From Lentisphaerota bacterium (GTDB lineage Bacteria; Verrucomicrobiota; Lentisphaeria; Victivallales; Victivallaceae), in the NCBI GenBank assembly GCA_015061775.1, contig SUVY01000005.1, positions 1 to 64,000 of the forward strand: a DNA stretch of 64,000 bases, in the 5' to 3' direction. The notes beneath the pieces are model-generated. The model was not told the DNA's origin. It made no database searches and was given only the letters and a program-made list of their open reading frames with translations. Positions 1 through 64,000 of this stretch are shown here, one piece after another (within the stretch, counting starts at the first letter, position 1; every line of letters begins with the position of its first letter). A program made the translations under genes and the position numbers.

Positions 1-103
1 AGAAAAGAAGTTTTCCCTCTCTCCCCGCGCCCCTCTCACCCTTTCAAGAAAAGCGAAAAAACTTTTTTATTTACTTTTACCTACCTTTGTCGGGAACAGA
101 GCC
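1..103. repeat. Repeat family A, partial copy at window edge
   Basis: The stretch ends in a CTTTTACCTACCTTTGTCGG...GAACAGAGCC block that is the reverse complement of the left end of the full copy at 35839-36037. It also holds the TTTCAAGAAAAGCG block seen in the copies at 18428, 33846 and 34433. It lies directly upstream of the alpha-galactosidase gene, so the leader of that gene probably contains the element. The left part is cut off by the window. Confidence 0.75.
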
Positions 104-137
104 TTCTGAAAATCAATGCATTAAATCAGGTGATCAA

Positions 138-2183
138 ATGAAAGAGACTATCAAGCTTCCGTTCTGCACGGAGTTCATGTATGACAAAGATACTGCCTCC
201 CTCACGCTGACCTCCCTGCTGGGAATGTCCTGCGCGTTTGGAGGGTACGACCGAGACTACTCCGACTCCGGAGCCGCCGTCATCTGCGCAGACTCGATGC
301 GGCTTGAGGGCAAAAAACTCAAATACCGCGTTTCTGAAGTAAAAAACGACTCCTTTTGTTTTGACGTCACCGATGAAAACAGCCGGATCAAACTTGAGTG
401 CCGCTGGATATTCGATACTGCACACAAAGTCATTTCCTGCAATTATACTTTGGTAAATACGCGTGACAAAACATTGACGGTGCGCCGTGCCCTTCCCCGC
501 TGGGTGTTTTCCCCGGGGAGATACCGTCTGCATTATCAGGAGAGCCGCTGGCTCGCCGAAAGTCTTCCGCGCTGCACCGAACTCAACGGAGCAGATATCA
601 ACCTGCACGCAAGAGCAGCCCGCTCAAGCTGCGGAAACACTCCGTTCTGCATCCTTGAGGACATGGAAAACTCCGCAGCAGCCGCATTTCACGTCGTACC
701 GCGCGGAAACTGGACGATACAGATACACAGCCGCATCCTCAGCTGCGAAGCGGCGATGCCGGTCATTGAAGCGGGATTGTCCGATTCCGATTTGTTTTTC
801 CCGCTCGGAGCGGGAGAACGGCTTGAGCTTCCGGAGGTCATCATTACAGAAGTCCCCCAGTGTGACCCGGGACTTGCCGGCGCGCTGATACAGAAGTATT
901 TCATCAACAACAGGCTTCCGGAAAATCTGAATACTCCGCCGGTAGTTTACAACTCCTGGCTCTACCGCTTCACAGGCTTCACAGCTCCGCAGCTAAGAAT
1001 GCAGCTCTCCGCCGCCAAAAAGATCGGCTGCGAAGTATTTATAGTCGATGCCGGATGGTTCGGAGGTGATGACTGGTATGAGAGCGTCGGCGACTGGCAG
1101 GAAAAACCGCAAGAGCCCTTCTTCGGAAACATGGCGTCCTTCGCCGATGAAGTGCGCGCAAGCGGTCTTGATTTCGGCTTCTGGATGGAGCCGGAACGCT
1201 GGGCGGAAAAAGCATCGATACGCAAAGAACACCCTGAGTGGTTTCCCGACCACTCTTTCCGCATCGACCTCGACCTGCCGGAGGCGGCAGAGCATTTTAT
1301 CGGCTCCATCCGCAAAAACATCAAAAAATTCAACGCGAAGTACATCAAGCTTGACTTCAACTCAGACATGGGATACGATGAGAGCGGCAGAGAGCTTCAC
1401 AGCTACTGCACAAAACTTACAGAGCTTCTGAAACAGCTCAGAAAAGAATTTCCGGAGCTTGTCATCGAAAACTGCGGTTCCGGCTCGCTCCGCAACGATC
1501 TTGCGACTTCCATGCTCTACGACGTCGCCTTTGTAAGCGACCATGCCCATTTGTTTGAGAATTTGCGGATACGGCAGGGACTCTTTGCCCGCACCATTCC
1601 GGGACGCACCCTCAACTGGGCTGTGACCCGCCCTGCCCCGGAACGCAGGACAAAGGTATATGATCATGAGCTCGTTCTCGGATGCACCTCTGCGTCATGG
1701 GACGAAGGAGCATTGTTCGACGTTGACTTTATCATGAGTTCCGCCCTGCTCGGAGTTCCGGGTTTTTCCGGAGACCTTGCCGGACTTGCTCCGGAAATAC
1801 TCGACCGTTACGCGGAATATATCGCCTTTTACAAAGAAAACCGGGAGTTCTTCGTCAACTCTCACGTCTATCAGCTCAATTTCAATTATATTCCGGAAGA
1901 TGACTGTGGAAATATCCTCGCGTTCCAGATGCAGGACAGCGGCTCTTCCGACTCACTCGTATTCGCCTACTCGAGCGGCTTCTCGCGCCGCGACAGACGC
2001 AGATTCAAACTGCACGCTCTTATTCCGGATAAAACCTACCGGGTGACCCGGCTGTTCGCCAAAGAAGAGGAGACTTCCACCGCGAGCGGAGCCGACCTCA
2101 TGCAGTACGGAGCAGATTGTTCATTCATTCCAAGCAATTTTGTCCGTCACTCAGGAGCAATATACAAGATAACAGAGTTATGA
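138..2183 (+). CDS. Alpha-galactosidase, GH36 family
   Basis: A 681-residue enzyme expected to release terminal alpha-galactose from raffinose-type oligosaccharides or galactomannan. The N-terminal half is a beta-rich domain and the centre is a TIM barrel. The nucleophile motif YIKLDFNSD puts the catalytic Asp near residue 406, and the acid/base is the Asp of VSDH near 468; NCGSGSLRND lies between them, as in GH36/clan D. Length matches the family (about 650-740). No signal peptide is visible, so it probably acts in the cytoplasm. The start at 138 is chosen over an upstream TTG (87) because AGGTGA sits four bases before it. The next gene begins 22 bp downstream. Family is secure; substrate is inferred. 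Confidence 0.9.
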   Translation: MKETIKLPFCTEFMYDKDTASLTLTSLLGMSCAFGGYDRDYSDSGAAVICADSMRLEGKKLKYRVSEVKNDSFCFDVTDENSRIKLECRWIFDTAHKVISCNYTLVNTRDKTLTVRRALPRWVFSPGRYRLHYQESRWLAESLPRCTELNGADINLHARAARSSCGNTPFCILEDMENSAAAAFHVVPRGNWTIQIHSRILSCEAAMPVIEAGLSDSDLFFPLGAGERLELPEVIITEVPQCDPGLAGALIQKYFINNRLPENLNTPPVVYNSWLYRFTGFTAPQLRMQLSAAKKIGCEVFIVDAGWFGGDDWYESVGDWQEKPQEPFFGNMASFADEVRASGLDFGFWMEPERWAEKASIRKEHPEWFPDHSFRIDLDLPEAAEHFIGSIRKNIKKFNAKYIKLDFNSDMGYDESGRELHSYCTKLTELLKQLRKEFPELVIENCGSGSLRNDLATSMLYDVAFVSDHAHLFENLRIRQGLFARTIPGRTLNWAVTRPAPERRTKVYDHELVLGCTSASWDEGALFDVDFIMSSALLGVPGFSGDLAGLAPEILDRYAEYIAFYKENREFFVNSHVYQLNFNYIPEDDCGNILAFQMQDSGSSDSLVFAYSSGFSRRDRRRFKLHALIPDKTYRVTRLFAKEEETSTASGADLMQYGADCSFIPSNFVRHSGAIYKITEL

Positions 2184-2205
2184 TCATATAATGTAGAGGA
2201 AAAAA

Positions 2206-5200
2206 ATGAATCTATTTATCACAAGCGGAGGCATACAGCATGATTTCGCCGAGAATGCGTCCGGAGTATATTATTACGAAGGAGACACTCTTGTTTCCCA
2301 TGCGATGACTATAAGCGGCATCACCAACAGCGGAACCATCATCGTCGAATCAGGCGGACTTGTTCAGGATATCGTTCCGGACCGTCCCGCAACCTCCTCC
2401 ACTCTCATCGAAGTCAATAGCGGCGGCAAAGCAGAAGATCTGGAATTATGTCGAAAAATGACGATCAACAACGGAGGAACTGCGGATAATATCAATGCAA
2501 AAGGCATGCTTTCCACCATGGGGTCATGGACTCCGGAGCTGACTGTCAACGCCGGAGGAAGTCTGACGAACCTTGAAGCGTATGCTGCCAACATAACCGT
2601 CAAACAGGGGGCTTCTGTCGGTGGAGCTTTGTTAAATGCATTTTCCGTAATGAATTTGTACGGCGACGGTGTAAACATCACAGTTAACGGTTATTACGGC
2701 CCCTCCCCAAGTATGAATAGCTATGTTAACATTTGGCGCGGAACTCTCAATCTGTATGGAAAAGCCTCCAACACCACCATTGCAAGATATGGTTCAGTCA
2801 ACATTCACTCAGGAGCCGTCGCTTCAGGCATAACCACCCAGGGAGAGCTGCATATAAACAGCGGAGCTTCGGCAACCGACATAACCATTGCAGGAGGTAA
2901 GACTTGCTGCGCCGGCAACGCAAAAAACATCATCATTTCTGGAGGAATTGCAGAAATCAAAGATGGCGCAGTTGTCGAAAACGTTCAAGTCCACATCGGA
3001 AACGCTCTCTATATCTCTTCAGGAGCATCCGTAACCGACATTAAAGAAAACGGCGGGGTCGTTCTGGTTGAATCAGGCGCGGTCGTCAGTTTTGCACAAT
3101 ATACCGCCGAAAATCTGACACTCACCGGCAGAGCAACCATCCACTCTGGAACAGTTTTCAAAAACGCCACAGCAAACAATGCGTCGGTACACATCTATTC
3201 GGGCGGCATCGCTGAAAGCATCCTCACAAATAAGGGAACTCTTTATGTTGAAAGCGGAGGAACCGCCTCCATCGCATTCAATCCGTGGGAAAAAGCAGCG
3301 ATAACCAGCGATGCAGGTGCTGTCATAACCTATCTTGCCCCGACATCTCAAATGTATCTCGGCAACTTCAAAGGCGGTCTCATCGGAACTGCCAATTCAT
3401 ACACAGAAGTCACCAGAAGCAACTATATCCATACGTATAACGACTGTCACGCCTCCGGCTTCAAGGTCAACGGCGGTACATACATCATGTCGCAGGGAGC
3501 TTCCGCCGAAGAGACCAGCATCAACGATTCAGGAAGAGTATCCGTCTGTTACGGTGCTCAAGCCCGAAACACCATCGTCAACGCAGGCGGAAGCATGATC
3601 GTATCCAATGGCGGAAAAGCTGACACCACGACCGTTTACAGCAGAGGAAACATCTCTGTACTCGCCGGAGCATCAGCCTCAAACATCATCGTCCTCAATG
3701 GCGGCGGCATCGAACTTGCTATTGAAAAAGGTACTTTTGCTCAGGGAGAATCCGCAGGTTCTGCATTTGATATGCGCGACGGTTACCTCAGCGGCTACCG
3801 CGTAAACGCTGCAACGACTGTTGGAAACGGCGGAGTTCTTTATGACACAACTCTCTGTAACGGAAATTGGGACCAACACAACACAGGCTTGATGATCAGC
3901 AGCGGAGGATTGGCTTCCAAAACTGCCGGTTCAGGTGTGGTCAATGTCTTTTCCGGCGGCTCGGCTATTGATACGGTACTCTCCGGAGGCGGAGTCAATG
4001 TTTTCGATGGAGGAGTTGCCAAAACCATCTCCATCTCAAACAGTGCAAGAACAACCGTATATGGCGGTGCTTCCGCAAGCGGAATAACCGGCAGTAACGG
4101 AAGACTTTTTATATACAATGGCGCATTTGCAAGCGATATATCCTTCAACGGCGGTGATATAAATATATTCAGCGGCGCATTTGCCGAAGATATCAATATC
4201 ACAAGCGCGCATCTGAGGTTTTCCAGCGGAGGAACAGCATCCGACACTACCATCAACGCAGGCGGCCATCTCTTTGCCTCAAGCGGAGCTTTTGCAGATG
4301 ACACCACCATCAACTGCTGGGGCAACGCCTCCGTCTTTGCCGGAGGAGTCATGCAGGATACTGCCATCAAAACCGGCGGCAAACTCACCCTCGTAAGCGG
4401 AGGTCTTCACAAGGGAGAGCTGAATATCGAATCAGGCGGCTCCGCACTCGCATACGCCGGAACCACTATCGATTTCACCGTTGCAGGCAGAACCGTTCAG
4501 GACGGATATCTTATAAATGACCTCAGCGCGATAAAATACAATCCGACCTACACTATCACTGTATCTTCCGACCTTGAACAGGGTATATACAAGCTCGCTC
4601 AATACGCCGGTTCCCTCAGAGGCACAATCACCATCAAAAATGAAAACGGCAGTATCGGAAAAATCTCCGTAAACGGCGAATCATTTGAATACAACGGCGT
4701 CGAATACACTCTCAATAATATAAACAGCAATCTCACGCTCACCGTTTACAAAGGAGAGGATATCACTCCGTGCCGCACAGATATCTACGGTACAGGCGTA
4801 AGTCAGATACTCGCGTGGGATAAAAACAAAGGTACTGTCGGAGCCATCTACAACGACGGCGTCAACCAGGTTCACTGGAGAGGTATCTGGGATTGGGGCG
4901 ACACAGAAACCGAACTCTGGAGAGTCGCTGGAGCCGGATTTTTTGATGGCAGCGATGTACTCCACGACGGCGTCCTGCTCTACAACGGCAAAGGTGACCG
5001 TTTCGCCTCTTGGACTAACCTCAGCATCGGCAGTTACGGCTACACCGACCTCTGGAAAGTTGCCGGCTCCTTCAACACCAAGACTCTCGCTGATCTTGAC
5101 GGCAATCAATACGATGACATCCTCATCTACGATGGAAACGGCAGCATCGGTGTCGTCCTTGACGGAACCCATTACCGCGATATCTGGCACGTCGAAGAGG

Positions 5201-5700
5201 GAGGCAGCTCCATCTGGCAGCTCGAAGGCGCAGGCAGTTTCGGGGAAGGAATGGATAAGCTTGTCATGCTCAATAAATCCAATAATCACGTCTATCTCTG
5301 GACCAACAACGACACCTCTTTTGAGACGTGGAACTGGTCTGCCAAAGATGCTGGAAAGCTCGCCTCCGGATGGGAAATCGCCGCCATCGGCGACTTTGAG
5401 GGCGACGGCACAGACGACATCATGGTTCTCGACCGCAGCACCAACAACGTCTGGGTATGGGATGACGGAAACAGCCAGACCAAACGCTGGCGCGGCACCC
5501 TCGGAGAAGGCTTCGAGATCGAAGCCGTCGGAGACTATAACGGCGACGGAAAAGAAGATCTGCTCCTGCGCGAACACAACTCCGGCTGGGGCGGTCTCGG
5601 CTACTGGGGCGCAGGTTACGCAGGAAACTGGGTCGATTTCAACGCCCGTATCGAAACCGACACCCGCATCTCAGGCAGCGTTTTTGAAATCATAGCGTAA
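2206..5700 (+). CDS. Giant AIDA-type repeat protein with C-terminal FG-GAP-like repeats
   Basis: A 1164-residue protein in two halves. Residues 1 to about 770 are a run of roughly 19-21-residue strand-loop-strand units built on SGG/SGA, INxGG and VxSGG, as in AIDA/autotransporter passenger repeats. Residues from about 855 to the end contain FG-GAP/VCBS-like units with Asp-rich calcium-loop motifs (DLDGNQYDDI, GDFEGDGTDDI, GDYNGDGKEDL), rich in Trp. It starts MNLFITSGG with no signal peptide, and there is no C-terminal beta-barrel domain, so it is not a classical autotransporter. The last residues are hydrophobic (VFEIIA), which would suit a C-terminal secretion signal, but that is a guess. 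Likely a surface or secreted adhesin/carbohydrate-binding protein. It follows the alpha-galactosidase by 22 bp with an AGAGGA ribosome site. Confidence 0.75.
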   Translation: MNLFITSGGIQHDFAENASGVYYYEGDTLVSHAMTISGITNSGTIIVESGGLVQDIVPDRPATSSTLIEVNSGGKAEDLELCRKMTINNGGTADNINAKGMLSTMGSWTPELTVNAGGSLTNLEAYAANITVKQGASVGGALLNAFSVMNLYGDGVNITVNGYYGPSPSMNSYVNIWRGTLNLYGKASNTTIARYGSVNIHSGAVASGITTQGELHINSGASATDITIAGGKTCCAGNAKNIIISGGIAEIKDGAVVENVQVHIGNALYISSGASVTDIKENGGVVLVESGAVVSFAQYTAENLTLTGRATIHSGTVFKNATANNASVHIYSGGIAESILTNKGTLYVESGGTASIAFNPWEKAAITSDAGAVITYLAPTSQMYLGNFKGGLIGTANSYTEVTRSNYIHTYNDCHASGFKVNGGTYIMSQGASAEETSINDSGRVSVCYGAQARNTIVNAGGSMIVSNGGKADTTTVYSRGNISVLAGASASNIIVLNGGGIELAIEKGTFAQGESAGSAFDMRDGYLSGYRVNAATTVGNGGVLYDTTLCNGNWDQHNTGLMISSGGLASKTAGSGVVNVFSGGSAIDTVLSGGGVNVFDGGVAKTISISNSARTTVYGGASASGITGSNGRLFIYNGAFASDISFNGGDINIFSGAFAEDINITSAHLRFSSGGTASDTTINAGGHLFASSGAFADDTTINCWGNASVFAGGVMQDTAIKTGGKLTLVSGGLHKGELNIESGGSALAYAGTTIDFTVAGRTVQDGYLINDLSAIKYNPTYTITVSSDLEQGIYKLAQYAGSLRGTITIKNENGSIGKISVNGESFEYNGVEYTLNNINSNLTLTVYKGEDITPCRTDIYGTGVSQILAWDKNKGTVGAIYNDGVNQVHWRGIWDWGDTETELWRVAGAGFFDGSDVLHDGVLLYNGKGDRFASWTNLSIGSYGYTDLWKVAGSFNTKTLADLDGNQYDDILIYDGNGSIGVVLDGTHYRDIWHVEEGGSSIWQLEGAGSFGEGMDKLVMLNKSNNHVYLWTNNDTSFETWNWSAKDAGKLASGWEIAAIGDFEGDGTDDIMVLDRSTNNVWVWDDGNSQTKRWRGTLGEGFEIEAVGDYNGDGKEDLLLREHNSGWGGLGYWGAGYAGNWVDFNARIETDTRISGSVFEIIA

Positions 5701-5725
5701 ACATTTCCACAACAGATTATTTACT

Positions 5726-6634
5726 ATGAAAGAATTTTGTTACGATCTGTCAAGTCAGGAAATCAAAAAATACAACCGCAGTTTTCCGCAATACACTTCT
5801 CAGGAGGGGCTTGCCAATGCACTGCACCGCCTCGGTTTGAGAAAGGGAAACAAGGTAATCGTCCACTCATCGCTCGGTTCTCTTGGAACTTTTGAGGGTG
5901 GCGCAGAAGGCGTCTGCCGCGTCCTGATGGAATATATATCAAACGAGGGAACTCTGATGATGCCGGGACTGGTAAAATACCCGTCCAACGGAGAGGATTT
6001 TACATATATTCCGGAAACTACTCCGGTGGGTGTTGGACTTATTCCCGACACCTTCCGCAAGTTTGACGGAGTCCTCCGCTCGCTCGACCCCACCCACTCT
6101 TTTTCGGTCTGGGGCAAAGACAAAATCAAATACATCAAAGATCACCACAAACTGCCGACCATGCACCGCAACAACCCCCTCGGACTGCTCGAACAGGATG
6201 GAGGATACTGTCTGCTCATCGGATGTCCGACCAGGACGACCTTTATGCACGTGGTCGAAACAGCCTGCGGCGCCTCCTGTCTCGGTTCCCGAACCGAGGA
6301 GTACCCCGCAGTTATTTCGGGGCAGAAAGTCAAACTCCGCGGCTGGGGCTGGCGCAACGGAGAGTGCCGCGCTCTGCGGCATCAGGAAATTTTCGACTAT
6401 ATGCGCGACAACAACTCTTTGAGTGAATGTATGCTCGGAAGATGCCATTTGATGCTCTTTAAACTCTCAGCATACCGTGAAAGCTACTCCCGGCTTCTTA
6501 CTGCCAAAGAAAACGGCTGCGCCGGATGCCCCGTAACTGTGCGGAAAGTAGCTCAGAGTGTCGAAAGCGACTGGGATTTCATAAACGGCTGTCTGAAAGA
6601 GTCCGACGCCTTCACCGGAGACTTTTTCAGCTGA
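5726..6634 (+). CDS. AAC(3)-family N-acetyltransferase
   Basis: A 302-residue member of the antibiotic_NAT fold, whose known members acetylate the 3-amino group of aminoglycosides or other amino-sugar compounds with acetyl-CoA. The signatures are VIVHSSLGSLG near residue 35, EGTLMMPG near 72, SLDPTHSFSVWG near 117 and a CPTRTTFMHVVE segment carrying the expected catalytic His. Length is slightly above the usual 260-290. It begins 25 bp after the giant repeat protein and its stop overlaps the end of the convergent HD gene by 8 bp. Chromosomal homologues in environmental and gut bacteria often have no resistance role; a sugar- or peptide-modifying function is equally possible. Confidence 0.75.
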   Translation: MKEFCYDLSSQEIKKYNRSFPQYTSQEGLANALHRLGLRKGNKVIVHSSLGSLGTFEGGAEGVCRVLMEYISNEGTLMMPGLVKYPSNGEDFTYIPETTPVGVGLIPDTFRKFDGVLRSLDPTHSFSVWGKDKIKYIKDHHKLPTMHRNNPLGLLEQDGGYCLLIGCPTRTTFMHVVETACGASCLGSRTEEYPAVISGQKVKLRGWGWRNGECRALRHQEIFDYMRDNNSLSECMLGRCHLMLFKLSAYRESYSRLLTAKENGCAGCPVTVRKVAQSVESDWDFINGCLKESDAFTGDFFS

Positions 6635-7250
6635 GCCACCCCTGTTTCACAGCAAGGGAAATGCTCTTATCTACCCAGATATAAACCTGCGGCATAAACT
6701 CCTTTATGCACGCCATGCGTTTTTCGACCTGAACTTTCGTCACAGGAGTTGCCGCATTGCGCCAGGTATAGCCTTCGGTGAGCATATTATGGAAAAACGG
6801 CTGCAGTTTATCCAGGCAGTTGGCGTATTTTGCATCGGCAGTCACGGAAGCATCAAACTCTTTCCAGAGAGAGCAAATCCGGCTGCCCTGCTCAGCGGGA
6901 AGCATGGAAAAGAGTTTTTCCGCCGCCGCGTTTTCCCGCTCGCTTTTGCTCTTGTTGCCCTCGGTGTCGTAGGCAAAAGTATCTCCGGCATATATCTCGA
7001 TCAAATCGTGCACCAGCAGCATCTCGACTGCGTGGTGAAGATCGATCTTTTCCAGAGAATACTCCTCAAAAAGCAGAGCCATTACTGCGATGTGCCATGA
7101 GTGTTCGGCATCGTTTTCGCAACGGCTGCGGTCGAGCAGAAGCGTGCGGCGCAGAACTGAAGTCATCCGGTCTATTTCGGCAGTGAACTTCAACTGCGCA
7201 TCAAGCCGGATATTTCCGCTTGCAAACAACTCTTCTGAAAAATCCATCAC
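6627..7250 (-). CDS. HD-domain hydrolase (YfbR/HDDC2-like)
   Basis: A 207-residue single-domain protein with the HD metal site: His in ENDAEHSWH near residue 46, HD in LLVHDLIEIYAGDTF near 82 and a further conserved Asp. Relatives such as YfbR are 5'-deoxynucleotidases, and the broader group is annotated as HD-superfamily hydrolases (HD_3). Two start Met codons are adjacent at 7250 and 7247; either is possible. It is convergent with and overlaps the acetyltransferase gene. To its right, upstream of the gene, is repeat B. Probable nucleotide or phosphate-ester hydrolase in the cytoplasm; the substrate cannot be told from sequence. Confidence 0.8.
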   Translation of the reverse strand: MMDFSEELFASGNIRLDAQLKFTAEIDRMTSVLRRTLLLDRSRCENDAEHSWHIAVMALLFEEYSLEKIDLHHAVEMLLVHDLIEIYAGDTFAYDTEGNKSKSERENAAAEKLFSMLPAEQGSRICSLWKEFDASVTADAKYANCLDKLQPFFHNMLTEGYTWRNAATPVTKVQVEKRMACIKEFMPQVYIWVDKSISLAVKQGWLS

Positions 7251-7324
7251 ACTCTTCTTTCTGCTCTTTGATGACTGGCGTGGTATAACATTTATTGCAA
7301 CTCATCAAATATACCGCAAACCAG

Positions 7325-7467
7325 ATATTTTGTCAAATACGCAAAACGGTATATTTCCAATCGGCGGATGTAGTGCGGAGCAATGTCGTGTTTTGCGGCG
7401 AATACAGCAAGGGAGTGTACTTTTGTACACGACCGCCGCGATGCAGCCGCAAGGCGCGAGATTGACC
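7325..7467. repeat. Repeat family B, copy 1
   Basis: Two blocks are shared with a second copy at 18723-18796: ATATTTTGTCAAATACGCAA... at 7325-7348 and GCAAGGCGCGAGATTGACC at 7449-7467. Between them lie a GTGTAC/TTTT/GTACAC hairpin (7415-7430) and an enclosing GCGGCG/CGCCGC pair (7395-7400 with 7434-7439). The gap 7251-7559 holds no gene; this element occupies most of it. Confidence 0.65.
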
Positions 7468-7559
7468 GCAATGCGCCGCCGCGGGTTAGATGTATTCACT
7501 ACCGTTGAAACAATATCAGCAATTTAACATAAAAGCCGCATCTTTCAAGGATTTCCGTA

Positions 7560-7588
7560 TTGACTTTTGTTCTTTTGTATGCTATATT
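7560..7588 (+). promoter_or_regulatory. rpsA promoter
   Basis: TTGACT (7560-7565), a 17 bp spacer, then TATATT (7583-7588). This predicts transcription from about 7595 and a leader of about 105 nt before rpsA. Confidence 0.7.
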
Positions 7589-7624
7589 ATACACCATCTG
7601 TGAATATTTTGCAGATAAAGACGG

Positions 7625-7654
7625 TTCCTGTGCCGCACGGTGCGGCTGCAGGAA
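7625..7654 (+). promoter_or_regulatory. Hairpin in rpsA 5' leader
   Basis: TTCCTG and GCCGCA pair with TGCGGC and CAGGAA around a CGG loop, with a small internal bulge, giving a 12 bp stem. It is followed by about 40 unpaired, C/A-rich bases up to the rpsA ATG, with no Shine-Dalgarno. rpsA in other bacteria is autoregulated through a structured, SD-poor leader; the same is inferred here. Confidence 0.5.
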
Positions 7655-7699
7655 GTATAGAAACAAACCAACCAACAACAAAACAGAAACAACCAAATT

Positions 7700-9427
<1,728 letters not shown>

Positions 9428-9438
9428 TTTCGTTCCAG

Positions 9439-9480
9439 AACGCCGGACGGTCCAAAAACAGCCGTCCGGCGTTTTTTCTT
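9439..9480 (+). terminator. rpsA terminator
   Basis: AACGCCGGACGG (9439-9450) pairs perfectly with CCGTCCGGCGTT (9462-9473), followed by a T-rich run. Confidence 0.92.
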
Positions 9481-9526
9481 TTAAACTTTCTGCGGATTTT
9501 CCTGTCCGCCGCCTCAAGGAAACAAG

Positions 9527-11350
9527 ATGAAAAAGATCCTCTTTCACATCCACCGCAAAGGAATCGTCAAAAGCGTCGAGCTCTGGCAGAAACGCGGAGG
9601 TGAACGCACCATTGTCATTTTGATGGCTTTTTTCATCGGAGCAGTAACGGCTTGCGCAACAGCGGTACTGCATGTACTTGTTTCCAAACTCGACCAGCTC
9701 GGTCTCTATATCGAATCCCTGCAATTTGAACGCAACAACGCGTGGTACTGGATACTGCTTGCAGCACTTATTCCGCTCGCAGGTATCACGATATCATTCA
9801 TCATCCAGAAAACTCTCGGAGGCAAATTTTACGCAAAAAGCCTCAGCCCGCTCATCCTCGCACTCTACCGCAGAAGAAACAGCATTCCGCTGAAAGAGTG
9901 CTTCACCCATCTGCTTTCAAGCGGCTTTGCCGTCGGATTCGGAGGCTCTGCCGGTCTCGAAGCCCCCAGCGTCCTCACCGGAGCCGCCATCGGAGCAAAC
10001 TCCTCAAGTCTGCTCGGGATAGACCGCAAACAGCGCAATCTGCTTATCGGATGCGGCGCGGCAGGAGCGATATCCGGAATCTTCTCAAGCCCGATCGGAG
10101 GAGTGCTTTTCGCTGTCGAAGTGCTGCTTCCGGAATTCAGCGTGGCAGCACTCGTTCCCATGCTGATATCAAGCGCGACCGCCATGGTCGTATCACGCCT
10201 GATAACTTCAGGACACAGCCCGCTTATGTTCGCCTCCCAGCAGGTGTGGGCGGACAATGCGATACCGTTTTATTTCATGCTCGCAATATTCTCCTCCCTC
10301 ATCGGAGTTTATGTCATACGCACCGCTGTCCACTTCGGCAGACTGCTGAAAAACCGCATTCCGGATGCACGGGTACGCCTGCTTATCTCAGGAATCCTGC
10401 TCTGCATATTTCTGTTCATCTTCCCGGCTCTCCGGGGGCAGGGATACCACGTGATCGAAATGCTTTTCAGAAGCAACACTGCTGAGCTTTGCAAAACCTC
10501 AGCCTCTTTGCAGTTCATTCCTGCTCCGCTGCTCCTCGGACTCATCCTCACCGCCGGAATGCTGCTCAAAGTCATCACCTCAGTATTCACCGTGGAAGGC
10601 GGAGGCGACGGAGGAATATTCGCTCCCAGTATGGTCATCGGAGCCTTTGCAGGATTCACTTTCGCAAGACTTATGAACCTCACAGGATGGGTGCAGCTCT
10701 CCGAAGCAAATTTCGTCGTCGCAGGAATGTGCGGAGTATTCACCTCAGTAATGAAAGCTCCGCTGACAGGAATATTCCTGATCGCCGAGGTGACCGGAGG
10801 CTACATGCTTCTTGTTCCCCTCATGATCGTATCTGCGACCAGCTGGTTCATATCCCGCATCCTCGAACCGTACTCGATCTACCGCAAACCGCTTGCTGAG
10901 AGCCACATGATGGTCGATGACCGCGACCAGGCAATGCTCAAGCGTATTCCGGTAAGGCTGGCGGTGAACACTGTTTTCCAGCCGCTCGCTCCGTCGGATA
11001 CCGTATCAAAAGTCAACGCCCTCATCCGCGACACCGGAAAACGCAGTACCATATACCCCGTACTCGACGACGACGGAAAATTCTGCGGAGTAGTCCGGCT
11101 CGAAAAGATTTTGACCGCCATGCTCGACGAAACACTCTCTTCCACACTGGTGGTATATGACCTCATGGAAACTCCGCGCGGAGTCCTTTCAAGTGATGAC
11201 GACCTCGCCTGGGCGGTCGAAAACATGGAGCGGCACGACACCCGCGACCTGCCGGTCGTCAACCGCAACGGGCGTTTCATAGGCTTTGTCTCTTACAACA
11301 CTGTTTTTCATAAATACCGCACTCTCGTAAAAGAAAGTGAAAGTTTCTGA
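9527..11350 (+). CDS. ClC-family chloride channel/antiporter with CBS pair
   Basis: A 607-residue membrane protein. The N-terminal 440 residues form the ClC channel core with about ten or more hydrophobic segments. Selectivity motifs are GFGGSAGLEAPS, where Glu145 occupies the gating-glutamate position, and GGDGGIFAPS near 360. CGVFTSVMKAPLTGIFLIAE near 405 is also typical. The C-terminal 140 residues form two CBS motifs, which often bind adenine nucleotides and regulate the channel. It moves chloride or a similar anion across the inner membrane, in some members with proton exchange. The start is supported by CAAGGAAACAAG just upstream. It stands alone between the rpsA terminator and the promoter at 11371. 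Confidence 0.9.
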   Translation: MKKILFHIHRKGIVKSVELWQKRGGERTIVILMAFFIGAVTACATAVLHVLVSKLDQLGLYIESLQFERNNAWYWILLAALIPLAGITISFIIQKTLGGKFYAKSLSPLILALYRRRNSIPLKECFTHLLSSGFAVGFGGSAGLEAPSVLTGAAIGANSSSLLGIDRKQRNLLIGCGAAGAISGIFSSPIGGVLFAVEVLLPEFSVAALVPMLISSATAMVVSRLITSGHSPLMFASQQVWADNAIPFYFMLAIFSSLIGVYVIRTAVHFGRLLKNRIPDARVRLLISGILLCIFLFIFPALRGQGYHVIEMLFRSNTAELCKTSASLQFIPAPLLLGLILTAGMLLKVITSVFTVEGGGDGGIFAPSMVIGAFAGFTFARLMNLTGWVQLSEANFVVAGMCGVFTSVMKAPLTGIFLIAEVTGGYMLLVPLMIVSATSWFISRILEPYSIYRKPLAESHMMVDDRDQAMLKRIPVRLAVNTVFQPLAPSDTVSKVNALIRDTGKRSTIYPVLDDDGKFCGVVRLEKILTAMLDETLSSTLVVYDLMETPRGVLSSDDDLAWAVENMERHDTRDLPVVNRNGRFIGFVSYNTVFHKYRTLVKESESF

Positions 11351-11370
11351 GCAGAGAACAGCTTTTTTAC

Positions 11371-11398
11371 TTGAAATTGACGAAATCCGGAGTATATT
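11371..11398 (+). promoter_or_regulatory. Promoter of SDR-flavoprotein operon
   Basis: TTGAAA (11371-11376), 16 bp, TATATT (11393-11398). It lies about 55 bp upstream of the SDR start and matches the promoter shape seen before rpmE, nadC and rpsA. Confidence 0.6.
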
Positions 11399-11451
11399 TT
11401 CTGCAGTTAAATGTAACTTTGTGCCTTTTTAACAAATAAGGAAATATAAAC

Positions 11452-12207
11452 ATGTCAAAAACTGCCTTGATCACGGGTGCCGGACGCGGAATCGGCGCCG
11501 GAATCGCCACCAAACTCGCCTCTGAAGGATGGAATGTCGCAATCTGCGATCTGAAACCCATGGAAGACGGCAAAGCACAGTGCGCTGAACTCGAAAAAAA
11601 CTACGGAATCAAAGCTGATTATTTCCGTTGCGATATCTCCAAGACCGAAGACCGCCAGAAACTCGTCGATGATGTCATCGCAACTTTCGGCAGCCTTGAG
11701 GCCTTGATCAACAATGCCGGCGTCGCTCCCAAAGTGCGCGCCGATCTGCTTGAAATGTCCGAAGAGAGCTATGATTTCGTCACCGGAATCAACCTCCGCG
11801 GAAGTTTCTTCCTCACCCAGCTGGTCTGCCGCCACTTCGCCGAGCGCAAATGCGGTACTGTCGTCAACATCGGCAGCTGCTCCGCTACCGTGGTCAGCAC
11901 CAACCGCGGAGAGTACTGCATTTCCAAAGCCGGCGTCGCCATGTGCACCAAACTCTTTGCCGCCAGAATGGCTGAGTTCGGAGTCAGCGTCTATGAGATC
12001 CGTCCGGGCGTCATCATGACCGAAATGACCAGCGTGGTAAAAGACAAATATGACAAACTCATTGCTGAGGGTCTCACTCTCCAGCCGCGCTGGGGATATC
12101 CTGAGGACATCGCCAAGACCGTCGCCATGATGCTCCGCGGCGATATCGGCTACTCGACCGGTCAGGTGATCGACGTCGATGGCGGAATGAACATCCAGAG
12201 ACTTTAA
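11452..12207 (+). CDS. Short-chain dehydrogenase/reductase (SDR), FabG-like
   Basis: A 251-residue classical SDR. The Rossmann nucleotide site is TGAGRGIGAGIA at residues 8-19, NNAG lies near 86, and the catalytic pair is Tyr155 and Lys159 (YCISK). It ends with the usual VIDVDGGMNI. It oxidises or reduces an alcohol/ketone with NAD(P)H. It looks like FabG, but the context (first gene of an operon with two flavoenzymes and a ThuA protein) points to a catabolic sugar or polyol dehydrogenase rather than fatty-acid synthesis. AAGGAAATATAAAC precedes the ATG, and the next gene starts 16 bp after the stop. Confidence 0.88.
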   Translation: MSKTALITGAGRGIGAGIATKLASEGWNVAICDLKPMEDGKAQCAELEKNYGIKADYFRCDISKTEDRQKLVDDVIATFGSLEALINNAGVAPKVRADLLEMSEESYDFVTGINLRGSFFLTQLVCRHFAERKCGTVVNIGSCSATVVSTNRGEYCISKAGVAMCTKLFAARMAEFGVSVYEIRPGVIMTEMTSVVKDKYDKLIAEGLTLQPRWGYPEDIAKTVAMMLRGDIGYSTGQVIDVDGGMNIQRL

Positions 12208-12222
12208 AAAGATTCTTGCAAT

Positions 12223-14079
12223 ATGAAAAAAGTTAATACTCTTGTTATCGGAACCGGTGCAGCCGGACTTGCAGCAGCCCTGCGTCTCCACGCTGAAGGA
12301 GTCACCGATCTGCTGGTCGTTTCAGAGGGTCTCAACCGCGGAACTTCCATCAATACCGGAAGCGACAAACAGACCTACTACAAACTCGGAATCTACGGCT
12401 CTGAGCCCGACGCTCCCGAGCTGATGGCAAACTCCTACTACGAGAACGGAGCCGCCCACGGAGACGTCGCGCTGGTCGAATCAGCAATGTCTCTGCGCTG
12501 CTTCATGAACCTCGTCAATCTCGGAGTCCCCTTCCCCAGCGACCATCTCGGTCAGTTCATCGGATACAAAACCGACCACGACCCCAAACGCCGCGCCACC
12601 AGCTGCGGTCCCTACACCAGCAAAGAGATGTGTCTCGCACTTATCAAAGCTGTAAAGGCCGCCGGAATCAACGTTCTTGAAAAACGCACCGTCGCAGAAC
12701 TCATCACGGTCAAAGACCGCGCCGCCGGAGCTATCGTTTTCGACAACACCACCGAGCGTTTCGAGACCATCCTCGCAGAAAATACTGTTTTTGCGGTGGG
12801 CGGTCCCGGAGGTCTCTACTCCCAGAGCGTTTACCCCGTCGGTCATACCGGAGCCATCGGTCTCGCACTCAAACGCGGCGCCCAGGCTCAGGGACTTCCG
12901 GAGTCACAGTTCGGACTTGCTTCGATCAAATTCCGCTGGAATGTATCCGGAACCTACATGCAGGTGCTCCCCCGCTTCATATCCACAGACCAGGACGGAA
13001 ATGATGAGAGAGAATTCCTCCTCGACCACTTCGGCAGCGACAACGGTCTGCTCAACACCATGGTGTTCCTCAAGGGATATCAGTGGCCGTTCGATGTCCG
13101 CAAGGCTCCGGAAGGCTCTTCCATCATCGACCTGCTCGTCCACCGCGAAACTGCGGAAAAGGGACGCAGAGTCTGGCTCGATTTCCGCAGCAATCCGTCT
13201 GGCCTCAACTTCGATGAGCTCTCAGAAGAGGCTCACACCTACCTTGAGCGTTCCGGAGCTCTCTTCGGAACTCCGCTCGAGCGTCTGGAAAAGATGAACC
13301 CGGGAGCTATCGAACTCTACCGCGACCACAATATCGACATCGCCGAAGAGCCGCTCGAGATCGCAGTTTGCGCCCAGCACAACAACGGCGGTCTCTCAGG
13401 AACCATCTGGTATGAGTCACCCAATATCAAAAATCTCTTCCCCATCGGCGAAGTCAACGGCTCTCACGGCGTGACCCGTCCGGGAGGAACTGCGCTCAAC
13501 GCCGGTCAGGTCGGAGCTTTCCGCTGTGCAGAATACATCTCCAAAGTCTGCCAGATCGAGACGCTCGACACCAATGCCGCGGAGAAAGAGGCCTCCAAAC
13601 TCATGGACGCCCTCACCAAGAAACTCAACGGAAAACGCGACTGGCTCGCCGACCGCAAAGAGCTGCAGAACCGCATGACTCTCAATGCCGGTCACCTGCG
13701 CTGCCCCGCGACGCTCGACAAAGCTTTGAAAGAGGCAAGAGCTCTCGTGCTCAAGATGGAAGAAGAGGGTTATCCCTTCTCCGCCGGAGAACACGCGCTC
13801 ATCAACTTCCAGCTCGCTTTCGCCCATTGGGGATATCTCTCGGCGATCAAATTCCAGGCTGACGCCGGAGTCGGAAGCCGCGGTTCGGGTGCGATCATCG
13901 ATGAAAACGGCAAGATAATGCCGGAAAATCCCGAATTCCGCAAAAAGATCCTCGAGACCCGTTTCGAGGACGGCGACTTCCAGCACCGCTGGGTCGATTG
14001 CCGCCCGATCCCGCATGAGGACGGCTGGTTCGAGACCATCTGGGCTGAATACCGCAACAAAGAGGTTTACAACAAGTAA
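12223..14079 (+). CDS. FAD-dependent oxidoreductase, fumarate-reductase/SDH flavoprotein-like
   Basis: A 618-residue flavoprotein with an N-terminal FAD site (VIGTGAAGLAAALRLHAEG, residues 6-24) and a C-terminal FAD-contact segment TRPGGTALNAGQVGAFRCAEYI near residue 425. This is the arrangement of the fumarate reductase/succinate dehydrogenase/aspartate oxidase flavoprotein group. No signal peptide and no heme or Fe-S motif, so it should be cytoplasmic and take electrons from, or pass them to, a partner. The next gene, an FMN enzyme, is a natural candidate. Substrate unknown; fumarate reductase or L-aspartate oxidase itself is unlikely because no FrdB or NadA-type partner is present. Confidence 0.8.
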   Translation: MKKVNTLVIGTGAAGLAAALRLHAEGVTDLLVVSEGLNRGTSINTGSDKQTYYKLGIYGSEPDAPELMANSYYENGAAHGDVALVESAMSLRCFMNLVNLGVPFPSDHLGQFIGYKTDHDPKRRATSCGPYTSKEMCLALIKAVKAAGINVLEKRTVAELITVKDRAAGAIVFDNTTERFETILAENTVFAVGGPGGLYSQSVYPVGHTGAIGLALKRGAQAQGLPESQFGLASIKFRWNVSGTYMQVLPRFISTDQDGNDEREFLLDHFGSDNGLLNTMVFLKGYQWPFDVRKAPEGSSIIDLLVHRETAEKGRRVWLDFRSNPSGLNFDELSEEAHTYLERSGALFGTPLERLEKMNPGAIELYRDHNIDIAEEPLEIAVCAQHNNGGLSGTIWYESPNIKNLFPIGEVNGSHGVTRPGGTALNAGQVGAFRCAEYISKVCQIETLDTNAAEKEASKLMDALTKKLNGKRDWLADRKELQNRMTLNAGHLRCPATLDKALKEARALVLKMEEEGYPFSAGEHALINFQLAFAHWGYLSAIKFQADAGVGSRGSGAIIDENGKIMPENPEFRKKILETRFEDGDFQHRWVDCRPIPHEDGWFETIWAEYRNKEVYNK

Positions 14080-14087
14080 ATCAACTC

Positions 14088-14111
14088 CACGCCGTCTGTC
14101 ATGACGGCGTG
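14088..14111 (+). other. Intercistronic hairpin
   Basis: CACGCCGTC (14088-14096) and GACGGCGTG (14103-14111) form a perfect 9 bp stem with a six-base loop. No T-run follows, so it is more likely an mRNA-stabilising or attenuating structure inside the operon than a full terminator. Confidence 0.6.
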
Positions 14112-14137
14112 TTCATTGAATGACATAAGGTAAAGAA

Positions 14138-15598
14138 ATGAACTATCCACGTATTCCTTCGTTCAAAACAGCTGCCGACTTCAGAGACCATCTCAAAGAG
14201 ATCGGTGTCGATTTGGAAGTCGATGACAAAATCCTGAGCGCGCCGGAGTCCCCCCTCGCCCAGAGCATATCCTATCACGGTCACAAAATCGGCAACCGCT
14301 GGTGCGTCCTGCCCATGGAGGGCTGGGACTGCCTGCCCAACGGAGCTCCCAGCGAGTACACAAGACGCCGCTGGATGAACTTCGCAACCAGCGGAGCAAA
14401 ACTGCTCTTCGGATGCGAAGCCTGCGCCGTTATGAAGACCGGAAAAAGCAATACCCGTCAGCTCATGCTCACCGAGGAGACCTTTGATGCCATCAAACAG
14501 CTCCGCGAAGACATGGTCAAAGCTCATGCCGAAAAATTCGGAACCGCCGACGACCTTTACATCGGTCTTCAGCTCACCCACTCCGGACGTTACAGCCATC
14601 CCAACGATGATGCAAAACTTGAGTCGGTGACGGCTTATGAGCATCCGCTGCTGGATGAGAGATTCCATTGCAATGCCTCCAATGTCGTGACTGACGAAGA
14701 GATCCCCGAGATCATCGCCCACTACGGAAAAGCGGCGAAACTCGCTCAGAAGGCAGGCTTTGACTTCGTGGATATCAAAGTCGCTCACGGTTATCTCGGA
14801 CATGAGTTCCTCAGCGCATTCACCCGTCCGGGAAAATACGGCGGCAGCTTCGAGAACCGCACGCGTTTCTTCAGAGAAATCGTCGAAACAGTCAAAAAAG
14901 AGGCTCCGGGACTTGAGCTCGGAATGCGCTTCTCCATGTTCGACTGCCTTCCCTTCGAGCCCGGCCCGGACAGAGTCGGAATTCCGATGGAAAGAGGCGA
15001 TGTCAAAGTCGGAAATTACGCCTATGCGTTCGGCGGAGACGGCACCGGTCTCGGTTATGATCTTACCGAACCCATCAAGTTCCTCGAACTTGCTTCAAGT
15101 CTCGGAGTCGAACTCATCTGTACCACTGTGTGCAGCCCCTATTACAACCCCCACTTCCAGAGACCGGCTTACTATCCTGTCTCAGACGGATATCTGCCTC
15201 CGGAAGAGCCGATCATCGGTGCGGCGCGTCAGATCAATGCGCTCGCCAAGGTCAAGGAGCACTTCAAGGACTCCTCGATGCTCTTTATCGGTGCCGGCTA
15301 CACCTGTCTCCAGGAGTATCTCGTCAACATCGGTCAGGCGGCTGTCCGCAAAAACATCGTCGATTTCGTCGGATACGGCAGACTTGTTCTCTCCTATCCT
15401 GAGATCGTCGCCGATACCCTCGGAGGAAATCCGCTCAACACCCGCCGCATCTGCCGTACTTTCGGAGACTGCACCACAGCTCCGAGAAACGGACTTATTT
15501 CCGGCTGCTATCCGCTCGATGACCACTACAAGTGTCTCCCTGAGTGCGACAAGCTCAAATGCTATAAACAGCAGATCAAAGAGAAGTTTGCAAAATGA
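14138..15598 (+). CDS. NADH:flavin oxidoreductase, old yellow enzyme family
   Basis: A 486-residue protein with an FMN-binding TIM barrel of the OYE family: LPMEGWD near residue 64, LQLTHSGRYS near 147, KVAHGYLGHEFLSAFTRP near 212 and GGSFENRTRF near 231. After the barrel it has a Cys-rich tail (CRTFGDC, then GCYPLD, then CLPECDKLKC), reminiscent of the [4Fe-4S] region of 2,4-dienoyl-CoA reductase-type enzymes but with different spacing. It probably reduces an activated C=C or moves hydride from NAD(P)H to FMN. Its stop overlaps the ThuA start by 4 bp, so the two are translationally coupled. Substrate unknown. Confidence 0.85.
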   Translation: MNYPRIPSFKTAADFRDHLKEIGVDLEVDDKILSAPESPLAQSISYHGHKIGNRWCVLPMEGWDCLPNGAPSEYTRRRWMNFATSGAKLLFGCEACAVMKTGKSNTRQLMLTEETFDAIKQLREDMVKAHAEKFGTADDLYIGLQLTHSGRYSHPNDDAKLESVTAYEHPLLDERFHCNASNVVTDEEIPEIIAHYGKAAKLAQKAGFDFVDIKVAHGYLGHEFLSAFTRPGKYGGSFENRTRFFREIVETVKKEAPGLELGMRFSMFDCLPFEPGPDRVGIPMERGDVKVGNYAYAFGGDGTGLGYDLTEPIKFLELASSLGVELICTTVCSPYYNPHFQRPAYYPVSDGYLPPEEPIIGAARQINALAKVKEHFKDSSMLFIGAGYTCLQEYLVNIGQAAVRKNIVDFVGYGRLVLSYPEIVADTLGGNPLNTRRICRTFGDCTTAPRNGLISGCYPLDDHYKCLPECDKLKCYKQQIKEKFAK

Positions 15599-16251
15599 AG
15601 CTATTTGTTGCAGATGACCACTACAAAGCGTATCCAGGACGCAACCAGTTCGAGTGCATCCGGGATGCGTACAGCGACATGATTTTCAGGGAAAATGACT
15701 GGAGCGCATTCACCGAATTCGACCTTGTCAATGAATGCGACCTGCTCATTCTCAACATGATAGCAGATACCTGCGGTCTGCCGCTTCCCGACGAAAAACA
15801 GTCGGAAGCGGTCAAACGCTATCTCGAAAGCGGCAAAAATCTGCTTCTGCTCCATGGAGGAAGCTCCGCTTTCTGGCACTGCGACTGGTTCCGCCAAATC
15901 GTCGGAATACGCTGGGTCAGAAAAAACGATCCAGACGGGGTCGAAGCGAGTTTCCACCCCAAAGAGCCGTTCTGCGTCAAACCGGCAAAAACCCGTCATC
16001 CATTGGTGGGCAAACTTCAGGAAATGGACTTCCCTGAAGATGAGATTTATTGCTCACTTGAGCAGGTGACTCCTGTCACGACCCTGATGGAGACAACCAT
16101 CTCGCTCGGAACGTGCCCGCAATGCACTCTGAGCTTCACTCCCTGGGGAGGTAAAGTCATCAACTTCCTGCCCGGCCACCGTCCTGAAGTCACCCGCGAT
16201 CCGCGCCTTGTCAGCAACCTCAAGGTGCTCATCGACTATCTGGGCGAATAA
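15595..16251 (+). CDS. ThuA-like domain protein
   Basis: A 218-residue protein of the ThuA (trehalose utilisation) group, which has a class I glutamine-amidotransferase-like fold without a proven amidase role. Recognisable are the first strand MKLFVADDHY, a central LLLLHGGSSAFWHCDWF segment and PGHRPEVTRDPRL near the end. ThuA proteins accompany oxidation of disaccharides and keto-sugar metabolism in other bacteria. The ATGA overlap with the old-yellow-enzyme gene ties it to that operon. It may act on, isomerise or hydrolyse the oxidised product, but this is inference. The RecD2 gene follows 9 bp later and could be read through. Confidence 0.8.
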   Translation: MKLFVADDHYKAYPGRNQFECIRDAYSDMIFRENDWSAFTEFDLVNECDLLILNMIADTCGLPLPDEKQSEAVKRYLESGKNLLLLHGGSSAFWHCDWFRQIVGIRWVRKNDPDGVEASFHPKEPFCVKPAKTRHPLVGKLQEMDFPEDEIYCSLEQVTPVTTLMETTISLGTCPQCTLSFTPWGGKVINFLPGHRPEVTRDPRLVSNLKVLIDYLGE

Positions 16252-16260
16252 CTGTCCGCC

Positions 16261-18405
16261 GTGCAGAATACTCAGGAGCAGCAACTTACCCGCCTATGCG
16301 GTGAGATCATACACATAAGGTATGAAAACACCGTCACGGGCTTTGCTGTTGTTACGATCAACTCCGACAGCGGAGAACGCCACACCGTATGCGGAAAAAT
16401 CGCCGGTGTCCACCTCGGAAACATCCTCGATATGGAGGGGTATTTTGCCGATAACGAAAAATTCGGCAGAGAGTTCCGGGTCGAAACATTCCGTCCCGTG
16501 ATGCCGAAAACTGCTGACGGAATAAAAAAATACCTTGTTTCCGGAGTTTCCGGTATCGGTCCCAAGACCGCATCCATGATCGTCGATGCATTCGGAGCTG
16601 ACACGGTAAAGATACTCGACTCCCAGCCGTGGCGTCTCAAAGAGATAAGAGGCATCGGCAAACGCAAAGCCGACATGGTCATATCTTCCTGGCAAGAGGG
16701 CGCAGCAAGGCGCGACAGCATGATCTTTCTGCAGGGATTGGGAATCAGTCCTGCCTATTGCAGCAAACTATTCCGCAAATACAGCGACCGGGCTCCTCAA
16801 ATCGTCAAAAACAACCCTTTCCGTCTGGCTGAAGACATCGACGGCATCGGATTTCAGAAAGCCGACGCCATCGCCAAAGAGCTGGGATTTGCTCCTGACT
16901 CGACGGAACGGCTCTCAGCCGCTGCTGTTTATATTTTAAATACCTCCATTCAAAGCGGACATTGCGGACTTCCCGCAGAAGAGTTGCTCCGCCGTACCTG
17001 CGACCTTGCCAGGCAGTCTCCGGATTCCGTCAGGCGCGGCATCGAAAACGCTGTCATGCGCGGTTTTGCTGTGGAACGCGATGATTTTTATTACACTCCC
17101 AAGCTCGCCAAAGCTGAAGAGGAAATTCCGCTGCTCCTGAAAAAAATCGCCTCCTGCTCAAACCATCCGGGCAGAAAACTCACTCCGAAGTCAAGCTCTT
17201 TCAAGTGGGCAGAGTGTCAGAAAAAAGCGGTCGATGAGGTTTCAAAATCCGCCCTCTCGATCATAACCGGAGGTCCCGGTGTAGGTAAGACCACCGTTAT
17301 CCGCGAAATAGTCGCCCGCGCCAAAGCGGCAAAACTTTCCATCGCCCTCACCTCCCCTACCGGACGCGCGGCGAAACGTATGTCTCAAGCCACGGGATGC
17401 GAAGCAAAAACCATACACCGCCTGCTGATGTATGACCCGCAGATCAACGCTTTCGGATATGACGGAGATAATCCGCTCGAATGTGATATACTCATCGCCG
17501 ATGAGGTATCCATGCTCGATATGACGATCGCACACGCCCTCTTCAAGGCGATCTCTCCGGGAACGACGGTTGTTCTGGTCGGAGATGCAGACCAGCTGCC
17601 TCCGGTAGGTCCCGGCAGGTTCTTCTCGGACTTGATCGCATCAGGAAAAGTTCCCGTCACCCGCCTCGATCAGGTCTTCCGTCAGGCCTCTGGAAGCCGC
17701 ATCATCGAAGCCGCTCACCGCGTCAACGCCGGGTTCACTCCCCTGCGCAGCGAAAATCCGGACACCGACTTCTTCTGGGTCAGGCAGGACGATCCGGACA
17801 AAGCCCTCGATCTGATGCAGAAAATCGTCCTCGAGCGCATTCCGGAAAAGTTCGGCTTCGATCCCGTAAACGAAATACAGGTACTCACCCCCATGAACCG
17901 CGGAAACTGCGGAACTGTCGCCATAAATGAACTGCTCGCCTCCAAACTCAACCCCTGCGATGGCAAAGCCTCCCTCGAATACGGCGACCGCCGCATCAAT
18001 CCCGGTGATAAAGTCATGCAGATCCAGAATAACTACGACAAAGGTGTCTTCAACGGAGATTTCGGCGTTGTCATCGAAACCAACCGCGAAAACGGAAAAT
18101 TCAAAGTCCTCTACGATAACGAAAAAATCGTCGAATACTTCACCGATGAAATGGACCAGATCAGCAAAGCCTACGCTATCACCATACATAAATCACAGGG
18201 CAGCGAATTTCCGGCAGCCGTCGTACTTCTCCAAAATCAGCACTTTCTCATGCTCCAGAGAAATCTCCTTTATACCGCTATGACCAGAGCTAAAAAACTG
18301 CTCATCCTCATCGGCAGCGAAAAATGCGTTGAAATGGCAGTCCGTAACGCCCGCACCGAAGTCCGCTTCACCCGCCTTCCTCAGCTCCTTGATGCGGCGT
18401 TTTGA
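16261..18405 (+). CDS. recD2: RecD2-type ATP-dependent 5'-3' DNA helicase
   Basis: A 714-residue SF1B helicase. The N-terminal region has paired helix-hairpin-helix motifs (VSGIGPKTASMIV, IRGIGKRKADMV). Then come Walker A GGPGVGKTT near residue 340, Walker B LIADEVSMLD near 410, GDADQLPPVGPG and the C-terminal motif AITIHKSQGSEFP near 640. Length and architecture match RecD2/YrrC-like proteins, which act in replication and repair without RecBC; no recB or recC is nearby. The start is a GTG with no good ribosome site, 9 bp behind the ThuA gene, so coupling is likely. The repeat A hairpin starts 23 bp after the stop. Confidence 0.92.
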   Translation: MQNTQEQQLTRLCGEIIHIRYENTVTGFAVVTINSDSGERHTVCGKIAGVHLGNILDMEGYFADNEKFGREFRVETFRPVMPKTADGIKKYLVSGVSGIGPKTASMIVDAFGADTVKILDSQPWRLKEIRGIGKRKADMVISSWQEGAARRDSMIFLQGLGISPAYCSKLFRKYSDRAPQIVKNNPFRLAEDIDGIGFQKADAIAKELGFAPDSTERLSAAAVYILNTSIQSGHCGLPAEELLRRTCDLARQSPDSVRRGIENAVMRGFAVERDDFYYTPKLAKAEEEIPLLLKKIASCSNHPGRKLTPKSSSFKWAECQKKAVDEVSKSALSIITGGPGVGKTTVIREIVARAKAAKLSIALTSPTGRAAKRMSQATGCEAKTIHRLLMYDPQINAFGYDGDNPLECDILIADEVSMLDMTIAHALFKAISPGTTVVLVGDADQLPPVGPGRFFSDLIASGKVPVTRLDQVFRQASGSRIIEAAHRVNAGFTPLRSENPDTDFFWVRQDDPDKALDLMQKIVLERIPEKFGFDPVNEIQVLTPMNRGNCGTVAINELLASKLNPCDGKASLEYGDRRINPGDKVMQIQNNYDKGVFNGDFGVVIETNRENGKFKVLYDNEKIVEYFTDEMDQISKAYAITIHKSQGSEFPAAVVLLQNQHFLMLQRNLLYTAMTRAKKLLILIGSEKCVEMAVRNARTEVRFTRLPQLLDAAF

Positions 18406-18427
18406 GCGTGAGAGGGTGTGGGTTTTC

Positions 18428-18530
18428 TTGGGAAAGGGCGAAACTTCTTTTCGCGGGAAAAGAAGTTTCGCCCTCTCCCAAACCCTCTCCCACTTCAAGA
18501 AAAGCGGGAGTTCTTGCGGTGTGGTTGTTT
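18428..18530. repeat. Repeat family A, copy after recD2
   Basis: AGGGCGAAACTTCTTTTC (18435-18452) pairs perfectly with 18457-18474 around a GCGG loop, and TTGGGA/TCCCAA extend the stem. It is followed by CTTCAAGAAAAGCGG, shared with the copies at 33846 and 34433. No T-run follows the stem, so it is not a standard terminator. Confidence 0.8.
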
Positions 18531-18722
18531 TGCAGGTGGATCGCGGTATTTTGTGCGGCGCAGTTTTTCCGGGACGGCTGGGTATTTTTGTTTCTTTTGG
18601 GGTATTGGCGATGTTTGGGGCGGCGCGTTTTTTCTGGGGCGGCTGGGTGTTTTTGATTTGGCATTGTTCCAATTTTTGTGAAAGCGTTTTTGAATCGATG
18701 ATAAACGCTATTTTGTTTGGTT

Positions 18723-18796
18723 ATATTTTGTCAACATACGCAAAACGCTTGTTTGCTTCGGTGGATGCATCCGTGAGGCAAGGCGCGAGATTGACC
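18723..18796. repeat. Repeat family B, copy 2
   Basis: Shares ATATTTTGTCAACATACGCA... (18723-18747) and GCAAGGCGCGAGATTGACC (18778-18796) with 7325-7467. It is shorter than copy 1: the hairpin centre is absent. Confidence 0.65.
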
Positions 18797-18917
18797 ACGG
18801 AAATCCTTTTTTCAGGTCAGGTCATAACTCAAGGTATCTGTCATCAAAAACGCGATTTCTTACACCTCGGAATTGGAATATTTTTGCTTTTTTTTGAGCT
18901 TTTTATTGCTTTTTGAC

Positions 18918-18946
18918 TTGATTTTTTGCTTGTTCAAGATTATCTT
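18918..18946 (+). promoter_or_regulatory. Promoter before candidate RNA and SPFH operon
   Basis: TTGATT (18918-18923), 17 bp, TATCTT (18941-18946). The predicted start (about 18953) falls exactly on the first base of the closing stem of the structure described next. Confidence 0.5.
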
Positions 18947-18952
18947 TATTTT

Positions 18953-19053
18953 CAGAAAGCGGGTCATTCTCGGAACAAGAATCACATCGGGCTCTCTTTT
19001 GAGCTTATTGTACATCGTATTGCCGCGAGATTTCAAGCCCGCTTTCTTTTTTT
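18953..19053 (+). ncRNA. Candidate small structured RNA or attenuator leader
   Basis: AGAAAGCGGG (18954-18963) pairs perfectly with CCCGCTTTCT (19038-19047), and the latter runs into a T-tract to 19053. Inside are ATTCT/AGAAT and GCTC/GAGC hairpins and a weak third, giving a multibranched fold of about 100 nt. A promoter is placed to start it at the stem. It resembles either an independent small RNA with its own terminator or an attenuator in the leader of the SPFH genes (ATG at 19092). No known RNA family was recognised. The rest of the gap 18531-19091 holds repeat B and nothing else I can support. Confidence 0.45.
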
Positions 19054-19091
19054 GATAATTGCCAACCTTCAATTAACAATAGGGGGAAAAG

Positions 19092-20555
19092 ATGAAGCAA
19101 AAAATATTTTCCATCGTCGCCGCCCTGATCGCCGCAGCCGCTCTCTTCGTCTGGTTCGGCTGCCGGATCGAACCGGGAAATGGTGAAATCGCCGTTCTTA
19201 TCAGAAAAACCGGAAAACCGCTCGCCGCCGGTGAGATCATCGCCCGAAATCCTGGCGAACAAGGTATTCAGCCTCAGGTCCTCGGCGAAGGCCGCTATTT
19301 CAGGAATCCTTACGTCTGGGACTGGGAAATTTTTCCCGTCACCGAAGTTCCCGCCGGCAAATTCGCCGTCCTCGTCCGTAAATTCGGAGAACCAGGCTCA
19401 GACGGAAGCATCATCGCAAAAGATGAGAACTCAAAGGGTGTCGTCCGCGAAGTCCTCGGCACAGGACGCCACAGAATAAATCCCTACGCTTACGAAGTCA
19501 AATTGTTCGACGATATCAAAATCATGCCCGGTACCATCGGTGTCGTCACCAGCCTTACCGGAAATGATATCTTTTCCGGCACTCAAAATGACTACTCTTC
19601 AGAGGAGGGTTTCCTCGTTTCCGATGGACGCAAAGGAGTCATCAAAGAGGTGCTCAAAGAGGGTACTCACCGCATAAACCCCTTCATCTACTCGGTCACC
19701 GTGGTCAACACCAGACGGCAGAGACATGAATTCAGCGGCAAAGAGGCGATAACTTTCCTCACCGTTGATGGATTTCCCGTTGCTATCGAGGGAACTGTCG
19801 AATTCAACATCGATGAAAAACTTGCTCCGCGCCTCACCCAGGTCGTCGGAGACATGGAAGATATACTCAATAAAATAATCCTTCCCTCTGTCCGCGGATT
19901 CGCCCGCATCGAAGGAAGCAAAAAACAGGCCACAGAATTCATCGTAGGTGAAAGCAGACGACTCTTTCAGGAAAAACTCGACGCATTCCTGAAAAACAAC
20001 TGCCGCAAGTGGGGTATTGAGATAAACTCCGTGCTTATCCGCGACATCATCGCTCCCCAGACCATCGCGGGGATCATCCGCAACCGCGAGCTCGCCCATC
20101 AGGAGGCGGTCAAATATGATCAGGAAATCATCCGCGCACGCTCCGAAGCTGAACTTGCAAAACAGAAGATGCTCGCTGAGCAGAACTTGAAAAAAGTTGC
20201 CGCTGAAACTGAAAAACTCACGGCTTCCATATCCGCCCGCCAGAGACAGTCGGAATCCGTCGTCGCTGCCGAAACCGAACTCAAGGTCGCAGAAATCAAC
20301 TATCAGACCGCCCTCGCCGATGCCGCCGCCAAACTCAAAGAGGCAGCCGCCGAAAAGGATATCATTGCAAAGCGCAACGAGAGCGAAGCTGAAGTCCTGC
20401 GCCGCCAGGTCGAGGCTTACGGAAACGGCGCAGCATACGTCCAGTCCAGACTCTGGGGAAAAATCATGCCCGGAATCACCACCATCATCAGCAACGGCTC
20501 CGCAGGAGGCTCTTTCGGCTTACCTGAAATCAACTCCAAAGGAGGTGCAAAATGA
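19092..20555 (+). CDS. SPFH/band 7 membrane protein 1
   Basis: A 487-residue protein with one N-terminal membrane anchor (residues 5-23). Three degenerate units of about 60-70 residues follow, each with a GKxAVLxRKxGxP-like strand, a KGVxREVLGxGxxRxNPYxY-like strand and a short linker. The SPFH core lies at about 225-345 (EAITFLTVDGFPVAIEGTVEF), then an Ala/Glu/Lys-rich coiled coil to about 455. SPFH proteins oligomerise in the membrane as scaffolds or protease/channel partners (flotillin, HflK/C, stomatin). AGGGGG precedes the ATG and the stop overlaps the next gene by 4 bp. The paired arrangement recalls hflK-hflC, but the repeated N-terminus does not. Confidence 0.8.
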   Translation: MKQKIFSIVAALIAAAALFVWFGCRIEPGNGEIAVLIRKTGKPLAAGEIIARNPGEQGIQPQVLGEGRYFRNPYVWDWEIFPVTEVPAGKFAVLVRKFGEPGSDGSIIAKDENSKGVVREVLGTGRHRINPYAYEVKLFDDIKIMPGTIGVVTSLTGNDIFSGTQNDYSSEEGFLVSDGRKGVIKEVLKEGTHRINPFIYSVTVVNTRRQRHEFSGKEAITFLTVDGFPVAIEGTVEFNIDEKLAPRLTQVVGDMEDILNKIILPSVRGFARIEGSKKQATEFIVGESRRLFQEKLDAFLKNNCRKWGIEINSVLIRDIIAPQTIAGIIRNRELAHQEAVKYDQEIIRARSEAELAKQKMLAEQNLKKVAAETEKLTASISARQRQSESVVAAETELKVAEINYQTALADAAAKLKEAAAEKDIIAKRNESEAEVLRRQVEAYGNGAAYVQSRLWGKIMPGITTIISNGSAGGSFGLPEINSKGGAK

Positions 20556-22288
20556 GCAGCAAGGTCAAAGTCAATATCAAAGCCCTACTCACCGGCATCG
20601 CAGGAGCTCTCGCGCTGGTCATCCTCGCTTCGCTCATATACTGGTGGGGATTCTGCCGCTTCTATGTCGAGCCGGGATACATGGCTATCGTCACAGCCAA
20701 AAGCGGAAAAACTCCGGTCTCATCTGACATACTCGTTGAGCGCGGAGAAAAGGGTATCTGGAAAGAGGTGCTTTCTGAAGGACGCCATTTTCTCAACCCC
20801 GTCACCCACGATGTCAAAATCGCTCCGGCGATAGCCATTCCGCTGGGAAAGGTCGGAATCGTCACCTCCAAGGTTGGCAAAGAGCTGCCTCCGGGAGAGG
20901 TCATCGCCCCCGACCGCCAGAGCAAGGGCATCTGGAGAGAGGCTCTCGGTCCCGGTGTTTACCGTCTCAACCCCGAAGGCTACTCGGTCGAAATCGCCGA
21001 TGCCATAAATATTCCGGTCGGCTTTGTCGGAGTCGTCACAAGCCAGACAGGCAAGAACCCCAAACCGGGTGAATTCGCCAAGCCGGGAGAAAAAGGTGTC
21101 ATGCGGGATATCCTCCAGCCCGGTCTCTACTACATCAACCGTTACGCCTATCAGGTCAATGTCATTGAGATCGGAATGAATCAGGTCTCCATGACGGGGC
21201 TCGACAACAATGTGAGGAATATCCAGTTCCGACGTCAGCTCACCAATGCTACCAATGCCTTGAGTGAACTTACCAGCAACACCATGAACTTTCAGGCGGA
21301 GCTGCGCAAGAGAAACGTTCCTGCCGTTGACCAAAAAGTATCATATAATATGAAAAAGAGTGCTCGCGGCTCCCTGAAACGCTCTGTTCCCGGAAACCAC
21401 GCTGCGGCTAAGGCAAAAGCCGCTTTTGCCACCGCACAGGCGGGCTTTGTGGATAAGCGGGCTGTGGAGTTTCCCAGCCGCGACGGATTTAAAGTATCGC
21501 TCGATATGACTGTCGAATTTGAGCTGCTTCCGGAAAACATCTCGAAGATATACCTGCTCTATGGAGACCTTCCGCAGGTGGTCGAGAAAATCATTCTTCC
21601 GCAGGTGCTTTCCATCTCTCGCATCAAGGGTTCCAACTACAAAGCTCAGGACTTCATCATGGGCGACGGAAGAGAGAAATTCCAGAACGACCTCAGGGAT
21701 GAACTCAAGAGCACCCTCGCCGGAAAACTCATCGTTGTCCACAATGCTATTATCCGCAACGTTGAGATCCCGCAGGACATCCTCAAACCCATTCAGGCTG
21801 TGAGTCTCGCACGGGAGCAGAACCTCACCAACCAGGCTATGCAGGTCACCGCAAAACGGCTCGCCCAGCTCAATACCGAGACCGAGCTCATCGAGCAGCG
21901 CAGACGCGAAGTCGAACAGGAGACCCGCAAAATCACTGCCCTCATATCCGCCGAAGCCAAACGCGATGTGGCTTCCATTGACGCAGACACCCGTCTGCTC
22001 GTGGCGAAGCTGAGACTGAAGAAGGCAGAGATACTCGCAAAGACCAGAAAAGTCCTCGAAGAATCTCAAGTCCAGGCTAAATTCATGGTCAGCAATGAGA
22101 GCGCAAGAGGCGAGATCCTCAAGGCACAGGCTCTCGGAGACCAGTCCCTCATGGCAAAAATGCACATGATAGATAATCTTCCGGACAACGTGAAAACCAA
22201 AGTCATTTACGCAGGAGACGGAACTCTCTGGACCGATTTGAACAACCCTGCGCTGACTATTCCGGCAAAGAGAGAGAAACGCAAATAA
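20552..22288 (+). CDS. SPFH/band 7 membrane protein 2
   Basis: A 578-residue paralogue of the preceding gene: one membrane segment (residues 12-33), three clear tandem modules of about 63 residues each (GKxGVVTSKxGKxxxxGE, then KGIxREVLxPGxYxxNPxxYxV), an insertion of about 100 residues, the SPFH core (FPSRDGFKVSLDMTVEFELL near 305) and a long coiled coil. The insertion separates the modules from the SPFH domain and is not found in the first protein. It probably forms a hetero-oligomer with gene 1, since ATGA overlap couples their translation. An intrinsic terminator follows, so this is a two-gene unit. The substrate or partner protease is unknown. Confidence 0.8.
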   Translation: MSSKVKVNIKALLTGIAGALALVILASLIYWWGFCRFYVEPGYMAIVTAKSGKTPVSSDILVERGEKGIWKEVLSEGRHFLNPVTHDVKIAPAIAIPLGKVGIVTSKVGKELPPGEVIAPDRQSKGIWREALGPGVYRLNPEGYSVEIADAINIPVGFVGVVTSQTGKNPKPGEFAKPGEKGVMRDILQPGLYYINRYAYQVNVIEIGMNQVSMTGLDNNVRNIQFRRQLTNATNALSELTSNTMNFQAELRKRNVPAVDQKVSYNMKKSARGSLKRSVPGNHAAAKAKAAFATAQAGFVDKRAVEFPSRDGFKVSLDMTVEFELLPENISKIYLLYGDLPQVVEKIILPQVLSISRIKGSNYKAQDFIMGDGREKFQNDLRDELKSTLAGKLIVVHNAIIRNVEIPQDILKPIQAVSLAREQNLTNQAMQVTAKRLAQLNTETELIEQRRREVEQETRKITALISAEAKRDVASIDADTRLLVAKLRLKKAEILAKTRKVLEESQVQAKFMVSNESARGEILKAQALGDQSLMAKMHMIDNLPDNVKTKVIYAGDGTLWTDLNNPALTIPAKREKRK

Positions 22289-22328
22289 CTCATCGCACTC
22301 TGCCGCTGCCGCTGAAAAAAACGCACAT

Positions 22329-22363
22329 ACGCCGTATTTCGATTTGATTTACGGCGTTTTTTC
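22329..22363 (+). terminator. Terminator of SPFH operon
   Basis: ACGCCGTA (22329-22336) pairs with TACGGCGT (22350-22357), followed by a T-run. Confidence 0.88.
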
Positions 22364-22385
22364 TTCTTTTATGCGGTATGAAATA

Positions 22386-22414
22386 TTGTATTTTTCCGTC
22401 TTCCGGTGTATCTT
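22386..22414 (+). promoter_or_regulatory. galE promoter
   Basis: TTGTAT (22386-22391), 17 bp, TATCTT (22409-22414), about 40 bp before the galE ATG. Confidence 0.5.
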
Positions 22415-22453
22415 ATAGAAAATATATAAAATATACCCTCAAGGAGAGTCATC

Positions 22454-23428
22454 ATGAAGAAAGTTCTCGTTACCGGAGGCGCAGGTTATATCGGCAGCGC
22501 CTGTACTGAATATCTGCTCGACCACGATTATCAGGTCACCGTTTTCGATGCCCTTATCACCGGACACCGCGACGCAGTCGATCCCAGAGCCCAGTTCATC
22601 GAAGGAAATCTGGAAAACCGCGATCTTATCATGGATGTCTGCAAACAGGGCAAATTCGATGCAGTCATGCACTTTGCGGCATTTTCTCTGGTCGGAGAGT
22701 CGATGACTGACCCCTCAAAATATTTCCGCAACAACCTCGCCAATGCGATCAACCTCGCGGATGCCGCCGTTGCCGGAGGTGCTCAGAGCTTCGTGTTCTC
22801 CAGCACCGCCGCCACCTTCGGACAGCCTGAGAGAGTTCCGATCAGCGAAAACGACCGTCAGATCCCGATCAACCCCTACGGAGAATCCAAGCTCTGCTTC
22901 GAGAAAGTCCTCAAGTGGTACAGCCAGATCTACGGAATCAAATATGCCGCTCTGCGTTACTTCAACGCCGCAGGTGCAACTGAAAACTACGGTGAAGATC
23001 ACCGTCCCGAAAGCCACCTCATCCCCATCATCCTGCAGGCTATCCGCGGCAAACGCGACAAACTTATGCTTTTCGGAGACGACTACGATACTCCGGACGG
23101 CAGCTGCATAAGAGACTACATCCACATTCTCGACCTTGCTCAGGCTCATGAGCTCGCGCTCTCAGCTCCTGAAAGCGGTCACTACAACCTCGGCACCGGC
23201 AACGGTCTCTCGGTCTTTGAAATCATCAAAGCCGCTGAAAAAGTCACCGGTAAGAAGGTCAATTTCGAGATCGCTCCGCGCCGCGCCGGAGACCCTGCCC
23301 GCCTCATCGCGTGCAGCGACCGCGCAAGGAAAATGCTCAACTGGACTCCGCAGTACGAATCCGCCGAGCAGATCATCGAATCCGCCTGGAAGTGGCAGCT
23401 CAAACACCCCGAGGGTTACGCCAAGTGA
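22454..23428 (+). CDS. galE: UDP-glucose 4-epimerase
   Basis: A 324-residue extended SDR. The NAD site is VTGGAGYIGS (residues 6-15), the catalytic site SSTAA near 116-120, and the Tyr142/Lys146 pair sits in PYGESK. ALRYFNAAGA and the C-terminal WTPQY complete the GalE pattern. It interconverts UDP-glucose and UDP-galactose, linking the alpha-galactosidase product to central metabolism and supplying UDP-galactose for surface polymers. AAGGAGAG precedes the ATG. The stop overlaps the GTG start of the exonuclease gene (GTGA). Confidence 0.95.
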   Translation: MKKVLVTGGAGYIGSACTEYLLDHDYQVTVFDALITGHRDAVDPRAQFIEGNLENRDLIMDVCKQGKFDAVMHFAAFSLVGESMTDPSKYFRNNLANAINLADAAVAGGAQSFVFSSTAATFGQPERVPISENDRQIPINPYGESKLCFEKVLKWYSQIYGIKYAALRYFNAAGATENYGEDHRPESHLIPIILQAIRGKRDKLMLFGDDYDTPDGSCIRDYIHILDLAQAHELALSAPESGHYNLGTGNGLSVFEIIKAAEKVTGKKVNFEIAPRRAGDPARLIACSDRARKMLNWTPQYESAEQIIESAWKWQLKHPEGYAK

Positions 23429-23985
23429 ACTGGTGCTCACAAGGTCCATTCTCGATTTTCGATATCGAAACCACCGGAATGAGCCCGGTCAACGACCGCA
23501 TCGTCGAACTTGCGGCGGTGCGCGTCGAATGTGACGGTTCATTGCGGCACTTTTCGTACCTTGTCAATCCGGGCAGACACATTCCTGCAAGGGCGACACA
23601 GGTACACAACATTACCGATGAGATGGTAAAGAACGCTCCGTTTTTTGAAGATATCGCAGAGGAGTTCCTCGATTTCATATCCGGATCACGCCTCGTGGCG
23701 CACAATGCGATTTTCGATCTCTCGTTTATTCAGGAGAGTTTTTTCCGCGGAGGTTTTCCGCTCTGGGATGGAAAAACCATCGACACTGTAAAACTGGCAA
23801 GAATGACCCATCCGGGACTTCCGTCATACAGTTTGCAGAACTTGAGAGCACACTTCAGACTTGAAACCGCTCCCGGAATGAATCCGCACCGCGCCGCAGC
23901 CGACGTCGAATGGACAAGGCAGCTGCTCGGAATCCTGATAACAGCTATGCATAAACAACACAACAATTTTTCTTTGAAGGAATAA
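23425..23985 (+). CDS. DnaQ-like 3'-5' exonuclease (DEDDh)
   Basis: A 186-residue single-domain exonuclease. Exo I is FDIETTGMSP near residue 12, Exo II VAHNAIFDLSFI near 92, and Exo III HRAAADVEW near 153, which carries the His and Asp of the DEDDh class. It removes nucleotides from the 3' end of DNA or RNA, as in the DNA polymerase III epsilon chain and PolC-type proofreading domains; it is short and without a polymerase-binding tail, so a stand-alone nuclease is likely. The start is taken as the GTG at 23425 overlapping the galE stop; further-upstream starts would lie inside galE. Confidence 0.85.
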   Translation: MNWCSQGPFSIFDIETTGMSPVNDRIVELAAVRVECDGSLRHFSYLVNPGRHIPARATQVHNITDEMVKNAPFFEDIAEEFLDFISGSRLVAHNAIFDLSFIQESFFRGGFPLWDGKTIDTVKLARMTHPGLPSYSLQNLRAHFRLETAPGMNPHRAAADVEWTRQLLGILITAMHKQHNNFSLKE

Positions 23986-23990
23986 AAAAA

Positions 23991-25328
23991 ATGGCAGAAA
24001 AAAAATTTCTCTGGGGTGCAGCTACTGCAAGTTTCCAAATCGAAGGCGGAGTAAATGAAGGCGGACGCGGCCCCTGCATCTGGGACGCCTACTGCCGCAC
24101 TCCCGGCAGAGTCGCCAATATGGAAAACGGCGACATCGCCTGCGACAGCTATCACCGCTATATGGAAGATGTCAAACTGCTCAAAGAGCTCGGCGTTGAC
24201 TCCTACCGCTTTTCCATCGCATGGCCGCGCATACAGCCCAACGGCGTCGGAGAAGCCAATCCGGAAGGAATCGCCTACTACAACAAACTCATCGATGCGC
24301 TCATCGAAAACGGAATCACTCCGTTCGTGACGCTTTACCACTGGGATCTTCCGCTTGACCTGCAGATCTGTCACGACGGATGGCTCAACCGCTCCATCGT
24401 GGATAAATTCGTCGAATACGCCAAAATCTGTTTCGACAACTTCGGAGACAGGGTCAAACATTGGATCACTTTCAACGAGCCCTGGTGTGTCAGTCTCCTC
24501 GGATACGGAACCGGCAGCCACGCTCCGGGACGCAAGAGCGATATCGAGGCTTATCAGGCTGCCCACAACCTGCTGCTCGCTCACGCGTACACCGTCAAGC
24601 TCTTCCGCGAAAACAAATATGACGGCATCATCGGAATCACCAACAACACCGAGTGGAAAGAGCCTATGACCGACAGCGCAGACGATATCGAAGCCGCGGA
24701 AAGAGCCGTGACTTTCGATTTCGGATGGTTCACCGATCCCGTCGTTTTCGGAGACTACCCGCAGGTCATGAAAGAGCGCGTCGGACACAAGATGCCCAAA
24801 TTTACCGAAGAGGAAAAAGCTCTGCTCAAAAACAGCGTTGACTTCATCGGTCTCAACCACTACTCGACCAAGTATGTCTCCAATACTCCGGTCGAAGGAT
24901 GTCTCGAAAAAAGCGGAAACATCTATGATGATCCCGATGTTTACAGCTGGATCGACCCCGAATGGGAGAAAACTCAGATGGGATGGAGCTTCGTTCCGTG
25001 GGGCTTGAACAAACTGCTCAAATGGATCGGAAAACGCTACAACAATATTCCGATCTATATCACCGAAAACGGCTGTGCCACCGAAGGTATAGATGATGAT
25101 TTCCGCTGCCGTTTCCTCACCCAGTATATCGACGCCACGCTCGAGGCAAGGGACAAGGACAACGTCAACGTCGCCGGTTACTTCTGCTGGAGTCTGCTCG
25201 ACAACTTTGAGTGGGCTTACGGTTATGCCAAGACTTTCGGAATCATCGCCTGTTCTCCCCAAAACACCGACCGTGTTCCCAAAAAGTCCTACTACACCTA
25301 CCGTGACATCATCAGCCGCAACCGCTGA
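23991..25328 (+). CDS. Beta-glucosidase, GH1 family
   Basis: A 445-residue GH1 enzyme. The acid/base Glu163 lies in TFNEPW and the nucleophile Glu359 in YITENG; the N-terminal FLWGAATASFQIEGG and the C-terminal CWSLLDNFEWAYGY match closely. No signal peptide and no phospho-sugar-binding motif (Ser/Lys near the end as in 6-phospho enzymes) was noticed, so it is probably a cytoplasmic beta-glucosidase/galactosidase acting on imported cellobiose-type sugars. GAAGGAATAAA precedes the start, 5 bp after the exonuclease stop, so it belongs to the galE transcript. A long hairpin terminator follows. Confidence 0.95.
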   Translation: MAEKKFLWGAATASFQIEGGVNEGGRGPCIWDAYCRTPGRVANMENGDIACDSYHRYMEDVKLLKELGVDSYRFSIAWPRIQPNGVGEANPEGIAYYNKLIDALIENGITPFVTLYHWDLPLDLQICHDGWLNRSIVDKFVEYAKICFDNFGDRVKHWITFNEPWCVSLLGYGTGSHAPGRKSDIEAYQAAHNLLLAHAYTVKLFRENKYDGIIGITNNTEWKEPMTDSADDIEAAERAVTFDFGWFTDPVVFGDYPQVMKERVGHKMPKFTEEEKALLKNSVDFIGLNHYSTKYVSNTPVEGCLEKSGNIYDDPDVYSWIDPEWEKTQMGWSFVPWGLNKLLKWIGKRYNNIPIYITENGCATEGIDDDFRCRFLTQYIDATLEARDKDNVNVAGYFCWSLLDNFEWAYGYAKTFGIIACSPQNTDRVPKKSYYTYRDIISRNR

Positions 25329-25350
25329 TCTGTCAAGTTGAGTGTCGCAA

Positions 25351-25416
25351 AGCGCATTTTTGAATATTTCCGGCAACTTATGTTCGGGAAATATCGAAAA
25401 TGCGCTTGATTTTTTC
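25351..25416 (+). terminator. Terminator of galE-GH1 operon
   Basis: AAGCGCATTTTTGAATATTTCC (split as 25351-25360 and 25361-25372) pairs, with two mismatches, with 25387-25408, and a six-T run follows at 25411-25416. Confidence 0.85.
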
Positions 25417-25493
25417 AAAAGCTATGATATGTTATATGAATATCGACTGCAATTATAAACTTTTTTAAGATATTAACGTAAGGAAACAAAACT

Positions 25494-25757
25494 ATGGCTC
25501 ACATGAAGTCCGCCATCAAGCGCATCCGCACCAGCCGCGAGGCAAATCTGCGCAACCGTTCCCGCATCAGCGAGATCAAAACCATCGAGAAGAAACTCCG
25601 CGCCGCCGTCGAAGCCAATGACGCCGCCGCCGTCGAGCTTGCCCGCAAGTTCGCCAGCATCCTCGATAAAGCTGCCAAGGTCGGCACCATCCATGCCAAC
25701 CGCGCTGCCAACAAAAAATCTCAGGCTGACAAACTGATCGCTTCCATGGCGAAGTAA
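25494..25757 (+). CDS. rpsT: 30S ribosomal protein S20
   Basis: An 87-residue, Lys/Arg/Ala-rich helical protein with the S20 pattern: MAHMKSAIKRIRTS at the start, a NRSRISEIKTIEKKL helix, and GTIHANRAANKKSQADK at the end. Length equals the usual S20. It binds 16S rRNA early in small-subunit assembly. AAGGAAACAAAACT precedes the ATG; the gene is flanked by terminators on both sides and is therefore transcribed alone. Confidence 0.95.
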   Translation: MAHMKSAIKRIRTSREANLRNRSRISEIKTIEKKLRAAVEANDAAAVELARKFASILDKAAKVGTIHANRAANKKSQADKLIASMAK

Positions 25758-25783
25758 GCAGTTCTGCTGCAAAGCGATTTTCC

Positions 25784-25821
25784 GCCGGACATCCTTGAAA
25801 AAGGGCGTCCGGCTTTTTTTT
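25784..25821 (+). terminator. rpsT terminator
   Basis: GCCGGAC (25784-25790) pairs with GTCCGGC (25807-25813), followed by eight T. Confidence 0.9.
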
Positions 25822-25873
25822 GCTCTCTTATGCCAAGCCACGCTTGATCGGCGTGAGAAGACTGCAGGCTCCT

Positions 25874-25910
25874 GAACGGAGAGGAACGGAGAGAACGGAG
25901 TTGAACGGAG
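25874..25910. repeat. Four GAACGGAG units in tandem
   Basis: GAACGGAG occurs at 25874, 25884, 25893 and 25903, spaced 9-10 bp, one helical turn apart. It lies in a 435 bp gap (25822-26256) with no gene and no other structure except short direct repeats of TCTCTGAACTG near 26090-26125. Confidence 0.7.
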
Positions 25911-26204
25911 TATCTGCGTATGTGGAGAAGTATGCCGCCCGCCGTTGTATGCAGAGCTCCTCAGCCGTGCAATACTCGCGCTAACAACCGCGTGCGATAT
26001 ACTTCACCGCCCCGCAAAACATAGCATTCATAGTATTCTTAATAAAGCCGGATGGTCTTTCTCGCGTCTTCACAGAACGTGCTTGGAGGGTCTCTGAACT
26101 GGTAACAAACGGTAAATCTCTGAACTGATTGCAAAAAAAAACAACTTTTTCCATGCTTGGACGTAAAATGTCCTACTCCATGTGGTAGTTTGTAAATAGT
26201 AAAC

Positions 26205-26232
26205 TTGTTTTTTTCAAAAGAAGTGTTATATT
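26205..26232 (+). promoter_or_regulatory. Promoter of orphan membrane protein gene
   Basis: TTGTTT (26205-26210), 16 bp, TATATT (26227-26232), 24 bp before the ATG, implying a short leader. Confidence 0.55.
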
Positions 26233-26256
26233 CCAAACAAAAACAGGAGCTCAGCG

Positions 26257-26871
26257 ATGAACAGCAAAAAATCAAAAGTCAATAAAATCAAACTCTGTCT
26301 AAAAAAAGGAATTCCTGTCGCGGTAATCGCCGCCGGAGTAGTGGCAGCTGCAAACGGGGGTGAAGACAATTCCAAAAATCAACCCTCAAATCAATATAAG
26401 TCAACTGGTGTCTCCGCCAAGAATGCCACCAGTGACATCATCTGCGGAATCCCCGAAGAGCCAAAAGTTATTGCAACGATCAAACTCGATGACAGCGATT
26501 TCAACAAAGATTTGACCAAACTTTCAGAAGCCGGAAACAAGAAGCTGAATGACTTTACAAGGCAGCTTGCTGAAAAAAAATCCATGTATGAATTGGAGGG
26601 AAGGGATAAGATAATAGCCTTTGATTTTTCCGAAAAAGACGCCGAACGCGAGCGCAAAAAAGCCCAAGCGGTGTTTGATAAATATTCGCCCATTCTGGGC
26701 GTAACTCCGGGGATCGTTCTGACAAAGGATTTTATTATATGGTCAGAAATCGCCTGGATGTTGAAACAAGAATTTAACTTAAAGCCAAAGCAGCTTTCGA
26801 TAGAAGAACTATTGGAACAAAAATTTAACTTAAAACCAAATCAGCTAAAAGAACTGCTGGACTCGCTCTGA
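26257..26871 (+). CDS. Hypothetical membrane-anchored protein, possibly frameshifted at 3' end
   Basis: A 204-residue protein with no family I recognise. A Lys-rich start (residues 1-17) and one hydrophobic segment (VAVIAAGVVAAA, about 20-31) suggest a membrane anchor or signal. A Ser/Asn-rich linker and a charged helical region (AEKKSMYELEGRDK, FSEKDAERERKKAQAV) follow. The end contains two similar units, LKQEFNLKPKQL and LEQKFNLKPNQL. A third unit follows in the DNA but in another frame, so the stop at 26869 may come from a one-base indel; the alternative end is at 26942. It has a promoter and an AGGAG ribosome site, so it is likely expressed. It is more A/T-rich than its neighbours, a possible sign of recent acquisition. 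Confidence 0.5.
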   Translation: MNSKKSKVNKIKLCLKKGIPVAVIAAGVVAAANGGEDNSKNQPSNQYKSTGVSAKNATSDIICGIPEEPKVIATIKLDDSDFNKDLTKLSEAGNKKLNDFTRQLAEKKSMYELEGRDKIIAFDFSEKDAERERKKAQAVFDKYSPILGVTPGIVLTKDFIIWSEIAWMLKQEFNLKPKQLSIEELLEQKFNLKPNQLKELLDSL

Positions 26872-26929
26872 CAAAGGATTTTATTATAAAGTCAAAAATC
26901 GCCAGCACATTGGAACAAAAATTTAACTT
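26719..26929 (+). repeat. Degenerate direct duplication at end of orphan gene
   Basis: Two 62-nt copies, 26719-26780 and 26868-26929, both begin CTGACAAAGGATTTTATTAT and end AATTTAACTT. They differ at about ten positions. The second copy spans the annotated stop. Confidence 0.75.
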
Positions 26930-27060
26930 CAGTTGTTACTGAACTCCTGAGCTCCTGACTCCGCTGATTGGATTTTTTTGTCTTTATACGGTATCAAAAC
27001 TTGAAAAAAGCGTCTCGCGGCAGTATATTCCATAAGATATTTGTAACTTATTGGTGCGAT

Positions 27061-27693
27061 ATGCTTTTTTTGAATAAAAAACTCAGATTTCCTGCGATAC
27101 TTCTGTTTTTGACAGCGGTGGTGTTTTCGTGCGGAACCTCGGCGAAAACAGCCAAACAAGCCAGAGAGTCCGCCCGGTGGTTTCTTGCCGCCGCCGCCGA
27201 CCGCGGAAAAATGGACAACTCTTTTGAACGCGAAAAACAACTGGTCTCCATACTTGATGAGCTCGCAAGATCGAGCGGAGAACTCGCCGTCGAAAGCAGC
27301 GACCTCGCAAGAGAAATGCAGCGGCTCATTGCTGAATCCGGAGTATCCCCTGCCCGGGCGGCAAGTCTGCGCATAAAAACCGAAAGAGTCATCCGCCTTG
27401 CCGGAAACGTCGCAGCTGTCACCGAAGGCAGCCGCAGAAGTTCCTCCGAAGTATTGGCAAGGTGCCGCATAATTGCCATCAATCCTGAGCTCAACCTCGT
27501 AGCCATCGAAGCAGGTTCAAGAAGCGGAGTTTTCAAAGGCATGATTTTCAAAACCATCGATACCGTCACTCCGGTCGAACTGCGCATCAGCATCACCAAC
27601 CCGGATATATCCGGAGCTGTCATAGTCAAAGGCAAGATGTCTGATCTCGCTCCCGGAATGAGCGTGACCGCCATCGAACACAGGAAAAATTAG
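27061..27693 (+). CDS. Putative lipoprotein upstream of Tad-like genes
   Basis: A 210-residue protein with an N-terminal hydrophobic signal and a lipobox-like VVFSC ending in Cys24; this is why the start at 27061 is preferred over an upstream in-frame ATG (26968) that would bury the signal. Residues about 40-130 are a charged, Ala/Glu/Arg-rich helical region, likely coiled coil. The C-terminal 75 residues (RCRIIAINPELNLVAIEAGSRSGVFKGMIF...) form a small beta-domain. The ribosome site is weak. It is followed 3 bp later by a TadE-like gene, so it is probably a membrane-attached accessory of that system. No specific family recognised. Confidence 0.6.
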   Translation: MLFLNKKLRFPAILLFLTAVVFSCGTSAKTAKQARESARWFLAAAADRGKMDNSFEREKQLVSILDELARSSGELAVESSDLAREMQRLIAESGVSPARAASLRIKTERVIRLAGNVAAVTEGSRRSSSEVLARCRIIAINPELNLVAIEAGSRSGVFKGMIFKTIDTVTPVELRISITNPDISGAVIVKGKMSDLAPGMSVTAIEHRKN

Positions 27694-27696
27694 TCT

Positions 27697-28212
27697 ATGG
27701 GCAAAAAACGCTTCTGCCGCGGTGTTTCTCTCGTGGAGTCCATGTTTGCTATCTGCATCATGTGTCTGCTCTTTTTTGCCCTGCTCCAGATATGGTACTG
27801 GTGCAACTCGCGCCTCTTCTGCCGCTATGGAGCTTATTACGCCGCCAAAGCCAAAAGCACCGGGTTCAACAATCACATGGTACTGCGAGCCGCAAGAGTG
27901 GCATCTATTCCGGCATCAGGAAGGTCACGCTCCACCCACAGACGGGACTCCATCGACGACGCCAAAGCCTACATGGTACACGGAGACGGCAGCGGAGTAA
28001 GCTATCAGTACTGGCACCCCACCAATGCCGGAGACCCTGAACTCCAGGTCAGCGGCAAATTCGACGGTCCGGAACTTCATGCCAGAGTCAAAATACGCTT
28101 TATGACCATGTTGAGTTCAAGCTTCAACAAAATATTCGGGATCACCGATCCTCCTGACCCGCAGGCGGTGGTCAAAATGTATAACTACTCCGACACCTAC
28201 CTTGAGGATTGA
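27697..28212 (+). CDS. TadE-like pseudopilin
   Basis: A 171-residue protein with a short basic leader (MGKKRFCRG), then VSLVESMFAICIMCLLFFALLQIWYW, a single membrane segment starting with the Glu-containing pattern of Tad/Flp pseudopilins. The rest is a variable globular part with a His/Arg/Ser-rich loop. In Tad systems such proteins are processed after the Gly and are minor pilus components. It is the first of three genes of this kind in one operon; no pilus ATPase or secretin is in the window. The assignment rests on the N-terminal pattern and neighbours. Confidence 0.55.
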   Translation: MGKKRFCRGVSLVESMFAICIMCLLFFALLQIWYWCNSRLFCRYGAYYAAKAKSTGFNNHMVLRAARVASIPASGRSRSTHRRDSIDDAKAYMVHGDGSGVSYQYWHPTNAGDPELQVSGKFDGPELHARVKIRFMTMLSSSFNKIFGITDPPDPQAVVKMYNYSDTYLED

Positions 28213-28216
28213 GCGT

Positions 28217-30232
28217 ATGAAGAACTCCACAGAAAAACGCGAATCAGGACAGGTGCTCATCACCGGAGTCATCATGCTCATCGCGCTGCTGCTCCTGCTG
28301 CTGAGCATATTCGATGTCCACAACCTCATCCGGGCAAAATTCAAATTTGAGACCGCCCAGCAATCCGCCGCCCTCGCCGGAGCAAGATGGCAGAAGGAGT
28401 CGCTCAACCTTATCGGTGAAATAAATATCCTGAAGGCGTGTGTCACGCTGCTCGAAGGTGAAAAAAACTGGGATATCCCGCTTCCTCCGGACAGACCGCG
28501 CTACGAAGAGGCGCGCAAACAGGCCATCCAGGGAAGGCTCGACCAGCTGACCGAAATGCAGACCCGCGTAAGCTTCATCGGTCCGCTCATCGGATACGGT
28601 GCCGCCCAGCAGGCTGCAAAGGCAAACGGTATGCGGGCTGTGAAGAAGAGGAACAACTCCGAAGGACACGCGCTCTCGACATATACGCGACGGCTGCTCA
28701 TGCGCCACGCGGCTGGAAAAACTCATCCGATAAATAATTACGACTGGTTCTTTCCCTATCTCGACATGGTCAACCGCATAGCAGCTTCCGGAGTAGCTGT
28801 GCTTCCCAACGCCAGAGGAACCGGACGACCTGTGGTCACTCCTTCCGCCCTCGGAAGCAACTCCTTCTATGACGCGCTGCTCAAACACAAAACCGAGATA
28901 GCCCTCATAAGAAAGCGGGGCAAACGCGTTCAGGGAGATCAGTCTTCGTGGCTGGGAATCGTTTACAACATGGTGCGTGACCACCAGACTTGGACTAATC
29001 ACGTCCTCGCCGACACCCGCTACTGGGAAATCGATTACAGTTTGAGTTCATTTCCCAACGAAAGCGAGATATTCACTCTCGGTGTCCAGACGGGATTTTC
29101 CGATGACCGCCAATGGGAATATGAGCCTACGTTCAGCGGGTTCTCCAACGATGAAGAATCCAAGCGGCATTACAGCGGAGTTCCGGTGCTTCCGGGAGAG
29201 ATGAAGTGGTTCTGCTATGATGACTCCTGGTATCCGGAATACTTTGCCAAAAAATTTGCCGACTACAAAGTCAACCACTTCGACTACTGGTTCGGAGGCA
29301 CTATCCTGCGCTCAAAAGTAAAGGAAAAATACCGCTACGAGGGAGCCGCCGCATACGCCGAAGCCTCCTCGCTTGAAGTTGACCGTGCCCTGAGATTCCG
29401 TCCGGAACGCAAGTTCAACGATACCAAAAGCTCCGTCATCCGCAAACGCAACGCCTCTTCTGTGACCGTCGGAACCAAGCGCGGCTGGGAGGATTACGAC
29501 AGCGACACCTTCTCGACAAGTTACCGTCCGGGAGCGATCGCAAAAGCATTGGGAGAGCTCTCAAATGAGCGTACTCCTATCGCTGTTCCTGTCATTCTTC
29601 CGGTATTCGATAAAGTGGTGCTCATGCCGACGTATATGCCTATCCCCGCAGGATTTGAGGTGTTGAGAAATCTTGACTCTCCGCTCGACGACTTTCTTGT
29701 ATGGCTCGCCGATGAGAGCGTAAGATCGGTATATAATTACAAACACGCACCTCCTGACAGGACTCTGCCGTTCCTCGAGGCTCTTCAGGAGCTCTCTAAA
29801 GATAAGGAATTCCGCTGCTACGCCTACAATCCCGATACCCAATACGATGTTCAGAAACTCTACGCTTCCTCAGCGGGTTTCCTCTTTGCCTGGAGCAAAA
29901 ACTACACCACGTACGCCTACTCCGAAAATAACCGCGGAGGACTCGGTTGGCTGCAGGAACCCCGCAGATGCAGCGATATATCCACGCAGGGCACTCCGGG
30001 AAAAAGCGTGACCTGCCCCGATACCATCAACGGAGGCGATGCCACGCGCTTCTATGTCAGCAAATATGAATACTATGTCGTTGACTCAAAAGGAAAAGTC
30101 ATCACCAATGAGGACAGCGATCCCACGATAAGATACACCACACACGCTCCCGGCTGCAACTGCCCCAACTGTTGCGGAGATCATATCATTCCGAGCAATT
30201 ACAATTCGCAGAAAGGGCCTCCGAGAATATGA
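28217..30232 (+). CDS. TadG-like protein
   Basis: A 671-residue protein with an N-terminal SGQVLITGVIMLIALLLLLLS segment, the Tad/TadG pattern (one membrane anchor after a short Lys/Arg-rich leader). A long extracytoplasmic part rich in Tyr, Trp and charged residues follows, and the C-terminus holds a CNCPNCCGDH cluster. No von Willebrand MIDAS motif was noticed, unlike classic TadG. The start at 28217 follows GAGGATTGAGCGT; an in-frame TTG at 28202 overlaps the previous gene and is less likely. The stop overlaps the following gene (ATGA). Probably a pilus-associated or envelope protein; function inferred from the anchor and context only. Confidence 0.5.
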   Translation: MKNSTEKRESGQVLITGVIMLIALLLLLLSIFDVHNLIRAKFKFETAQQSAALAGARWQKESLNLIGEINILKACVTLLEGEKNWDIPLPPDRPRYEEARKQAIQGRLDQLTEMQTRVSFIGPLIGYGAAQQAAKANGMRAVKKRNNSEGHALSTYTRRLLMRHAAGKTHPINNYDWFFPYLDMVNRIAASGVAVLPNARGTGRPVVTPSALGSNSFYDALLKHKTEIALIRKRGKRVQGDQSSWLGIVYNMVRDHQTWTNHVLADTRYWEIDYSLSSFPNESEIFTLGVQTGFSDDRQWEYEPTFSGFSNDEESKRHYSGVPVLPGEMKWFCYDDSWYPEYFAKKFADYKVNHFDYWFGGTILRSKVKEKYRYEGAAAYAEASSLEVDRALRFRPERKFNDTKSSVIRKRNASSVTVGTKRGWEDYDSDTFSTSYRPGAIAKALGELSNERTPIAVPVILPVFDKVVLMPTYMPIPAGFEVLRNLDSPLDDFLVWLADESVRSVYNYKHAPPDRTLPFLEALQELSKDKEFRCYAYNPDTQYDVQKLYASSAGFLFAWSKNYTTYAYSENNRGGLGWLQEPRRCSDISTQGTPGKSVTCPDTINGGDATRFYVSKYEYYVVDSKGKVITNEDSDPTIRYTTHAPGCNCPNCCGDHIIPSNYNSQKGPPRI

Positions 30233-30939
30233 TTTGCGACAGACGGCAATCCGGGCAGGCGATGATCGAACTTGCCCTTATGCTCCTATTGATGACCTTT
30301 GCCACGCTCGGAATGCTCATGGTCTGCGGAATGGCTGATTTCGCCGATGAGACGCTGCTCGATGCCCGGCATATAGCTGAAGTGCGCTCAAAAAACACAA
30401 GCGTCAACGAGACGGGTTCGGAGTACTCCACTTGGCAGAACAACACCTATGATGAACCGTATTCCGGAATGTCCATCCCGTTCAACATGGATGAAAAGCC
30501 GGTCAAAGGAACGAACTCCATCGGAACTTTCGGAGAAAATCTCTCCGACGCCGGAAAGTCTGTTCCCGTTGACGGCTCCGCCTATGCAAACTACAAAAAG
30601 CTCAACAAGTATCACCGGCTCAACGACTTTGACAACACCTCCTTTGAACACGATTTCTTCGACCGGTCAAACTCGGAAAATATGTTCCACGCCGCAAATC
30701 TGGTGCGGGCAAGGTCGGACAACACATCAAATAATCCTCTGTCCAGAGTCCTCAGCCGCGATGGTCACCGCAAAGCCGCCCATATATCCAATTCGGAAAA
30801 CGAAGCCTACAACGACCTGCTCAAAGCATTTATCCGTCTCTTCGGAGTCGATCTCGAAGAGGCAGGACACAAGATAAAAAACGCCCCCAGTTCGGCTGTA
30901 TTCATGCCGTCAACTGACAACACTACGGAGAAAGAATGA
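30229..30939 (+). CDS. TadE-like protein, second
   Basis: A 236-residue protein starting MICDRRQSGQAMIELALMLL..., the GQAxxEfAL pattern of TadE/TadF pseudopilins, with a single membrane segment at about residues 8-32. The remaining 200 residues are hydrophilic, rich in Asn, Ser and Asp, with no known domain. The start at 30229 overlaps the stop of the TadG-like gene and the stop at 30939 overlaps cinA (ATGA), so the pilin-like block is translationally coupled to cinA. Confidence 0.55.
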   Translation: MICDRRQSGQAMIELALMLLLMTFATLGMLMVCGMADFADETLLDARHIAEVRSKNTSVNETGSEYSTWQNNTYDEPYSGMSIPFNMDEKPVKGTNSIGTFGENLSDAGKSVPVDGSAYANYKKLNKYHRLNDFDNTSFEHDFFDRSNSENMFHAANLVRARSDNTSNNPLSRVLSRDGHRKAAHISNSENEAYNDLLKAFIRLFGVDLEEAGHKIKNAPSSAVFMPSTDNTTEKE

Positions 30940-32186
30940 AACTTGAATGTATTTTTACCGGCAATGAACTCCTGACCGGCAGCACAGTCAACACCAATAT
31001 ATCCGAGCTCGGAAAACTCCTGACCGCCAACGGGCTTGAGATCGGCTTCGCCTGCACCTGCCGCGACTCCCGCGCAGGAATAAGCCGCGCCATAGCCTCC
31101 GCACTCGACCGCGCCGACACTGTCATCATCTGCGGCGGTCTCGGAGGAACATCCGACGACCTCTCCATTGAAGCCGCCAGCCGTTTTTTCGGGCTCAAAA
31201 CATCTTCCGACCCCGAACTTGAGGAAAAAGTCCGCGCCTTCTGGGCACAGCGGCACACGGGACACTGTCCGAAATTTCTGCTCAAACAGGCACTTCTTCC
31301 TGAAACCGCAAGAAAGATCCCCAACGACTTCGGCTCGGCGACCGGAATCGCCTTCGATACAGTTTTTGACGGCGAATCCCGCCGGATATACCTTACTCCA
31401 GGACCTCCGCACGAATTCCTGCCGATGATGGAAAACTACATCGTTCCCGAGCTGTGCGAAAGAGCCGGAAGCGACCGTATTTTCACTCTCGGTTTCCTCG
31501 CCTGCGGCTCCGGAGAGGCAAAGTTGAGCACCATTGTCCGCAAACTCAAGACTGACGAAAAATTCAACTGCGCCTACACCGCCTGTGCCGAAGGGTGCCG
31601 CTTCTACATCTCCGGAACCGACAAAGACGCGGTCACAGCCGCACTCGAAGAGGTGCGCGCAAACGTCGGAGACGGCGCACTCGATATCGGAGAGCTCTCT
31701 CTCGAAGCCAAACTCATAAGCCTCATGTCCGAAAAAGGACTCACCCTCTCCACGGCTGAATCCTGTACAGGAGGGCTGATATCCGCGCTCATAACCGATG
31801 TTCCCGGAGCATCCGCTGTGTATATGGGCAGCGCAGTAACTTACAGCAACGAGATGAAAGAGCGTCTGCTCGGAGTTCCGCACGATACCCTCGAAAACTT
31901 CGGAGCCGTAAGCGCAGAAACCGCCCAAGCCATGGCTGCCGGAGCTTGCCGCAACCTCGGAACTGACGCCTCGATCGCCGTTACCGGCATAGCAGGCCCC
32001 AGAGGCGGGACTCCGGAAAAACCCGTCGGTCTCGTCTATGTCGGCGTCTGCTTCAAGGGAAAAGTCAATGTCATCGAACTGCGCCTCAGGGGAACCCGCA
32101 GCGCAGTGAGAGAACGCACACGCGCCTGCGCCCTGCTCGAACTCTTCAAAGCTGTTTCAGGAGAGGATACCGAATGCTGGGTCTGA
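30936..32186 (+). CDS. cinA: CinA, nicotinamide-nucleotide amidase/pyrophosphatase
   Basis: A 416-residue two-domain CinA. The N-terminal MoaB/MogA-like domain (LECIFTGNELLTG, VIICGGLGGTSDD near 70) is linked to ADP-ribose pyrophosphatase-type activity. The C-terminal PncC domain (TAESCTGGLISALIT near 270, then TYSNEMKERLLGV) deamidates NMN. Length is normal for the fused form. It recycles pyridine nucleotides and is induced with competence or recombination genes in some bacteria. It overlaps the pilin-like gene upstream by 4 bp and recN downstream by 13 bp, placing it in a competence/repair-flavoured operon. Confidence 0.93.
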   Translation: MKLECIFTGNELLTGSTVNTNISELGKLLTANGLEIGFACTCRDSRAGISRAIASALDRADTVIICGGLGGTSDDLSIEAASRFFGLKTSSDPELEEKVRAFWAQRHTGHCPKFLLKQALLPETARKIPNDFGSATGIAFDTVFDGESRRIYLTPGPPHEFLPMMENYIVPELCERAGSDRIFTLGFLACGSGEAKLSTIVRKLKTDEKFNCAYTACAEGCRFYISGTDKDAVTAALEEVRANVGDGALDIGELSLEAKLISLMSEKGLTLSTAESCTGGLISALITDVPGASAVYMGSAVTYSNEMKERLLGVPHDTLENFGAVSAETAQAMAAGACRNLGTDASIAVTGIAGPRGGTPEKPVGLVYVGVCFKGKVNVIELRLRGTRSAVRERTRACALLELFKAVSGEDTECWV

Positions 32187-33820
32187 TAAAAATTTCCGAC
32201 TACGCCCTCATCGAAGAGTGCGAACTTGAATTCGGTCCGAACTTCAACGTGGTGACCGGAGAGTCCGGTGCCGGAAAATCCATCCTTATGAGCGCAGTCG
32301 CCTTCCTGCTCGGAGGACGCACCGACCGCTCCGTCATCCGCACCGGATGTCAGCGCGCATCAGTCACGGGGTGTTTCACTGTTCCGGAAGAACTCAGAAG
32401 CGATATATCAAAACTGCTCGATGAAGCGGGAATTGCTTTTGATATCTCTTCCGGAGAACTTGCGCTCCGCAGAGTCGTCACCCCAAGCGCAACACGCAAC
32501 TTCATCAATGACACTCCGGCTGGAGCAAAACTGCTCTCCGAAGCCGGAGCCATGCTCATAGACCTGCACGGTGCAAGCGAACACCTGTCGCTTACAAGTC
32601 CGGCAAGGCAGCTTGAACTCTTGGACCATTATCTGCAACTCGATGACCTCAAGGATATCTGTTCCGACTGTTACAAAAAACTCAAAGAGCTGCAAGCTGA
32701 AAGAGAAAATTTTTCGGCAGATATTCCGACCGAAGCCGAAGTCGAGCACCTTGAAAACACCATCAGCGAGATCGACGCCGTCTCTCCGGAAGAGGGAGAA
32801 GACGAAAAGCTCTCCGCAAAGCAGAAGATCGGAGCCAATGCCAGAGAGATCATCAACTCCGCACGGGAGTTATCCAATATGCTCAATGAGAGTGAGGACT
32901 CCATATCCGACCGCCTGGGCAGCGTATATCAGAAACTTCAGGAGCTCTCTCGGATAGACGAGAGCCTTACCTCCTCCCTCGCCGCCGAGTGCAGCGATAT
33001 CCAGGACAGAGTCTCAGAGCTCGCCCGCAGCATCGCCCTGCTCGCCGAAAAGGTTGAAATAGACCCCGAGGAGCTTCAGGCTGTCGAACTGCGGATGGAA
33101 GAGATTTTCAAACTCAAACGCCGCTACGCCCCGGATATCGGAATGATTCTCGATATCAGACGGCGCGCCGCAGAGAAACTGGAAAAATCCCGCAACGCCC
33201 AAACCATGCTTTCCGAATTCGACCGCAAGGAGGCGGAGTTGACCCGCAAGCTCGATGAAGCGTGCCGCAAGTTATCCAGTATGCGCAGGGAAAACTGTCA
33301 AAAGTTCACCTCCGCCGTTGTGCAGAAACTGCACACTATCGGCTTTCTTAAAAGTGAGATAATCGCTGAGTTCACACCGACTCAGCCCTCCCCCTCCGGC
33401 GCGGACAGAGTTGAACTGCTCTTTTCCGCCAACCCGGGAGAGGCCCCGGCTCCGCTCCGCAAGATCGCAAGCAGCGGCGAATTGTCGCGTCTTATGCTCG
33501 CTCTGAAAACCGTCCTCGTTGACGCCGACCGCATCCCAACCGTCATATTCGATGAGATAGATATGAACATCGGAGGTGAAACCGCCAATAAAGTCGGCTG
33601 CGAATTAAAAGAGCTCGGAAAAAACCGCCAGATACTCTGCATTTCTCATCTGGCACAAGTCGCCTCCAAAGCCAATATCCACTTTGAAGTGACAAAATCT
33701 GTCGAAGACGGAAGGACCGTTTCGCACGTAAAACGGCTCGCAGATCCGACTTTGGAATTGGCAAGAATGCTCGGAGGAGGCCCCGCAGCACTCGAACACG
33801 CCCGGAAGCTCCTGAAGTAA
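32174..33820 (+). CDS. recN: DNA repair protein RecN
   Basis: A 548-residue SMC-like ATPase: Walker A VTGESGAGKSILM near residue 27, a long coiled-coil centre (about 150-370) and the signature/Walker B pair ASSGELSRLMLALK and TVIFDEIDMNIGG near 430-460, then HLAQVA. It binds broken DNA ends and helps recombinational repair. Slightly shorter than the usual 553-560 residues. It begins inside the cinA reading frame (13 bp overlap). A repeat A hairpin starts 26 bp after the stop. Confidence 0.95.
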   Translation: MLGLIKISDYALIEECELEFGPNFNVVTGESGAGKSILMSAVAFLLGGRTDRSVIRTGCQRASVTGCFTVPEELRSDISKLLDEAGIAFDISSGELALRRVVTPSATRNFINDTPAGAKLLSEAGAMLIDLHGASEHLSLTSPARQLELLDHYLQLDDLKDICSDCYKKLKELQAERENFSADIPTEAEVEHLENTISEIDAVSPEEGEDEKLSAKQKIGANAREIINSARELSNMLNESEDSISDRLGSVYQKLQELSRIDESLTSSLAAECSDIQDRVSELARSIALLAEKVEIDPEELQAVELRMEEIFKLKRRYAPDIGMILDIRRRAAEKLEKSRNAQTMLSEFDRKEAELTRKLDEACRKLSSMRRENCQKFTSAVVQKLHTIGFLKSEIIAEFTPTQPSPSGADRVELLFSANPGEAPAPLRKIASSGELSRLMLALKTVLVDADRIPTVIFDEIDMNIGGETANKVGCELKELGKNRQILCISHLAQVASKANIHFEVTKSVEDGRTVSHVKRLADPTLELARMLGGGPAALEHARKLLK

Positions 33821-33845
33821 TGTTTTTTTGTAAAGGGGGGTGTTC

Positions 33846-33945
33846 TTGGGGAAGGGAGAAACTTCTTTTCGCGGGAAAAGAAGTTTCTCCCTTCCCCAAA
33901 CCCCATCCCTCTTCAAGAAAAGCGGCGTACTTGGGAGGGAGTTGA
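33846..33945. repeat. Repeat family A, copy after recN
   Basis: A perfect 25 bp stem pairs 33846-33870 with 33875-33899 around GCGG, with the core AAACTTCTTTTC identical to the recD2 copy. CTTCAAGAAAAGCGG follows. The stem arm carries compensatory changes relative to the recD2 copy (GGGAG versus GGGCG), so pairing is kept. Nothing else is seen in 33946-34092. Confidence 0.85.
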
Positions 33946-34092
33946 TTTGAGAGTTGTTTCTGGAAATGCCGGAGCACTTGGATTTGAGGGCAGACATTGA
34001 CTGGAAGCTGTATTTGAGCTGCTTTGAACGGAGTTTTTTGACAATTCCGGAAAAGTTTTTCACAAAAAGTGGGACAATGCCTGAAAAAGAGC

Positions 34093-34120
34093 TTGAAATA
34101 ACGCCGTTTTGTGATATATT
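34093..34120 (+). promoter_or_regulatory. rpmE promoter
   Basis: TTGAAA (34093-34098), 16 bp, TATATT (34115-34120), about 55 bp before the rpmE ATG. Confidence 0.65.
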
Positions 34121-34176
34121 TAAACTCTGACAATTGAATTTTAATTAACCAATTATATAACAGGAAGCAGTTACAA

Positions 34177-34377
34177 ATGAAAAAAGACATCCATCCGACT
34201 TATCAGGATGCCACCGTCTCCTGCGCCTGCGGCGAAGTTTGGCACATCAAGTCAACCCGTCCGGAGGTCAAGGTCGGCATCTGCGCCAAGTGCCACCCCT
34301 TCTTCACCGGCAAACAGAAATTCGTTGATACCGCCGGTCGTATCGACAAATTCAACCGCCGCTACAAGAAGGCGTAA
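34177..34377 (+). CDS. rpmE: 50S ribosomal protein L31
   Basis: A 66-residue L31 of the zinc-binding (C+) type: Cys16, Cys18, Cys36 and Cys39 provide the CxC and CxxC ligands. The start MKKDIHPTY and the [20 protein letters not shown] segment are typical. It joins the large-subunit central protuberance and bridges to the small subunit. CAGGAAGCAG precedes the ATG. Transcribed alone, with a terminator directly behind. Confidence 0.96.
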
Positions 34378-34394
34378 GTCTCTTTCAGCGTCTC

Positions 34395-34423
34395 GGCTTG
34401 CCCGTCAAAAGGCAAGCCTTTTT
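34395..34423 (+). terminator. rpmE terminator
   Basis: GGCTTGCC (34395-34402) pairs with GGCAAGCC (34411-34418), followed by five T. Confidence 0.88.
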
Positions 34424-34432
34424 ACTTTATGC

Positions 34433-34600
34433 GCTATCCCTGATATGGGTAGATGATGCGGGGGATGGGCGAAACTTCTTTTCACGCGCCCCTATCCCCC
34501 TGTCCACCGTAGCCTTGCGCGAAGGTGGAACTTCAAGAAAAGCGGAGTTCTTGGTTATTATTCATAAAGTGGTTTTGTTACCTTCCTATATAGGGGAAAA
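34433..34600. repeat. Repeat family A, copy before prfA
   Basis: Contains ATATGGGTAGATGATGCG (the reverse complement of the right end of the copy at 35839-36037, with one change), GGGCGAAACTTCTTTTC, a CCACCGTAGCCTTGCGCGAAGGTGG hairpin module (given here as CCACC...GGTGG at 34505-34528) and ACTTCAAGAAAAGCGG. The main hairpin has lost its right arm, so this is a degenerate copy. It lies between the rpmE terminator and prfA. Confidence 0.7.
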
Positions 34601-34624
34601 GCCTTAGTTTAAAGGAGTTTGTAT

Positions 34625-35713
34625 ATGGTTCCAACTGACATTTCTGCTTACATCGAAAAACTGCGTATCAGAGCCGAAGAGCTTGTAAAAGAGCTCGCCG
34701 ATCCGGATATCTATGCCAAAACTGATGTATTCAGAAAAGTCAATCAGGAACACAGCAAGCTCAGCACCCTTCTCGAAAAATTTGACGATTGGGTAAAATC
34801 CCTGAACGATCTCGATGACAACCGATCCATGCTCGGGGAGGAACAGGACCCGGAACTCAAAGAGCTCATCGAAAGCGATATCGCACAGCTGGAAACCAGA
34901 TGTGCCGCCCTCGAAGAGGATATTCAGATATCACTTCTTCCTCCTGACCCCAACGACTCAAAAAATATCATCGTCGAGATCCAGCCCGCCGCCGGAGGCG
35001 ATGAAGCTGCCCTCTTTGCCAGCGAACTCTATCGTGCTTATCTCTATTTCGCTGAAAAATCCGGATGGAAAGTCGAAGTTCTCGAGCAATCCGACACCGA
35101 CCTCGGCGGAATAAAAAACGTCTCATTCTCCCTTTCCGGCTGCGACGTTTACAGCAAAATGAAGTTTGAAAGCGGAGTCCACCGCGTCCAGCGCGTTCCC
35201 TCCACTGAAGCCGGAGGCCGCATCCACACTTCGACCATCACCGTTTCTGTAATGCCTGAGGCAGAAGAGGTCGAACTCGATATCCGTCAGGAAGATCTGC
35301 GATTTGACGTGTTCCGGTCAAGCGGTCCCGGAGGACAATGCGTCAACACCACCGACAGCGCGGTGCGTGTCACCCACATTCCCACCGGGCTCTCTGTCGC
35401 AAGCCAGCAGGAAAAATCCCAGCACCGCAACAAAGAGATCGCTATCCGCATCCTCTATGCGCGGCTCCTTGAGCGCAAACAATCCGAAGAGGCGGCAAAA
35501 CTCGCCGCCGACAAACGCTCTCAGGTCGGTACCGGTGACCGCAGTGAGCGCATACGCACCTACAACTTTCCGCAAAACCGCGTCACCGACCACCGCTTCA
35601 ACGTCTCAAGCTTCGACCTGCCCAAGCTCATGCAGGGAGATATTGACCTTATCCTCAACCCCATTCTCAAACTCGTCTGCGAACAGCAGCTCGACAAACT
35701 GAGAAACAGTTGA
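34625..35713 (+). CDS. prfA: Peptide chain release factor 1
   Basis: A 362-residue class I release factor. The catalytic GGQ is at residues 236-238 (SGPGGQCVNTTDSAVR). The stop-codon-reading tripeptide of RF1 (PxT) appears as PST in VQRVPSTEAGGRIHTS, so it should read UAG and UAA; RF2 would have SPF. SD AAGGAG seven bases upstream fixes the ATG at 34625; a TTG six bases earlier is in frame but less likely. No prmC methyltransferase gene follows. The 344 bp gap behind it holds the promoter and repeat of the next gene. Confidence 0.95.
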   Translation: MVPTDISAYIEKLRIRAEELVKELADPDIYAKTDVFRKVNQEHSKLSTLLEKFDDWVKSLNDLDDNRSMLGEEQDPELKELIESDIAQLETRCAALEEDIQISLLPPDPNDSKNIIVEIQPAAGGDEAALFASELYRAYLYFAEKSGWKVEVLEQSDTDLGGIKNVSFSLSGCDVYSKMKFESGVHRVQRVPSTEAGGRIHTSTITVSVMPEAEEVELDIRQEDLRFDVFRSSGPGGQCVNTTDSAVRVTHIPTGLSVASQQEKSQHRNKEIAIRILYARLLERKQSEEAAKLAADKRSQVGTGDRSERIRTYNFPQNRVTDHRFNVSSFDLPKLMQGDIDLILNPILKLVCEQQLDKLRNS

Positions 35714-35787
35714 TCTTTCGCACACTTCCGCCGCCGCAGAGCGTGTCGTCAGCTCTGCCCGTTCTGGAAAAAATTTTTACAAAAAAT

Positions 35788-35800
35788 CTGATACTATCAG
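35788..35800. promoter_or_regulatory. Palindromic operator CTGATACTATCAG
   Basis: A perfect 6-1-6 palindrome abutting the -35 box of the next promoter, with another half-site TATCAG at 35808-35813 inside the spacer. It is the probable binding site of the GntR-SBP regulator encoded downstream, implying autoregulation. Confidence 0.55.
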
Positions 35801-35829
35801 TTGACAATATCAGTTTCAGGTGTTATATT
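35801..35829 (+). promoter_or_regulatory. Promoter of gntR-SBP operon
   Basis: TTGACA (35801-35806), 17 bp, TATATT (35824-35829): the best promoter match in the window. The ATG is 229 bp further on because repeat A lies between. Confidence 0.75.
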
Positions 35830-35838
35830 TATTATCAA

Positions 35839-36037
35839 GGCACTGTTCCCGACAAAGGTAGGTAAAAGTAAATAAAAAAGTTTTTTCGCTTTTCTTGAAA
35901 GGGTGAGATCCGCCGTCGCCAAGGCTATGGCGGGACAAGGGGAAAAGAATAACGAAGCCGACGTTCGGCTTCTTTTCTCGCGAAAAGAAGTTTTCCCGCT
36001 TTCTTTCGCATCATCTCCCCATATCGGGAACAAAGCC
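35839..36037. repeat. Repeat family A, full copy with inverted ends
   Basis: Bounded by GGCACTGTTCCCGA (35839-35852) and TCGGGAACAAAGCC (36024-36037), inverted and matching at 12 of 14 positions. Inside are a GAAGCCGA/TCGGCTTC hairpin and a CTTCTTTTC/GAAAAGAAG hairpin. The 199 bp element, without coding capacity and with inverted ends, resembles a miniature transposable element. It sits in the 5' leader of the regulator gene. Confidence 0.75.
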
Positions 36038-36057
36038 ATTATCAAAAGGAGGTCACT

Positions 36058-37380
36058 ATGGCTGTATATTCTGATCTTTATGACTATATTTTAACCATGA
36101 TAGAGAACGAGCTTGCTCCCGGCAGCAAGCTTCCCGGAGCGCGCAAAATCGCAGAACGCTTCTCCTGCGCGCTGCCCAAAGTGCAGGCTGTGCTCGACTC
36201 TCTTGAGCAGAGCGGCGTTGTTGAAAGTCGCGAACGCAGCGGAACTTATGTCCGCGAGGGATATACTGAAAACATACTTCCGCACAACATTGCCTGCAGT
36301 AAATTTCAGGTTGCGCTCACCGATGAGCAGAAACAGGAGCTGCGCCGCGAATTTCCGGAAATGCACCTGAGCAGAGCCTTCAAAAAGGGCGGAGTCGAGA
36401 TATTTACCTCTTTCACTATATTGACCAGACAGCAGCAGTATCAGGATTTGAGCGCCATATTCACTGAGTGTTTTCCGGACAGTCAGGCGGAGTTTTACAT
36501 GGAGGCTCTCAAACCCTTTATGATCGACGGCAAACTCTGCGCGGTTCCCGTGATATTCTCTCCTCAGCTGCTCTGGTACAACCCCGATATCTTCAATAAA
36601 GCAGGAGCTCCGCTGCCCTCAAACAACTGGGGCGAAGCGGAATTTTTCAATGCGATAAGAACGCTCCACCGCACCCTCGCCGGAAGGCGGATAATCAACT
36701 ATTCTCCCAACTTCCACAGCTGGATCGGTTTCATCCTCGCCTCCGGAGGCATCCTCTTCGACAAAAACATGCCGGACCCCGTACTTGCCGACTCCCTGCA
36801 GACGCTCGGAGCGTGTCTCAAGTATGTCAATCTGCTGCGTGAACTCGATCTTGTCGAAGACTATGAGAACAACGCTCCAAAATCATTCGCTGAGGGAAAA
36901 CTCGCCATGTTTGTCGGCTTCAGACAATCATCATATATTTTCCGTGAGTACGGTATAAACTTCACTCCGCAGGCAGTCTATATGCCCAACCTCGGAGGCA
37001 GGGAAAATCATCAGGGAGCTGCTCTTATCGCTTTCAGAAACGAATTTCATGATAAGGAAAAAATCAAAAAGCTTTTGAAATTCTGGCTCTCCCACTCCAT
37101 TCAGGAGACGCTCGGAAAAGCCGGCTATGGTGTTCCTTTCAGAAAAAGTGCCGCCCTCGCCTCGCTCGATCCGTCAAGTGCTCCGGACAAATATCTGCTG
37201 CAGAAGTTTCCTCCGCTGAGTTCAAACTATCATATCCATTCAGAAATACTCGGCTCGGTGATATCAGGCGCAAGCACCCTGCTCAACGCGCAGCGTCCGG
37301 AAAATTTGCCGAACTTTCTGCATGAACTGGCAACAACAATGAGATTTCTCCATAAAATAACCCCACAAAAGAAAGGATAA
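36058..37380 (+). CDS. GntR-type regulator fused to a solute-binding-protein domain
   Basis: A 440-residue fusion. Residues 1-70 form a GntR winged helix (YDYILTMIENELAPGSKLPGARKIAERF, then VQAVLDSLEQSGVVESRERSGTYV). Residues about 100-430 resemble a family 1 extracellular sugar-binding protein: VPVIFSPQLLWYNPDIFNKAG, NNWGEAEFFNAI and SFAEGKLAMFVGFRQSS match the hinge and ligand-cleft segments. No signal peptide, so the binding domain is cytoplasmic and should sense a sugar directly. AAAAGGAGGT gives a near-perfect ribosome site. The neighbouring enzyme gene starts 4 bp later and is the likely target, with autoregulation through the palindrome at 35788. Effector unknown. Confidence 0.8.
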   Translation: MAVYSDLYDYILTMIENELAPGSKLPGARKIAERFSCALPKVQAVLDSLEQSGVVESRERSGTYVREGYTENILPHNIACSKFQVALTDEQKQELRREFPEMHLSRAFKKGGVEIFTSFTILTRQQQYQDLSAIFTECFPDSQAEFYMEALKPFMIDGKLCAVPVIFSPQLLWYNPDIFNKAGAPLPSNNWGEAEFFNAIRTLHRTLAGRRIINYSPNFHSWIGFILASGGILFDKNMPDPVLADSLQTLGACLKYVNLLRELDLVEDYENNAPKSFAEGKLAMFVGFRQSSYIFREYGINFTPQAVYMPNLGGRENHQGAALIAFRNEFHDKEKIKKLLKFWLSHSIQETLGKAGYGVPFRKSAALASLDPSSAPDKYLLQKFPPLSSNYHIHSEILGSVISGASTLLNAQRPENLPNFLHELATTMRFLHKITPQKKG

Positions 37381-37384
37381 GAAA

Positions 37385-39136
37385 ATGGAGTTCACCAGAA
37401 AAATCCTGTTTGCAGGAACAAGTTCCTACAACCACTACCTCACCCCTGAGGAATTCAGACAGACTGCCCAGATCGCAGCTGAAGTGGGATTCACCCACAT
37501 CGACCTCGGATGCTCCATGATCGAGCGCAGCCGCCACCAGCTCACCAACAACGGCGTTTATTGCAAAAATTACGACTTTTATACTGAATATACTGCGGCA
37601 TTCCCGAGCTACTTCAAGTTCTTCGTTCCCGAGGCTCTGAGGCCCTATCTTCCGGAAGAGACCGCGAAACGCAACCTTGAGGCAATGCACGTCCGCGCAG
37701 AGATTTTGCAGTCTCTCGGACTCAAAGGAGCCTTTTTCGGAGCTGAACCGCAGTTCCTTCCTGAGCAGGCTTACGAAGATCATCCCTCCTGGAGAGGCGC
37801 GCGCAGCGATTTCTCCGGACGCAGTATCATCGCCTACTTCTCCCCCTGCATCGACCAGCAGGAGATCCGCGACCTCTACGGAGAGGCGGCTGAGGCACTC
37901 TCAGAAGCTGCTCCCTGTCTCGACTACATCCACATGCTCACCGGAGACTCAGGCGCAGGTATCTGCTGGGGACAGCTCTACACCGGAACCAATGGTCCGG
38001 CTTACTGCGAACATGTTCCGATGGCTCAGAGAATATCCACCTTCTGCGAAGTTCTCGCCGAGCCGATGAGAAAACGCGGACATGCCGACCCGATGGCTAT
38101 CCTGCACCGCTCCACTCCGTGGGGACGCAGCGCGCCCGTAGTCAAGGCAGCCGGAGCTCCCGGAGGAACCGTTTTCGCCGCCCGCGCCGCTCTCGACAAA
38201 CCTGTCAGCTATGAGGACCCCGTCGGAATTCTCGAAGAGATCGCAAAAGCCGACGGCTTCGACAACATCATCGTCAATATCGAAGCTCCGCTTGTCCACA
38301 TGGCGAAAGACTCCATCTATCCGCAGGTCATCAAATCTGCTTTCGATAGCGTTCCGCGCGGAACCGTGGATATCGCGGCAAGAATCCAGAAGGCTGCGGC
38401 ACAGGTCAAACCTGAATACGACTCAGAAAAATTCACCGATGCGATGTTCCTTATCAATCAGGCGGCAAGACAGTACCGTCTGCTCAACTGCAACCTCTTC
38501 TACGGCAGCATGAGTGAGCGTTGGATCACCCGTCCTTTCCTCATCTACATTCCTGACATGGATGACGAAGAGACCGCTTACTACCGCAACTATATCTTCA
38601 ACGTAAACGGAGAGGCTGCTTTCAAAGACATCCTCGACTTCCACGGAAACCGCTGGATCAGATTCGGTTCCACTCCGGAAGAGGGAAGATTGTCCGCGCA
38701 CTTTTGTTTTGATATCATCTCCAAACTTGAGCGCGCGATCAAACTGCTCGGAGCAGAGTCCGAAATCGGATACCGTATCCGCGCCCTGAGAGCTCTGATC
38801 AAAAACATCCGCCACCTGCTGCTCTTTACCGGAATGCATGACAGACTCAAAAAAGGAGAGACTTTCACCAAAGACGACCGTACTTTCTTCGGACAGGTCA
38901 TGCGCGCCGAGATCGACAACTGCGATGAGCTTATCGAAGTTCTGGAAAAAGGTCCAGCCAACGTGTTTCCGCTCGCTCCGACCAAAGAGGCTGAGCACAC
39001 CTTCATGTTCGGTCCGGATTTTGCTGACCAGCTCAGACTCAAAAAGAAGCAGATGGTCGCCCACTGGCACGATCTGGATGATCTGATCATCGGCAAGAAG
39101 CCTCCGATCGCAAATATCCAGTCCAAAAACCTCTGA
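37385..39136 (+). CDS. Uncharacterised protein, TIM-barrel-like, co-operonic with GntR-SBP regulator
   Basis: A 583-residue cytoplasmic protein I cannot place in a family. The start (RKILFAGTSSYNHYLTPEEF..., GFTHIDLGCSMIERS) has the alternating strand/helix look of a TIM barrel, with GLKGAFFGAEPQFLPE near 115, YIHMLTGDSGAGICWGQLY near 183 and ADPMAILHRSTPWGRS near 235. The last 150 residues are mostly helical. Several conserved-looking acidic residues (Glu near 120, Asp near 190) could be catalytic. Position directly behind a sugar-sensing regulator suggests a glycoside- or sugar-acid-acting enzyme. Terminated by the hairpin at 39156. Confidence 0.5.
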   Translation: MEFTRKILFAGTSSYNHYLTPEEFRQTAQIAAEVGFTHIDLGCSMIERSRHQLTNNGVYCKNYDFYTEYTAAFPSYFKFFVPEALRPYLPEETAKRNLEAMHVRAEILQSLGLKGAFFGAEPQFLPEQAYEDHPSWRGARSDFSGRSIIAYFSPCIDQQEIRDLYGEAAEALSEAAPCLDYIHMLTGDSGAGICWGQLYTGTNGPAYCEHVPMAQRISTFCEVLAEPMRKRGHADPMAILHRSTPWGRSAPVVKAAGAPGGTVFAARAALDKPVSYEDPVGILEEIAKADGFDNIIVNIEAPLVHMAKDSIYPQVIKSAFDSVPRGTVDIAARIQKAAAQVKPEYDSEKFTDAMFLINQAARQYRLLNCNLFYGSMSERWITRPFLIYIPDMDDEETAYYRNYIFNVNGEAAFKDILDFHGNRWIRFGSTPEEGRLSAHFCFDIISKLERAIKLLGAESEIGYRIRALRALIKNIRHLLLFTGMHDRLKKGETFTKDDRTFFGQVMRAEIDNCDELIEVLEKGPANVFPLAPTKEAEHTFMFGPDFADQLRLKKKQMVAHWHDLDDLIIGKKPPIANIQSKNL

Positions 39137-39155
39137 CGGGCGTATCATACAAAAC

Positions 39156-39183
39156 AAAAGCGGCTGAAAATGCCGCTTTTTTT
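39156..39183 (+). terminator. Terminator of gntR-SBP operon
   Basis: AAAAGCGGC (39156-39164) pairs with GCCGCTTTT (39172-39180), and the T-run continues to 39183. Confidence 0.88.
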
Positions 39184-39275
39184 CTCTCTTTATATTGATA
39201 AAACTTCTCCGTCATCTTATGTTGATAGCAGATACACTCTTCAGGTGTATCCAAAATCAAAGAGGAGAAGTAATT

Positions 39276-39602
39276 ATGAAAGAGAAAAACGAACACAATC
39301 ACGAGCATGCATCCATCTGCGGATGCGAGGACAGCAGCTGCAGCCGGACTCCGTGGATATCGAGAGTTTTTGATATCCTCGGAGTCATCTTTATCGCGGC
39401 AGGAATAGTTATGCTGATTTCCTCGATCTTTACCGAAACGACCGCCATATTCATGGTGTTTTTCATCTCGCTCTTCGGAACTGGTTTCCTCTATTCTGCA
39501 ATAGCGGAACTGCTCCGCAGCAATGCCGAAATCGCCTATGCGACCAGAGCGATGCTCGCCATCAAACGGCATGAGCACGAAAAATTCCATACCAAAGAGT
39601 GA
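39276..39602 (+). CDS. Small two-pass membrane protein
   Basis: A 108-residue protein with a His/Cys-rich start (residues 7-22: HNHEHASICGCEDSSC, possibly metal-binding), two membrane segments at about 29-49 and 53-75, and a basic, cytoplasmic-looking tail. AGAGGAGAAG precedes the ATG at 39276; longer in-frame starts lie upstream without a ribosome site. It has its own terminators on both sides. No family recognised; the N-terminal His/Cys cluster is worth noting but does not fix a function. Confidence 0.55.
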   Translation: MKEKNEHNHEHASICGCEDSSCSRTPWISRVFDILGVIFIAAGIVMLISSIFTETTAIFMVFFISLFGTGFLYSAIAELLRSNAEIAYATRAMLAIKRHEHEKFHTKE

Positions 39603-39620
39603 CGTCTGGTATAATAAAAA

Positions 39621-39657
39621 AAACTCCGGAAGGATTCAGTTCTTTCCGGAGTTTTTT
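39621..39657. terminator. Bidirectional terminator
   Basis: AAACTCCGGAA (39621-39631) pairs with TTCCGGAGTTT (39644-39654), with T-runs on both strands. It ends the small membrane protein gene and can also stop the leftward rnf transcript. Confidence 0.85.
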
Positions 39658-39688
39658 CTTGTCATGCAAAACGCTGTTTCAATGCGTT

Positions 39689-40369
39689 TTACTCTTCTTC
39701 ATTTACCGAACAGATGCGGCAGTTGCGGCAATCAAGTCCGGCGGGAGGAATATAGAGTTTTCCAGCTTTGACCGCTGCTCTGCGGTTGAAATAACTCTTC
39801 AATCCGAGAATGGCTCCGACGATGATGAACGCTCCGGGAGCGGCTCCGGGAAGCAGGAAATCTGTCGTCCAGCAGGTGATGAGTTTCACTCCGAATATCG
39901 AGCCTGTGCCGACAAATTCGCGGATGGCTCCGAGCAGAGTGAGAGCAATGGTAAACCCGAGTCCCATTCCGACCGCATCGAGAACAGCCTGGAATGGGGT
40001 GTTCTTTGAAGCAAACGCCTCAGCCCTTCCGAGAACGATACAGTTCACCACGATGAGCGGAATAAATATTCCGAGAGCCTCATACAGCGATGCCGGAGCA
40101 TAAGCCTGCATCAGCAGATCGACCACCGTAACAAATGTCGCGATGACCACGATATAAACCGGAATACGGATCTTCTTGGGAACAATGGAACTTATGCAGC
40201 TCACCACAAGGTTGCTGCCGATAAGCACAAACGTCGTGGCAAGTCCCATTCCGACACCGTTGGTGGCACAAGTGGTGAGCGCGAGGGTGGGACAGGTTCC
40301 GAGCAGCAGAACGAATACGGGGTTTTCTTTCCAGATGCCCCGGGTAAGATTGGAAACAGATTTACTCAT
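39689..40369 (-). CDS. rnfE: Rnf complex subunit E
   Basis: A 226-residue membrane protein with about six hydrophobic segments, of the RnfE/NqrD family (VFVLLLGTCPTLALTTCATNG near residue 18, LGIFIPLIVVNCIVLGRAEAFA near 100). With RnfA it forms the membrane core carrying the buried [2Fe-2S] cluster, so the Cys in GTCPTLA is expected to be a ligand. The C-terminus has an added CRNCRIC motif. It is the last gene of the rnfABCDGE order and overlaps rnfG by 4 bp. An AAAACGC/GCGTTTT hairpin overlaps its stop (39668-39690) and may help terminate. Confidence 0.92.
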   Translation of the reverse strand: MSKSVSNLTRGIWKENPVFVLLLGTCPTLALTTCATNGVGMGLATTFVLIGSNLVVSCISSIVPKKIRIPVYIVVIATFVTVVDLLMQAYAPASLYEALGIFIPLIVVNCIVLGRAEAFASKNTPFQAVLDAVGMGLGFTIALTLLGAIREFVGTGSIFGVKLITCWTTDFLLPGAAPGAFIIVGAILGLKSYFNRRAAVKAGKLYIPPAGLDCRNCRICSVNEEE

Positions 40370-41034
40370 TTTTCACCTCCGAATCGGGACAGGATCTCTT
40401 TTTTGTTTTCCATGTAGGCAAGGTCGATCTCATAGGCGAGAGTTGTTATTGCCGCGCTGGTGATGGTTGCTCCGGTGCGGTAATCGAAGCTGCCTCCATC
40501 CTTCCTGACCTTCCACGGAGCATCTTTCGATGCAGCTTTGCCGTTGAACTGATCGAGGTAGATATTGGGGGCAAGTCCTGCCGGAACAGGCTTGGTGATG
40601 TTGAATATGGTCTTATTGAACACACGGGCACAGACATTGGCTCCGAGTCCCGGAGTCTCGTTGTTGGCTGTGATAAGCGATGCGAGGATTTTTCCATCCG
40701 GAGCTATGCCCATAAGCATCTCGATCTTTCCGCCGTATCCGCCGGGATTGGAAGCAACTGCCGCAACTGCGACCAGCTTTCCGGATTTTTTTGCGCCCAT
40801 GAACTTCACGTTCCAGCCGGAAGAGGTCTTCGCCTCATAAACAAGCTGGGACGGATCGTTGTCGAATGCCGGAAGCACCATGCCCATCGCCTTTTTCTGC
40901 TGGGCAGCCTGCGCCGCCGCAATAGGAGATGCGGTCACATGTGACACCAGGGCAAGCACCAGAGCAGAGAGCAAACCGACTGCTCCGAGGAATATTCCGA
41001 GAACGGCGATATTTTCGTTATCTTTCAATTTCAT
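40366..41034 (-). CDS. rnfG: Rnf complex subunit G, FMN-linked
   Basis: A 222-residue protein with one N-terminal membrane segment (about residues 9-33) and an extracytoplasmic domain. It ends with YRTGATITSAAITTLAYE, in which the Thr of TGATITS is the site where FMN is attached covalently through phosphate in RnfG/NqrC. It passes electrons within the Rnf complex, which links ferredoxin and NAD to Na+ or H+ movement. It overlaps rnfD and rnfE by 4 bp each. Confidence 0.92.
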   Translation of the reverse strand: MKLKDNENIAVLGIFLGAVGLLSALVLALVSHVTASPIAAAQAAQQKKAMGMVLPAFDNDPSQLVYEAKTSSGWNVKFMGAKKSGKLVAVAAVASNPGGYGGKIEMLMGIAPDGKILASLITANNETPGLGANVCARVFNKTIFNITKPVPAGLAPNIYLDQFNGKAASKDAPWKVRKDGGSFDYRTGATITSAAITTLAYEIDLAYMENKKEILSRFGGEK

Positions 41035-42158
41035 TTCGCCACCTCCTTCTTCTCACGCTTGACAGTATAACCGAAAGGACGGATACCGCAGTAGCGGTCG
41101 ATCAGGGGAACAAGTGCATTCATCAGCAGGATCGAAAAACTCACTCCCTCCGGGTAGTTGCCCCAGAGACGGATGACTGCAGTCACGATACCGCAGCCGA
41201 CTCCGAAAACGATGGCTCCGACCGGAGTGATGGGAGATGTGACCATATCGGTCGCCATGAAAATCGCGCCGAGCAGCAGACCTCCGGTCAAAAGGTGGAA
41301 GAGCGGTTCAGGAGTAAATGCCGGAGAGATCATGTGGGCAACTGCCGTTATCACAGCTACTGTTCCCACATAACACACCGGGATCCTCCAGTTTATCAGC
41401 TTGAACGCAAGAAGGATAAAGAACCCGAGCAGCAGCGCCGGAACGCAGGTCTCGCCGATACAGCCGGGGCGATTTCCGATAAAATAATCCTTCAGCATCT
41501 GCGGATGGGCGAAAAATCCCTGGCTCAACTCATCTTTGGGAGCGGTCTTTACCAAACCGAGCGGAGTGGCACAAGTGACCGCATCGAGCTTTTTCTCTCC
41601 CTTTTCAACAGCAATGCGCTGTTCAAAGGTGACAAAATTGTCGTATCCGAAACTCTTATTGAAGTTTCTGGGAGCATACCAGGTGGTAAGCAGAGCCGGA
41701 AATGCGATAAGCAGTCCGACACGGGCGACGATCGCGGGGTTGAAGGGGTTGTTTCCGATGCCTCCATAGACCTGTTTGCCGAGCCAGATGGCGAGAAATG
41801 CTCCGATAAGCGGCACATAGAGCGGAACTCCGGCAGGCAGATTGAGGGCGAGCAGAACTCCGGTCACGGCGGCACTTCCGTCGAGGATCGTGTTCTTGAC
41901 CGGCTTCTTGGCAAGCACGCACCAGAGAGCCTCAGCTCCCACACAGAAAACGGTGCAGCTTACGATCACAAGCAATGCTTTGAGACCGAAAAACCACACT
42001 CCGGCAAGCACCGCAGGAAGCAGCGCAAGCAGAACTTTATACATTATTTTACGCACCGTATCTGAGGTGGAAAGGTGCGGAGAGGAACTCAAAACCAGCT
42101 GATCTGCAGCCGGAAGTTTTATTTCCTGATCGACTTTAATATCTTCACTCATATTCAA
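41031..42158 (-). CDS. rnfD: Rnf complex subunit D
   Basis: A 375-residue membrane protein of the RnfD/NqrB family with about nine hydrophobic segments. SSSPHLSTSDTVRKIMYKVLLALLPA is close to the start, and the FMN-attachment region (DGSAAVTGVLLALNLP) lies near 128-143. It is likely the ion-translocating subunit. The ATG at 42158 is followed by a second Met two codons later; either may be used. It starts 12 bp after the end of rnfC. Confidence 0.92.
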   Translation of the reverse strand: MNMSEDIKVDQEIKLPAADQLVLSSSPHLSTSDTVRKIMYKVLLALLPAVLAGVWFFGLKALLVIVSCTVFCVGAEALWCVLAKKPVKNTILDGSAAVTGVLLALNLPAGVPLYVPLIGAFLAIWLGKQVYGGIGNNPFNPAIVARVGLLIAFPALLTTWYAPRNFNKSFGYDNFVTFEQRIAVEKGEKKLDAVTCATPLGLVKTAPKDELSQGFFAHPQMLKDYFIGNRPGCIGETCVPALLLGFFILLAFKLINWRIPVCYVGTVAVITAVAHMISPAFTPEPLFHLLTGGLLLGAIFMATDMVTSPITPVGAIVFGVGCGIVTAVIRLWGNYPEGVSFSILLMNALVPLIDRYCGIRPFGYTVKREKKEVAK

Positions 42159-42169
42159 AAATCTCCGGT

Positions 42170-43501
42170 TTATTTAGCGTTTCTTCTGCGGATCTCGGCT
42201 TTTGCGCGGCGCATGTGCTGGATGAGCGGACGGTGTGCCGGACAAATATAGGCGCAGGCTCCGCACTCAAGGCAGTCCATGACATGGTTGGCGGCGGCTA
42301 AATCATAACGCTCGCCCTCGATGGCGCATCCAAGCAGACAGGGAACCAGATGCATGGGACACGCGGAAACACATCTTCCGCAGCGTATGCAGCTTCCTGA
42401 ACCGTAATTGACTGCAACCTCCTTGGAAAGCAGAAGTATTCCGCTGGTGTTTTTCGACACAGGAACGTCAAATGACTTCTGGGCAAATCCCATCATGGGA
42501 CCTCCGAGGATAAGTTTTCCCGGATTGGCAGTTACTCCCTTGGCAAGTTCGATCACTTTTATCACAGGAGTTCCGATGCGGACAAGCCAGTTTCCGGGCT
42601 CGGCTACCACCTCTCCTGTAACCGTGACCACACGCTCGACAAGCGGAAGTCCTTTGACCACGGCATCGTACACCGCTTTGGCGGTTCCGACGTTCTGCAC
42701 CACGCATCCGGCATCCATCGGAAGACCTCCGGAACGCACCTCTCTGCCGGTTATGGAGTTGATGAGCTGCTTCTCGCTGCCCTGCGGATATCTGACCTTG
42801 AGCGGAACGATTTTTATTCCATATTTATCCGCAAGCTTCTGGAGCTCGGATATCGCATCGGCTTTGTTGATCTCAACTCCGATAAAAATATTGCTGACTC
42901 CGAGGATCTTTCCCACGATCGCCGCTCCTTCGAGGACGGGATCGGTGTACTCGATCATCAGACGGTGGTCGGCGGTAAGATAGGGCTCGCACTCGGCTCC
43001 GTTGAAGATAAGCGTGTCTATCGCTTTATCCGGAGGCGGAGAGAGTTTGACGTGGGTCGGGAACGATGCGCCGCCCATTCCGACAAGTCCGCACTCCGCG
43101 ACACGGTCGAGCAGAACTTTGTTGTCTGCCTTCTGCCACTCGATCGCGCTGAACGGCTCAACTGCTTCGTCAAGACCGTCTGAAACGATCTCGATCGCCT
43201 GTGCCGGAACTCCCATAGGTCCCGGAATAGTCGTTACTCCGGCAACCGTTCCGCTGGTGGGAGCGTGCAAATTTGCTGAAACAAATCCCGATGCTTTGGC
43301 TATAAGCTGATATTTCTTTACTGCGTCTCCCTTTGCCACAACAGCTTCGGGAGCTTTGCCCGCATTCTGTCCGAGCAGAACAAAGTAACGCTCAAATATC
43401 GGAGCGCTCTCTATGGCTTTTGCGGAACTAAGATTTTTGCCGTCTCCGGAAGGATGTATTCCGCCCTTGAAACTCAATGCTGCACTGTTATTTATTTTCA
43501 T
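42170..43501 (-). CDS. rnfC: Rnf complex subunit C
   Basis: A 443-residue soluble subunit similar to the 51 kDa subunit of complex I: FKGGIHPSGDGK at the start, GMGGASFPTHVK near 140, which forms the NADH/FMN site, and two [4Fe-4S] motifs, CIRCGRCVSACP near 373 and CLECGACAYICP near 412. It is the NADH-side electron entry point. The start at 43501 overlaps the rnfB end by 14 bp and begins with the usual MKINN; an upstream in-frame start would run far into rnfB. Confidence 0.93.
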   Translation of the reverse strand: MKINNSAALSFKGGIHPSGDGKNLSSAKAIESAPIFERYFVLLGQNAGKAPEAVVAKGDAVKKYQLIAKASGFVSANLHAPTSGTVAGVTTIPGPMGVPAQAIEIVSDGLDEAVEPFSAIEWQKADNKVLLDRVAECGLVGMGGASFPTHVKLSPPPDKAIDTLIFNGAECEPYLTADHRLMIEYTDPVLEGAAIVGKILGVSNIFIGVEINKADAISELQKLADKYGIKIVPLKVRYPQGSEKQLINSITGREVRSGGLPMDAGCVVQNVGTAKAVYDAVVKGLPLVERVVTVTGEVVAEPGNWLVRIGTPVIKVIELAKGVTANPGKLILGGPMMGFAQKSFDVPVSKNTSGILLLSKEVAVNYGSGSCIRCGRCVSACPMHLVPCLLGCAIEGERYDLAAANHVMDCLECGACAYICPAHRPLIQHMRRAKAEIRRRNAK

Positions 43502-44354
43502 CTTCGCTGTACTCCGGGTCATTGGTCTCGATCTGAAGATGCCGCTCGACGGTGAGCAGAGCTCCCGTGGGACAGCCGATAGCTTCGACATCAGATGCTG
43601 TCGGAAGCTTGTCGGCATCGTATTTCACCGATGCCAGAAATCCATTCGTACCGAACATATCCGCGCTGTAACGCTCGCATTTGCGGCATCCGAGACAGGA
43701 TACTTTACAAACCTTGCGCTTGTCGGGTCCTTTTTCAGGATTGTTGCAGTAAACGTGCACATCTGCATCAGCAGGAACCATTTTTATGACTCCGCGCGGA
43801 CAGACCGCTGCACAAGTTCCGCATCCGACGCAGAGCTCGCGGTGGACGACGGCGAGGTTGTTGATTATCTCAATAGCTCCAAACGGGCACTTGCGGGCAC
43901 AGCTGCCCATGCCGATACAGCCGTAGGAGCAGCCTTTGGGACCGCCGGACACCAGAACGGCTGACGCGCAGTCGAGGACTCCGTTGTAGTTGGGAGTACG
44001 CACCATCTGCTCCATATCGCCTCCGCAGCAGACAACGGCGCGGCGGGCGAAAGACTCTCCGGCATCGATTCCGAGTGCCTGGGCGATGGAACTCACCTGC
44101 TCGGGGCTTGACACAGGGCATTTTCCGGGAGAGTTCTCTCCTGAAACAACTGATTTGGCAAAGTCCGAACAGCCGGCTTTTCCGCAGCCTCCGCAGTTCG
44201 CCCCCGGAAGCAGCTCAGTAACCAGATCGACCCGCGGATCGCTCTCGACTTTGAAATACTTTGCGAAGACTCCGATGACCGCTCCGAGGATCACTCCCAG
44301 AACGCCCATGAAGACCGCCGCCGGCAATATTATGGAAACAAATATATCCTGCAT
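43488..44354 (-). CDS. rnfB: Rnf complex subunit B, ferredoxin-type
   Basis: A 288-residue protein with an N-terminal membrane anchor (residues 8-30), an Fe-S domain with CGGCGKAGC near 54, and further Cys motifs: CSYGCIGMGSCARKCP near 140, CVGCGTCAAVCP near 173 and CKVSCLGCRKC near 215. It therefore has more clusters than the gamma-proteobacterial form, resembling acetogen and clostridial RnfB. It accepts electrons from ferredoxin. It sits between rnfA and rnfC. Confidence 0.93.
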   Translation of the reverse strand: MQDIFVSIILPAAVFMGVLGVILGAVIGVFAKYFKVESDPRVDLVTELLPGANCGGCGKAGCSDFAKSVVSGENSPGKCPVSSPEQVSSIAQALGIDAGESFARRAVVCCGGDMEQMVRTPNYNGVLDCASAVLVSGGPKGCSYGCIGMGSCARKCPFGAIEIINNLAVVHRELCVGCGTCAAVCPRGVIKMVPADADVHVYCNNPEKGPDKRKVCKVSCLGCRKCERYSADMFGTNGFLASVKYDADKLPTASDVEAIGCPTGALLTVERHLQIETNDPEYSEDENK

Positions 44355-44370
44355 GATCTATCCCCTCTTC

Positions 44371-44961
44371 TCAGCAAAGTCCGGAAAATCCGATGAACGC
44401 CATGGCAAGGATACCCGCTGTGATCAGCGCGATCGGAGTTCCTGCAAGTGATTTCGGAGGATTTGCAAGTTCAAGTTTTTCGCGGATGCTGGAAAACAGC
44501 AGCAGCGCAAGAGCAAAACCAACTCCTGAAAAACATCCGAACACCGTCGCCTGAAGCACGGACAACCCCTGCTTGGCGTTGATGGTCGCGGCTCCGAGCA
44601 CCGCACAGTTGGTGGTAATGAGCGGAAGATATATTCCCAATGCCTGATAAAGTTTGGGACTCAATTTCTGGAGCATGATCTCGATAACCTGCACCAGAGC
44701 AGCTATAACCAGAATAAACAGGAGAACCTGTAAATATCTCAAATCATATCGTTTTCCCGCCAGTTCAAAAACCAGCAGATAGTTATATATAACAGATGTT
44801 ATACAGCTTGAAAGCGTCATAACAAATATGACCGCTCCAGACATGCCCAATGCGGTTTCCACTCGTTTGGAAACTCCGAGAAACGGGCAAATTCCGAGAA
44901 AGCGAGACAACACAAAGTTGTTGACTAACACTGCCCCCACAGTCAGTTCCAGATAGTTCAT
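44371..44961 (-). CDS. rnfA: Rnf complex subunit A
   Basis: A 196-residue membrane protein of the RnfA/NqrE family with six hydrophobic segments; LGICPFLGVSK near residue 21 holds the Cys expected to ligate the shared membrane [2Fe-2S] cluster. It is the first gene of rnfABCDGE and starts only 27 bp behind recR, so the Rnf genes may be read from a promoter further upstream, together with secDF and recR. Confidence 0.93.
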   Translation of the reverse strand: MNYLELTVGAVLVNNFVLSRFLGICPFLGVSKRVETALGMSGAVIFVMTLSSCITSVIYNYLLVFELAGKRYDLRYLQVLLFILVIAALVQVIEIMLQKLSPKLYQALGIYLPLITTNCAVLGAATINAKQGLSVLQATVFGCFSGVGFALALLLFSSIREKLELANPPKSLAGTPIALITAGILAMAFIGFSGLC

Positions 44962-44988
44962 AACTCTCCTTTAAAAGTTTTCCTGAAT

Positions 44989-45600
44989 TCAGGAATTTTC
45001 AACAGTTCTGCCGCGCAATGCGGCTCCGATAGTTGCGGCGTTGGCGTAAGAGAGGTTTGCTCCTGCCGGAAGTCCGAGCGCAGGACGGCTTACCCGGATA
45101 TCCGGATACTCCGCAAGCATCTCTGCCAGAAAAGCTGCTGTCGCCCTGCCCTCAACATCGGAACTCAACGCAAGGATTATCTCCTTGACTGTTCCGGAGG
45201 ATGCCTTGCGTTTCAGCCCCTCAAGGTTGAGTTTGGTACCGAGCTCATCGTCGATGGGAGAGATATGTCCTCCGAGAACGAGATACGTTCCGTTGTACTG
45301 GCAGCTCGACTCAACGGCGAGGAGCTGTGACATATTTTCCACCACACACAGCAGCGTCCGGTCACGGCGGGGAGAGCTGCATATCTCACAGGTCTCCCCT
45401 TTATCCGCCATAACACCGCATTCAGGACAACGCCATACCTTTTCAGGAATTGCTGATATGATGCCCCCAAGCGTCATAAGAGAGGCGTCATCCCTTTCGA
45501 GAAGAGCAAGAGCCATGCGCTCGGCTGCCCGGCGTCCGACGCCCGGAAGCGTTCTGAGTTCATCGATCAACTGATCGACGGCTTCAGGATAGTGCAGCAT
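44989..45600 (-). CDS. recR: Recombination protein RecR
   Basis: A 203-residue protein with a helix-hairpin-helix (LRTLPGVGRRAAERMA near residue 17), a four-Cys zinc finger (CPECG...CEIC near 58-74) and a Toprim domain (YLVLGGHISPIDD near 107). It acts with RecF and RecO in loading RecA at gaps. It is followed downstream by rnfA and preceded by ybaB, the common ybaB-recR pair. Confidence 0.95.
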   Translation of the reverse strand: MLHYPEAVDQLIDELRTLPGVGRRAAERMALALLERDDASLMTLGGIISAIPEKVWRCPECGVMADKGETCEICSSPRRDRTLLCVVENMSQLLAVESSCQYNGTYLVLGGHISPIDDELGTKLNLEGLKRKASSGTVKEIILALSSDVEGRATAAFLAEMLAEYPDIRVSRPALGLPAGANLSYANAATIGAALRGRTVENS

Positions 45601-45631
45601 GTCACAAGCTCTCCTTTAATAACAGACTTTA

Positions 45632-45946
45632 TCAGAAAAATCCCGGCAACTCGATGCCGCCGGTCATTTCCTTCATTCTTGAAGCGATCTCCTGCTTCGC
45701 ATTGGCAAACGCGTTGTTGAGAGCTTCGGAGATATCCTGCTGAAGCTCGAAACGGTCGGCTGAGCCTCCGGGAACGATCTCAACACTGCGGACGGTAAAA
45801 TCTCCGCCGACCGTGACCGTCGCCAGCTGCTTTGAGCCGGTTGCGCTGAATACCATGTTGGGAAGCTGCTCTTTGAGCTCGCCCATTCCCTTCTGGATGT
45901 CCTTGTAACGGGACATCATCTTTGCCATGTCTCCAAGACTTGCCAT
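45632..45946 (-). CDS. ybaB: YbaB/EbfC nucleoid-associated protein
   Basis: A 104-residue protein of the YbaB/EbfC family: a helical N-terminus (MAKMMSRYKDIQKGMGELKEQL), a central beta sheet (LATVTVGGDFTVRSVEI) and a C-terminal helix with NAFANAKQEIASRMKEMTGG. It binds DNA as a dimer. It is paired with recR and lies behind secDF by 14 bp. Confidence 0.92.
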   Translation of the reverse strand: MASLGDMAKMMSRYKDIQKGMGELKEQLPNMVFSATGSKQLATVTVGGDFTVRSVEIVPGGSADRFELQQDISEALNNAFANAKQEIASRMKEMTGGIELPGFF

Positions 45947-45960
45947 TTGTCAAAGACTCC

Positions 45961-48534
45961 TTACTCAGCCTTGGAGGTGTTGTTTCTGGCTCCGGCAGAC
46001 ATCAGTCTGCGGGTCTGCCAGATGGCAACGGCAGGAGCTGCGATGAACATCGAAGAAGCAGTCCCGACAATGACACCGAGCATCATGATGAGCACGAAGT
46101 CATTGATGGCGACTCCGCCTCCGAGATAGAGGATGAATACCACGATGAAGGTGGTGATACTGGTCAACATGGTACGGCTGATGGTCTGGTTGACAGACAG
46201 ATTGACTATATCAATATAGCTCTCACCTTTCTTGAGCGCAACGTTTTCACGGATGCGGTCGAAGATGACCACCTTATCGTTGATGGAGTATCCGATGACC
46301 GTCAGCAATGCAGCGACCACGGTAAGCGAAATGGTGCGTCCCATAAGCAGATAGATACCGGTCACCACGAAGACGTCGTGAACGAGAGCAAATACTCCGG
46401 TCATGGCGTAGGTGTACTCGTAACGGAGCATGATGTATAATCCGATACCGACCAGTGCCAGAGAGACGGCGAGGATGGCGGCTTTGGTGAACTCCCAGCC
46501 GATGAGTCCTCCGACGCTGCTCTCAAGACCTCCCTCAAACTTGGCCTGCGGGAAGTTTTTGTTGAGGAGTGCTGCCAGCTCATCTTTCGGGCTCTGACTC
46601 GCGCCTTTCCTGGTCAGATCTCCGCGAATGAGGATCTCGACCTTCTCTTCTCCATTGGCTGAAGCGATGTTCGCTTTGTAGGTGACGGTGGGCTCGTCGT
46701 ATCCGGCAGCCTTGAGCACCTTCTGGATCGACTCCTGCGGAACTTTCTCAGAATAGTTGAAGGAGACTGAAGTACCTCCGGTGAAGTCCACGCCGAGGAT
46801 GCTGGTTCCGCGGACGAGGATGAGAACTGCGGTGAGCAGGATGAATGCGAGAGAGACCACGAAGCTGATTTTTCTTGCTCCGACGAAGTCGAATTTTCCG
46901 CCGCGCATAAGTTTGAGCATCGATATATGATCGAACTTGGTAAAGCGGAAGAGGTAGTCGAAAATCAGGCGCGACACAAAGAGCGCGGTGAACAAAGTGG
47001 TGAGAATACCGATCGAAAGGGTAACGGCAAATCCTTTGACCGCACCGGTTCCGACGTACATAAGGATGATTGAAGTAAGCAGAGTGGTAATGTTGGCATC
47101 GAGCACTGAGGGAAGCGCGCGGTTGAAACCGACGTCCACAGCTTTCTCAAGCTGCCTGCCCTTTTCGAGCTCCTCACGGATACGCTCGAACACCAGCACG
47201 TTGGCATCGACCGCCATACCGATAGTAAGAACGATACCGGCGATTCCGGGAAGGGTAAGCGTGCAGTTGAATGCCGCCATAGCTCCGAGGATCAGAACGA
47301 TGTTGATGGCAAGTGCCGCAACGGAGATGAGTCCGGAGAGACGGTAGTAGATCATCATGAAGATCGCAACGGCGACCAGAGAGAGAATTCCGACCCAGAT
47401 ACCGTTGGAAATATTGCTGGCTCCGAGTTTGGGATCGGTGTCGAACACGGCGTTGACTTTGATCTGGAAGGGGAAACTTCCGCTCATGAGAGCGTCTGCA
47501 ATGGTTTTAGCCTCTTCCTCGGAGAACTTACCGGTGATCTCGGCACTTCCTCCGGTGATCGCGGAGTTGATCGACGGAGCACAGTAGAGTTTTCCATCGA
47601 GCACGATCGCCATGCGTTTGCCGATGTTTTCGCTGGTGACGCGGGCAAAATCCTCTGCGCCCTGGCTGTTGAAACGCAGGACGATGCGGCGCTGGCCGTA
47701 CTCATCGCGGGTAGCCTGAGCCATGGAGATTCCTTTTCCGTCCATCTCGGGACGGCGGTTGACCAGAATGACCGGCTCAGCGGGATTGTCGCTGTTGGTC
47801 ATCAGTTCATACCCGATGGGGATCTGGAAAGTTGAGGGTGAACGCATATACTCCGCAACCAGAGCACTGTTGTTGTCGTGCACCATGCGGAAATTGAGTT
47901 TCGCACTCATCTTGATAAGATCGAGCAGTTTGAGCTTTTCGTCGCGGGCAACAACGGGAGCACGCAGAACGACATAACGTTTTCCGGACGGAGCGATCTC
48001 TGCCTCAAAGATCTTCTGGCCTTCGAGACGTTTACGCAGGATCTCGATAGCCACATCGCGGTAACGGTTGAACTCGTTATCCATGCGGGCTTCGATCTCG
48101 GCGCGGCTCTCGCCTTTTCCATCTTTGGGAACGGCTGAGAGCAGTCCCTCATCGGGAACGAGCTCGAGGTAGAACTCAACGCCTCCGGCGAGGTCGAGTC
48201 CGAGACGGATAGAACCTGACGCATTCTTGCGGATAAGACTCATGACGTCGCGGTTGTCGAGCAGACCCTCGCCCTTGACCTTCTTGGTCAGGTCGATATT
48301 CTTCGCCTCAGCTGCCTGAAGCAGAACCTGGGACTGGAAGAGCTGAGGATTTTTTTCCTTGAGTTTTTTGGCATCTTCGACCAGTGCGGCGGCCTCTTTG
48401 TCGCCGGGGGTCTTGAGCATTTCCATAAACACCTGGTAGTAGTCGCGCTCACGCAGGGGATACATTCCGATGATGAAGAGCGCGATCACAAATACCGTGA
48501 TGCAACTGCGCAAAAGAAGGGGACGTTTTTCCAT
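45961..48534 (-). CDS. secDF: Fused protein-export membrane protein SecDF
   Basis: An 857-residue single-chain SecDF with about twelve membrane segments. The SecD half has RLGLDLAGGVEFYLEL near residue 107, GSAEITGKFSEEEA near 325 and GMAVDANVLVFERIREE near 440. The SecF half begins near 600 with ILGVDFTGGTSVSFNY and has IGYSINDKVVIFDRIREN near 755. It uses the proton or sodium gradient to pull preproteins out of SecYEG. Its start overlaps the yajC stop by one base (TAATG), as expected for translational coupling. Confidence 0.95.
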   Translation of the reverse strand: MEKRPLLLRSCITVFVIALFIIGMYPLRERDYYQVFMEMLKTPGDKEAAALVEDAKKLKEKNPQLFQSQVLLQAAEAKNIDLTKKVKGEGLLDNRDVMSLIRKNASGSIRLGLDLAGGVEFYLELVPDEGLLSAVPKDGKGESRAEIEARMDNEFNRYRDVAIEILRKRLEGQKIFEAEIAPSGKRYVVLRAPVVARDEKLKLLDLIKMSAKLNFRMVHDNNSALVAEYMRSPSTFQIPIGYELMTNSDNPAEPVILVNRRPEMDGKGISMAQATRDEYGQRRIVLRFNSQGAEDFARVTSENIGKRMAIVLDGKLYCAPSINSAITGGSAEITGKFSEEEAKTIADALMSGSFPFQIKVNAVFDTDPKLGASNISNGIWVGILSLVAVAIFMMIYYRLSGLISVAALAINIVLILGAMAAFNCTLTLPGIAGIVLTIGMAVDANVLVFERIREELEKGRQLEKAVDVGFNRALPSVLDANITTLLTSIILMYVGTGAVKGFAVTLSIGILTTLFTALFVSRLIFDYLFRFTKFDHISMLKLMRGGKFDFVGARKISFVVSLAFILLTAVLILVRGTSILGVDFTGGTSVSFNYSEKVPQESIQKVLKAAGYDEPTVTYKANIASANGEEKVEILIRGDLTRKGASQSPKDELAALLNKNFPQAKFEGGLESSVGGLIGWEFTKAAILAVSLALVGIGLYIMLRYEYTYAMTGVFALVHDVFVVTGIYLLMGRTISLTVVAALLTVIGYSINDKVVIFDRIRENVALKKGESYIDIVNLSVNQTISRTMLTSITTFIVVFILYLGGGVAINDFVLIMMLGVIVGTASSMFIAAPAVAIWQTRRLMSAGARNNTSKAE

Positions 48535-48860
48535 TATTTTGCAGGCTCCTCAGAAACGACCTCGGCAACTCCGTTCTTGGCGACTTCGACGCAGACGCTG
48601 GGAGCGATCTCGACAATGAAGGTCTTCTCTTTGACTTCGCTGATTTTTCCATAGATTCCGTTGGCGAGCATGACCTCTTTGCCCTTCACGAGAGCGTTGA
48701 GCATCTCTTCGCGCTTCTGCTGCTGCTTGCGCTGGGAGCGGCTCATCAAGAACATGAAGACGATCACGATGAGAAAAATCGGAATCATCTGCATAAACGG
48801 ATTCTGTGCCTTTGCTGCTTTGGGAGCAGCTTCTGCGGCTGCGAGGATGAAGTTGAACAT
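48534..48860 (-). CDS. yajC: YajC, Sec translocase accessory protein
   Basis: A 108-residue single-span protein: AQNPFMQMIPIFLIVIVFMFL (residues about 19-39), SRSQRKQQQKREEML right behind, and LVKGKEVMLANGIYGKISEV, the conserved YajC SH3-like stretch. It joins SecDF in the holotranslocon. AAAGGAGAC precedes the ATG. The uxaE stop is 50 bp upstream; no terminator is visible between them. Confidence 0.92.
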   Translation of the reverse strand: MFNFILAAAEAAPKAAKAQNPFMQMIPIFLIVIVFMFLMSRSQRKQQQKREEMLNALVKGKEVMLANGIYGKISEVKEKTFIVEIAPSVCVEVAKNGVAEVVSEEPAK

Positions 48861-48910
48861 TTTTTTGTCTCCTTTAATTGTTGTTATTGTATATTTAAAC
48901 TTATTTGCTG

Positions 48911-50434
48911 TTACTTTGAAGCAACTCCGAGAAGGGTGATGTGTTTCTCGAAGTGGCGTTTTACTGCCTCATCGTACTCTTTCTCAAATTTGTGCATCGC
49001 CTTGAAGAAGCGGTCGCGGAGATTTCCGGTGAGGATAGGACCGTAGGTGATGTGCAGAAGCTGGCGCGCCTCAGGCATTTCCATCAGGGCGGGAAGCTGT
49101 TCATCGCTCAGAGTATCCAGAGCCGGGATCTTGTTGATGTCGGCGGTGATATGATAGAGCTTGAGCATATCGTTGAAGTTCTCGAGCGCACACTTGTGCA
49201 TATCGCGGTAGAGCTCTGGCTCGCAGCGTGAGATGACTTCGACCGCAACCAGCCAGCTGGTTCCGGCAGTCTTGAGGTGGAGGAAACCTGAGGTCTCGCG
49301 TCCGACAGTGGGATAGACCGCAAACTTGTCGCTTCCGGAGTGGACGGATATCTTGTAGTTTCCGTAGCTCTTGGCGATGTCGGCATGACAGGCAAACTGA
49401 CGGTCGAACTCGTCGAGGTCTCCAATATAGTCGATCGCCTTCTGGAACTCTCCGACAAAGCGCGGAGCAAGTGAAGAGAACTCCACTCCGCGGCGGCGGA
49501 GTTCGCGGGCAATATAGAGGTGGTGCGAGGGAAGCGTGGGGCTGGTGGTCTCGTCGATGGATATCTCGAGATCAAACTCGTTTCCGCGTTTTTCCTGCAG
49601 GTGTTTGTAAACTTCGAGCGCAAAATCAAGCGCGGCATCGTACATCACAGCGCAGCGTTTGGCGGTGATGGCATCGATTTTGACGGTGTATCTTCCGACC
49701 AGGAACTCCTTGTCGGCATAGCTTGAAGCGATGCGCTCGCGGGTCTCGCTGCTCATCGCGGCAAAGGCTGAGTTGATCTCATCGCTGTTCCAATCTCCGG
49801 CGGCGGCGTTCATCACCTCGGAAAGGTCGAGCGTGATCATCGGCATTCCGGCGGCGAGAGCCACGTCGATGTCGCAGATCTTTTTGAGATGGTCTCCGTC
49901 GGCACCGTATCCGGACTGAAAATCGCACTCATAAACCATGAAAGTTGCGTCATCGACAACTCCCTGGAAGGTGCGTCCGGTCATGGTAAGCTCGCGCATC
50001 GACTGCTGGGCAAGCACCGGAGAGAGATTGAAGTTTTTGCAAGCCATGATATGTCCGCGGGTCGCAAGTCCGAGACGGTCTCCGCATCCCATGGTCGTGC
50101 GCTCCGCGCGCAGGCTCTTGGGAGCACACCACGGAAACGCTGTTCTCAACGCTTTGGCATTGACGGAATCAAGCTCACAGAGCAATGCGGCTGAACCGTT
50201 GGAAAGTCCTATCTTCTCTCCGGAAAATCCGGCAGGCATTTTGGCTGCATTGTCTGCCACGATCAGGAGGAAACGCTTTTCGCTGTCGCGGCCGAGCATC
50301 ACGGCGTTGTTTCCGAGGCGGTGAACTGAGCTGGGATAGATCTCACAGCCATTGGAGCTGAGAACCATTGCAGAGGCAAGGTTTTTCTCTCCGCGGCTGA
50401 GACCGGCAAGTACACTTTCACAAATCGTTTTCAT
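48911..50434 (-). CDS. uxaE: Tagaturonate epimerase (UxaE)
   Basis: A 507-residue protein closely matching the Thermotoga-type D-tagaturonate 3-epimerase: GCGDRLGLATRGHI near residue 117, LAQQSMRELTMTGRTFQGVVDDAT near 140 (in short pieces), DLEISIDETTSPTLPSHH near 298, RRRGVEFSSLAPRFVGEF near 322 and KISVHSGSDKF near 367. It converts tagaturonate to fructuronate so that galacturonate, from pectin, enters the glucuronate branch. Metal dependence is known for the family, and the His/Glu/Asp-rich motifs fit. GGAG precedes the start. It is 104 bp from the aldehyde dehydrogenase. Confidence 0.93.
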   Translation of the reverse strand: MKTICESVLAGLSRGEKNLASAMVLSSNGCEIYPSSVHRLGNNAVMLGRDSEKRFLLIVADNAAKMPAGFSGEKIGLSNGSAALLCELDSVNAKALRTAFPWCAPKSLRAERTTMGCGDRLGLATRGHIMACKNFNLSPVLAQQSMRELTMTGRTFQGVVDDATFMVYECDFQSGYGADGDHLKKICDIDVALAAGMPMITLDLSEVMNAAAGDWNSDEINSAFAAMSSETRERIASSYADKEFLVGRYTVKIDAITAKRCAVMYDAALDFALEVYKHLQEKRGNEFDLEISIDETTSPTLPSHHLYIARELRRRGVEFSSLAPRFVGEFQKAIDYIGDLDEFDRQFACHADIAKSYGNYKISVHSGSDKFAVYPTVGRETSGFLHLKTAGTSWLVAVEVISRCEPELYRDMHKCALENFNDMLKLYHITADINKIPALDTLSDEQLPALMEMPEARQLLHITYGPILTGNLRDRFFKAMHKFEKEYDEAVKRHFEKHITLLGVASK

Positions 50435-50537
50435 ACAAACTCCAATACAATATTGTTAAAGAAAACATACACACAAATAATATATCCCCTCCCCCGCTTT
50501 TATGCAAGGCTGCGGAAGAGAAAAAAACATCTCCATT

Positions 50538-51920
50538 TCACCTCCGGAACAACCATCCGGCGAATTTCTCCTTCCATTTTCCTGTGCTGTAACGGAAATT
50601 CAGGTCGAACCAGCGGGATTGCCGCATGATGATCCGGCTGAATGAAAAGGTCGAAAAGGTCGCTTTTCCATGATACGCGCCCATTCCGCTTGTGCCGATT
50701 CCCCCGAACGGAACGTTTTCGTTGGAGAACTGCAGCAGACAGTCGTTTTCACAGAAAGCTCCGGATCTCACTCTTCTGCGGACAGCCCCGGTGCACTCTT
50801 TGCCGGCACCGAAACAATACACGGCAAGCGGATCGGGGTTGCGCGACAGGATCCCGATAAGGTCTTCGGGGTTTTCATATTCGATGACTCCGAGCAGAGG
50901 ACCGAAAACCTCCTGCGTCAACAATGGATCATCATCGTCGAGCTGATCGACTACGGTCGGCGATATGCAGAGTGCGCCAGGGTTCTTCTCGCCTCCGCAG
51001 AGAAGTCTGCCGCTTTTGCTCATCACATTGAGACGCTCGTAAGCGGTGGTATCCACCACTTTTCCACAGCCGGAGAAGGAGAGCGGAGCGTCGCTGTACT
51101 TACGGCGGATCTGCGCCACAAGCGCATGAACAAACGCATCTCTCACCCCTTTTTCGACCAGAATATAATCCGGAGCTATACAGGTCTGACCTGCATTGGT
51201 GAATTTTCCCCAGACGATGCGGCGCGCGGCTACATCAAAGTTGGCACCGGAGCCGATGATGCATGGATTTTTGCCTCCGAGCTCGAGGGTCACCGGAATG
51301 ACCTTTTCAGCGGCGGTACGGCAAATCGGCTCTGCCTCAGAGCGGCTGCCGGTAAAAAAGATGTAATCACATCCGCAGGAAATTATTTCCTCACCCGTCA
51401 GTTCGTCAGTTACACAGATCACTTCATCGTCCGTAAAAACCTCTTCGATTATGCGTTTGATAAGCGACGTACTGCGCGGAATACGCATAGAGAGTTTCAA
51501 TACAGCGCGGTTTCCGGCGGCGAGAGCTCCGGCAAGCGGCTCAAATGCAAGCAGGAATGGATAATTCCAGCTTGCGTTGATAAAAACTTCTCCGTATGGT
51601 TCCTGCGCCACAAAATAGCGGGCTGGAAAGGTAAACCATTTCCCCTTCGCTTTGCGTTCGGCAGCCAGAGACGGAAGTTTCTTTATCAGATACTTGAAAC
51701 ATCTTGCCAGCGGAAGGAGTTCAAATGTATAAGCATCAAAAGCAGATCTTCCGAGCTCTTCGGACAAAACGCTCAATATCTGTATCTCATATTTTTTCAG
51801 CGCCGCAAAAAGTTTTTTCAAGGCATTTCTGCGCTCTTTCACCGCAGGAATATCCCGTCTTGCCTTGGCAATTCCATACGATCGCTCGATACGGCTCTTA
51901 ATCTTTATGGAACTATCCAT
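50538..51920 (-). CDS. Aldehyde dehydrogenase, class 3-like
   Basis: A 460-residue NAD(P)-dependent aldehyde dehydrogenase. The catalytic Glu lies in VTLELGGKNP near 210, the nucleophile Cys in NAGQTCIAPDYILVEKG near 245, and EVFGPLLGVIEY follows near 340. The length and missing C-terminal extension match the class 3 (fatty/aromatic aldehyde) branch. It oxidises an aldehyde to the acid, probably for detoxification or lipid turnover. It starts inside the end of alr (8 bp overlap), so the two genes are coupled, although their functions are not obviously linked. Confidence 0.88.
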   Translation of the reverse strand: MDSSIKIKSRIERSYGIAKARRDIPAVKERRNALKKLFAALKKYEIQILSVLSEELGRSAFDAYTFELLPLARCFKYLIKKLPSLAAERKAKGKWFTFPARYFVAQEPYGEVFINASWNYPFLLAFEPLAGALAAGNRAVLKLSMRIPRSTSLIKRIIEEVFTDDEVICVTDELTGEEIISCGCDYIFFTGSRSEAEPICRTAAEKVIPVTLELGGKNPCIIGSGANFDVAARRIVWGKFTNAGQTCIAPDYILVEKGVRDAFVHALVAQIRRKYSDAPLSFSGCGKVVDTTAYERLNVMSKSGRLLCGGEKNPGALCISPTVVDQLDDDDPLLTQEVFGPLLGVIEYENPEDLIGILSRNPDPLAVYCFGAGKECTGAVRRRVRSGAFCENDCLLQFSNENVPFGGIGTSGMGAYHGKATFSTFSFSRIIMRQSRWFDLNFRYSTGKWKEKFAGWLFRR

Positions 51921-53031
51921 TTATATACCTCCTGGACACACGGTTTCCGATCGAACAGAGCACGTCATAATCATGACTGCCGCGCAAACGGGCGATCTCG
52001 GATACGTCTATCGTCTCATTTCCGGAGCTGCCGAATATCACGGCAACATCTCCCGGCTCGGCTGGAGTATCATCTGCAAGGGAACAGGTGGTGTAATCCA
52101 TAGAGATCCTGCCGATCACCGGAGTCGATACTCCATTGATGATGAAGCGGCTGTTGTTCGATGCTCCAAGCGGAAGTCCGTCGGCATAGCCAAACGCCAC
52201 GACCGCGATGCGGGTGCGTTTTTTGAGCACAGCAGTGTGCATGTAACCAACTGCGCTCCCGGCAGGAAGCTCCCTCACGTCAACGATTTTCGCACAGAGC
52301 TTGAGCGTTCTCTCAAGCGGAAGCGTGAGCGCGGAACGCTCAGCCATTCCGTACATACCGATTCCGCAGCGCGCCATATTGAAGGGAGCACTTACCGCTT
52401 CGGAATAATTGTTTATTCCATCAAAAGCAGCGATGTGTATATCGCGGCAGCCGGCTGGAAGCTCTGTGTTTCCGAGAAAACTCTTGAGGGAATCCAGCTG
52501 TTTAATCGTATAAGTATCATTTTTTTCACCGGCACTCGACAAGTGGGAGTAAACTCCGATGATATCAACTGATCCAAGCGAACCGGCTTCGCGGATTCCT
52601 GTTGCGGCATTGTCAAGCGTAAAGCCGACTCTGCCCATTCCGGAGTCGATCACAAAATTGCATCTGGCACGGCGTCCCTGACGGGCAGATTCGCTGTTTA
52701 TTTTGCGGGCGGTCTCCATATTGGTGAGCGGAAGCGTTATATCATTGGCGACGGCGTCACTTATTTCGCTGTCGAGAACTCCGCTCAACATACAAATCGG
52801 CTTGGTTATTCCAAAGCTGCGCAGCTCGAGAGCCTCATCGAGCGATGCCACTCCGAAACAACTGCAACCGCAGGCATCGGCAGCGGAAGATATTTTTTCC
52901 GCTCCGACTCCGTAGGCATCAGCCTTCACCACCGCCATCAGGCGGCGGCTTGGGACTGCATTGATGATCGTCGATATGTTGCGTTTTACCGCTCCGAGAT
53001 CGACCTCGAGATAACTGCGGCTGTGGGACAT
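51913..53031 (-). CDS. alr: Alanine racemase
   Basis: A 372-residue PLP enzyme of the Alr fold: YLEVDLGAVKRNI at the start, VVKADAYGVG near 33, whose Lys binds PLP, CGIGMYG near 225 and VAFGYADGLP near 272, close to the catalytic Tyr region, with GRISMDYTTC near 300. It makes D-alanine for the peptidoglycan precursor. It lies 33 bp behind rny and overlaps the aldehyde dehydrogenase gene. Length is normal. Confidence 0.95.
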   Translation of the reverse strand: MSHSRSYLEVDLGAVKRNISTIINAVPSRRLMAVVKADAYGVGAEKISSAADACGCSCFGVASLDEALELRSFGITKPICMLSGVLDSEISDAVANDITLPLTNMETARKINSESARQGRRARCNFVIDSGMGRVGFTLDNAATGIREAGSLGSVDIIGVYSHLSSAGEKNDTYTIKQLDSLKSFLGNTELPAGCRDIHIAAFDGINNYSEAVSAPFNMARCGIGMYGMAERSALTLPLERTLKLCAKIVDVRELPAGSAVGYMHTAVLKKRTRIAVVAFGYADGLPLGASNNSRFIINGVSTPVIGRISMDYTTCSLADDTPAEPGDVAVIFGSSGNETIDVSEIARLRGSHDYDVLCSIGNRVSRRYING

Positions 53032-53064
53032 GACTGAACCTTTGACTGTTTTCCGGGAACAGAC

Positions 53065-54669
53065 TTATTTGGCATACTCGACAGAACGGGTCTCGCGGAT
53101 GATGGTCACTTTGATCTGTCCGGGATAGGTCATCTCTTTTTCGATGCGCTCACAGATATCTTTGGCAAGCATCTGTGCCTCTCCCTCGGAGACCTTTTCC
53201 GGAGTGACCACAACGCGGATCTCGCGTCCGGCCTGGAGAGCGAAGCAGGCTTCGACTCCCTGGAACTCGTGGGCGATGGTCTCGAGCTGCTCAAGGCGTT
53301 TGAGATAGAGCTCGGTGGTCTCGCTTCTCGCTCCCGGACGGGAGGCACTCAGGGTATCGCAAGCGGTGATAAGGATATCATAGACGCTCTCGGGTTCGAC
53401 CTCTCCGTGGTGGGCGGCGACTGCGTGGATGACATCTTTCTGCTCATTGTGTTTGCGCAGGAAATCCGCTCCGATCTGGGCGTGCGGTCCCTCGATCTCA
53501 TGGTCGAGAGCCTTACCGATATCGTGGAAGAGTCCGATGCGTTTCGCCTTCTTCTCGTCAAGTCCGAGCTCAGCGGCGATCATTCCCATAAAGTAGGCGG
53601 TCTCAAGTGAGTGCTGGAGCACATTCTGGGAGAAACTGTAACGGTATTTCAGTCTGCCGAGGATGCTCATGACCTGCGGAGAGACTCCGGTGATTCCGGT
53701 CTCGAGGACAGCTGCCTCTCCGACCTGGAACAACTCCTCGTCGAGCTCTTTGCTGATTTTGCGGACCAGCTCTTCGATACGTGACGGATGGATGCGTCCA
53801 TCGCTCACGAGACGCTCCATAAGCTGTCTTGCAACCTCCTTGCGGACGGGATCAAAGCAGCTGATGACCACGGCTTCGGGAGTATCGTCGATAAGGATGC
53901 TCACTCCGGTTGCCGCTTCAATGGCGCGGATGTTGCGTCCTTCGCGTCCGATGATCCTGCCCTTGAGCTCATCGGTAGGCAGCGGAATAGTTGTAGTAGT
54001 GCGCTCGTAGGTGCAATCCGATGCGTAACGCTGGATGGCGTAGGTCAGGATGCGGCGTGCCTCACGCTCACTGCGGCTCTTGGCCTCTTCAAGGATGTTG
54101 CGAACCAGGATGCCGGACTCGTTTTTCACCTCGCTGCCAAGTTTTTCCAGCAGCTCTTTGCGCGCCTCTTCGCGGGTAAATCCGCTGATGCGCTCGAGCT
54201 CATCGATCTGATTGGAGATATTTTTTGCCAACTCCTGTTCACGGTTGCTCAGACGCTCGCGGAGCTGCTCGATATCCTTTTCCTGACGCTCGATATTTTT
54301 CTGTTTTGCCTCGATGGATTCTGCACGGCGGTCAATGACCTCCTCCCTCTGTGCGAGGCGTTTTTCGTTGTTAGCCTGCTCGCGGCGGCGTTCTTTCAGC
54401 TCAGCTTCGCACTCCTCGCGCATTTTGATGGTCTCGCCCTTGGCGGAAACTCTGGCATCGCGGAGAAGGTGCTCCGCTTCGCGCTCGGCATCGCTGCGGA
54501 TCTTGCTGGCATCCCGCTGGGCTGCACCTTTTTGCAGACGCTGGATATAGTTGTTGATCATTATTCCAAACGCGATACCGATCACGCAGAACACACAGGC
54601 AACCGCCACGATCAACGGAAGGTTTCCTCCCGTAGCATTGGCGAACATCATCGTCAAATCAAATCCCAT
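53065..54669 (-). CDS. rny: Ribonuclease Y
   Basis: A 534-residue membrane-anchored endoribonuclease: one N-terminal membrane segment (about 17-39), a long charged coiled coil (to about 200), a KH domain (RIIGREGRNIRAIEAATGVS near 228) and an HD domain (LFHDIGKALDHEIEG near 376). Length is near the usual 510-530. It starts mRNA decay at the membrane. It is preceded 24 bp upstream by the 5-formyl-THF cyclo-ligase gene. Confidence 0.95.
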   Translation of the reverse strand: MGFDLTMMFANATGGNLPLIVAVACVFCVIGIAFGIMINNYIQRLQKGAAQRDASKIRSDAEREAEHLLRDARVSAKGETIKMREECEAELKERRREQANNEKRLAQREEVIDRRAESIEAKQKNIERQEKDIEQLRERLSNREQELAKNISNQIDELERISGFTREEARKELLEKLGSEVKNESGILVRNILEEAKSRSEREARRILTYAIQRYASDCTYERTTTTIPLPTDELKGRIIGREGRNIRAIEAATGVSILIDDTPEAVVISCFDPVRKEVARQLMERLVSDGRIHPSRIEELVRKISKELDEELFQVGEAAVLETGITGVSPQVMSILGRLKYRYSFSQNVLQHSLETAYFMGMIAAELGLDEKKAKRIGLFHDIGKALDHEIEGPHAQIGADFLRKHNEQKDVIHAVAAHHGEVEPESVYDILITACDTLSASRPGARSETTELYLKRLEQLETIAHEFQGVEACFALQAGREIRVVVTPEKVSEGEAQMLAKDICERIEKEMTYPGQIKVTIIRETRSVEYAK

Positions 54670-54693
54670 TTTTCACCTCAATTTACTGCCGGA

Positions 54694-55275
54694 TCACTTG
54701 AAATCCGGCTCACATACCACACTCACTTCTTCGGTCACCACCATATCCAGACGCACGTCGTGCTCCTCACAAGGAAGCTTTTCCGCGATCTGGCACGAAA
54801 AGATGACCCCTATTTTCGGCAGGCGGCTTGCGGCAAGCAGGCGGTCGTAAAAACCTCCGCCGCGCCCCAGGCGCACACCGGCAAGATCACACGCAACCGC
54901 AGGAACCAGATAGAGCAGATTTGCTCCGCACCACGCGGGGTCTGCCGCCTCAAGTTCCGGATGCGGCTCCGGAATATTGTAGCGTCCGATAACAAGGTCG
55001 CTCTCAACATTGCGGATCTCAACCATTTCATACGCTTCTGATGCCGCGTTGTAACGGGGCAGGAAAAAGCGTTTTTCAGGAACCAATGAAGAGAGATCAG
55101 GTTCTGCACCCAGTGCAAAAAATCCGGCGACACACTCAGTATTGCGGTAAACATCAAGTTCGCGGATCCTGCCGCAAATTCTGATGCTGCAATCAGCAAG
55201 TTCCTCTCTGCTCAGGGCTTTGCGCCGCGAGCTGTAAAACTTTCTGAGTTCACTTTTCCCGGATGATAAATTCAC
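54694..55275 (-). CDS. 5-formyltetrahydrofolate cyclo-ligase
   Basis: A 193-residue enzyme of the YgfA/MTHFS family: a Lys/Arg-rich helix (ELRKFYSSRRKALSREE), FFALGAEPDLSSLV near 50, FFLPRYN and the conserved LGRGGGFYDRLLA near 134, the ATP/folate loop. It returns 5-formyl-THF to the folate pool. The start at 55275 is followed upstream by a long structured gap; in many bacteria the gene for 6S RNA lies in this position. The gene begins the rny-alr transcript. Confidence 0.9.
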   Translation of the reverse strand: MNLSSGKSELRKFYSSRRKALSREELADCSIRICGRIRELDVYRNTECVAGFFALGAEPDLSSLVPEKRFFLPRYNAASEAYEMVEIRNVESDLVIGRYNIPEPHPELEAADPAWCGANLLYLVPAVACDLAGVRLGRGGGFYDRLLAASRLPKIGVIFSCQIAEKLPCEEHDVRLDMVVTEEVSVVCEPDFK

Positions 55276-55369
55276 CGTGACTTCTCCTTTTGCAGGCAGA
55301 TCTGCCTTGCCAGAAATCCGGTTTAATGAGAGGAATTACAGAGGTACTATCAAACTATTCAAGTTGACC

Positions 55370-55678
55370 GGACACAAATCCGGCTTTTTACGGAGGCACA
55401 ACGCCATCCGCAAGAGAGAACCCGCGACTCCCGCACAGCCGTTCACAAACCGTCTGCGCCTCAAGCGGCGTATCTCAAACCGGGGAGGCTAAAACTGCAC
55501 CCCGGAAAAAAACCTCAAAATTCCTCCGGCTCAGTTGCGGTATGCGCAGCGGAAGTTTTTACTCTTCCAACGTAACCCGCGCTTTGCGCCGGACTTACTG
55601 ACAGCCATCACTGTCTGTCATATATATTCCAAAGACCGTTTTCCGACAGCATATCTGCCGCAAAAAAATCCGGTCGTT
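55370..55678 (-). ncRNA. Candidate structured RNA upstream of cyclo-ligase gene (possibly 6S-like)
   Basis: Read leftward from a promoter (TTTACA, 16 bp, TATATT; 55712-55685), the gap folds into many hairpins: GGCAG/CTGTC, TGACAG/CTGTCA, GCGC/GCGC, GGAAG/CTTCC, CCGGGG/CCCCGG, and a GAGGCGCA/TGTGCCTC pair that encloses an inner GCGGGAG/CTCTTGC stem. No reading frame of note runs through it. 6S RNA is often encoded just upstream of this gene family, which is the only reason to suggest that class. I saw no sure 6S, RNase P, tmRNA or SRP signature, and 400 nt is long for 6S. Confidence 0.3.
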
Positions 55679-55684
55679 GTTATA

Positions 55685-55712
55685 AATATATCACACTTTC
55701 AACCGCTGTAAA
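55685..55712 (-). promoter_or_regulatory. Leftward promoter for candidate RNA/cyclo-ligase transcript
   Basis: On the minus strand TTTACA (55712-55707), 16 bp, TATATT (55690-55685). Confidence 0.5.
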
Positions 55713-55757
55713 GCGTTTTTTGATATTTTTTTCAACTTTTTTCAATAAAAAGAGAGA

Positions 55758-55785
55758 TTGCAAATGACTTTTAAAGTGCTATATT
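55758..55785 (+). promoter_or_regulatory. nadC promoter
   Basis: TTGCAA (55758-55763), 16 bp, TATATT (55780-55785), about 40 bp before the nadC ATG. Confidence 0.6.
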
Positions 55786-55828
55786 AGATATCAAGTGAAA
55801 TCAACTGACAAAAAAACGGAGCAATATC

Positions 55829-56716
55829 ATGAGTAAAGACAACGTCAGAATCATTCCCGAAATAGACTGGAAACGCACCGATCTGCTTATCTCCCTCGCC
55901 CTCGAAGAGGATCTCGATGAGAGAGGCGATACCACTACGATCGCCGTCGTTCCGGAAAAAGCACAGAGCCGCGCCGTCCTGCGCTGCAAACAGGACGGCA
56001 TGGTCGTATCCGGTCTCGCCGTCGCCGAGAGAGTCTTCAAAACCGTCGAGCCCCGGCTCGTATTCAATGCTTTCGTCTCAGACGGAGATGTCTGCAAATA
56101 CGGCGATCTGCTCGCTGAGATATCCGGTCCCGCCCGGGGAATACTCACCGCTGAGCGCACCGCTCTCAACTTTATCCAGAGACTCTGCGGAGTTGCCACT
56201 GCAAGCCGCCTTTATGCTGAAGCACTCAAAGATTACGATACCGTAGTGCTCGATACCCGTAAGACGACTCCGGGATTCCGCAATCTGGAAAAATACTCCG
56301 TTGCGGTCGGAGGAGCGACCAACCACCGCATCGGTCTCTTTGACCGCATCATGATCAAAGACAACCACCGCGAACTCGCCGCCGCCGAAGGTGACGGAGC
56401 CATCACCCGCGCCGTTGAAAGAGCAAGAAAAGCTTATCCCGATCTCGAAATCGAAGTCGAAGCCGACTGCCTCGACGAAGTGAGAGAAGCCGCTGAAACC
56501 GGAGTCGAATACATCATGCTCGACAACATGGATGATGCAACTATGGAAGAGGCGGTCAAAATCGTCGCAGGACGCTCCAAACTCGAAGCCTCCGGAGGAA
56601 TCACCCTCGAGAGACTCGGACGCATCGGCAAAACCAAAGTCGATTACGTCTCTTCCGGAGCCCTCACCCACTCGGTCAAATCCGCCGACATATCACTTGA
56701 TATCGAGGTTCTCTGA
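55829..56716 (+). CDS. nadC: Nicotinate-nucleotide pyrophosphorylase (carboxylating)
   Basis: A 295-residue QPRTase: EEDLDERGDTTT near residue 26, ERTALNFIQRLCGVAT near 108, LDTRKTTPGFRNLEKYSV near 142, with the PRPP and quinolinate-binding Arg/Lys, and LDNMDD near 226. It makes nicotinate mononucleotide from quinolinate in NAD synthesis. Length is usual. It is the first gene of a three-gene unit with ruvA and a phosphatase. nadA and nadB are not nearby, although the flavoprotein at 12223 is a distant relative of NadB. Confidence 0.95.
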   Translation: MSKDNVRIIPEIDWKRTDLLISLALEEDLDERGDTTTIAVVPEKAQSRAVLRCKQDGMVVSGLAVAERVFKTVEPRLVFNAFVSDGDVCKYGDLLAEISGPARGILTAERTALNFIQRLCGVATASRLYAEALKDYDTVVLDTRKTTPGFRNLEKYSVAVGGATNHRIGLFDRIMIKDNHRELAAAEGDGAITRAVERARKAYPDLEIEVEADCLDEVREAAETGVEYIMLDNMDDATMEEAVKIVAGRSKLEASGGITLERLGRIGKTKVDYVSSGALTHSVKSADISLDIEVL

Positions 56717-56718
56717 AT

Positions 56719-57315
56719 ATGATAGGCTCCCTCAACGGAATCATCGATGAGAGCAGCTTTTCCCAATGCCTCATCGATGTCAACGGAGTGGGGTACGAAG
56801 TGGAGATCCCGCTTTCGACCTTCGACAAACTGCCGCTTCCGGGAAACAGGGCGAAGCTCTTTATACACACTCAGGTCAGAGAGGACGCGATAACGCTCTT
56901 CGGATTTTCCACAACTGAAGAGCGGGAACTTTTCCGGACCCTGATAAACATCTCAGGTATCGGAGGCAAACTCGCGCTCAATATCCTCGGCGCTATGCCG
57001 GTACAAAACTTCTGCGCCGCCGTTTCCAACGGAGACGTCAAAGCATTGTCTCTCATCAACGGAATCGGCAAACGCACGGCTGAAAGAATAATCGTTGAAC
57101 TCAAAGGAAAACTTCCGGAAACATCAACCGGAGGAGCCTCCCTGCCCGCAATGAGCAGCGCAAACACCTCGGACGCCGCACTCGCGCTTGAAAAGCTCGG
57201 CTTCAAACGCGACGCGATCAACAAGGCTCTCGGAGAGCTGGTGACTGAACTTGCTCCGGAAGAGCAGACAACGGAAAATCTTACCGTCAAAGCCCTTGCC
57301 AAGTTGAGGTTTTAA
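56719..57315 (+). CDS. ruvA: Holliday junction helicase subunit RuvA
   Basis: A 198-residue RuvA with the OB-fold start MIGSLNGIIDE, paired helix-hairpin-helix motifs (LINISGIGGKLALNIL near 75, LINGIGKRTAERIIVELK near 112) and the C-terminal domain III (ALEKLGFKRDAINKAL near 155) that contacts RuvB. It recognises four-way junctions. It starts 2 bp after the nadC stop; ruvB and ruvC are not in the window, unlike the usual ruvAB pair. Confidence 0.95.
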   Translation: MIGSLNGIIDESSFSQCLIDVNGVGYEVEIPLSTFDKLPLPGNRAKLFIHTQVREDAITLFGFSTTEERELFRTLINISGIGGKLALNILGAMPVQNFCAAVSNGDVKALSLINGIGKRTAERIIVELKGKLPETSTGGASLPAMSSANTSDAALALEKLGFKRDAINKALGELVTELAPEEQTTENLTVKALAKLRF

Positions 57316-57317
57316 AA

Positions 57318-57743
57318 ATGAATATCCTCTTTGTCTGTACCGGAAACACCTGCCGCAGCCCGATGGCGGAGCTCTACTTCAATGAGTGCCGCAAACGCGC
57401 CGGACTCACCGAGTGCGCCCGCAGTGCAGGTATTTCGACCCTTGACGGAGGGGATATCTCAGAAAACTCCTTCAACGTGATGCGCGAAGAGGGAATAGAT
57501 GCCTCAAAATTCCGCTCGGCGCAGCTTACCTTTGAGATGCTCGAAGAGGCGGATATGATATATGCCATGACCGCAAATCACGTCAATATTTTAAAAGAGT
57601 GCGCTCCGCAGTTTGCTGAAAAAATAACGACTCTCCTGCCCGGAAAAGACGTCAGCGACCCCTTCGGAGGAAACCTCGACTGCTACCGCAAAACCTTTGA
57701 AATGATGAAACCGGAACTTCAGAGTCTTGCGATGCGCAAGTGA
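57318..57743 (+). CDS. Low-molecular-weight protein-tyrosine phosphatase
   Basis: A 141-residue phosphatase with the P-loop C7-x5-R13 (VCTGNTCRSPMAE) right at the start and the general-acid Asp near residue 114 in DVSDPFGGN. It dephosphorylates phosphotyrosine or phosphoarginine proteins, or acts in the related arsenate-reductase/envelope-polysaccharide role. It starts 2 bp behind ruvA. Its Tyr-poor loop next to the DP motif does not favour a particular class. Confidence 0.9.
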   Translation: MNILFVCTGNTCRSPMAELYFNECRKRAGLTECARSAGISTLDGGDISENSFNVMREEGIDASKFRSAQLTFEMLEEADMIYAMTANHVNILKECAPQFAEKITTLLPGKDVSDPFGGNLDCYRKTFEMMKPELQSLAMRK

Positions 57744-57780
57744 CAGGCATTCCCACACCTGTTCAGGAGCAAGTTTTATT

Positions 57781-59496
57781 TTACGGCTGTTTATTCCGGA
57801 ATATCATCGGCAGAAGAAATGCCGGAGCACTTCCCCAGGCATGACAGAGACTTAATCCGAACGGACGCCCGTAAAAATCATAGATGGTGTCTCCGTCTTT
57901 TCCTTCGCCGTATGCCTCAAAAAATGTGGTCGCTCCGTATTTCATCATGCCGCCCCAGAAACGGCGTATCTCCTCTGCAGCCTCACGGCGGAATCCTGCC
58001 CGGATAAGCCCGAGTATCTCAAATGTCTTCATATAAGGAGTTCCTACCGCAGGCAGATCTTTTTTCAAAAGGTGATCGCAGATGCGACGGCTCTCTGCCT
58101 GATCGGCAACAGTCCCTATCGCAAGAAAATTCTGGTGGCGGAGATACTCATTTTTATCCGGAGAACAACGGAACAACCCAATATTCTCATCATAAAAATC
58201 ACTGCGGATAATACTCCTGACTTCTTCCGCAACACGCTTATACTGCCCGGCACGTACAGTATCATTCATTCTCTGAGCCAACTTTTCCAACACCTCGAGC
58301 GCCATAAAAAACAGCATCTGTAGCGCACAGTTTTTATCTCCATCCGCCCAGTCTATCAAAACCCATCCAGTCACAGGAAGAAGACCGTTTTCAAGTCGTT
58401 GTGAGAGCAGGATATCTGCTGTTTCTGTGATACGGAAATACTCCTGACGCAGAAAATCCATATCTCCAAAATGTTTTTCGTAGAGCTCAAAACAAATCAG
58501 ATACCAGAGCGTGTAGTCAAATATTCCGTTGATATGCGAATTGCGGACTCCGGCAGAGCCGAGCACAGCCAACGTATCTCTGACCGGTGCGGCTTCGCAA
58601 AATGACTCAGTCATACTCAACAGACTTACTGCAAGATCGCCAGCCCAGGGAAGACGGTCGCGTTTCACTCCATCTATCATAAAGTAATAAGTGCAGAGCC
58701 GCAGTGTATAGACGCTCCGCTCCCAAATCGCATCGAGCTCAGCGTCTCCGCTGGAAAATCTTTTTTTCAGCATCATCGGAGTATAGACCGCCTCGATCCA
58801 AACCTTCGCATTTCCGGCATGCTCAAGCGAAATATAACGGAACGCCAACGGTACCGCGCTGCAGAGTGTTTCATTATCCCGTCTGACAAGATCAAGACGC
58901 TGCTCAAAATCAGATGGTTCCCGGTTTTCCGCCTCTTCAACCGACTCTCCGACAAATAGCTCAGCCTCTGGAGCACCGGAAATACAAACCCTTCCGAAAA
59001 TCTCTCGCCCGGCATCATACATTCCTCCGGGAAGCTTATCCGGAATCAGCTTCAAAACAGGCAACTCCTCGCGGTGTGGAGGCACTTTGCCGCCGGAAAC
59101 GGCAGTTGTATAACACCATGTCTCACCATCAAAAGAGGACTCCCAATCGACCGGCGCATCACAGCAAAAACATGGAACATCCTGTTCGGTATCGGCAACG
59201 GACAACGAAAACTCAAAAACTCCGGGCTCAGACATGCAGATCTCTGTTATTCCGGGAGTTCCGACACAGCTTACCGGAAAAACCCCTGCGGGGAAAACCG
59301 CTCTGAAACTCTTCGTTGCGTGAGGCAGCATAAACTCTCCGGGATAACCGACCTTCAGTTGTGCCTCGTTTTTTGCCCTTATAAGCTGCTGCTGCCGAAA
59401 AACCTCGCGTTCAGCGCGTCCATATATCCAACGGAGCTTTTTCTCGAATTCCACATCATCTGCCGGGAAAGGATCTGTCACAAAATATTTTTCCAT
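57781..59496 (-). CDS. GH78-like alpha-L-rhamnosidase, short form
   Basis: A 571-residue protein. An N-terminal beta-rich part (to about 270) is followed by an (alpha/alpha)6 barrel with the GH78 signatures VKRDRLPWAGDLA near 283, with the catalytic acidic residues, LIDWADGDK near 384, GATTFFEAYGEG near 530 and SLCHAWGSAP near 552. It is shorter than typical GH78 enzymes (about 900 residues), lacking the extra beta domains. No signal peptide. It likely releases terminal alpha-L-rhamnose from small substrates in the cytoplasm. Transcribed leftward from the promoter at 59554. Confidence 0.75.
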   Translation of the reverse strand: MEKYFVTDPFPADDVEFEKKLRWIYGRAEREVFRQQQLIRAKNEAQLKVGYPGEFMLPHATKSFRAVFPAGVFPVSCVGTPGITEICMSEPGVFEFSLSVADTEQDVPCFCCDAPVDWESSFDGETWCYTTAVSGGKVPPHREELPVLKLIPDKLPGGMYDAGREIFGRVCISGAPEAELFVGESVEEAENREPSDFEQRLDLVRRDNETLCSAVPLAFRYISLEHAGNAKVWIEAVYTPMMLKKRFSSGDAELDAIWERSVYTLRLCTYYFMIDGVKRDRLPWAGDLAVSLLSMTESFCEAAPVRDTLAVLGSAGVRNSHINGIFDYTLWYLICFELYEKHFGDMDFLRQEYFRITETADILLSQRLENGLLPVTGWVLIDWADGDKNCALQMLFFMALEVLEKLAQRMNDTVRAGQYKRVAEEVRSIIRSDFYDENIGLFRCSPDKNEYLRHQNFLAIGTVADQAESRRICDHLLKKDLPAVGTPYMKTFEILGLIRAGFRREAAEEIRRFWGGMMKYGATTFFEAYGEGKDGDTIYDFYGRPFGLSLCHAWGSAPAFLLPMIFRNKQP

Positions 59497-59548
59497 AAAT
59501 ACTCTTGCGCTTGCTCCTTCAATAATGACTTTTTACATATCGTTCTGC

Positions 59549-59581
59549 TGTATAATATACAACAGCGCAGCCTGCTGTCAA
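59549..59581 (-). promoter_or_regulatory. GH78 promoter with palindromic operator
   Basis: On the minus strand TTGACA (59581-59576), 16 bp, TATATT (59559-59554). The -10 box lies inside a perfect palindrome TGTATAATATACA (59549-59561), so a regulator binding there would block the promoter. Confidence 0.65.
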
Positions 59582-59620
59582 GCGGAATACGTCTCCTTAT
59601 ATACCCATCTGAAAAACAAT

Positions 59621-59648
59621 TTGTATTTATATCCGGCAGATGTATATT
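59621..59648 (+). promoter_or_regulatory. Promoter of marC-like gene
   Basis: TTGTAT (59621-59626), 16 bp, TATATT (59643-59648), about 40 bp before the ATG at 59690. Confidence 0.5.
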
Positions 59649-59689
59649 AATAAAGGTACAGAAATTTTACTTTACCCGGAGAAACAAAA

Positions 59690-60310
59690 ATGAACTTCGA
59701 TATTGGCTCAATAGCCGAAAATTCACTCTATTTTCTTGCTCTTATCAACCCGGCAAGCAAAGTGTTTTTTCTCACCGCGCACCAGCCCGCTCTCAACACT
59801 CACGACCTGCGCCATATCGCGCGGCGCGCCACGTTTTTCGCATTCATCATCCTGGTGGCAGGAGGTGCCGGAGGTAAAGTCATTCTCGAAAATATCTTCA
59901 AAGTTGAACTTTACGCACTCCAGATTTCCGGAGGTCTCGTGCTGTTGTTTTCCGGACTTGCCGCCGTCCAGAAGGGTATGTTTTATCACGACCATGACAA
60001 CAAACACATGTCCATCGATGAGCTCTCAGTCGTTCCGCTCGCTGCTCCGCTGATCGCAGGTCCCGGAACCATCGCTGCAACCATATCATTTTCCATCCAG
60101 TTCGGATTTCTTCCGACCCTGATCGCCCTCACTCCAGCCCTGCTGATAAATCTTATCGCCATGTACGCCAGCCGCCACATCTCAAAGATGCTCGAGTTCT
60201 TCGTGTTCGTCGGCCCTGTCATCCGACTCACCGGCCTCGTCGTTATGGCTATGGCTATGCAGATGATGCTCACCGGAGTTGCCGCATTCATCAGACAATC
60301 CCAGTTCTGA
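59690..60310 (+). CDS. MarC-family integral membrane protein
   Basis: A 206-residue protein with about six membrane segments of the MarC/UPF0056 family: LALINPASKVFFLTA near residue 19, a central VVPLAAPLIAGPGTIAATISF near 108 and a C-terminal GPVIRLTGLVVMAMAMQMML. The Pro/Gly-containing APLIAGPGT motif is diagnostic. Despite the historical name it is not clearly an antibiotic resistance factor; its transported compound is unknown. CCGGAGAAAC precedes the ATG. Confidence 0.9.
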   Translation: MNFDIGSIAENSLYFLALINPASKVFFLTAHQPALNTHDLRHIARRATFFAFIILVAGGAGGKVILENIFKVELYALQISGGLVLLFSGLAAVQKGMFYHDHDNKHMSIDELSVVPLAAPLIAGPGTIAATISFSIQFGFLPTLIALTPALLINLIAMYASRHISKMLEFFVFVGPVIRLTGLVVMAMAMQMMLTGVAAFIRQSQF

Positions 60311-60334
60311 CGCCGCCAGAATTTTTCAAACATT

Positions 60335-60375
60335 ACATCATTGATGACAACAAACGTCAAAAATGATGTTTATTC
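60335..60375 (+). terminator. Possible terminator behind marC
   Basis: ACATCATT (60335-60342) pairs with AATGATGT (60362-60369), with an inner GAC/GTC pair and a T-rich tail (TTATTCTATTT). The A/T-rich stem makes it weak. Confidence 0.4.
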
Positions 60376-60388
60376 TATTTGGACGCAC

Positions 60389-60417
60389 TTGAAAAAAAGT
60401 GAAAGTAATTGTATCTT
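60389..60417 (+). promoter_or_regulatory. Promoter of NuoE/NuoF/GltD operon
   Basis: TTGAAA (60389-60394), 17 bp, TATCTT (60412-60417). The leader to the ATG at 60589 is about 165 nt; I see no further structure in it. Confidence 0.6.
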
Positions 60418-60588
60418 ATATAAATGCGCGCGTTGAGCTGCATTTTGAAACTCTTTTTCAACTTCGCACAGTAGATACACGCGGCGTAAATCAGCGGCAG
60501 GGATGGGGTGATTTTGCTGCTCACAAAAGAAATTTTCCCTTATCCTGTCCGAAAACAGTATTTTCAACAACTTTTGGAGAATATCACA

Positions 60589-61041
60589 ATGAGTTCTGAC
60601 TTTGCTTATCTGGAAAAGATCGGAAGCGAGCCCAACAACCTTATCAAAGGTCTTCAGCTCATCCAGTCTGCCGAAGGCTATGTCTCGGACGACGCTATCA
60701 GAGCGGCTGCAGCATACTTCAAGCTGCCTGAAGTCGAGATCGAAGGCGTCCTGAGTTTCTACGCCCAATTCAAACGGGTCAAACCGGGCAAATACCACAT
60801 CTGCGTCTGCGATGGTACTGCCTGCCACATCAAAGGCTCAAACCAGGTCCATACCTGGCTCGAGCAGGAACTCGGAATCAAACCGGGTGAGACCGCTGAA
60901 GACGGAGTCTTTTCAATCGAAACTGTCGCCTGCCTCGGCTGCTGCAGTCTCGCTCCCGTGCTGAGCATCAACGGAAAAGTTTACGGAAAACTCGACCGCA
61001 AAAAACTGTCAAAAATACTGAAGGAGTACGCTGAAAAATGA
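60589..61041 (+). CDS. NuoE-like [2Fe-2S] subunit (HndA/HydC type)
   Basis: A 150-residue thioredoxin-fold subunit similar to the 24 kDa chain of complex I and to HndA of bifurcating hydrogenases. The helical start (LIKGLQLIQSAEGYVSDDAI) is followed by the [2Fe-2S] ligands in VCDGTACHIKG (Cys) and CLGCCSLAPVLSI. The start at 60589 follows TTGGAGAATATCACA; an in-frame ATG at 60508 would add 27 non-homologous residues. It overlaps the next gene by 4 bp. It carries electrons between NAD(P)H flavin and partner clusters. Confidence 0.9.
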   Translation: MSSDFAYLEKIGSEPNNLIKGLQLIQSAEGYVSDDAIRAAAAYFKLPEVEIEGVLSFYAQFKRVKPGKYHICVCDGTACHIKGSNQVHTWLEQELGIKPGETAEDGVFSIETVACLGCCSLAPVLSINGKVYGKLDRKKLSKILKEYAEK

Positions 61042-62741
61042 GTATTAAACTCCTGCGCGTCGGCGTCGCCAGCTGCGGTATTGCGGCAGGTGCGGACGGC
61101 GTTATGAACCTGCTGAAAGATAAGGCTGCCGATATTCCGGTCATCGGAGTCGGCTGTCTCGGTCACTGCTACGCTGAGCCCATCGTCGAGGCTGTTCTCG
61201 ACGACGGCTCAAGCATCTTCTACCGCGATGTCAAGGCTCTCGACAAAGATATCGACAACATCCTTGCCTGCGGAGAAGAAAACCGTTTTATAATTCCGGA
61301 AAAACGCAAAAACAAAGAGCACGTCATGGTGCTCGCTCTCGCCGGACGCATCGACCCCACCCGTTTTGAGGATTACACTTCAAACGGCGGATATGAGGGT
61401 CTGAAACGCGCCCTCACCCTCACTCCGGAAGAGGTGGTCAATGAAATGAAGCTCTCCGGTCTGCGCGGACGCGGAGGCGGCGGCTTCCCCACCGGCACAA
61501 AATGGAGTTTCCTCGCCGCAAAACAGGCTGAGGAAAAAATCCTCATCTGCAACGCCGACGAGGGAGACCCCGGAGCCTTCATGGACCGCTCTCTTATGGA
61601 AAGCGTTCCGCACCAGGTGCTCGAAGGTATGCTCATCGCTGCCTACGCCACCGGAGCCACCAAACTCTTCATCTACTGCCGTGCCGAATATCCGATGGCG
61701 ATCAAGCACCTCAAGATCGCTATCGCCCAGATCTATGAGAACAAGCTCAATGTCATCAACGGCAGAGCTCTTGAAATCAACATCAAAGAGGGTGCCGGAG
61801 CTTTCGTCTGCGGCGAAGAGACTTCTCTCATCGCCTCGCTTGAAGGCAAACGCGGAACTCCGCGTTTCCGTCCGCCCTTCCCCACCGACAGCGGATATCT
61901 CGGATATCCCACGATGATCAACAACGTCGAGACCTTCGGCAACGTTCCGATCATCCTGCGTGACGGCGGAGCCAACTATGCCAAGATCGGTACTGAGGGC
62001 AGCAAAGGAACCAAACTCTTCGCCCTCGCCGGTGACCTCAAAAACCCCGGACTCGTCGAAGTTCCCATGGGAACCACCCTCGCCGAGATCGTCTTTGAGA
62101 TCGGCGGTGCCGACCCGGCTGAAGTCAAGGCAGTCCAGACCGGAGGTCCCTCCGGCGGATGTATCCCGGTCGAGCTCTTCAATACTCCGGTCGATTACGA
62201 CTCACTCAAAGCCCTCGGAGCCATCATGGGTTCCGGCGGTATGATCGTCATCGGCAAAAACCGCTGTATGGTGGAGACCGCCAGATACTTCCTCGACTTC
62301 ACCCACCGCGAAAGCTGCGGAAAATGCACCTTCTGCCGCATCGGAACCACCCGTATGTTCGAGACCCTTGAGCGCATCGTCGCCGGAAAAGGCAAACCCG
62401 AAGACCTCGACCTGCTCGAAGATCTCGGCAAAAAAATCAAAGCCGGTTCCCTCTGCGGACTGGGACAAACCGCTCCCAATCCCGTGCTTGCCACTTTGCG
62501 CTATTACCGCCACGAATACGAGGCTCACGTCAACGACCATGTCTGCGAAGCCTGCCAGTGCAACGCTCTGGTCAAACTGACTCTCGATCAGTCCAAGTGC
62601 GTCAAGTGCCGCATGTGTATCAAAAACTGTCCGGTCAACGCCATAAGCGATGATTTCGTCATCGACGCTGACAAATGCACCCGCTGCAACAGCTGCATGG
62701 AAGTCTGTCCCAAGAAGGCTATCAGCCGGATCTCTGAGTAA
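61038..62741 (+). CDS. NuoF-like NADH-binding subunit (HndC/HydB type)
   Basis: A 567-residue protein in three parts. The N-terminal 100 residues are a thioredoxin-like [2Fe-2S] domain (VGVASCGIAAGADG, CLGHCYAEPI). The centre is the 51 kDa-type core: GRGGGGFPTGTKWSF near residue 150, the FMN/NADH loop GAGAFVCGEETSLIASLEG near 255, and the [4Fe-4S] motif CGKCTFCRIGTTRMFE near 425. The C-terminal 60 residues carry two [4Fe-4S] motifs (CVKCRMCIKNCP, CTRCNSCMEVCP). This is the domain order of NADH subunits in electron-bifurcating hydrogenases and relatives. Overlaps the NuoE-like gene by 4 bp. Confidence 0.93.
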   Translation: MSIKLLRVGVASCGIAAGADGVMNLLKDKAADIPVIGVGCLGHCYAEPIVEAVLDDGSSIFYRDVKALDKDIDNILACGEENRFIIPEKRKNKEHVMVLALAGRIDPTRFEDYTSNGGYEGLKRALTLTPEEVVNEMKLSGLRGRGGGGFPTGTKWSFLAAKQAEEKILICNADEGDPGAFMDRSLMESVPHQVLEGMLIAAYATGATKLFIYCRAEYPMAIKHLKIAIAQIYENKLNVINGRALEINIKEGAGAFVCGEETSLIASLEGKRGTPRFRPPFPTDSGYLGYPTMINNVETFGNVPIILRDGGANYAKIGTEGSKGTKLFALAGDLKNPGLVEVPMGTTLAEIVFEIGGADPAEVKAVQTGGPSGGCIPVELFNTPVDYDSLKALGAIMGSGGMIVIGKNRCMVETARYFLDFTHRESCGKCTFCRIGTTRMFETLERIVAGKGKPEDLDLLEDLGKKIKAGSLCGLGQTAPNPVLATLRYYRHEYEAHVNDHVCEACQCNALVKLTLDQSKCVKCRMCIKNCPVNAISDDFVIDADKCTRCNSCMEVCPKKAISRISE

Positions 62742-62753
62742 GGTGATATTATT

Positions 62754-64000
62754 ATGAGTATAGAATTCATCCTCGACGGCCGCACTGTTGCGGCTGAACC
62801 CGGTCAGACCATCATGGATGTCGCCCGGGCAAACAATATAAACATTCCGGGACTTTGCGGAGAGAAACGCATAAGCAAAACCACCAGCTGCTTCGTCTGC
62901 GTGGTCAAAGACCTGAAAACCGGCCGTTTTCTTCCCTCATGCTCAGCCCGTCCCGCTCCCGGTCAGGAGATCGATGCCTCGAGCGAAGAGGTCATCGAGA
63001 TGCGCCGCACCGCTCTCAATCTGCTTTTGAGTGAGCACAACGGTGACTGCGAAGCTCCCTGCACCGTCGCCTGCCCTGCACACGCTCCTGTCGAAGAGTA
63101 CGTCAGAGCCGGACGCAACGGAGATTTCCTTGAAGCCCTCAAAATCATCAAGAAGCGTATTCCCCTGCCCATGACCATCGGCAGAGTCTGTCCGCGCTTC
63201 TGCGAAAAACAGTGCCGCCGCAACATCGGAGGAAAACCCGTCGCCATCAACGAGTTCAAGCGTCTTGCCGCTGACCTCTACTATGATACTTACGTCGAGG
63301 AAACCGCTCCCGCCACCGGCAAAAAAGTCGCCGTCGTCGGAGCCGGACCCGCCGGAATTTCCGCCGCATACTACCTCACGCTTGAGGGTGTCGCCGTGAC
63401 CGTTTTTGAGGCAATGCCCCAGGCTGGCGGAATGACCAGATACGGTATTCCGGAGTACCGCCTTCCCAAAAAAGGAATTCTCGACCGTGAGCTCGCTCAC
63501 TTTGAAAAACTCGGTGTCAAATTTGAGTTCAACAAAAAACTCGGCGAAAACCTCGATCTCGCCCAGCTTCAGAACGATTTTGACGCGGTCATCATCGCTA
63601 TCGGATGCTGGCAGAGCTCCGGAATCCGCTGCGAAGGTGAAGAACTCGCCGTTTCCGGTATCGATTTCCTGAGAAACGTTGCACTCAACGACAATGTTGC
63701 TCCCAACCCGGGCAAAGTCATCGTCGTCGGCGGAGGAAATACTGCTATGGACTGTCTGCGCACTTCCGTGCGTCTGGGCAGCAGCGATGTCAACTGCTTC
63801 TACCGCCGTACCGAAAAAGAGATGCCCGCTGAAAAAATCGAGATCGAAGAGGCTAAAGAGGAGGGAGTCAACTTCCACTATCTCGCCGCTCCGGTCAAAA
63901 TCGAAAAGCGCGGCGGCAAACTTGTCATGACCTTCCGCAAAATGGAGCTCGGAGAACCCGATGCTTCCGGACGCCGTAAACCGGTCGAAGTTCCCGGAAG
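62754..64000 (+). CDS. [2Fe-2S]-GltD-like flavin oxidoreductase, incomplete at window end
   Basis: At least 415 residues; the gene continues beyond the window. The start ATG at 62754 is 12 bp behind the NuoF-like stop, after AAGGTGATATT. Residues 1-80 are a [2Fe-2S] ferredoxin domain (CGEKRISKTTSCFVCVV, SCSARP). Next is the DPYD/GltB-type Fe-S segment (CEAPCTVACPAHAPV near 105, CPRFCEKQC near 150), then a first dinucleotide fold (VAVVGAGPAGISAAYYL near 197) and a second (VIVVGGGNTAMDCLR near 320). This is the glutamate-synthase beta/NfnB-like flavoprotein. Together with the two preceding genes it suggests a flavin-based bifurcating NAD(P)-ferredoxin enzyme or part of a hydrogenase/formate dehydrogenase. 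Confidence 0.88.
   Translation, partial: MSIEFILDGRTVAAEPGQTIMDVARANNINIPGLCGEKRISKTTSCFVCVVKDLKTGRFLPSCSARPAPGQEIDASSEEVIEMRRTALNLLLSEHNGDCEAPCTVACPAHAPVEEYVRAGRNGDFLEALKIIKKRIPLPMTIGRVCPRFCEKQCRRNIGGKPVAINEFKRLAADLYYDTYVEETAPATGKKVAVVGAGPAGISAAYYLTLEGVAVTVFEAMPQAGGMTRYGIPEYRLPKKGILDRELAHFEKLGVKFEFNKKLGENLDLAQLQNDFDAVIIAIGCWQSSGIRCEGEELAVSGIDFLRNVALNDNVAPNPGKVIVVGGGNTAMDCLRTSVRLGSSDVNCFYRRTEKEMPAEKIEIEEAKEEGVNFHYLAAPVKIEKRGGKLVMTFRKMELGEPDASGRRKPVEVPG

What the first reader, a model, noticed from the sequence alone, without database searches (positions are those of the whole stretch)
2206..5700. AIDA-repeat plus FG-GAP giant protein without signal peptide or beta barrel
Passenger-type strand-loop-strand repeats are normally exported by a C-terminal autotransporter barrel. 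Here the N-terminus starts directly with the repeats (MNLFITSGG) and the C-terminus is a calcium-loop FG-GAP-like domain ending in hydrophobic residues. Export must use another route, such as type I secretion, or the protein is cytoplasmic, which would be surprising. Its place next to an alpha-galactosidase hints at carbohydrate binding.
Basis: partly seen in the sequence, partly recalled or inferred. Interest (0 to 1): 0.55.

Follow-up and report, generated by a model that had tools for sequence, protein, structure and literature searches.

The report
Heptosylated repeat proteins exported without barrel
A gut bacterium of the Lentisphaeria carries a family of large surface-type proteins built like E. 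coli "autotransporter" adhesins but lacking the autotransporter's export parts; gene neighbourhoods in related species indicate that a type I secretion pump exports them and that the enzyme family that decorates the E. coli adhesins with heptose decorates these too.

Summary
ORF 2206-5700 (1164 aa) has strand-loop-strand (SLS/AIDA) repeats, a C-terminal FG-GAP beta-propeller, no signal peptide and no barrel; an in-frame TAG excludes an earlier start. At least 14 proteins of this Lentisphaeria genome share its 309-aa C-terminal domain behind variable fronts. The genome has no PF03797 barrel, one HlyB/HlyD-type secretion pair (T1SS) and one TibC/Aah-family O-heptosyltransferase (HepT; 53% identical to TibC, catalytic Asp and iron-finger Cys kept). 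Here these lie on other contigs; in relatives they cluster: HepT-SLS-ABC-HlyD (2 genomes), ABC-HlyD-HepT (2), SLS gene beside HepT in 16 of 40 neighbourhoods. Some of those SLS proteins end in RTX repeats. In 197 genomes of the class, 81 have HepT; 72 of these have HlyD, 3 any barrel match. Best explanation: a heptosylated SLS protein exported by T1SS, the Ca2+-type propeller serving as C-terminal export/folding module and possibly lectin anchor. New variant of a known kind. Secretion and glycosylation were not measured.

The parts
2194..2200 (+). in-frame TAG (2194-2196) and ribosome-binding-like AGAGGA (2195-2200) that fix the start codon
   Evidence: sequence read
2206..5700 (+). SLS/FG-GAP protein, 1164 aa, no signal peptide
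2206..4473 (+). strand-loop-strand (AIDA/TIGR04415) passenger, residues 1-756; predicted target of O-heptosylation
   Evidence: PF16168, TIGR04415; TibA/Ag43 structures by sequence; 18-19 residue periodicity
4474..4770 (+). about 100-aa linker/cap shared with several paralogues (matches begin at residues 748-757)
   Evidence: alignment ranges
4771..5697 (+). C-terminal domain of 309 aa shared by at least 14 proteins of the genome; FG-GAP beta-propeller; proposed C-terminal export/folding module
5092..5118 (+). FG-GAP acidic loop DLDGNQYDD (Ca2+-type)
   Evidence: read; D and G positions conserved in alignment A1
5392..5418 (+). FG-GAP acidic loop DFEGDGTDD (Ca2+-type)
   Evidence: invariant positions in A1; integrin alpha-V FG-GAP match over residues 207-268 of the domain
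5533..5559 (+). FG-GAP acidic loop DYNGDGKED (Ca2+-type)
   Evidence: A1
5683..5697 (+). extreme C-terminus FEIIA; hydrophobic end shared by the whole family
   Evidence: A1, A2

Best explanation
The gene encodes a large SLS (AIDA-type beta-solenoid) surface or extracellular protein of a gut Lentisphaeria bacterium. Proposed route: (1) in the cytoplasm its SLS loops are O-heptosylated by the genome's single TibC/Aah-family heptosyltransferase (HepT); (2) the protein, which has no Sec signal, is recognised from its C-terminal end by a HlyB/HlyD-type T1SS with a peptidase-dead C39-like domain and leaves through a TolC-type channel in one step; (3) outside, Ca2+ folds the FG-GAP propeller (the role RTX repeats play in classical substrates), and the propeller may also act as a lectin that tethers the protein to a glycan. 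Shown here: the domain architecture, the paralogue family with a common C-terminus, the absence of barrels, the presence of ABC, HlyD, TolC-type and HepT genes, and the clustering of HepT, SLS and T1SS genes in relatives. Inferred: that this protein is exported, by this pump, that it is heptosylated, the Ca2+ trigger, and the lectin role.
For: No signal peptide and no alternative start. At least 14 proteins of the genome with different front parts (SLS, Chlamydia-PMP repeats, right-handed beta-helix, Ig-like) share the same 309-aa C-terminus; 13 of the 13 others end F-x-(I/V)-(I/L)-(A/S), and this one ends FEIIA. No PF03797 in this genome. One HlyD over the TIGR01843 cut-off (280.7 bits) next to an ABC transporter that fits HlyB-type TIGR01846 best (642 bits; cut-off 725.6); that ABC protein has no Cys between residues 13 and 220, so its C39-like domain (residues 143-240) has no catalytic Cys before residue 221, as in CLD transporters for large C-terminal-signal cargo (PMC8277102, passages). 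One HepT, 583.7 bits against a cut-off of 200, 199 of 376 aligned residues identical to TibC, with D110, K230, R286, W305 and Cys 339/342/358/370 kept (residue roles from PMC4358343, passages). Gene clusters in relatives: HepT-SLS-ABC-HlyD in L197 and L198, SLS-ABC-HlyD in L199, ABC-HlyD-propeller protein in L200; ABC-HlyD-HepT in L176 and L185; an SLS gene adjacent to HepT on the same strand in 16 of 40 neighbourhoods. The SLS proteins of L197 and L198 carry AIDA repeats and RTX repeats PF00353 in one chain. Class survey: HepT in 81 of 197 genomes, of which 72 have HlyD and 3 have any barrel match. HldE-type kinase for the ADP-heptose donor, 327 bits against a cut-off of 345, in a Kdo gene cluster.
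Against: In this genome the gene lies next to neither HepT nor the T1SS, so the link runs through paralogues and other species. The protein has no RTX repeats: Pfam up to E = 1 lists only AIDA and FG-GAP models. The C-terminal FEIIA is the last strand of the propeller in the model, so its conservation could be structural. 43 of the 115 HlyD-positive genomes have no HepT, and 9 of the 81 HepT-positive genomes lack a HlyD hit, so the two are not strictly coupled. 22 of 40 HepT neighbourhoods show neither an SLS nor a T1SS gene. BAHT enzymes seem to act on folded passengers (PMC8151025, passages), whereas T1SS is generally held to export unfolded cargo; the same tension exists for Sec-exported autotransporters. 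No export or glycosylation data exist for these organisms here.
Confidence: 0.66

Rival explanations
1. The protein is exported by the T1SS, but the recognition signal is not the C-terminal propeller. The propeller is only a shared lectin/anchor module spread by domain shuffling, and the signal lies elsewhere (for example the common N-terminal start 'ISSGV(I/V)S-G' or internal sequence).
For: The closest fold is the sugar-binding UmbA4 propeller, Z 25.7 against 15.1 for the next entry. Several paralogues share an N-terminal ISSGV-type start. T1SS- or HepT-linked SLS proteins in relatives use at least three different C-terminal domains: propeller, RTX, PPC.
Against: Not all paralogues share the N-terminal start (L056, L058, L061, L064, L066), while 14 of 14 share the C-terminus. 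Across domain types the C-terminal end is similar: 9 of 14 non-propeller SLS proteins end in hydrophobic-Ala(-Ser) against 2 of 264 other ORFs (pattern chosen after looking).
Confidence: 0.18
2. T1SS export is right, but this protein is not heptosylated; HepT serves only the SLS paralogue at its own locus.
For: HepT lies two genes upstream of one particular SLS paralogue (L056) and on a different contig from the window gene.
Against: [quoted passage not shown] The window protein scores 86.3 bits on the repeat model named for O-heptosylation targets, whereas the HepT-linked paralogue itself gave no NCBIfam hit at E <= 1e-5.
Confidence: 0.2
3. Export is by another route: another ABC exporter of the genome (such as C25:51485-53227 with a weak HlyD-like neighbour) or an unknown pathway.
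For: 28 stretches of this genome match TIGR03375, including a second ABC with HlyD-like fragments of 44.5 bits next to it.
Against: Only the C23 pair passes the T1SS HlyD cut-off, and relatives of the C23 pair (ABC 51-63% identical) are the ones found in SLS/HepT clusters. The neighbourhoods of the C25 and C24 exporters were fetched but not analysed.
Confidence: 0.08
4. The protein is cytoplasmic, or a decayed autotransporter that has lost its signal peptide and barrel.
For: No signal peptide, no barrel.
Against: At least 14 long open frames share the architecture without any barrel, some of 2-3 kaa; nine copies in the sister genome G171; none of 12 SLS-type proteins beside HepT or T1SS in other genomes has a signal-like N-terminus. 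Decay would not give this.
Confidence: 0.03

Closest known systems
AIDA-I / TibA / Ag43 self-associating autotransporters (type Va secretion)
   Same: SLS beta-solenoid passenger; TibC/Aah-type heptosyltransferase in the genome with catalytic and iron-finger residues kept.
   Different: No Sec signal, no C-terminal barrel in the protein or anywhere in this genome; the C-terminus is an FG-GAP propeller; HepT clusters with ABC-HlyD in relatives.
RTX-type and giant-adhesin T1SS substrates (HlyA-like export by HlyB-HlyD-TolC)
   Same: No N-terminal signal; constant C-terminal module with Ca2+-type acidic loops; HlyB-like ABC with a C39-like domain that lacks the catalytic Cys, and a HlyD, in the genome; relatives' SLS proteins beside the T1SS carry real RTX repeats.
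   Different: No RTX repeats in this protein; FG-GAP propeller instead; the passenger is AIDA-type and linked to O-heptosylation.
Umbrella-toxin lectin UmbA4 beta-propeller (Streptomyces)
   Same: C-terminal propeller fold, best structural match (Z 25.7, rmsd 3.0, 296 aligned).
   Different: 16% identity; different bacteria, different N-terminal domains and export; glycan binding untested here.

Membership tests
Classical autotransporter (type Va, AIDA-I/TibA type) | SLS/AIDA beta-solenoid passenger | tested here: met
   PF16168 1.1e-12, TIGR04415 86.3 bits, TibA structure 3.3e-18
Classical autotransporter (type Va, AIDA-I/TibA type) | N-terminal Sec signal peptide | tested here: not met
   No hydrophobic segment, no alternative start
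Classical autotransporter (type Va, AIDA-I/TibA type) | C-terminal PF03797 beta-barrel | tested here: not met
   No barrel in the protein or in the genome (controls E. coli and Caulobacter ring)
T1SS substrate | No cleavable N-terminal signal; constant C-terminal region shared by cargoes with different fronts | tested here: met
   14 proteins share the C-terminus
T1SS substrate | Cognate ABC (with CLD), HlyD adaptor and TolC-type channel encoded in the genome | tested here: met
   C23 ABC-HlyD pair; PF02321 genes on C89 and C27; which channel is used is not known
T1SS substrate | Gene linked to the T1SS genes | tested here: inconclusive
   Not linked in this genome; SLS or propeller relatives linked in L197-L201
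T1SS substrate | Secretion that depends on the T1SS | not testable with these tools
   Needs experiment
RTX protein | RTX nonapeptide repeats (PF00353) | tested here: not met
   Not among Pfam hits up to E = 1 for the window protein; present in SLS-type proteins L182, L197, L198, L223
BAHT / TIGR04414 O-heptosyltransferase (genome partner, L056:15517-16872) | Score over the curated cut-off | tested here: met
   583.2-583.7 bits, cut-off 200
BAHT / TIGR04414 O-heptosyltransferase (genome partner, L056:15517-16872) | Catalytic base D110, sugar-binding T226/K230/R286/W305, four iron-finger Cys of TibC | tested here: met
   All kept except T226, which is Ser (conservative); stereo-selecting P300 is Ser, and AAH has Ser-294 there
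BAHT / TIGR04414 O-heptosyltransferase (genome partner, L056:15517-16872) | Heptose transfer to SLS Ser/Thr | not testable with these tools
   Needs mass spectrometry
FG-GAP beta-propeller lectin (UmbA4/PVL-like) | Propeller fold with acidic Ca2+-type loops | tested here: met
   Model pLDDT 83.9; UmbA4 Z 25.7
FG-GAP beta-propeller lectin (UmbA4/PVL-like) | Glycan binding | not testable with these tools
   Needs binding assay

The most novel reading that the evidence does not exclude
In Lentisphaeria the 'autotransporter heptosyltransferase' family is mostly not an autotransporter partner at all but the glycosylation arm of a type I secretion system: a HepT-SLS-ABC-HlyD module that makes and exports O-heptosylated beta-solenoid proteins in one step, with interchangeable Ca2+-folding C-terminal modules (RTX, FG-GAP propeller and perhaps PPC) and a common short hydrophobic-Ala end as the pump's address.
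Probability: 0.55. Interest if true: 0.72.

Novelty: new variant of a known kind. Interest (0 to 1): 0.6.

Why it matters
It uncouples the SLS beta-solenoid and its cytoplasmic O-heptosylation from type V secretion, where both were characterised, and ties them to type I secretion in a class of gut bacteria. It also poses a testable question: how a glycoprotein modified as a beta-solenoid is threaded, glycans attached, through a one-step ABC exporter. And it gives an address (a shared C-terminal module) for many unannotated large proteins of rumen and colon Lentisphaeria.

Tried and rejected
Signal peptide from another start: rejected (in-frame TAG at 2194-2196). Autotransporter barrel elsewhere in the genome as a two-partner arrangement: no PF03797. 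Functional link to the alpha-galactosidase: rejected as not conserved. Active C39 peptidase with double-glycine leader: no Cys at residues 13-220 of the ABC protein and no common leader at the N-termini.

Single-sequence AlphaFold2 of the passenger was poor (pLDDT 51.6) and is not used. Foldseek alone gave only weak, generic propeller matches. A chance estimate for HepT and HlyD lying within 10 kb of each other (5 of 72 genomes, expected about 0.7) is rough and not corrected for relatedness; by genus it is about three events. The Fisher tests of co-occurrence ignore relatedness too; the counts that went into them were read by me from the lists.

The resemblance of the FEIIA end to the acidic-plus-hydrophobic C-terminal ends of Erwinia proteases is recalled; the paper search for it gave no passage that I read on it, so it is not used as evidence.
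Full report
WHAT IS THERE. The ORF at 2206-5700 encodes 1164 aa. An in-frame TAG ten bases upstream of the ATG and an AGAGGA box fix the start. Residues 1-756 are strand-loop-strand (SLS) repeats: PF16168, TIGR04415 at 86.3 bits, sequence matches to the TibA and Ag43 passengers, and an 18-19 residue periodicity. Residues 757-855 are a linker shared with several paralogues. Residues 856-1164 are an FG-GAP domain that AlphaFold2 models as a beta-propeller with pLDDT 83.9. There is no N-terminal hydrophobic stretch and no barrel.

THE GENOME. The window is the first 64 kb of an 80-kb contig of a 2.70-Mb genome in 107 contigs, 98.4% complete. The C-terminal domain occurs in at least 14 proteins of this genome, the other 13 being 42-71% identical to the window copy. 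Their fronts differ: SLS repeats, Chlamydia-PMP repeats, right-handed beta-helix, Ig-like domains. Twelve of the 14 have a start inside the contig; L062 and L068 are cut at their 5' end. A further protein, L067, shares SLS repeats but is cut by the contig end before its C-terminus.

THE EXPORT PARTS. No PF03797 barrel. One HlyD passes the TIGR01843 cut-off, next to an ABC protein that fits the HlyB model TIGR01846 best, at 642 bits, below that model's cut-off of 725.6. The ABC protein has a C39-like domain (residues 143-240) and no Cys between residues 13 and 220, hence no peptidase Cys; a review links the peptidase-dead form to large cargo with C-terminal signals (PMC8277102, passages read). 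TolC-type genes lie on C89 and C27.

THE GLYCOSYLATION PART. The genome has one TIGR04414 heptosyltransferase, HepT (583.7 bits), two genes upstream of an SLS-type paralogue on C71, with a GT2/GT1 protein between them. Against TibC in the PDB, 199 of 376 aligned residues are identical. D110, K230, R286 and W305 and the four iron-finger cysteines are kept; T226 is Ser; P300 is Ser, where AAH has Ser-294 (roles from PMC4358343, passages read). An HldE-type heptose-7-phosphate kinase, slightly below its cut-off (327 against 345 bits), lies in a Kdo gene cluster, so a donor route is plausible but not completed on this evidence.

THE LINK. In this genome the parts are scattered. In relatives they are together. 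Of 20 HepT neighbourhoods first fetched, 8 have an SLS gene next to HepT and 2 have ABC-HlyD-HepT in a row. Of 20 more, from different genera where possible, 8 have an SLS gene next to HepT. That is 16 of 40 and 2 of 40; the other 22 show neither. All 16 are on HepT's strand. Some contigs end close to HepT, and the second set was read with a wider SLS query set than the first. Five further loci were chosen because HlyD lay near HepT or near a propeller match: L197 and L198 have HepT-SLS-ABC-HlyD, L199 SLS-ABC-HlyD, L200 ABC-HlyD followed by a propeller protein, L201 a propeller protein about 2 kb before ABC-HlyD. These five are not a random sample. The SLS proteins of L197 and L198 have AIDA repeats and RTX repeats in one chain, and RTX repeats also lie near the end of the SLS-type proteins of L182 and L223. 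That is the plainest sign that SLS proteins of this class are T1SS cargo.

CLASS SURVEY. In 197 genomes of the class, HepT is in 81, HlyD at E <= 1e-30 in 115, PF03797 at E <= 0.001 in 19, 15 over cut-off. From these lists 72 of 81 HepT genomes have HlyD (Fisher p = 5e-14) and 3 of 81 have any barrel match, one of them weak with a stop inside (relatedness not corrected). In a phylum sample of 387 genomes HepT is in 52, of which 51 are in this class. The strong full-length form of the C-terminal domain is narrow: this genome, G171 (9 copies) and G118 (1 copy above 400 bits); with the weaker FG-GAP relatives, 28 of 197 genomes have a match.

HOW IT LIKELY WORKS. Cytoplasmic O-heptosylation of the SLS loops by HepT; T1SS export directed from the C-terminal end; folding of the FG-GAP propeller outside, where Ca2+ is available, in the role that RTX repeats play elsewhere. 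The propeller's closest solved relative is the glycan-binding propeller of UmbA4 (Z 25.7 against 15.1 for the next entry; PMC13274773, passages read), so it may also tether the protein to a glycan. The sequence-level PDB match is to the FG-GAP part of integrin alpha-V. C-termini are alike across domain types: 9 of 14 non-propeller SLS proteins end in hydrophobic-Ala(-Ser) against 2 of 264 other long ORFs (three SLS ORFs cut by a contig end were left out); the pattern was picked after seeing the ends, and several of the 9 share one RTX-type domain.

WHAT IS NOT SHOWN. Export, the identity of the signal, heptosylation, Ca2+ binding and glycan binding are inferred. The apparent action of BAHTs on folded passengers (PMC8151025, passages read) sits uneasily with export of unfolded chains, though Sec-exported autotransporters face the same problem.

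NOVELTY. The parts are known; the combination was not found in print in the searches made: 'strand-loop-strand' with 'type I secretion' 0 papers; 'Lentisphaer' with 'heptosyltransferase' 0; 'Victivallis' with 'autotransporter' 1, an obesity-microbiome study by its listing; 'FG-GAP' with 'type I secretion' and 'C-terminal' 1, a Pseudomonas protease paper by its listing. These cover open-licence PubMed Central papers only; the 2014 Cell Host Microbe paper that named the BAHT family was not read (seen only as a reference).

Noticed in passing
window 5726-6634 +: Aminoglycoside 3-N-acetyltransferase-like gene (PF02522, 130 bits; below all NCBIfam AAC(3) cut-offs) 25 bases downstream of the SLS gene; may well not be a resistance gene.
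   Followed up: partly
window 87-2183 +: GH36/melibiase-type enzyme that also scores 106 bits on a beta-L-arabinopyranosidase model (cut-off 1100), so 'alpha-galactosidase' is not certain.
   Followed up: partly
N-termini of L067:2-4186, L174:10479-13775, L182:10524-16424, L197:7308-10442: A shared N-terminal stretch around 'VYLDFDG' in SLS-, T1SS- or HepT-linked proteins without a Pfam match there; an unassigned domain.
   Followed up: no
L066:2039-10468 and 10565-19636, - strand: Two tandem paralogues of 2,809 and 3,023 aa with the same C-terminal domain.
   Followed up: partly
C-termini of SLS proteins in L173-L240: Proteins with unrelated C-terminal domains end in a hydrophobic residue plus Ala (or Ala-Ser).
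   Followed up: partly
G267:C70:12398-14757: The only HepT outside the class in the phylum sample is a tandem pair in long open frames.
   Followed up: no
L173:3450-4049: An SLS protein next to HepT ends in a PPC domain and also matches T9SS sorting-domain models (TIGR04183 42 bits, PF18962 38 bits).
   Followed up: no
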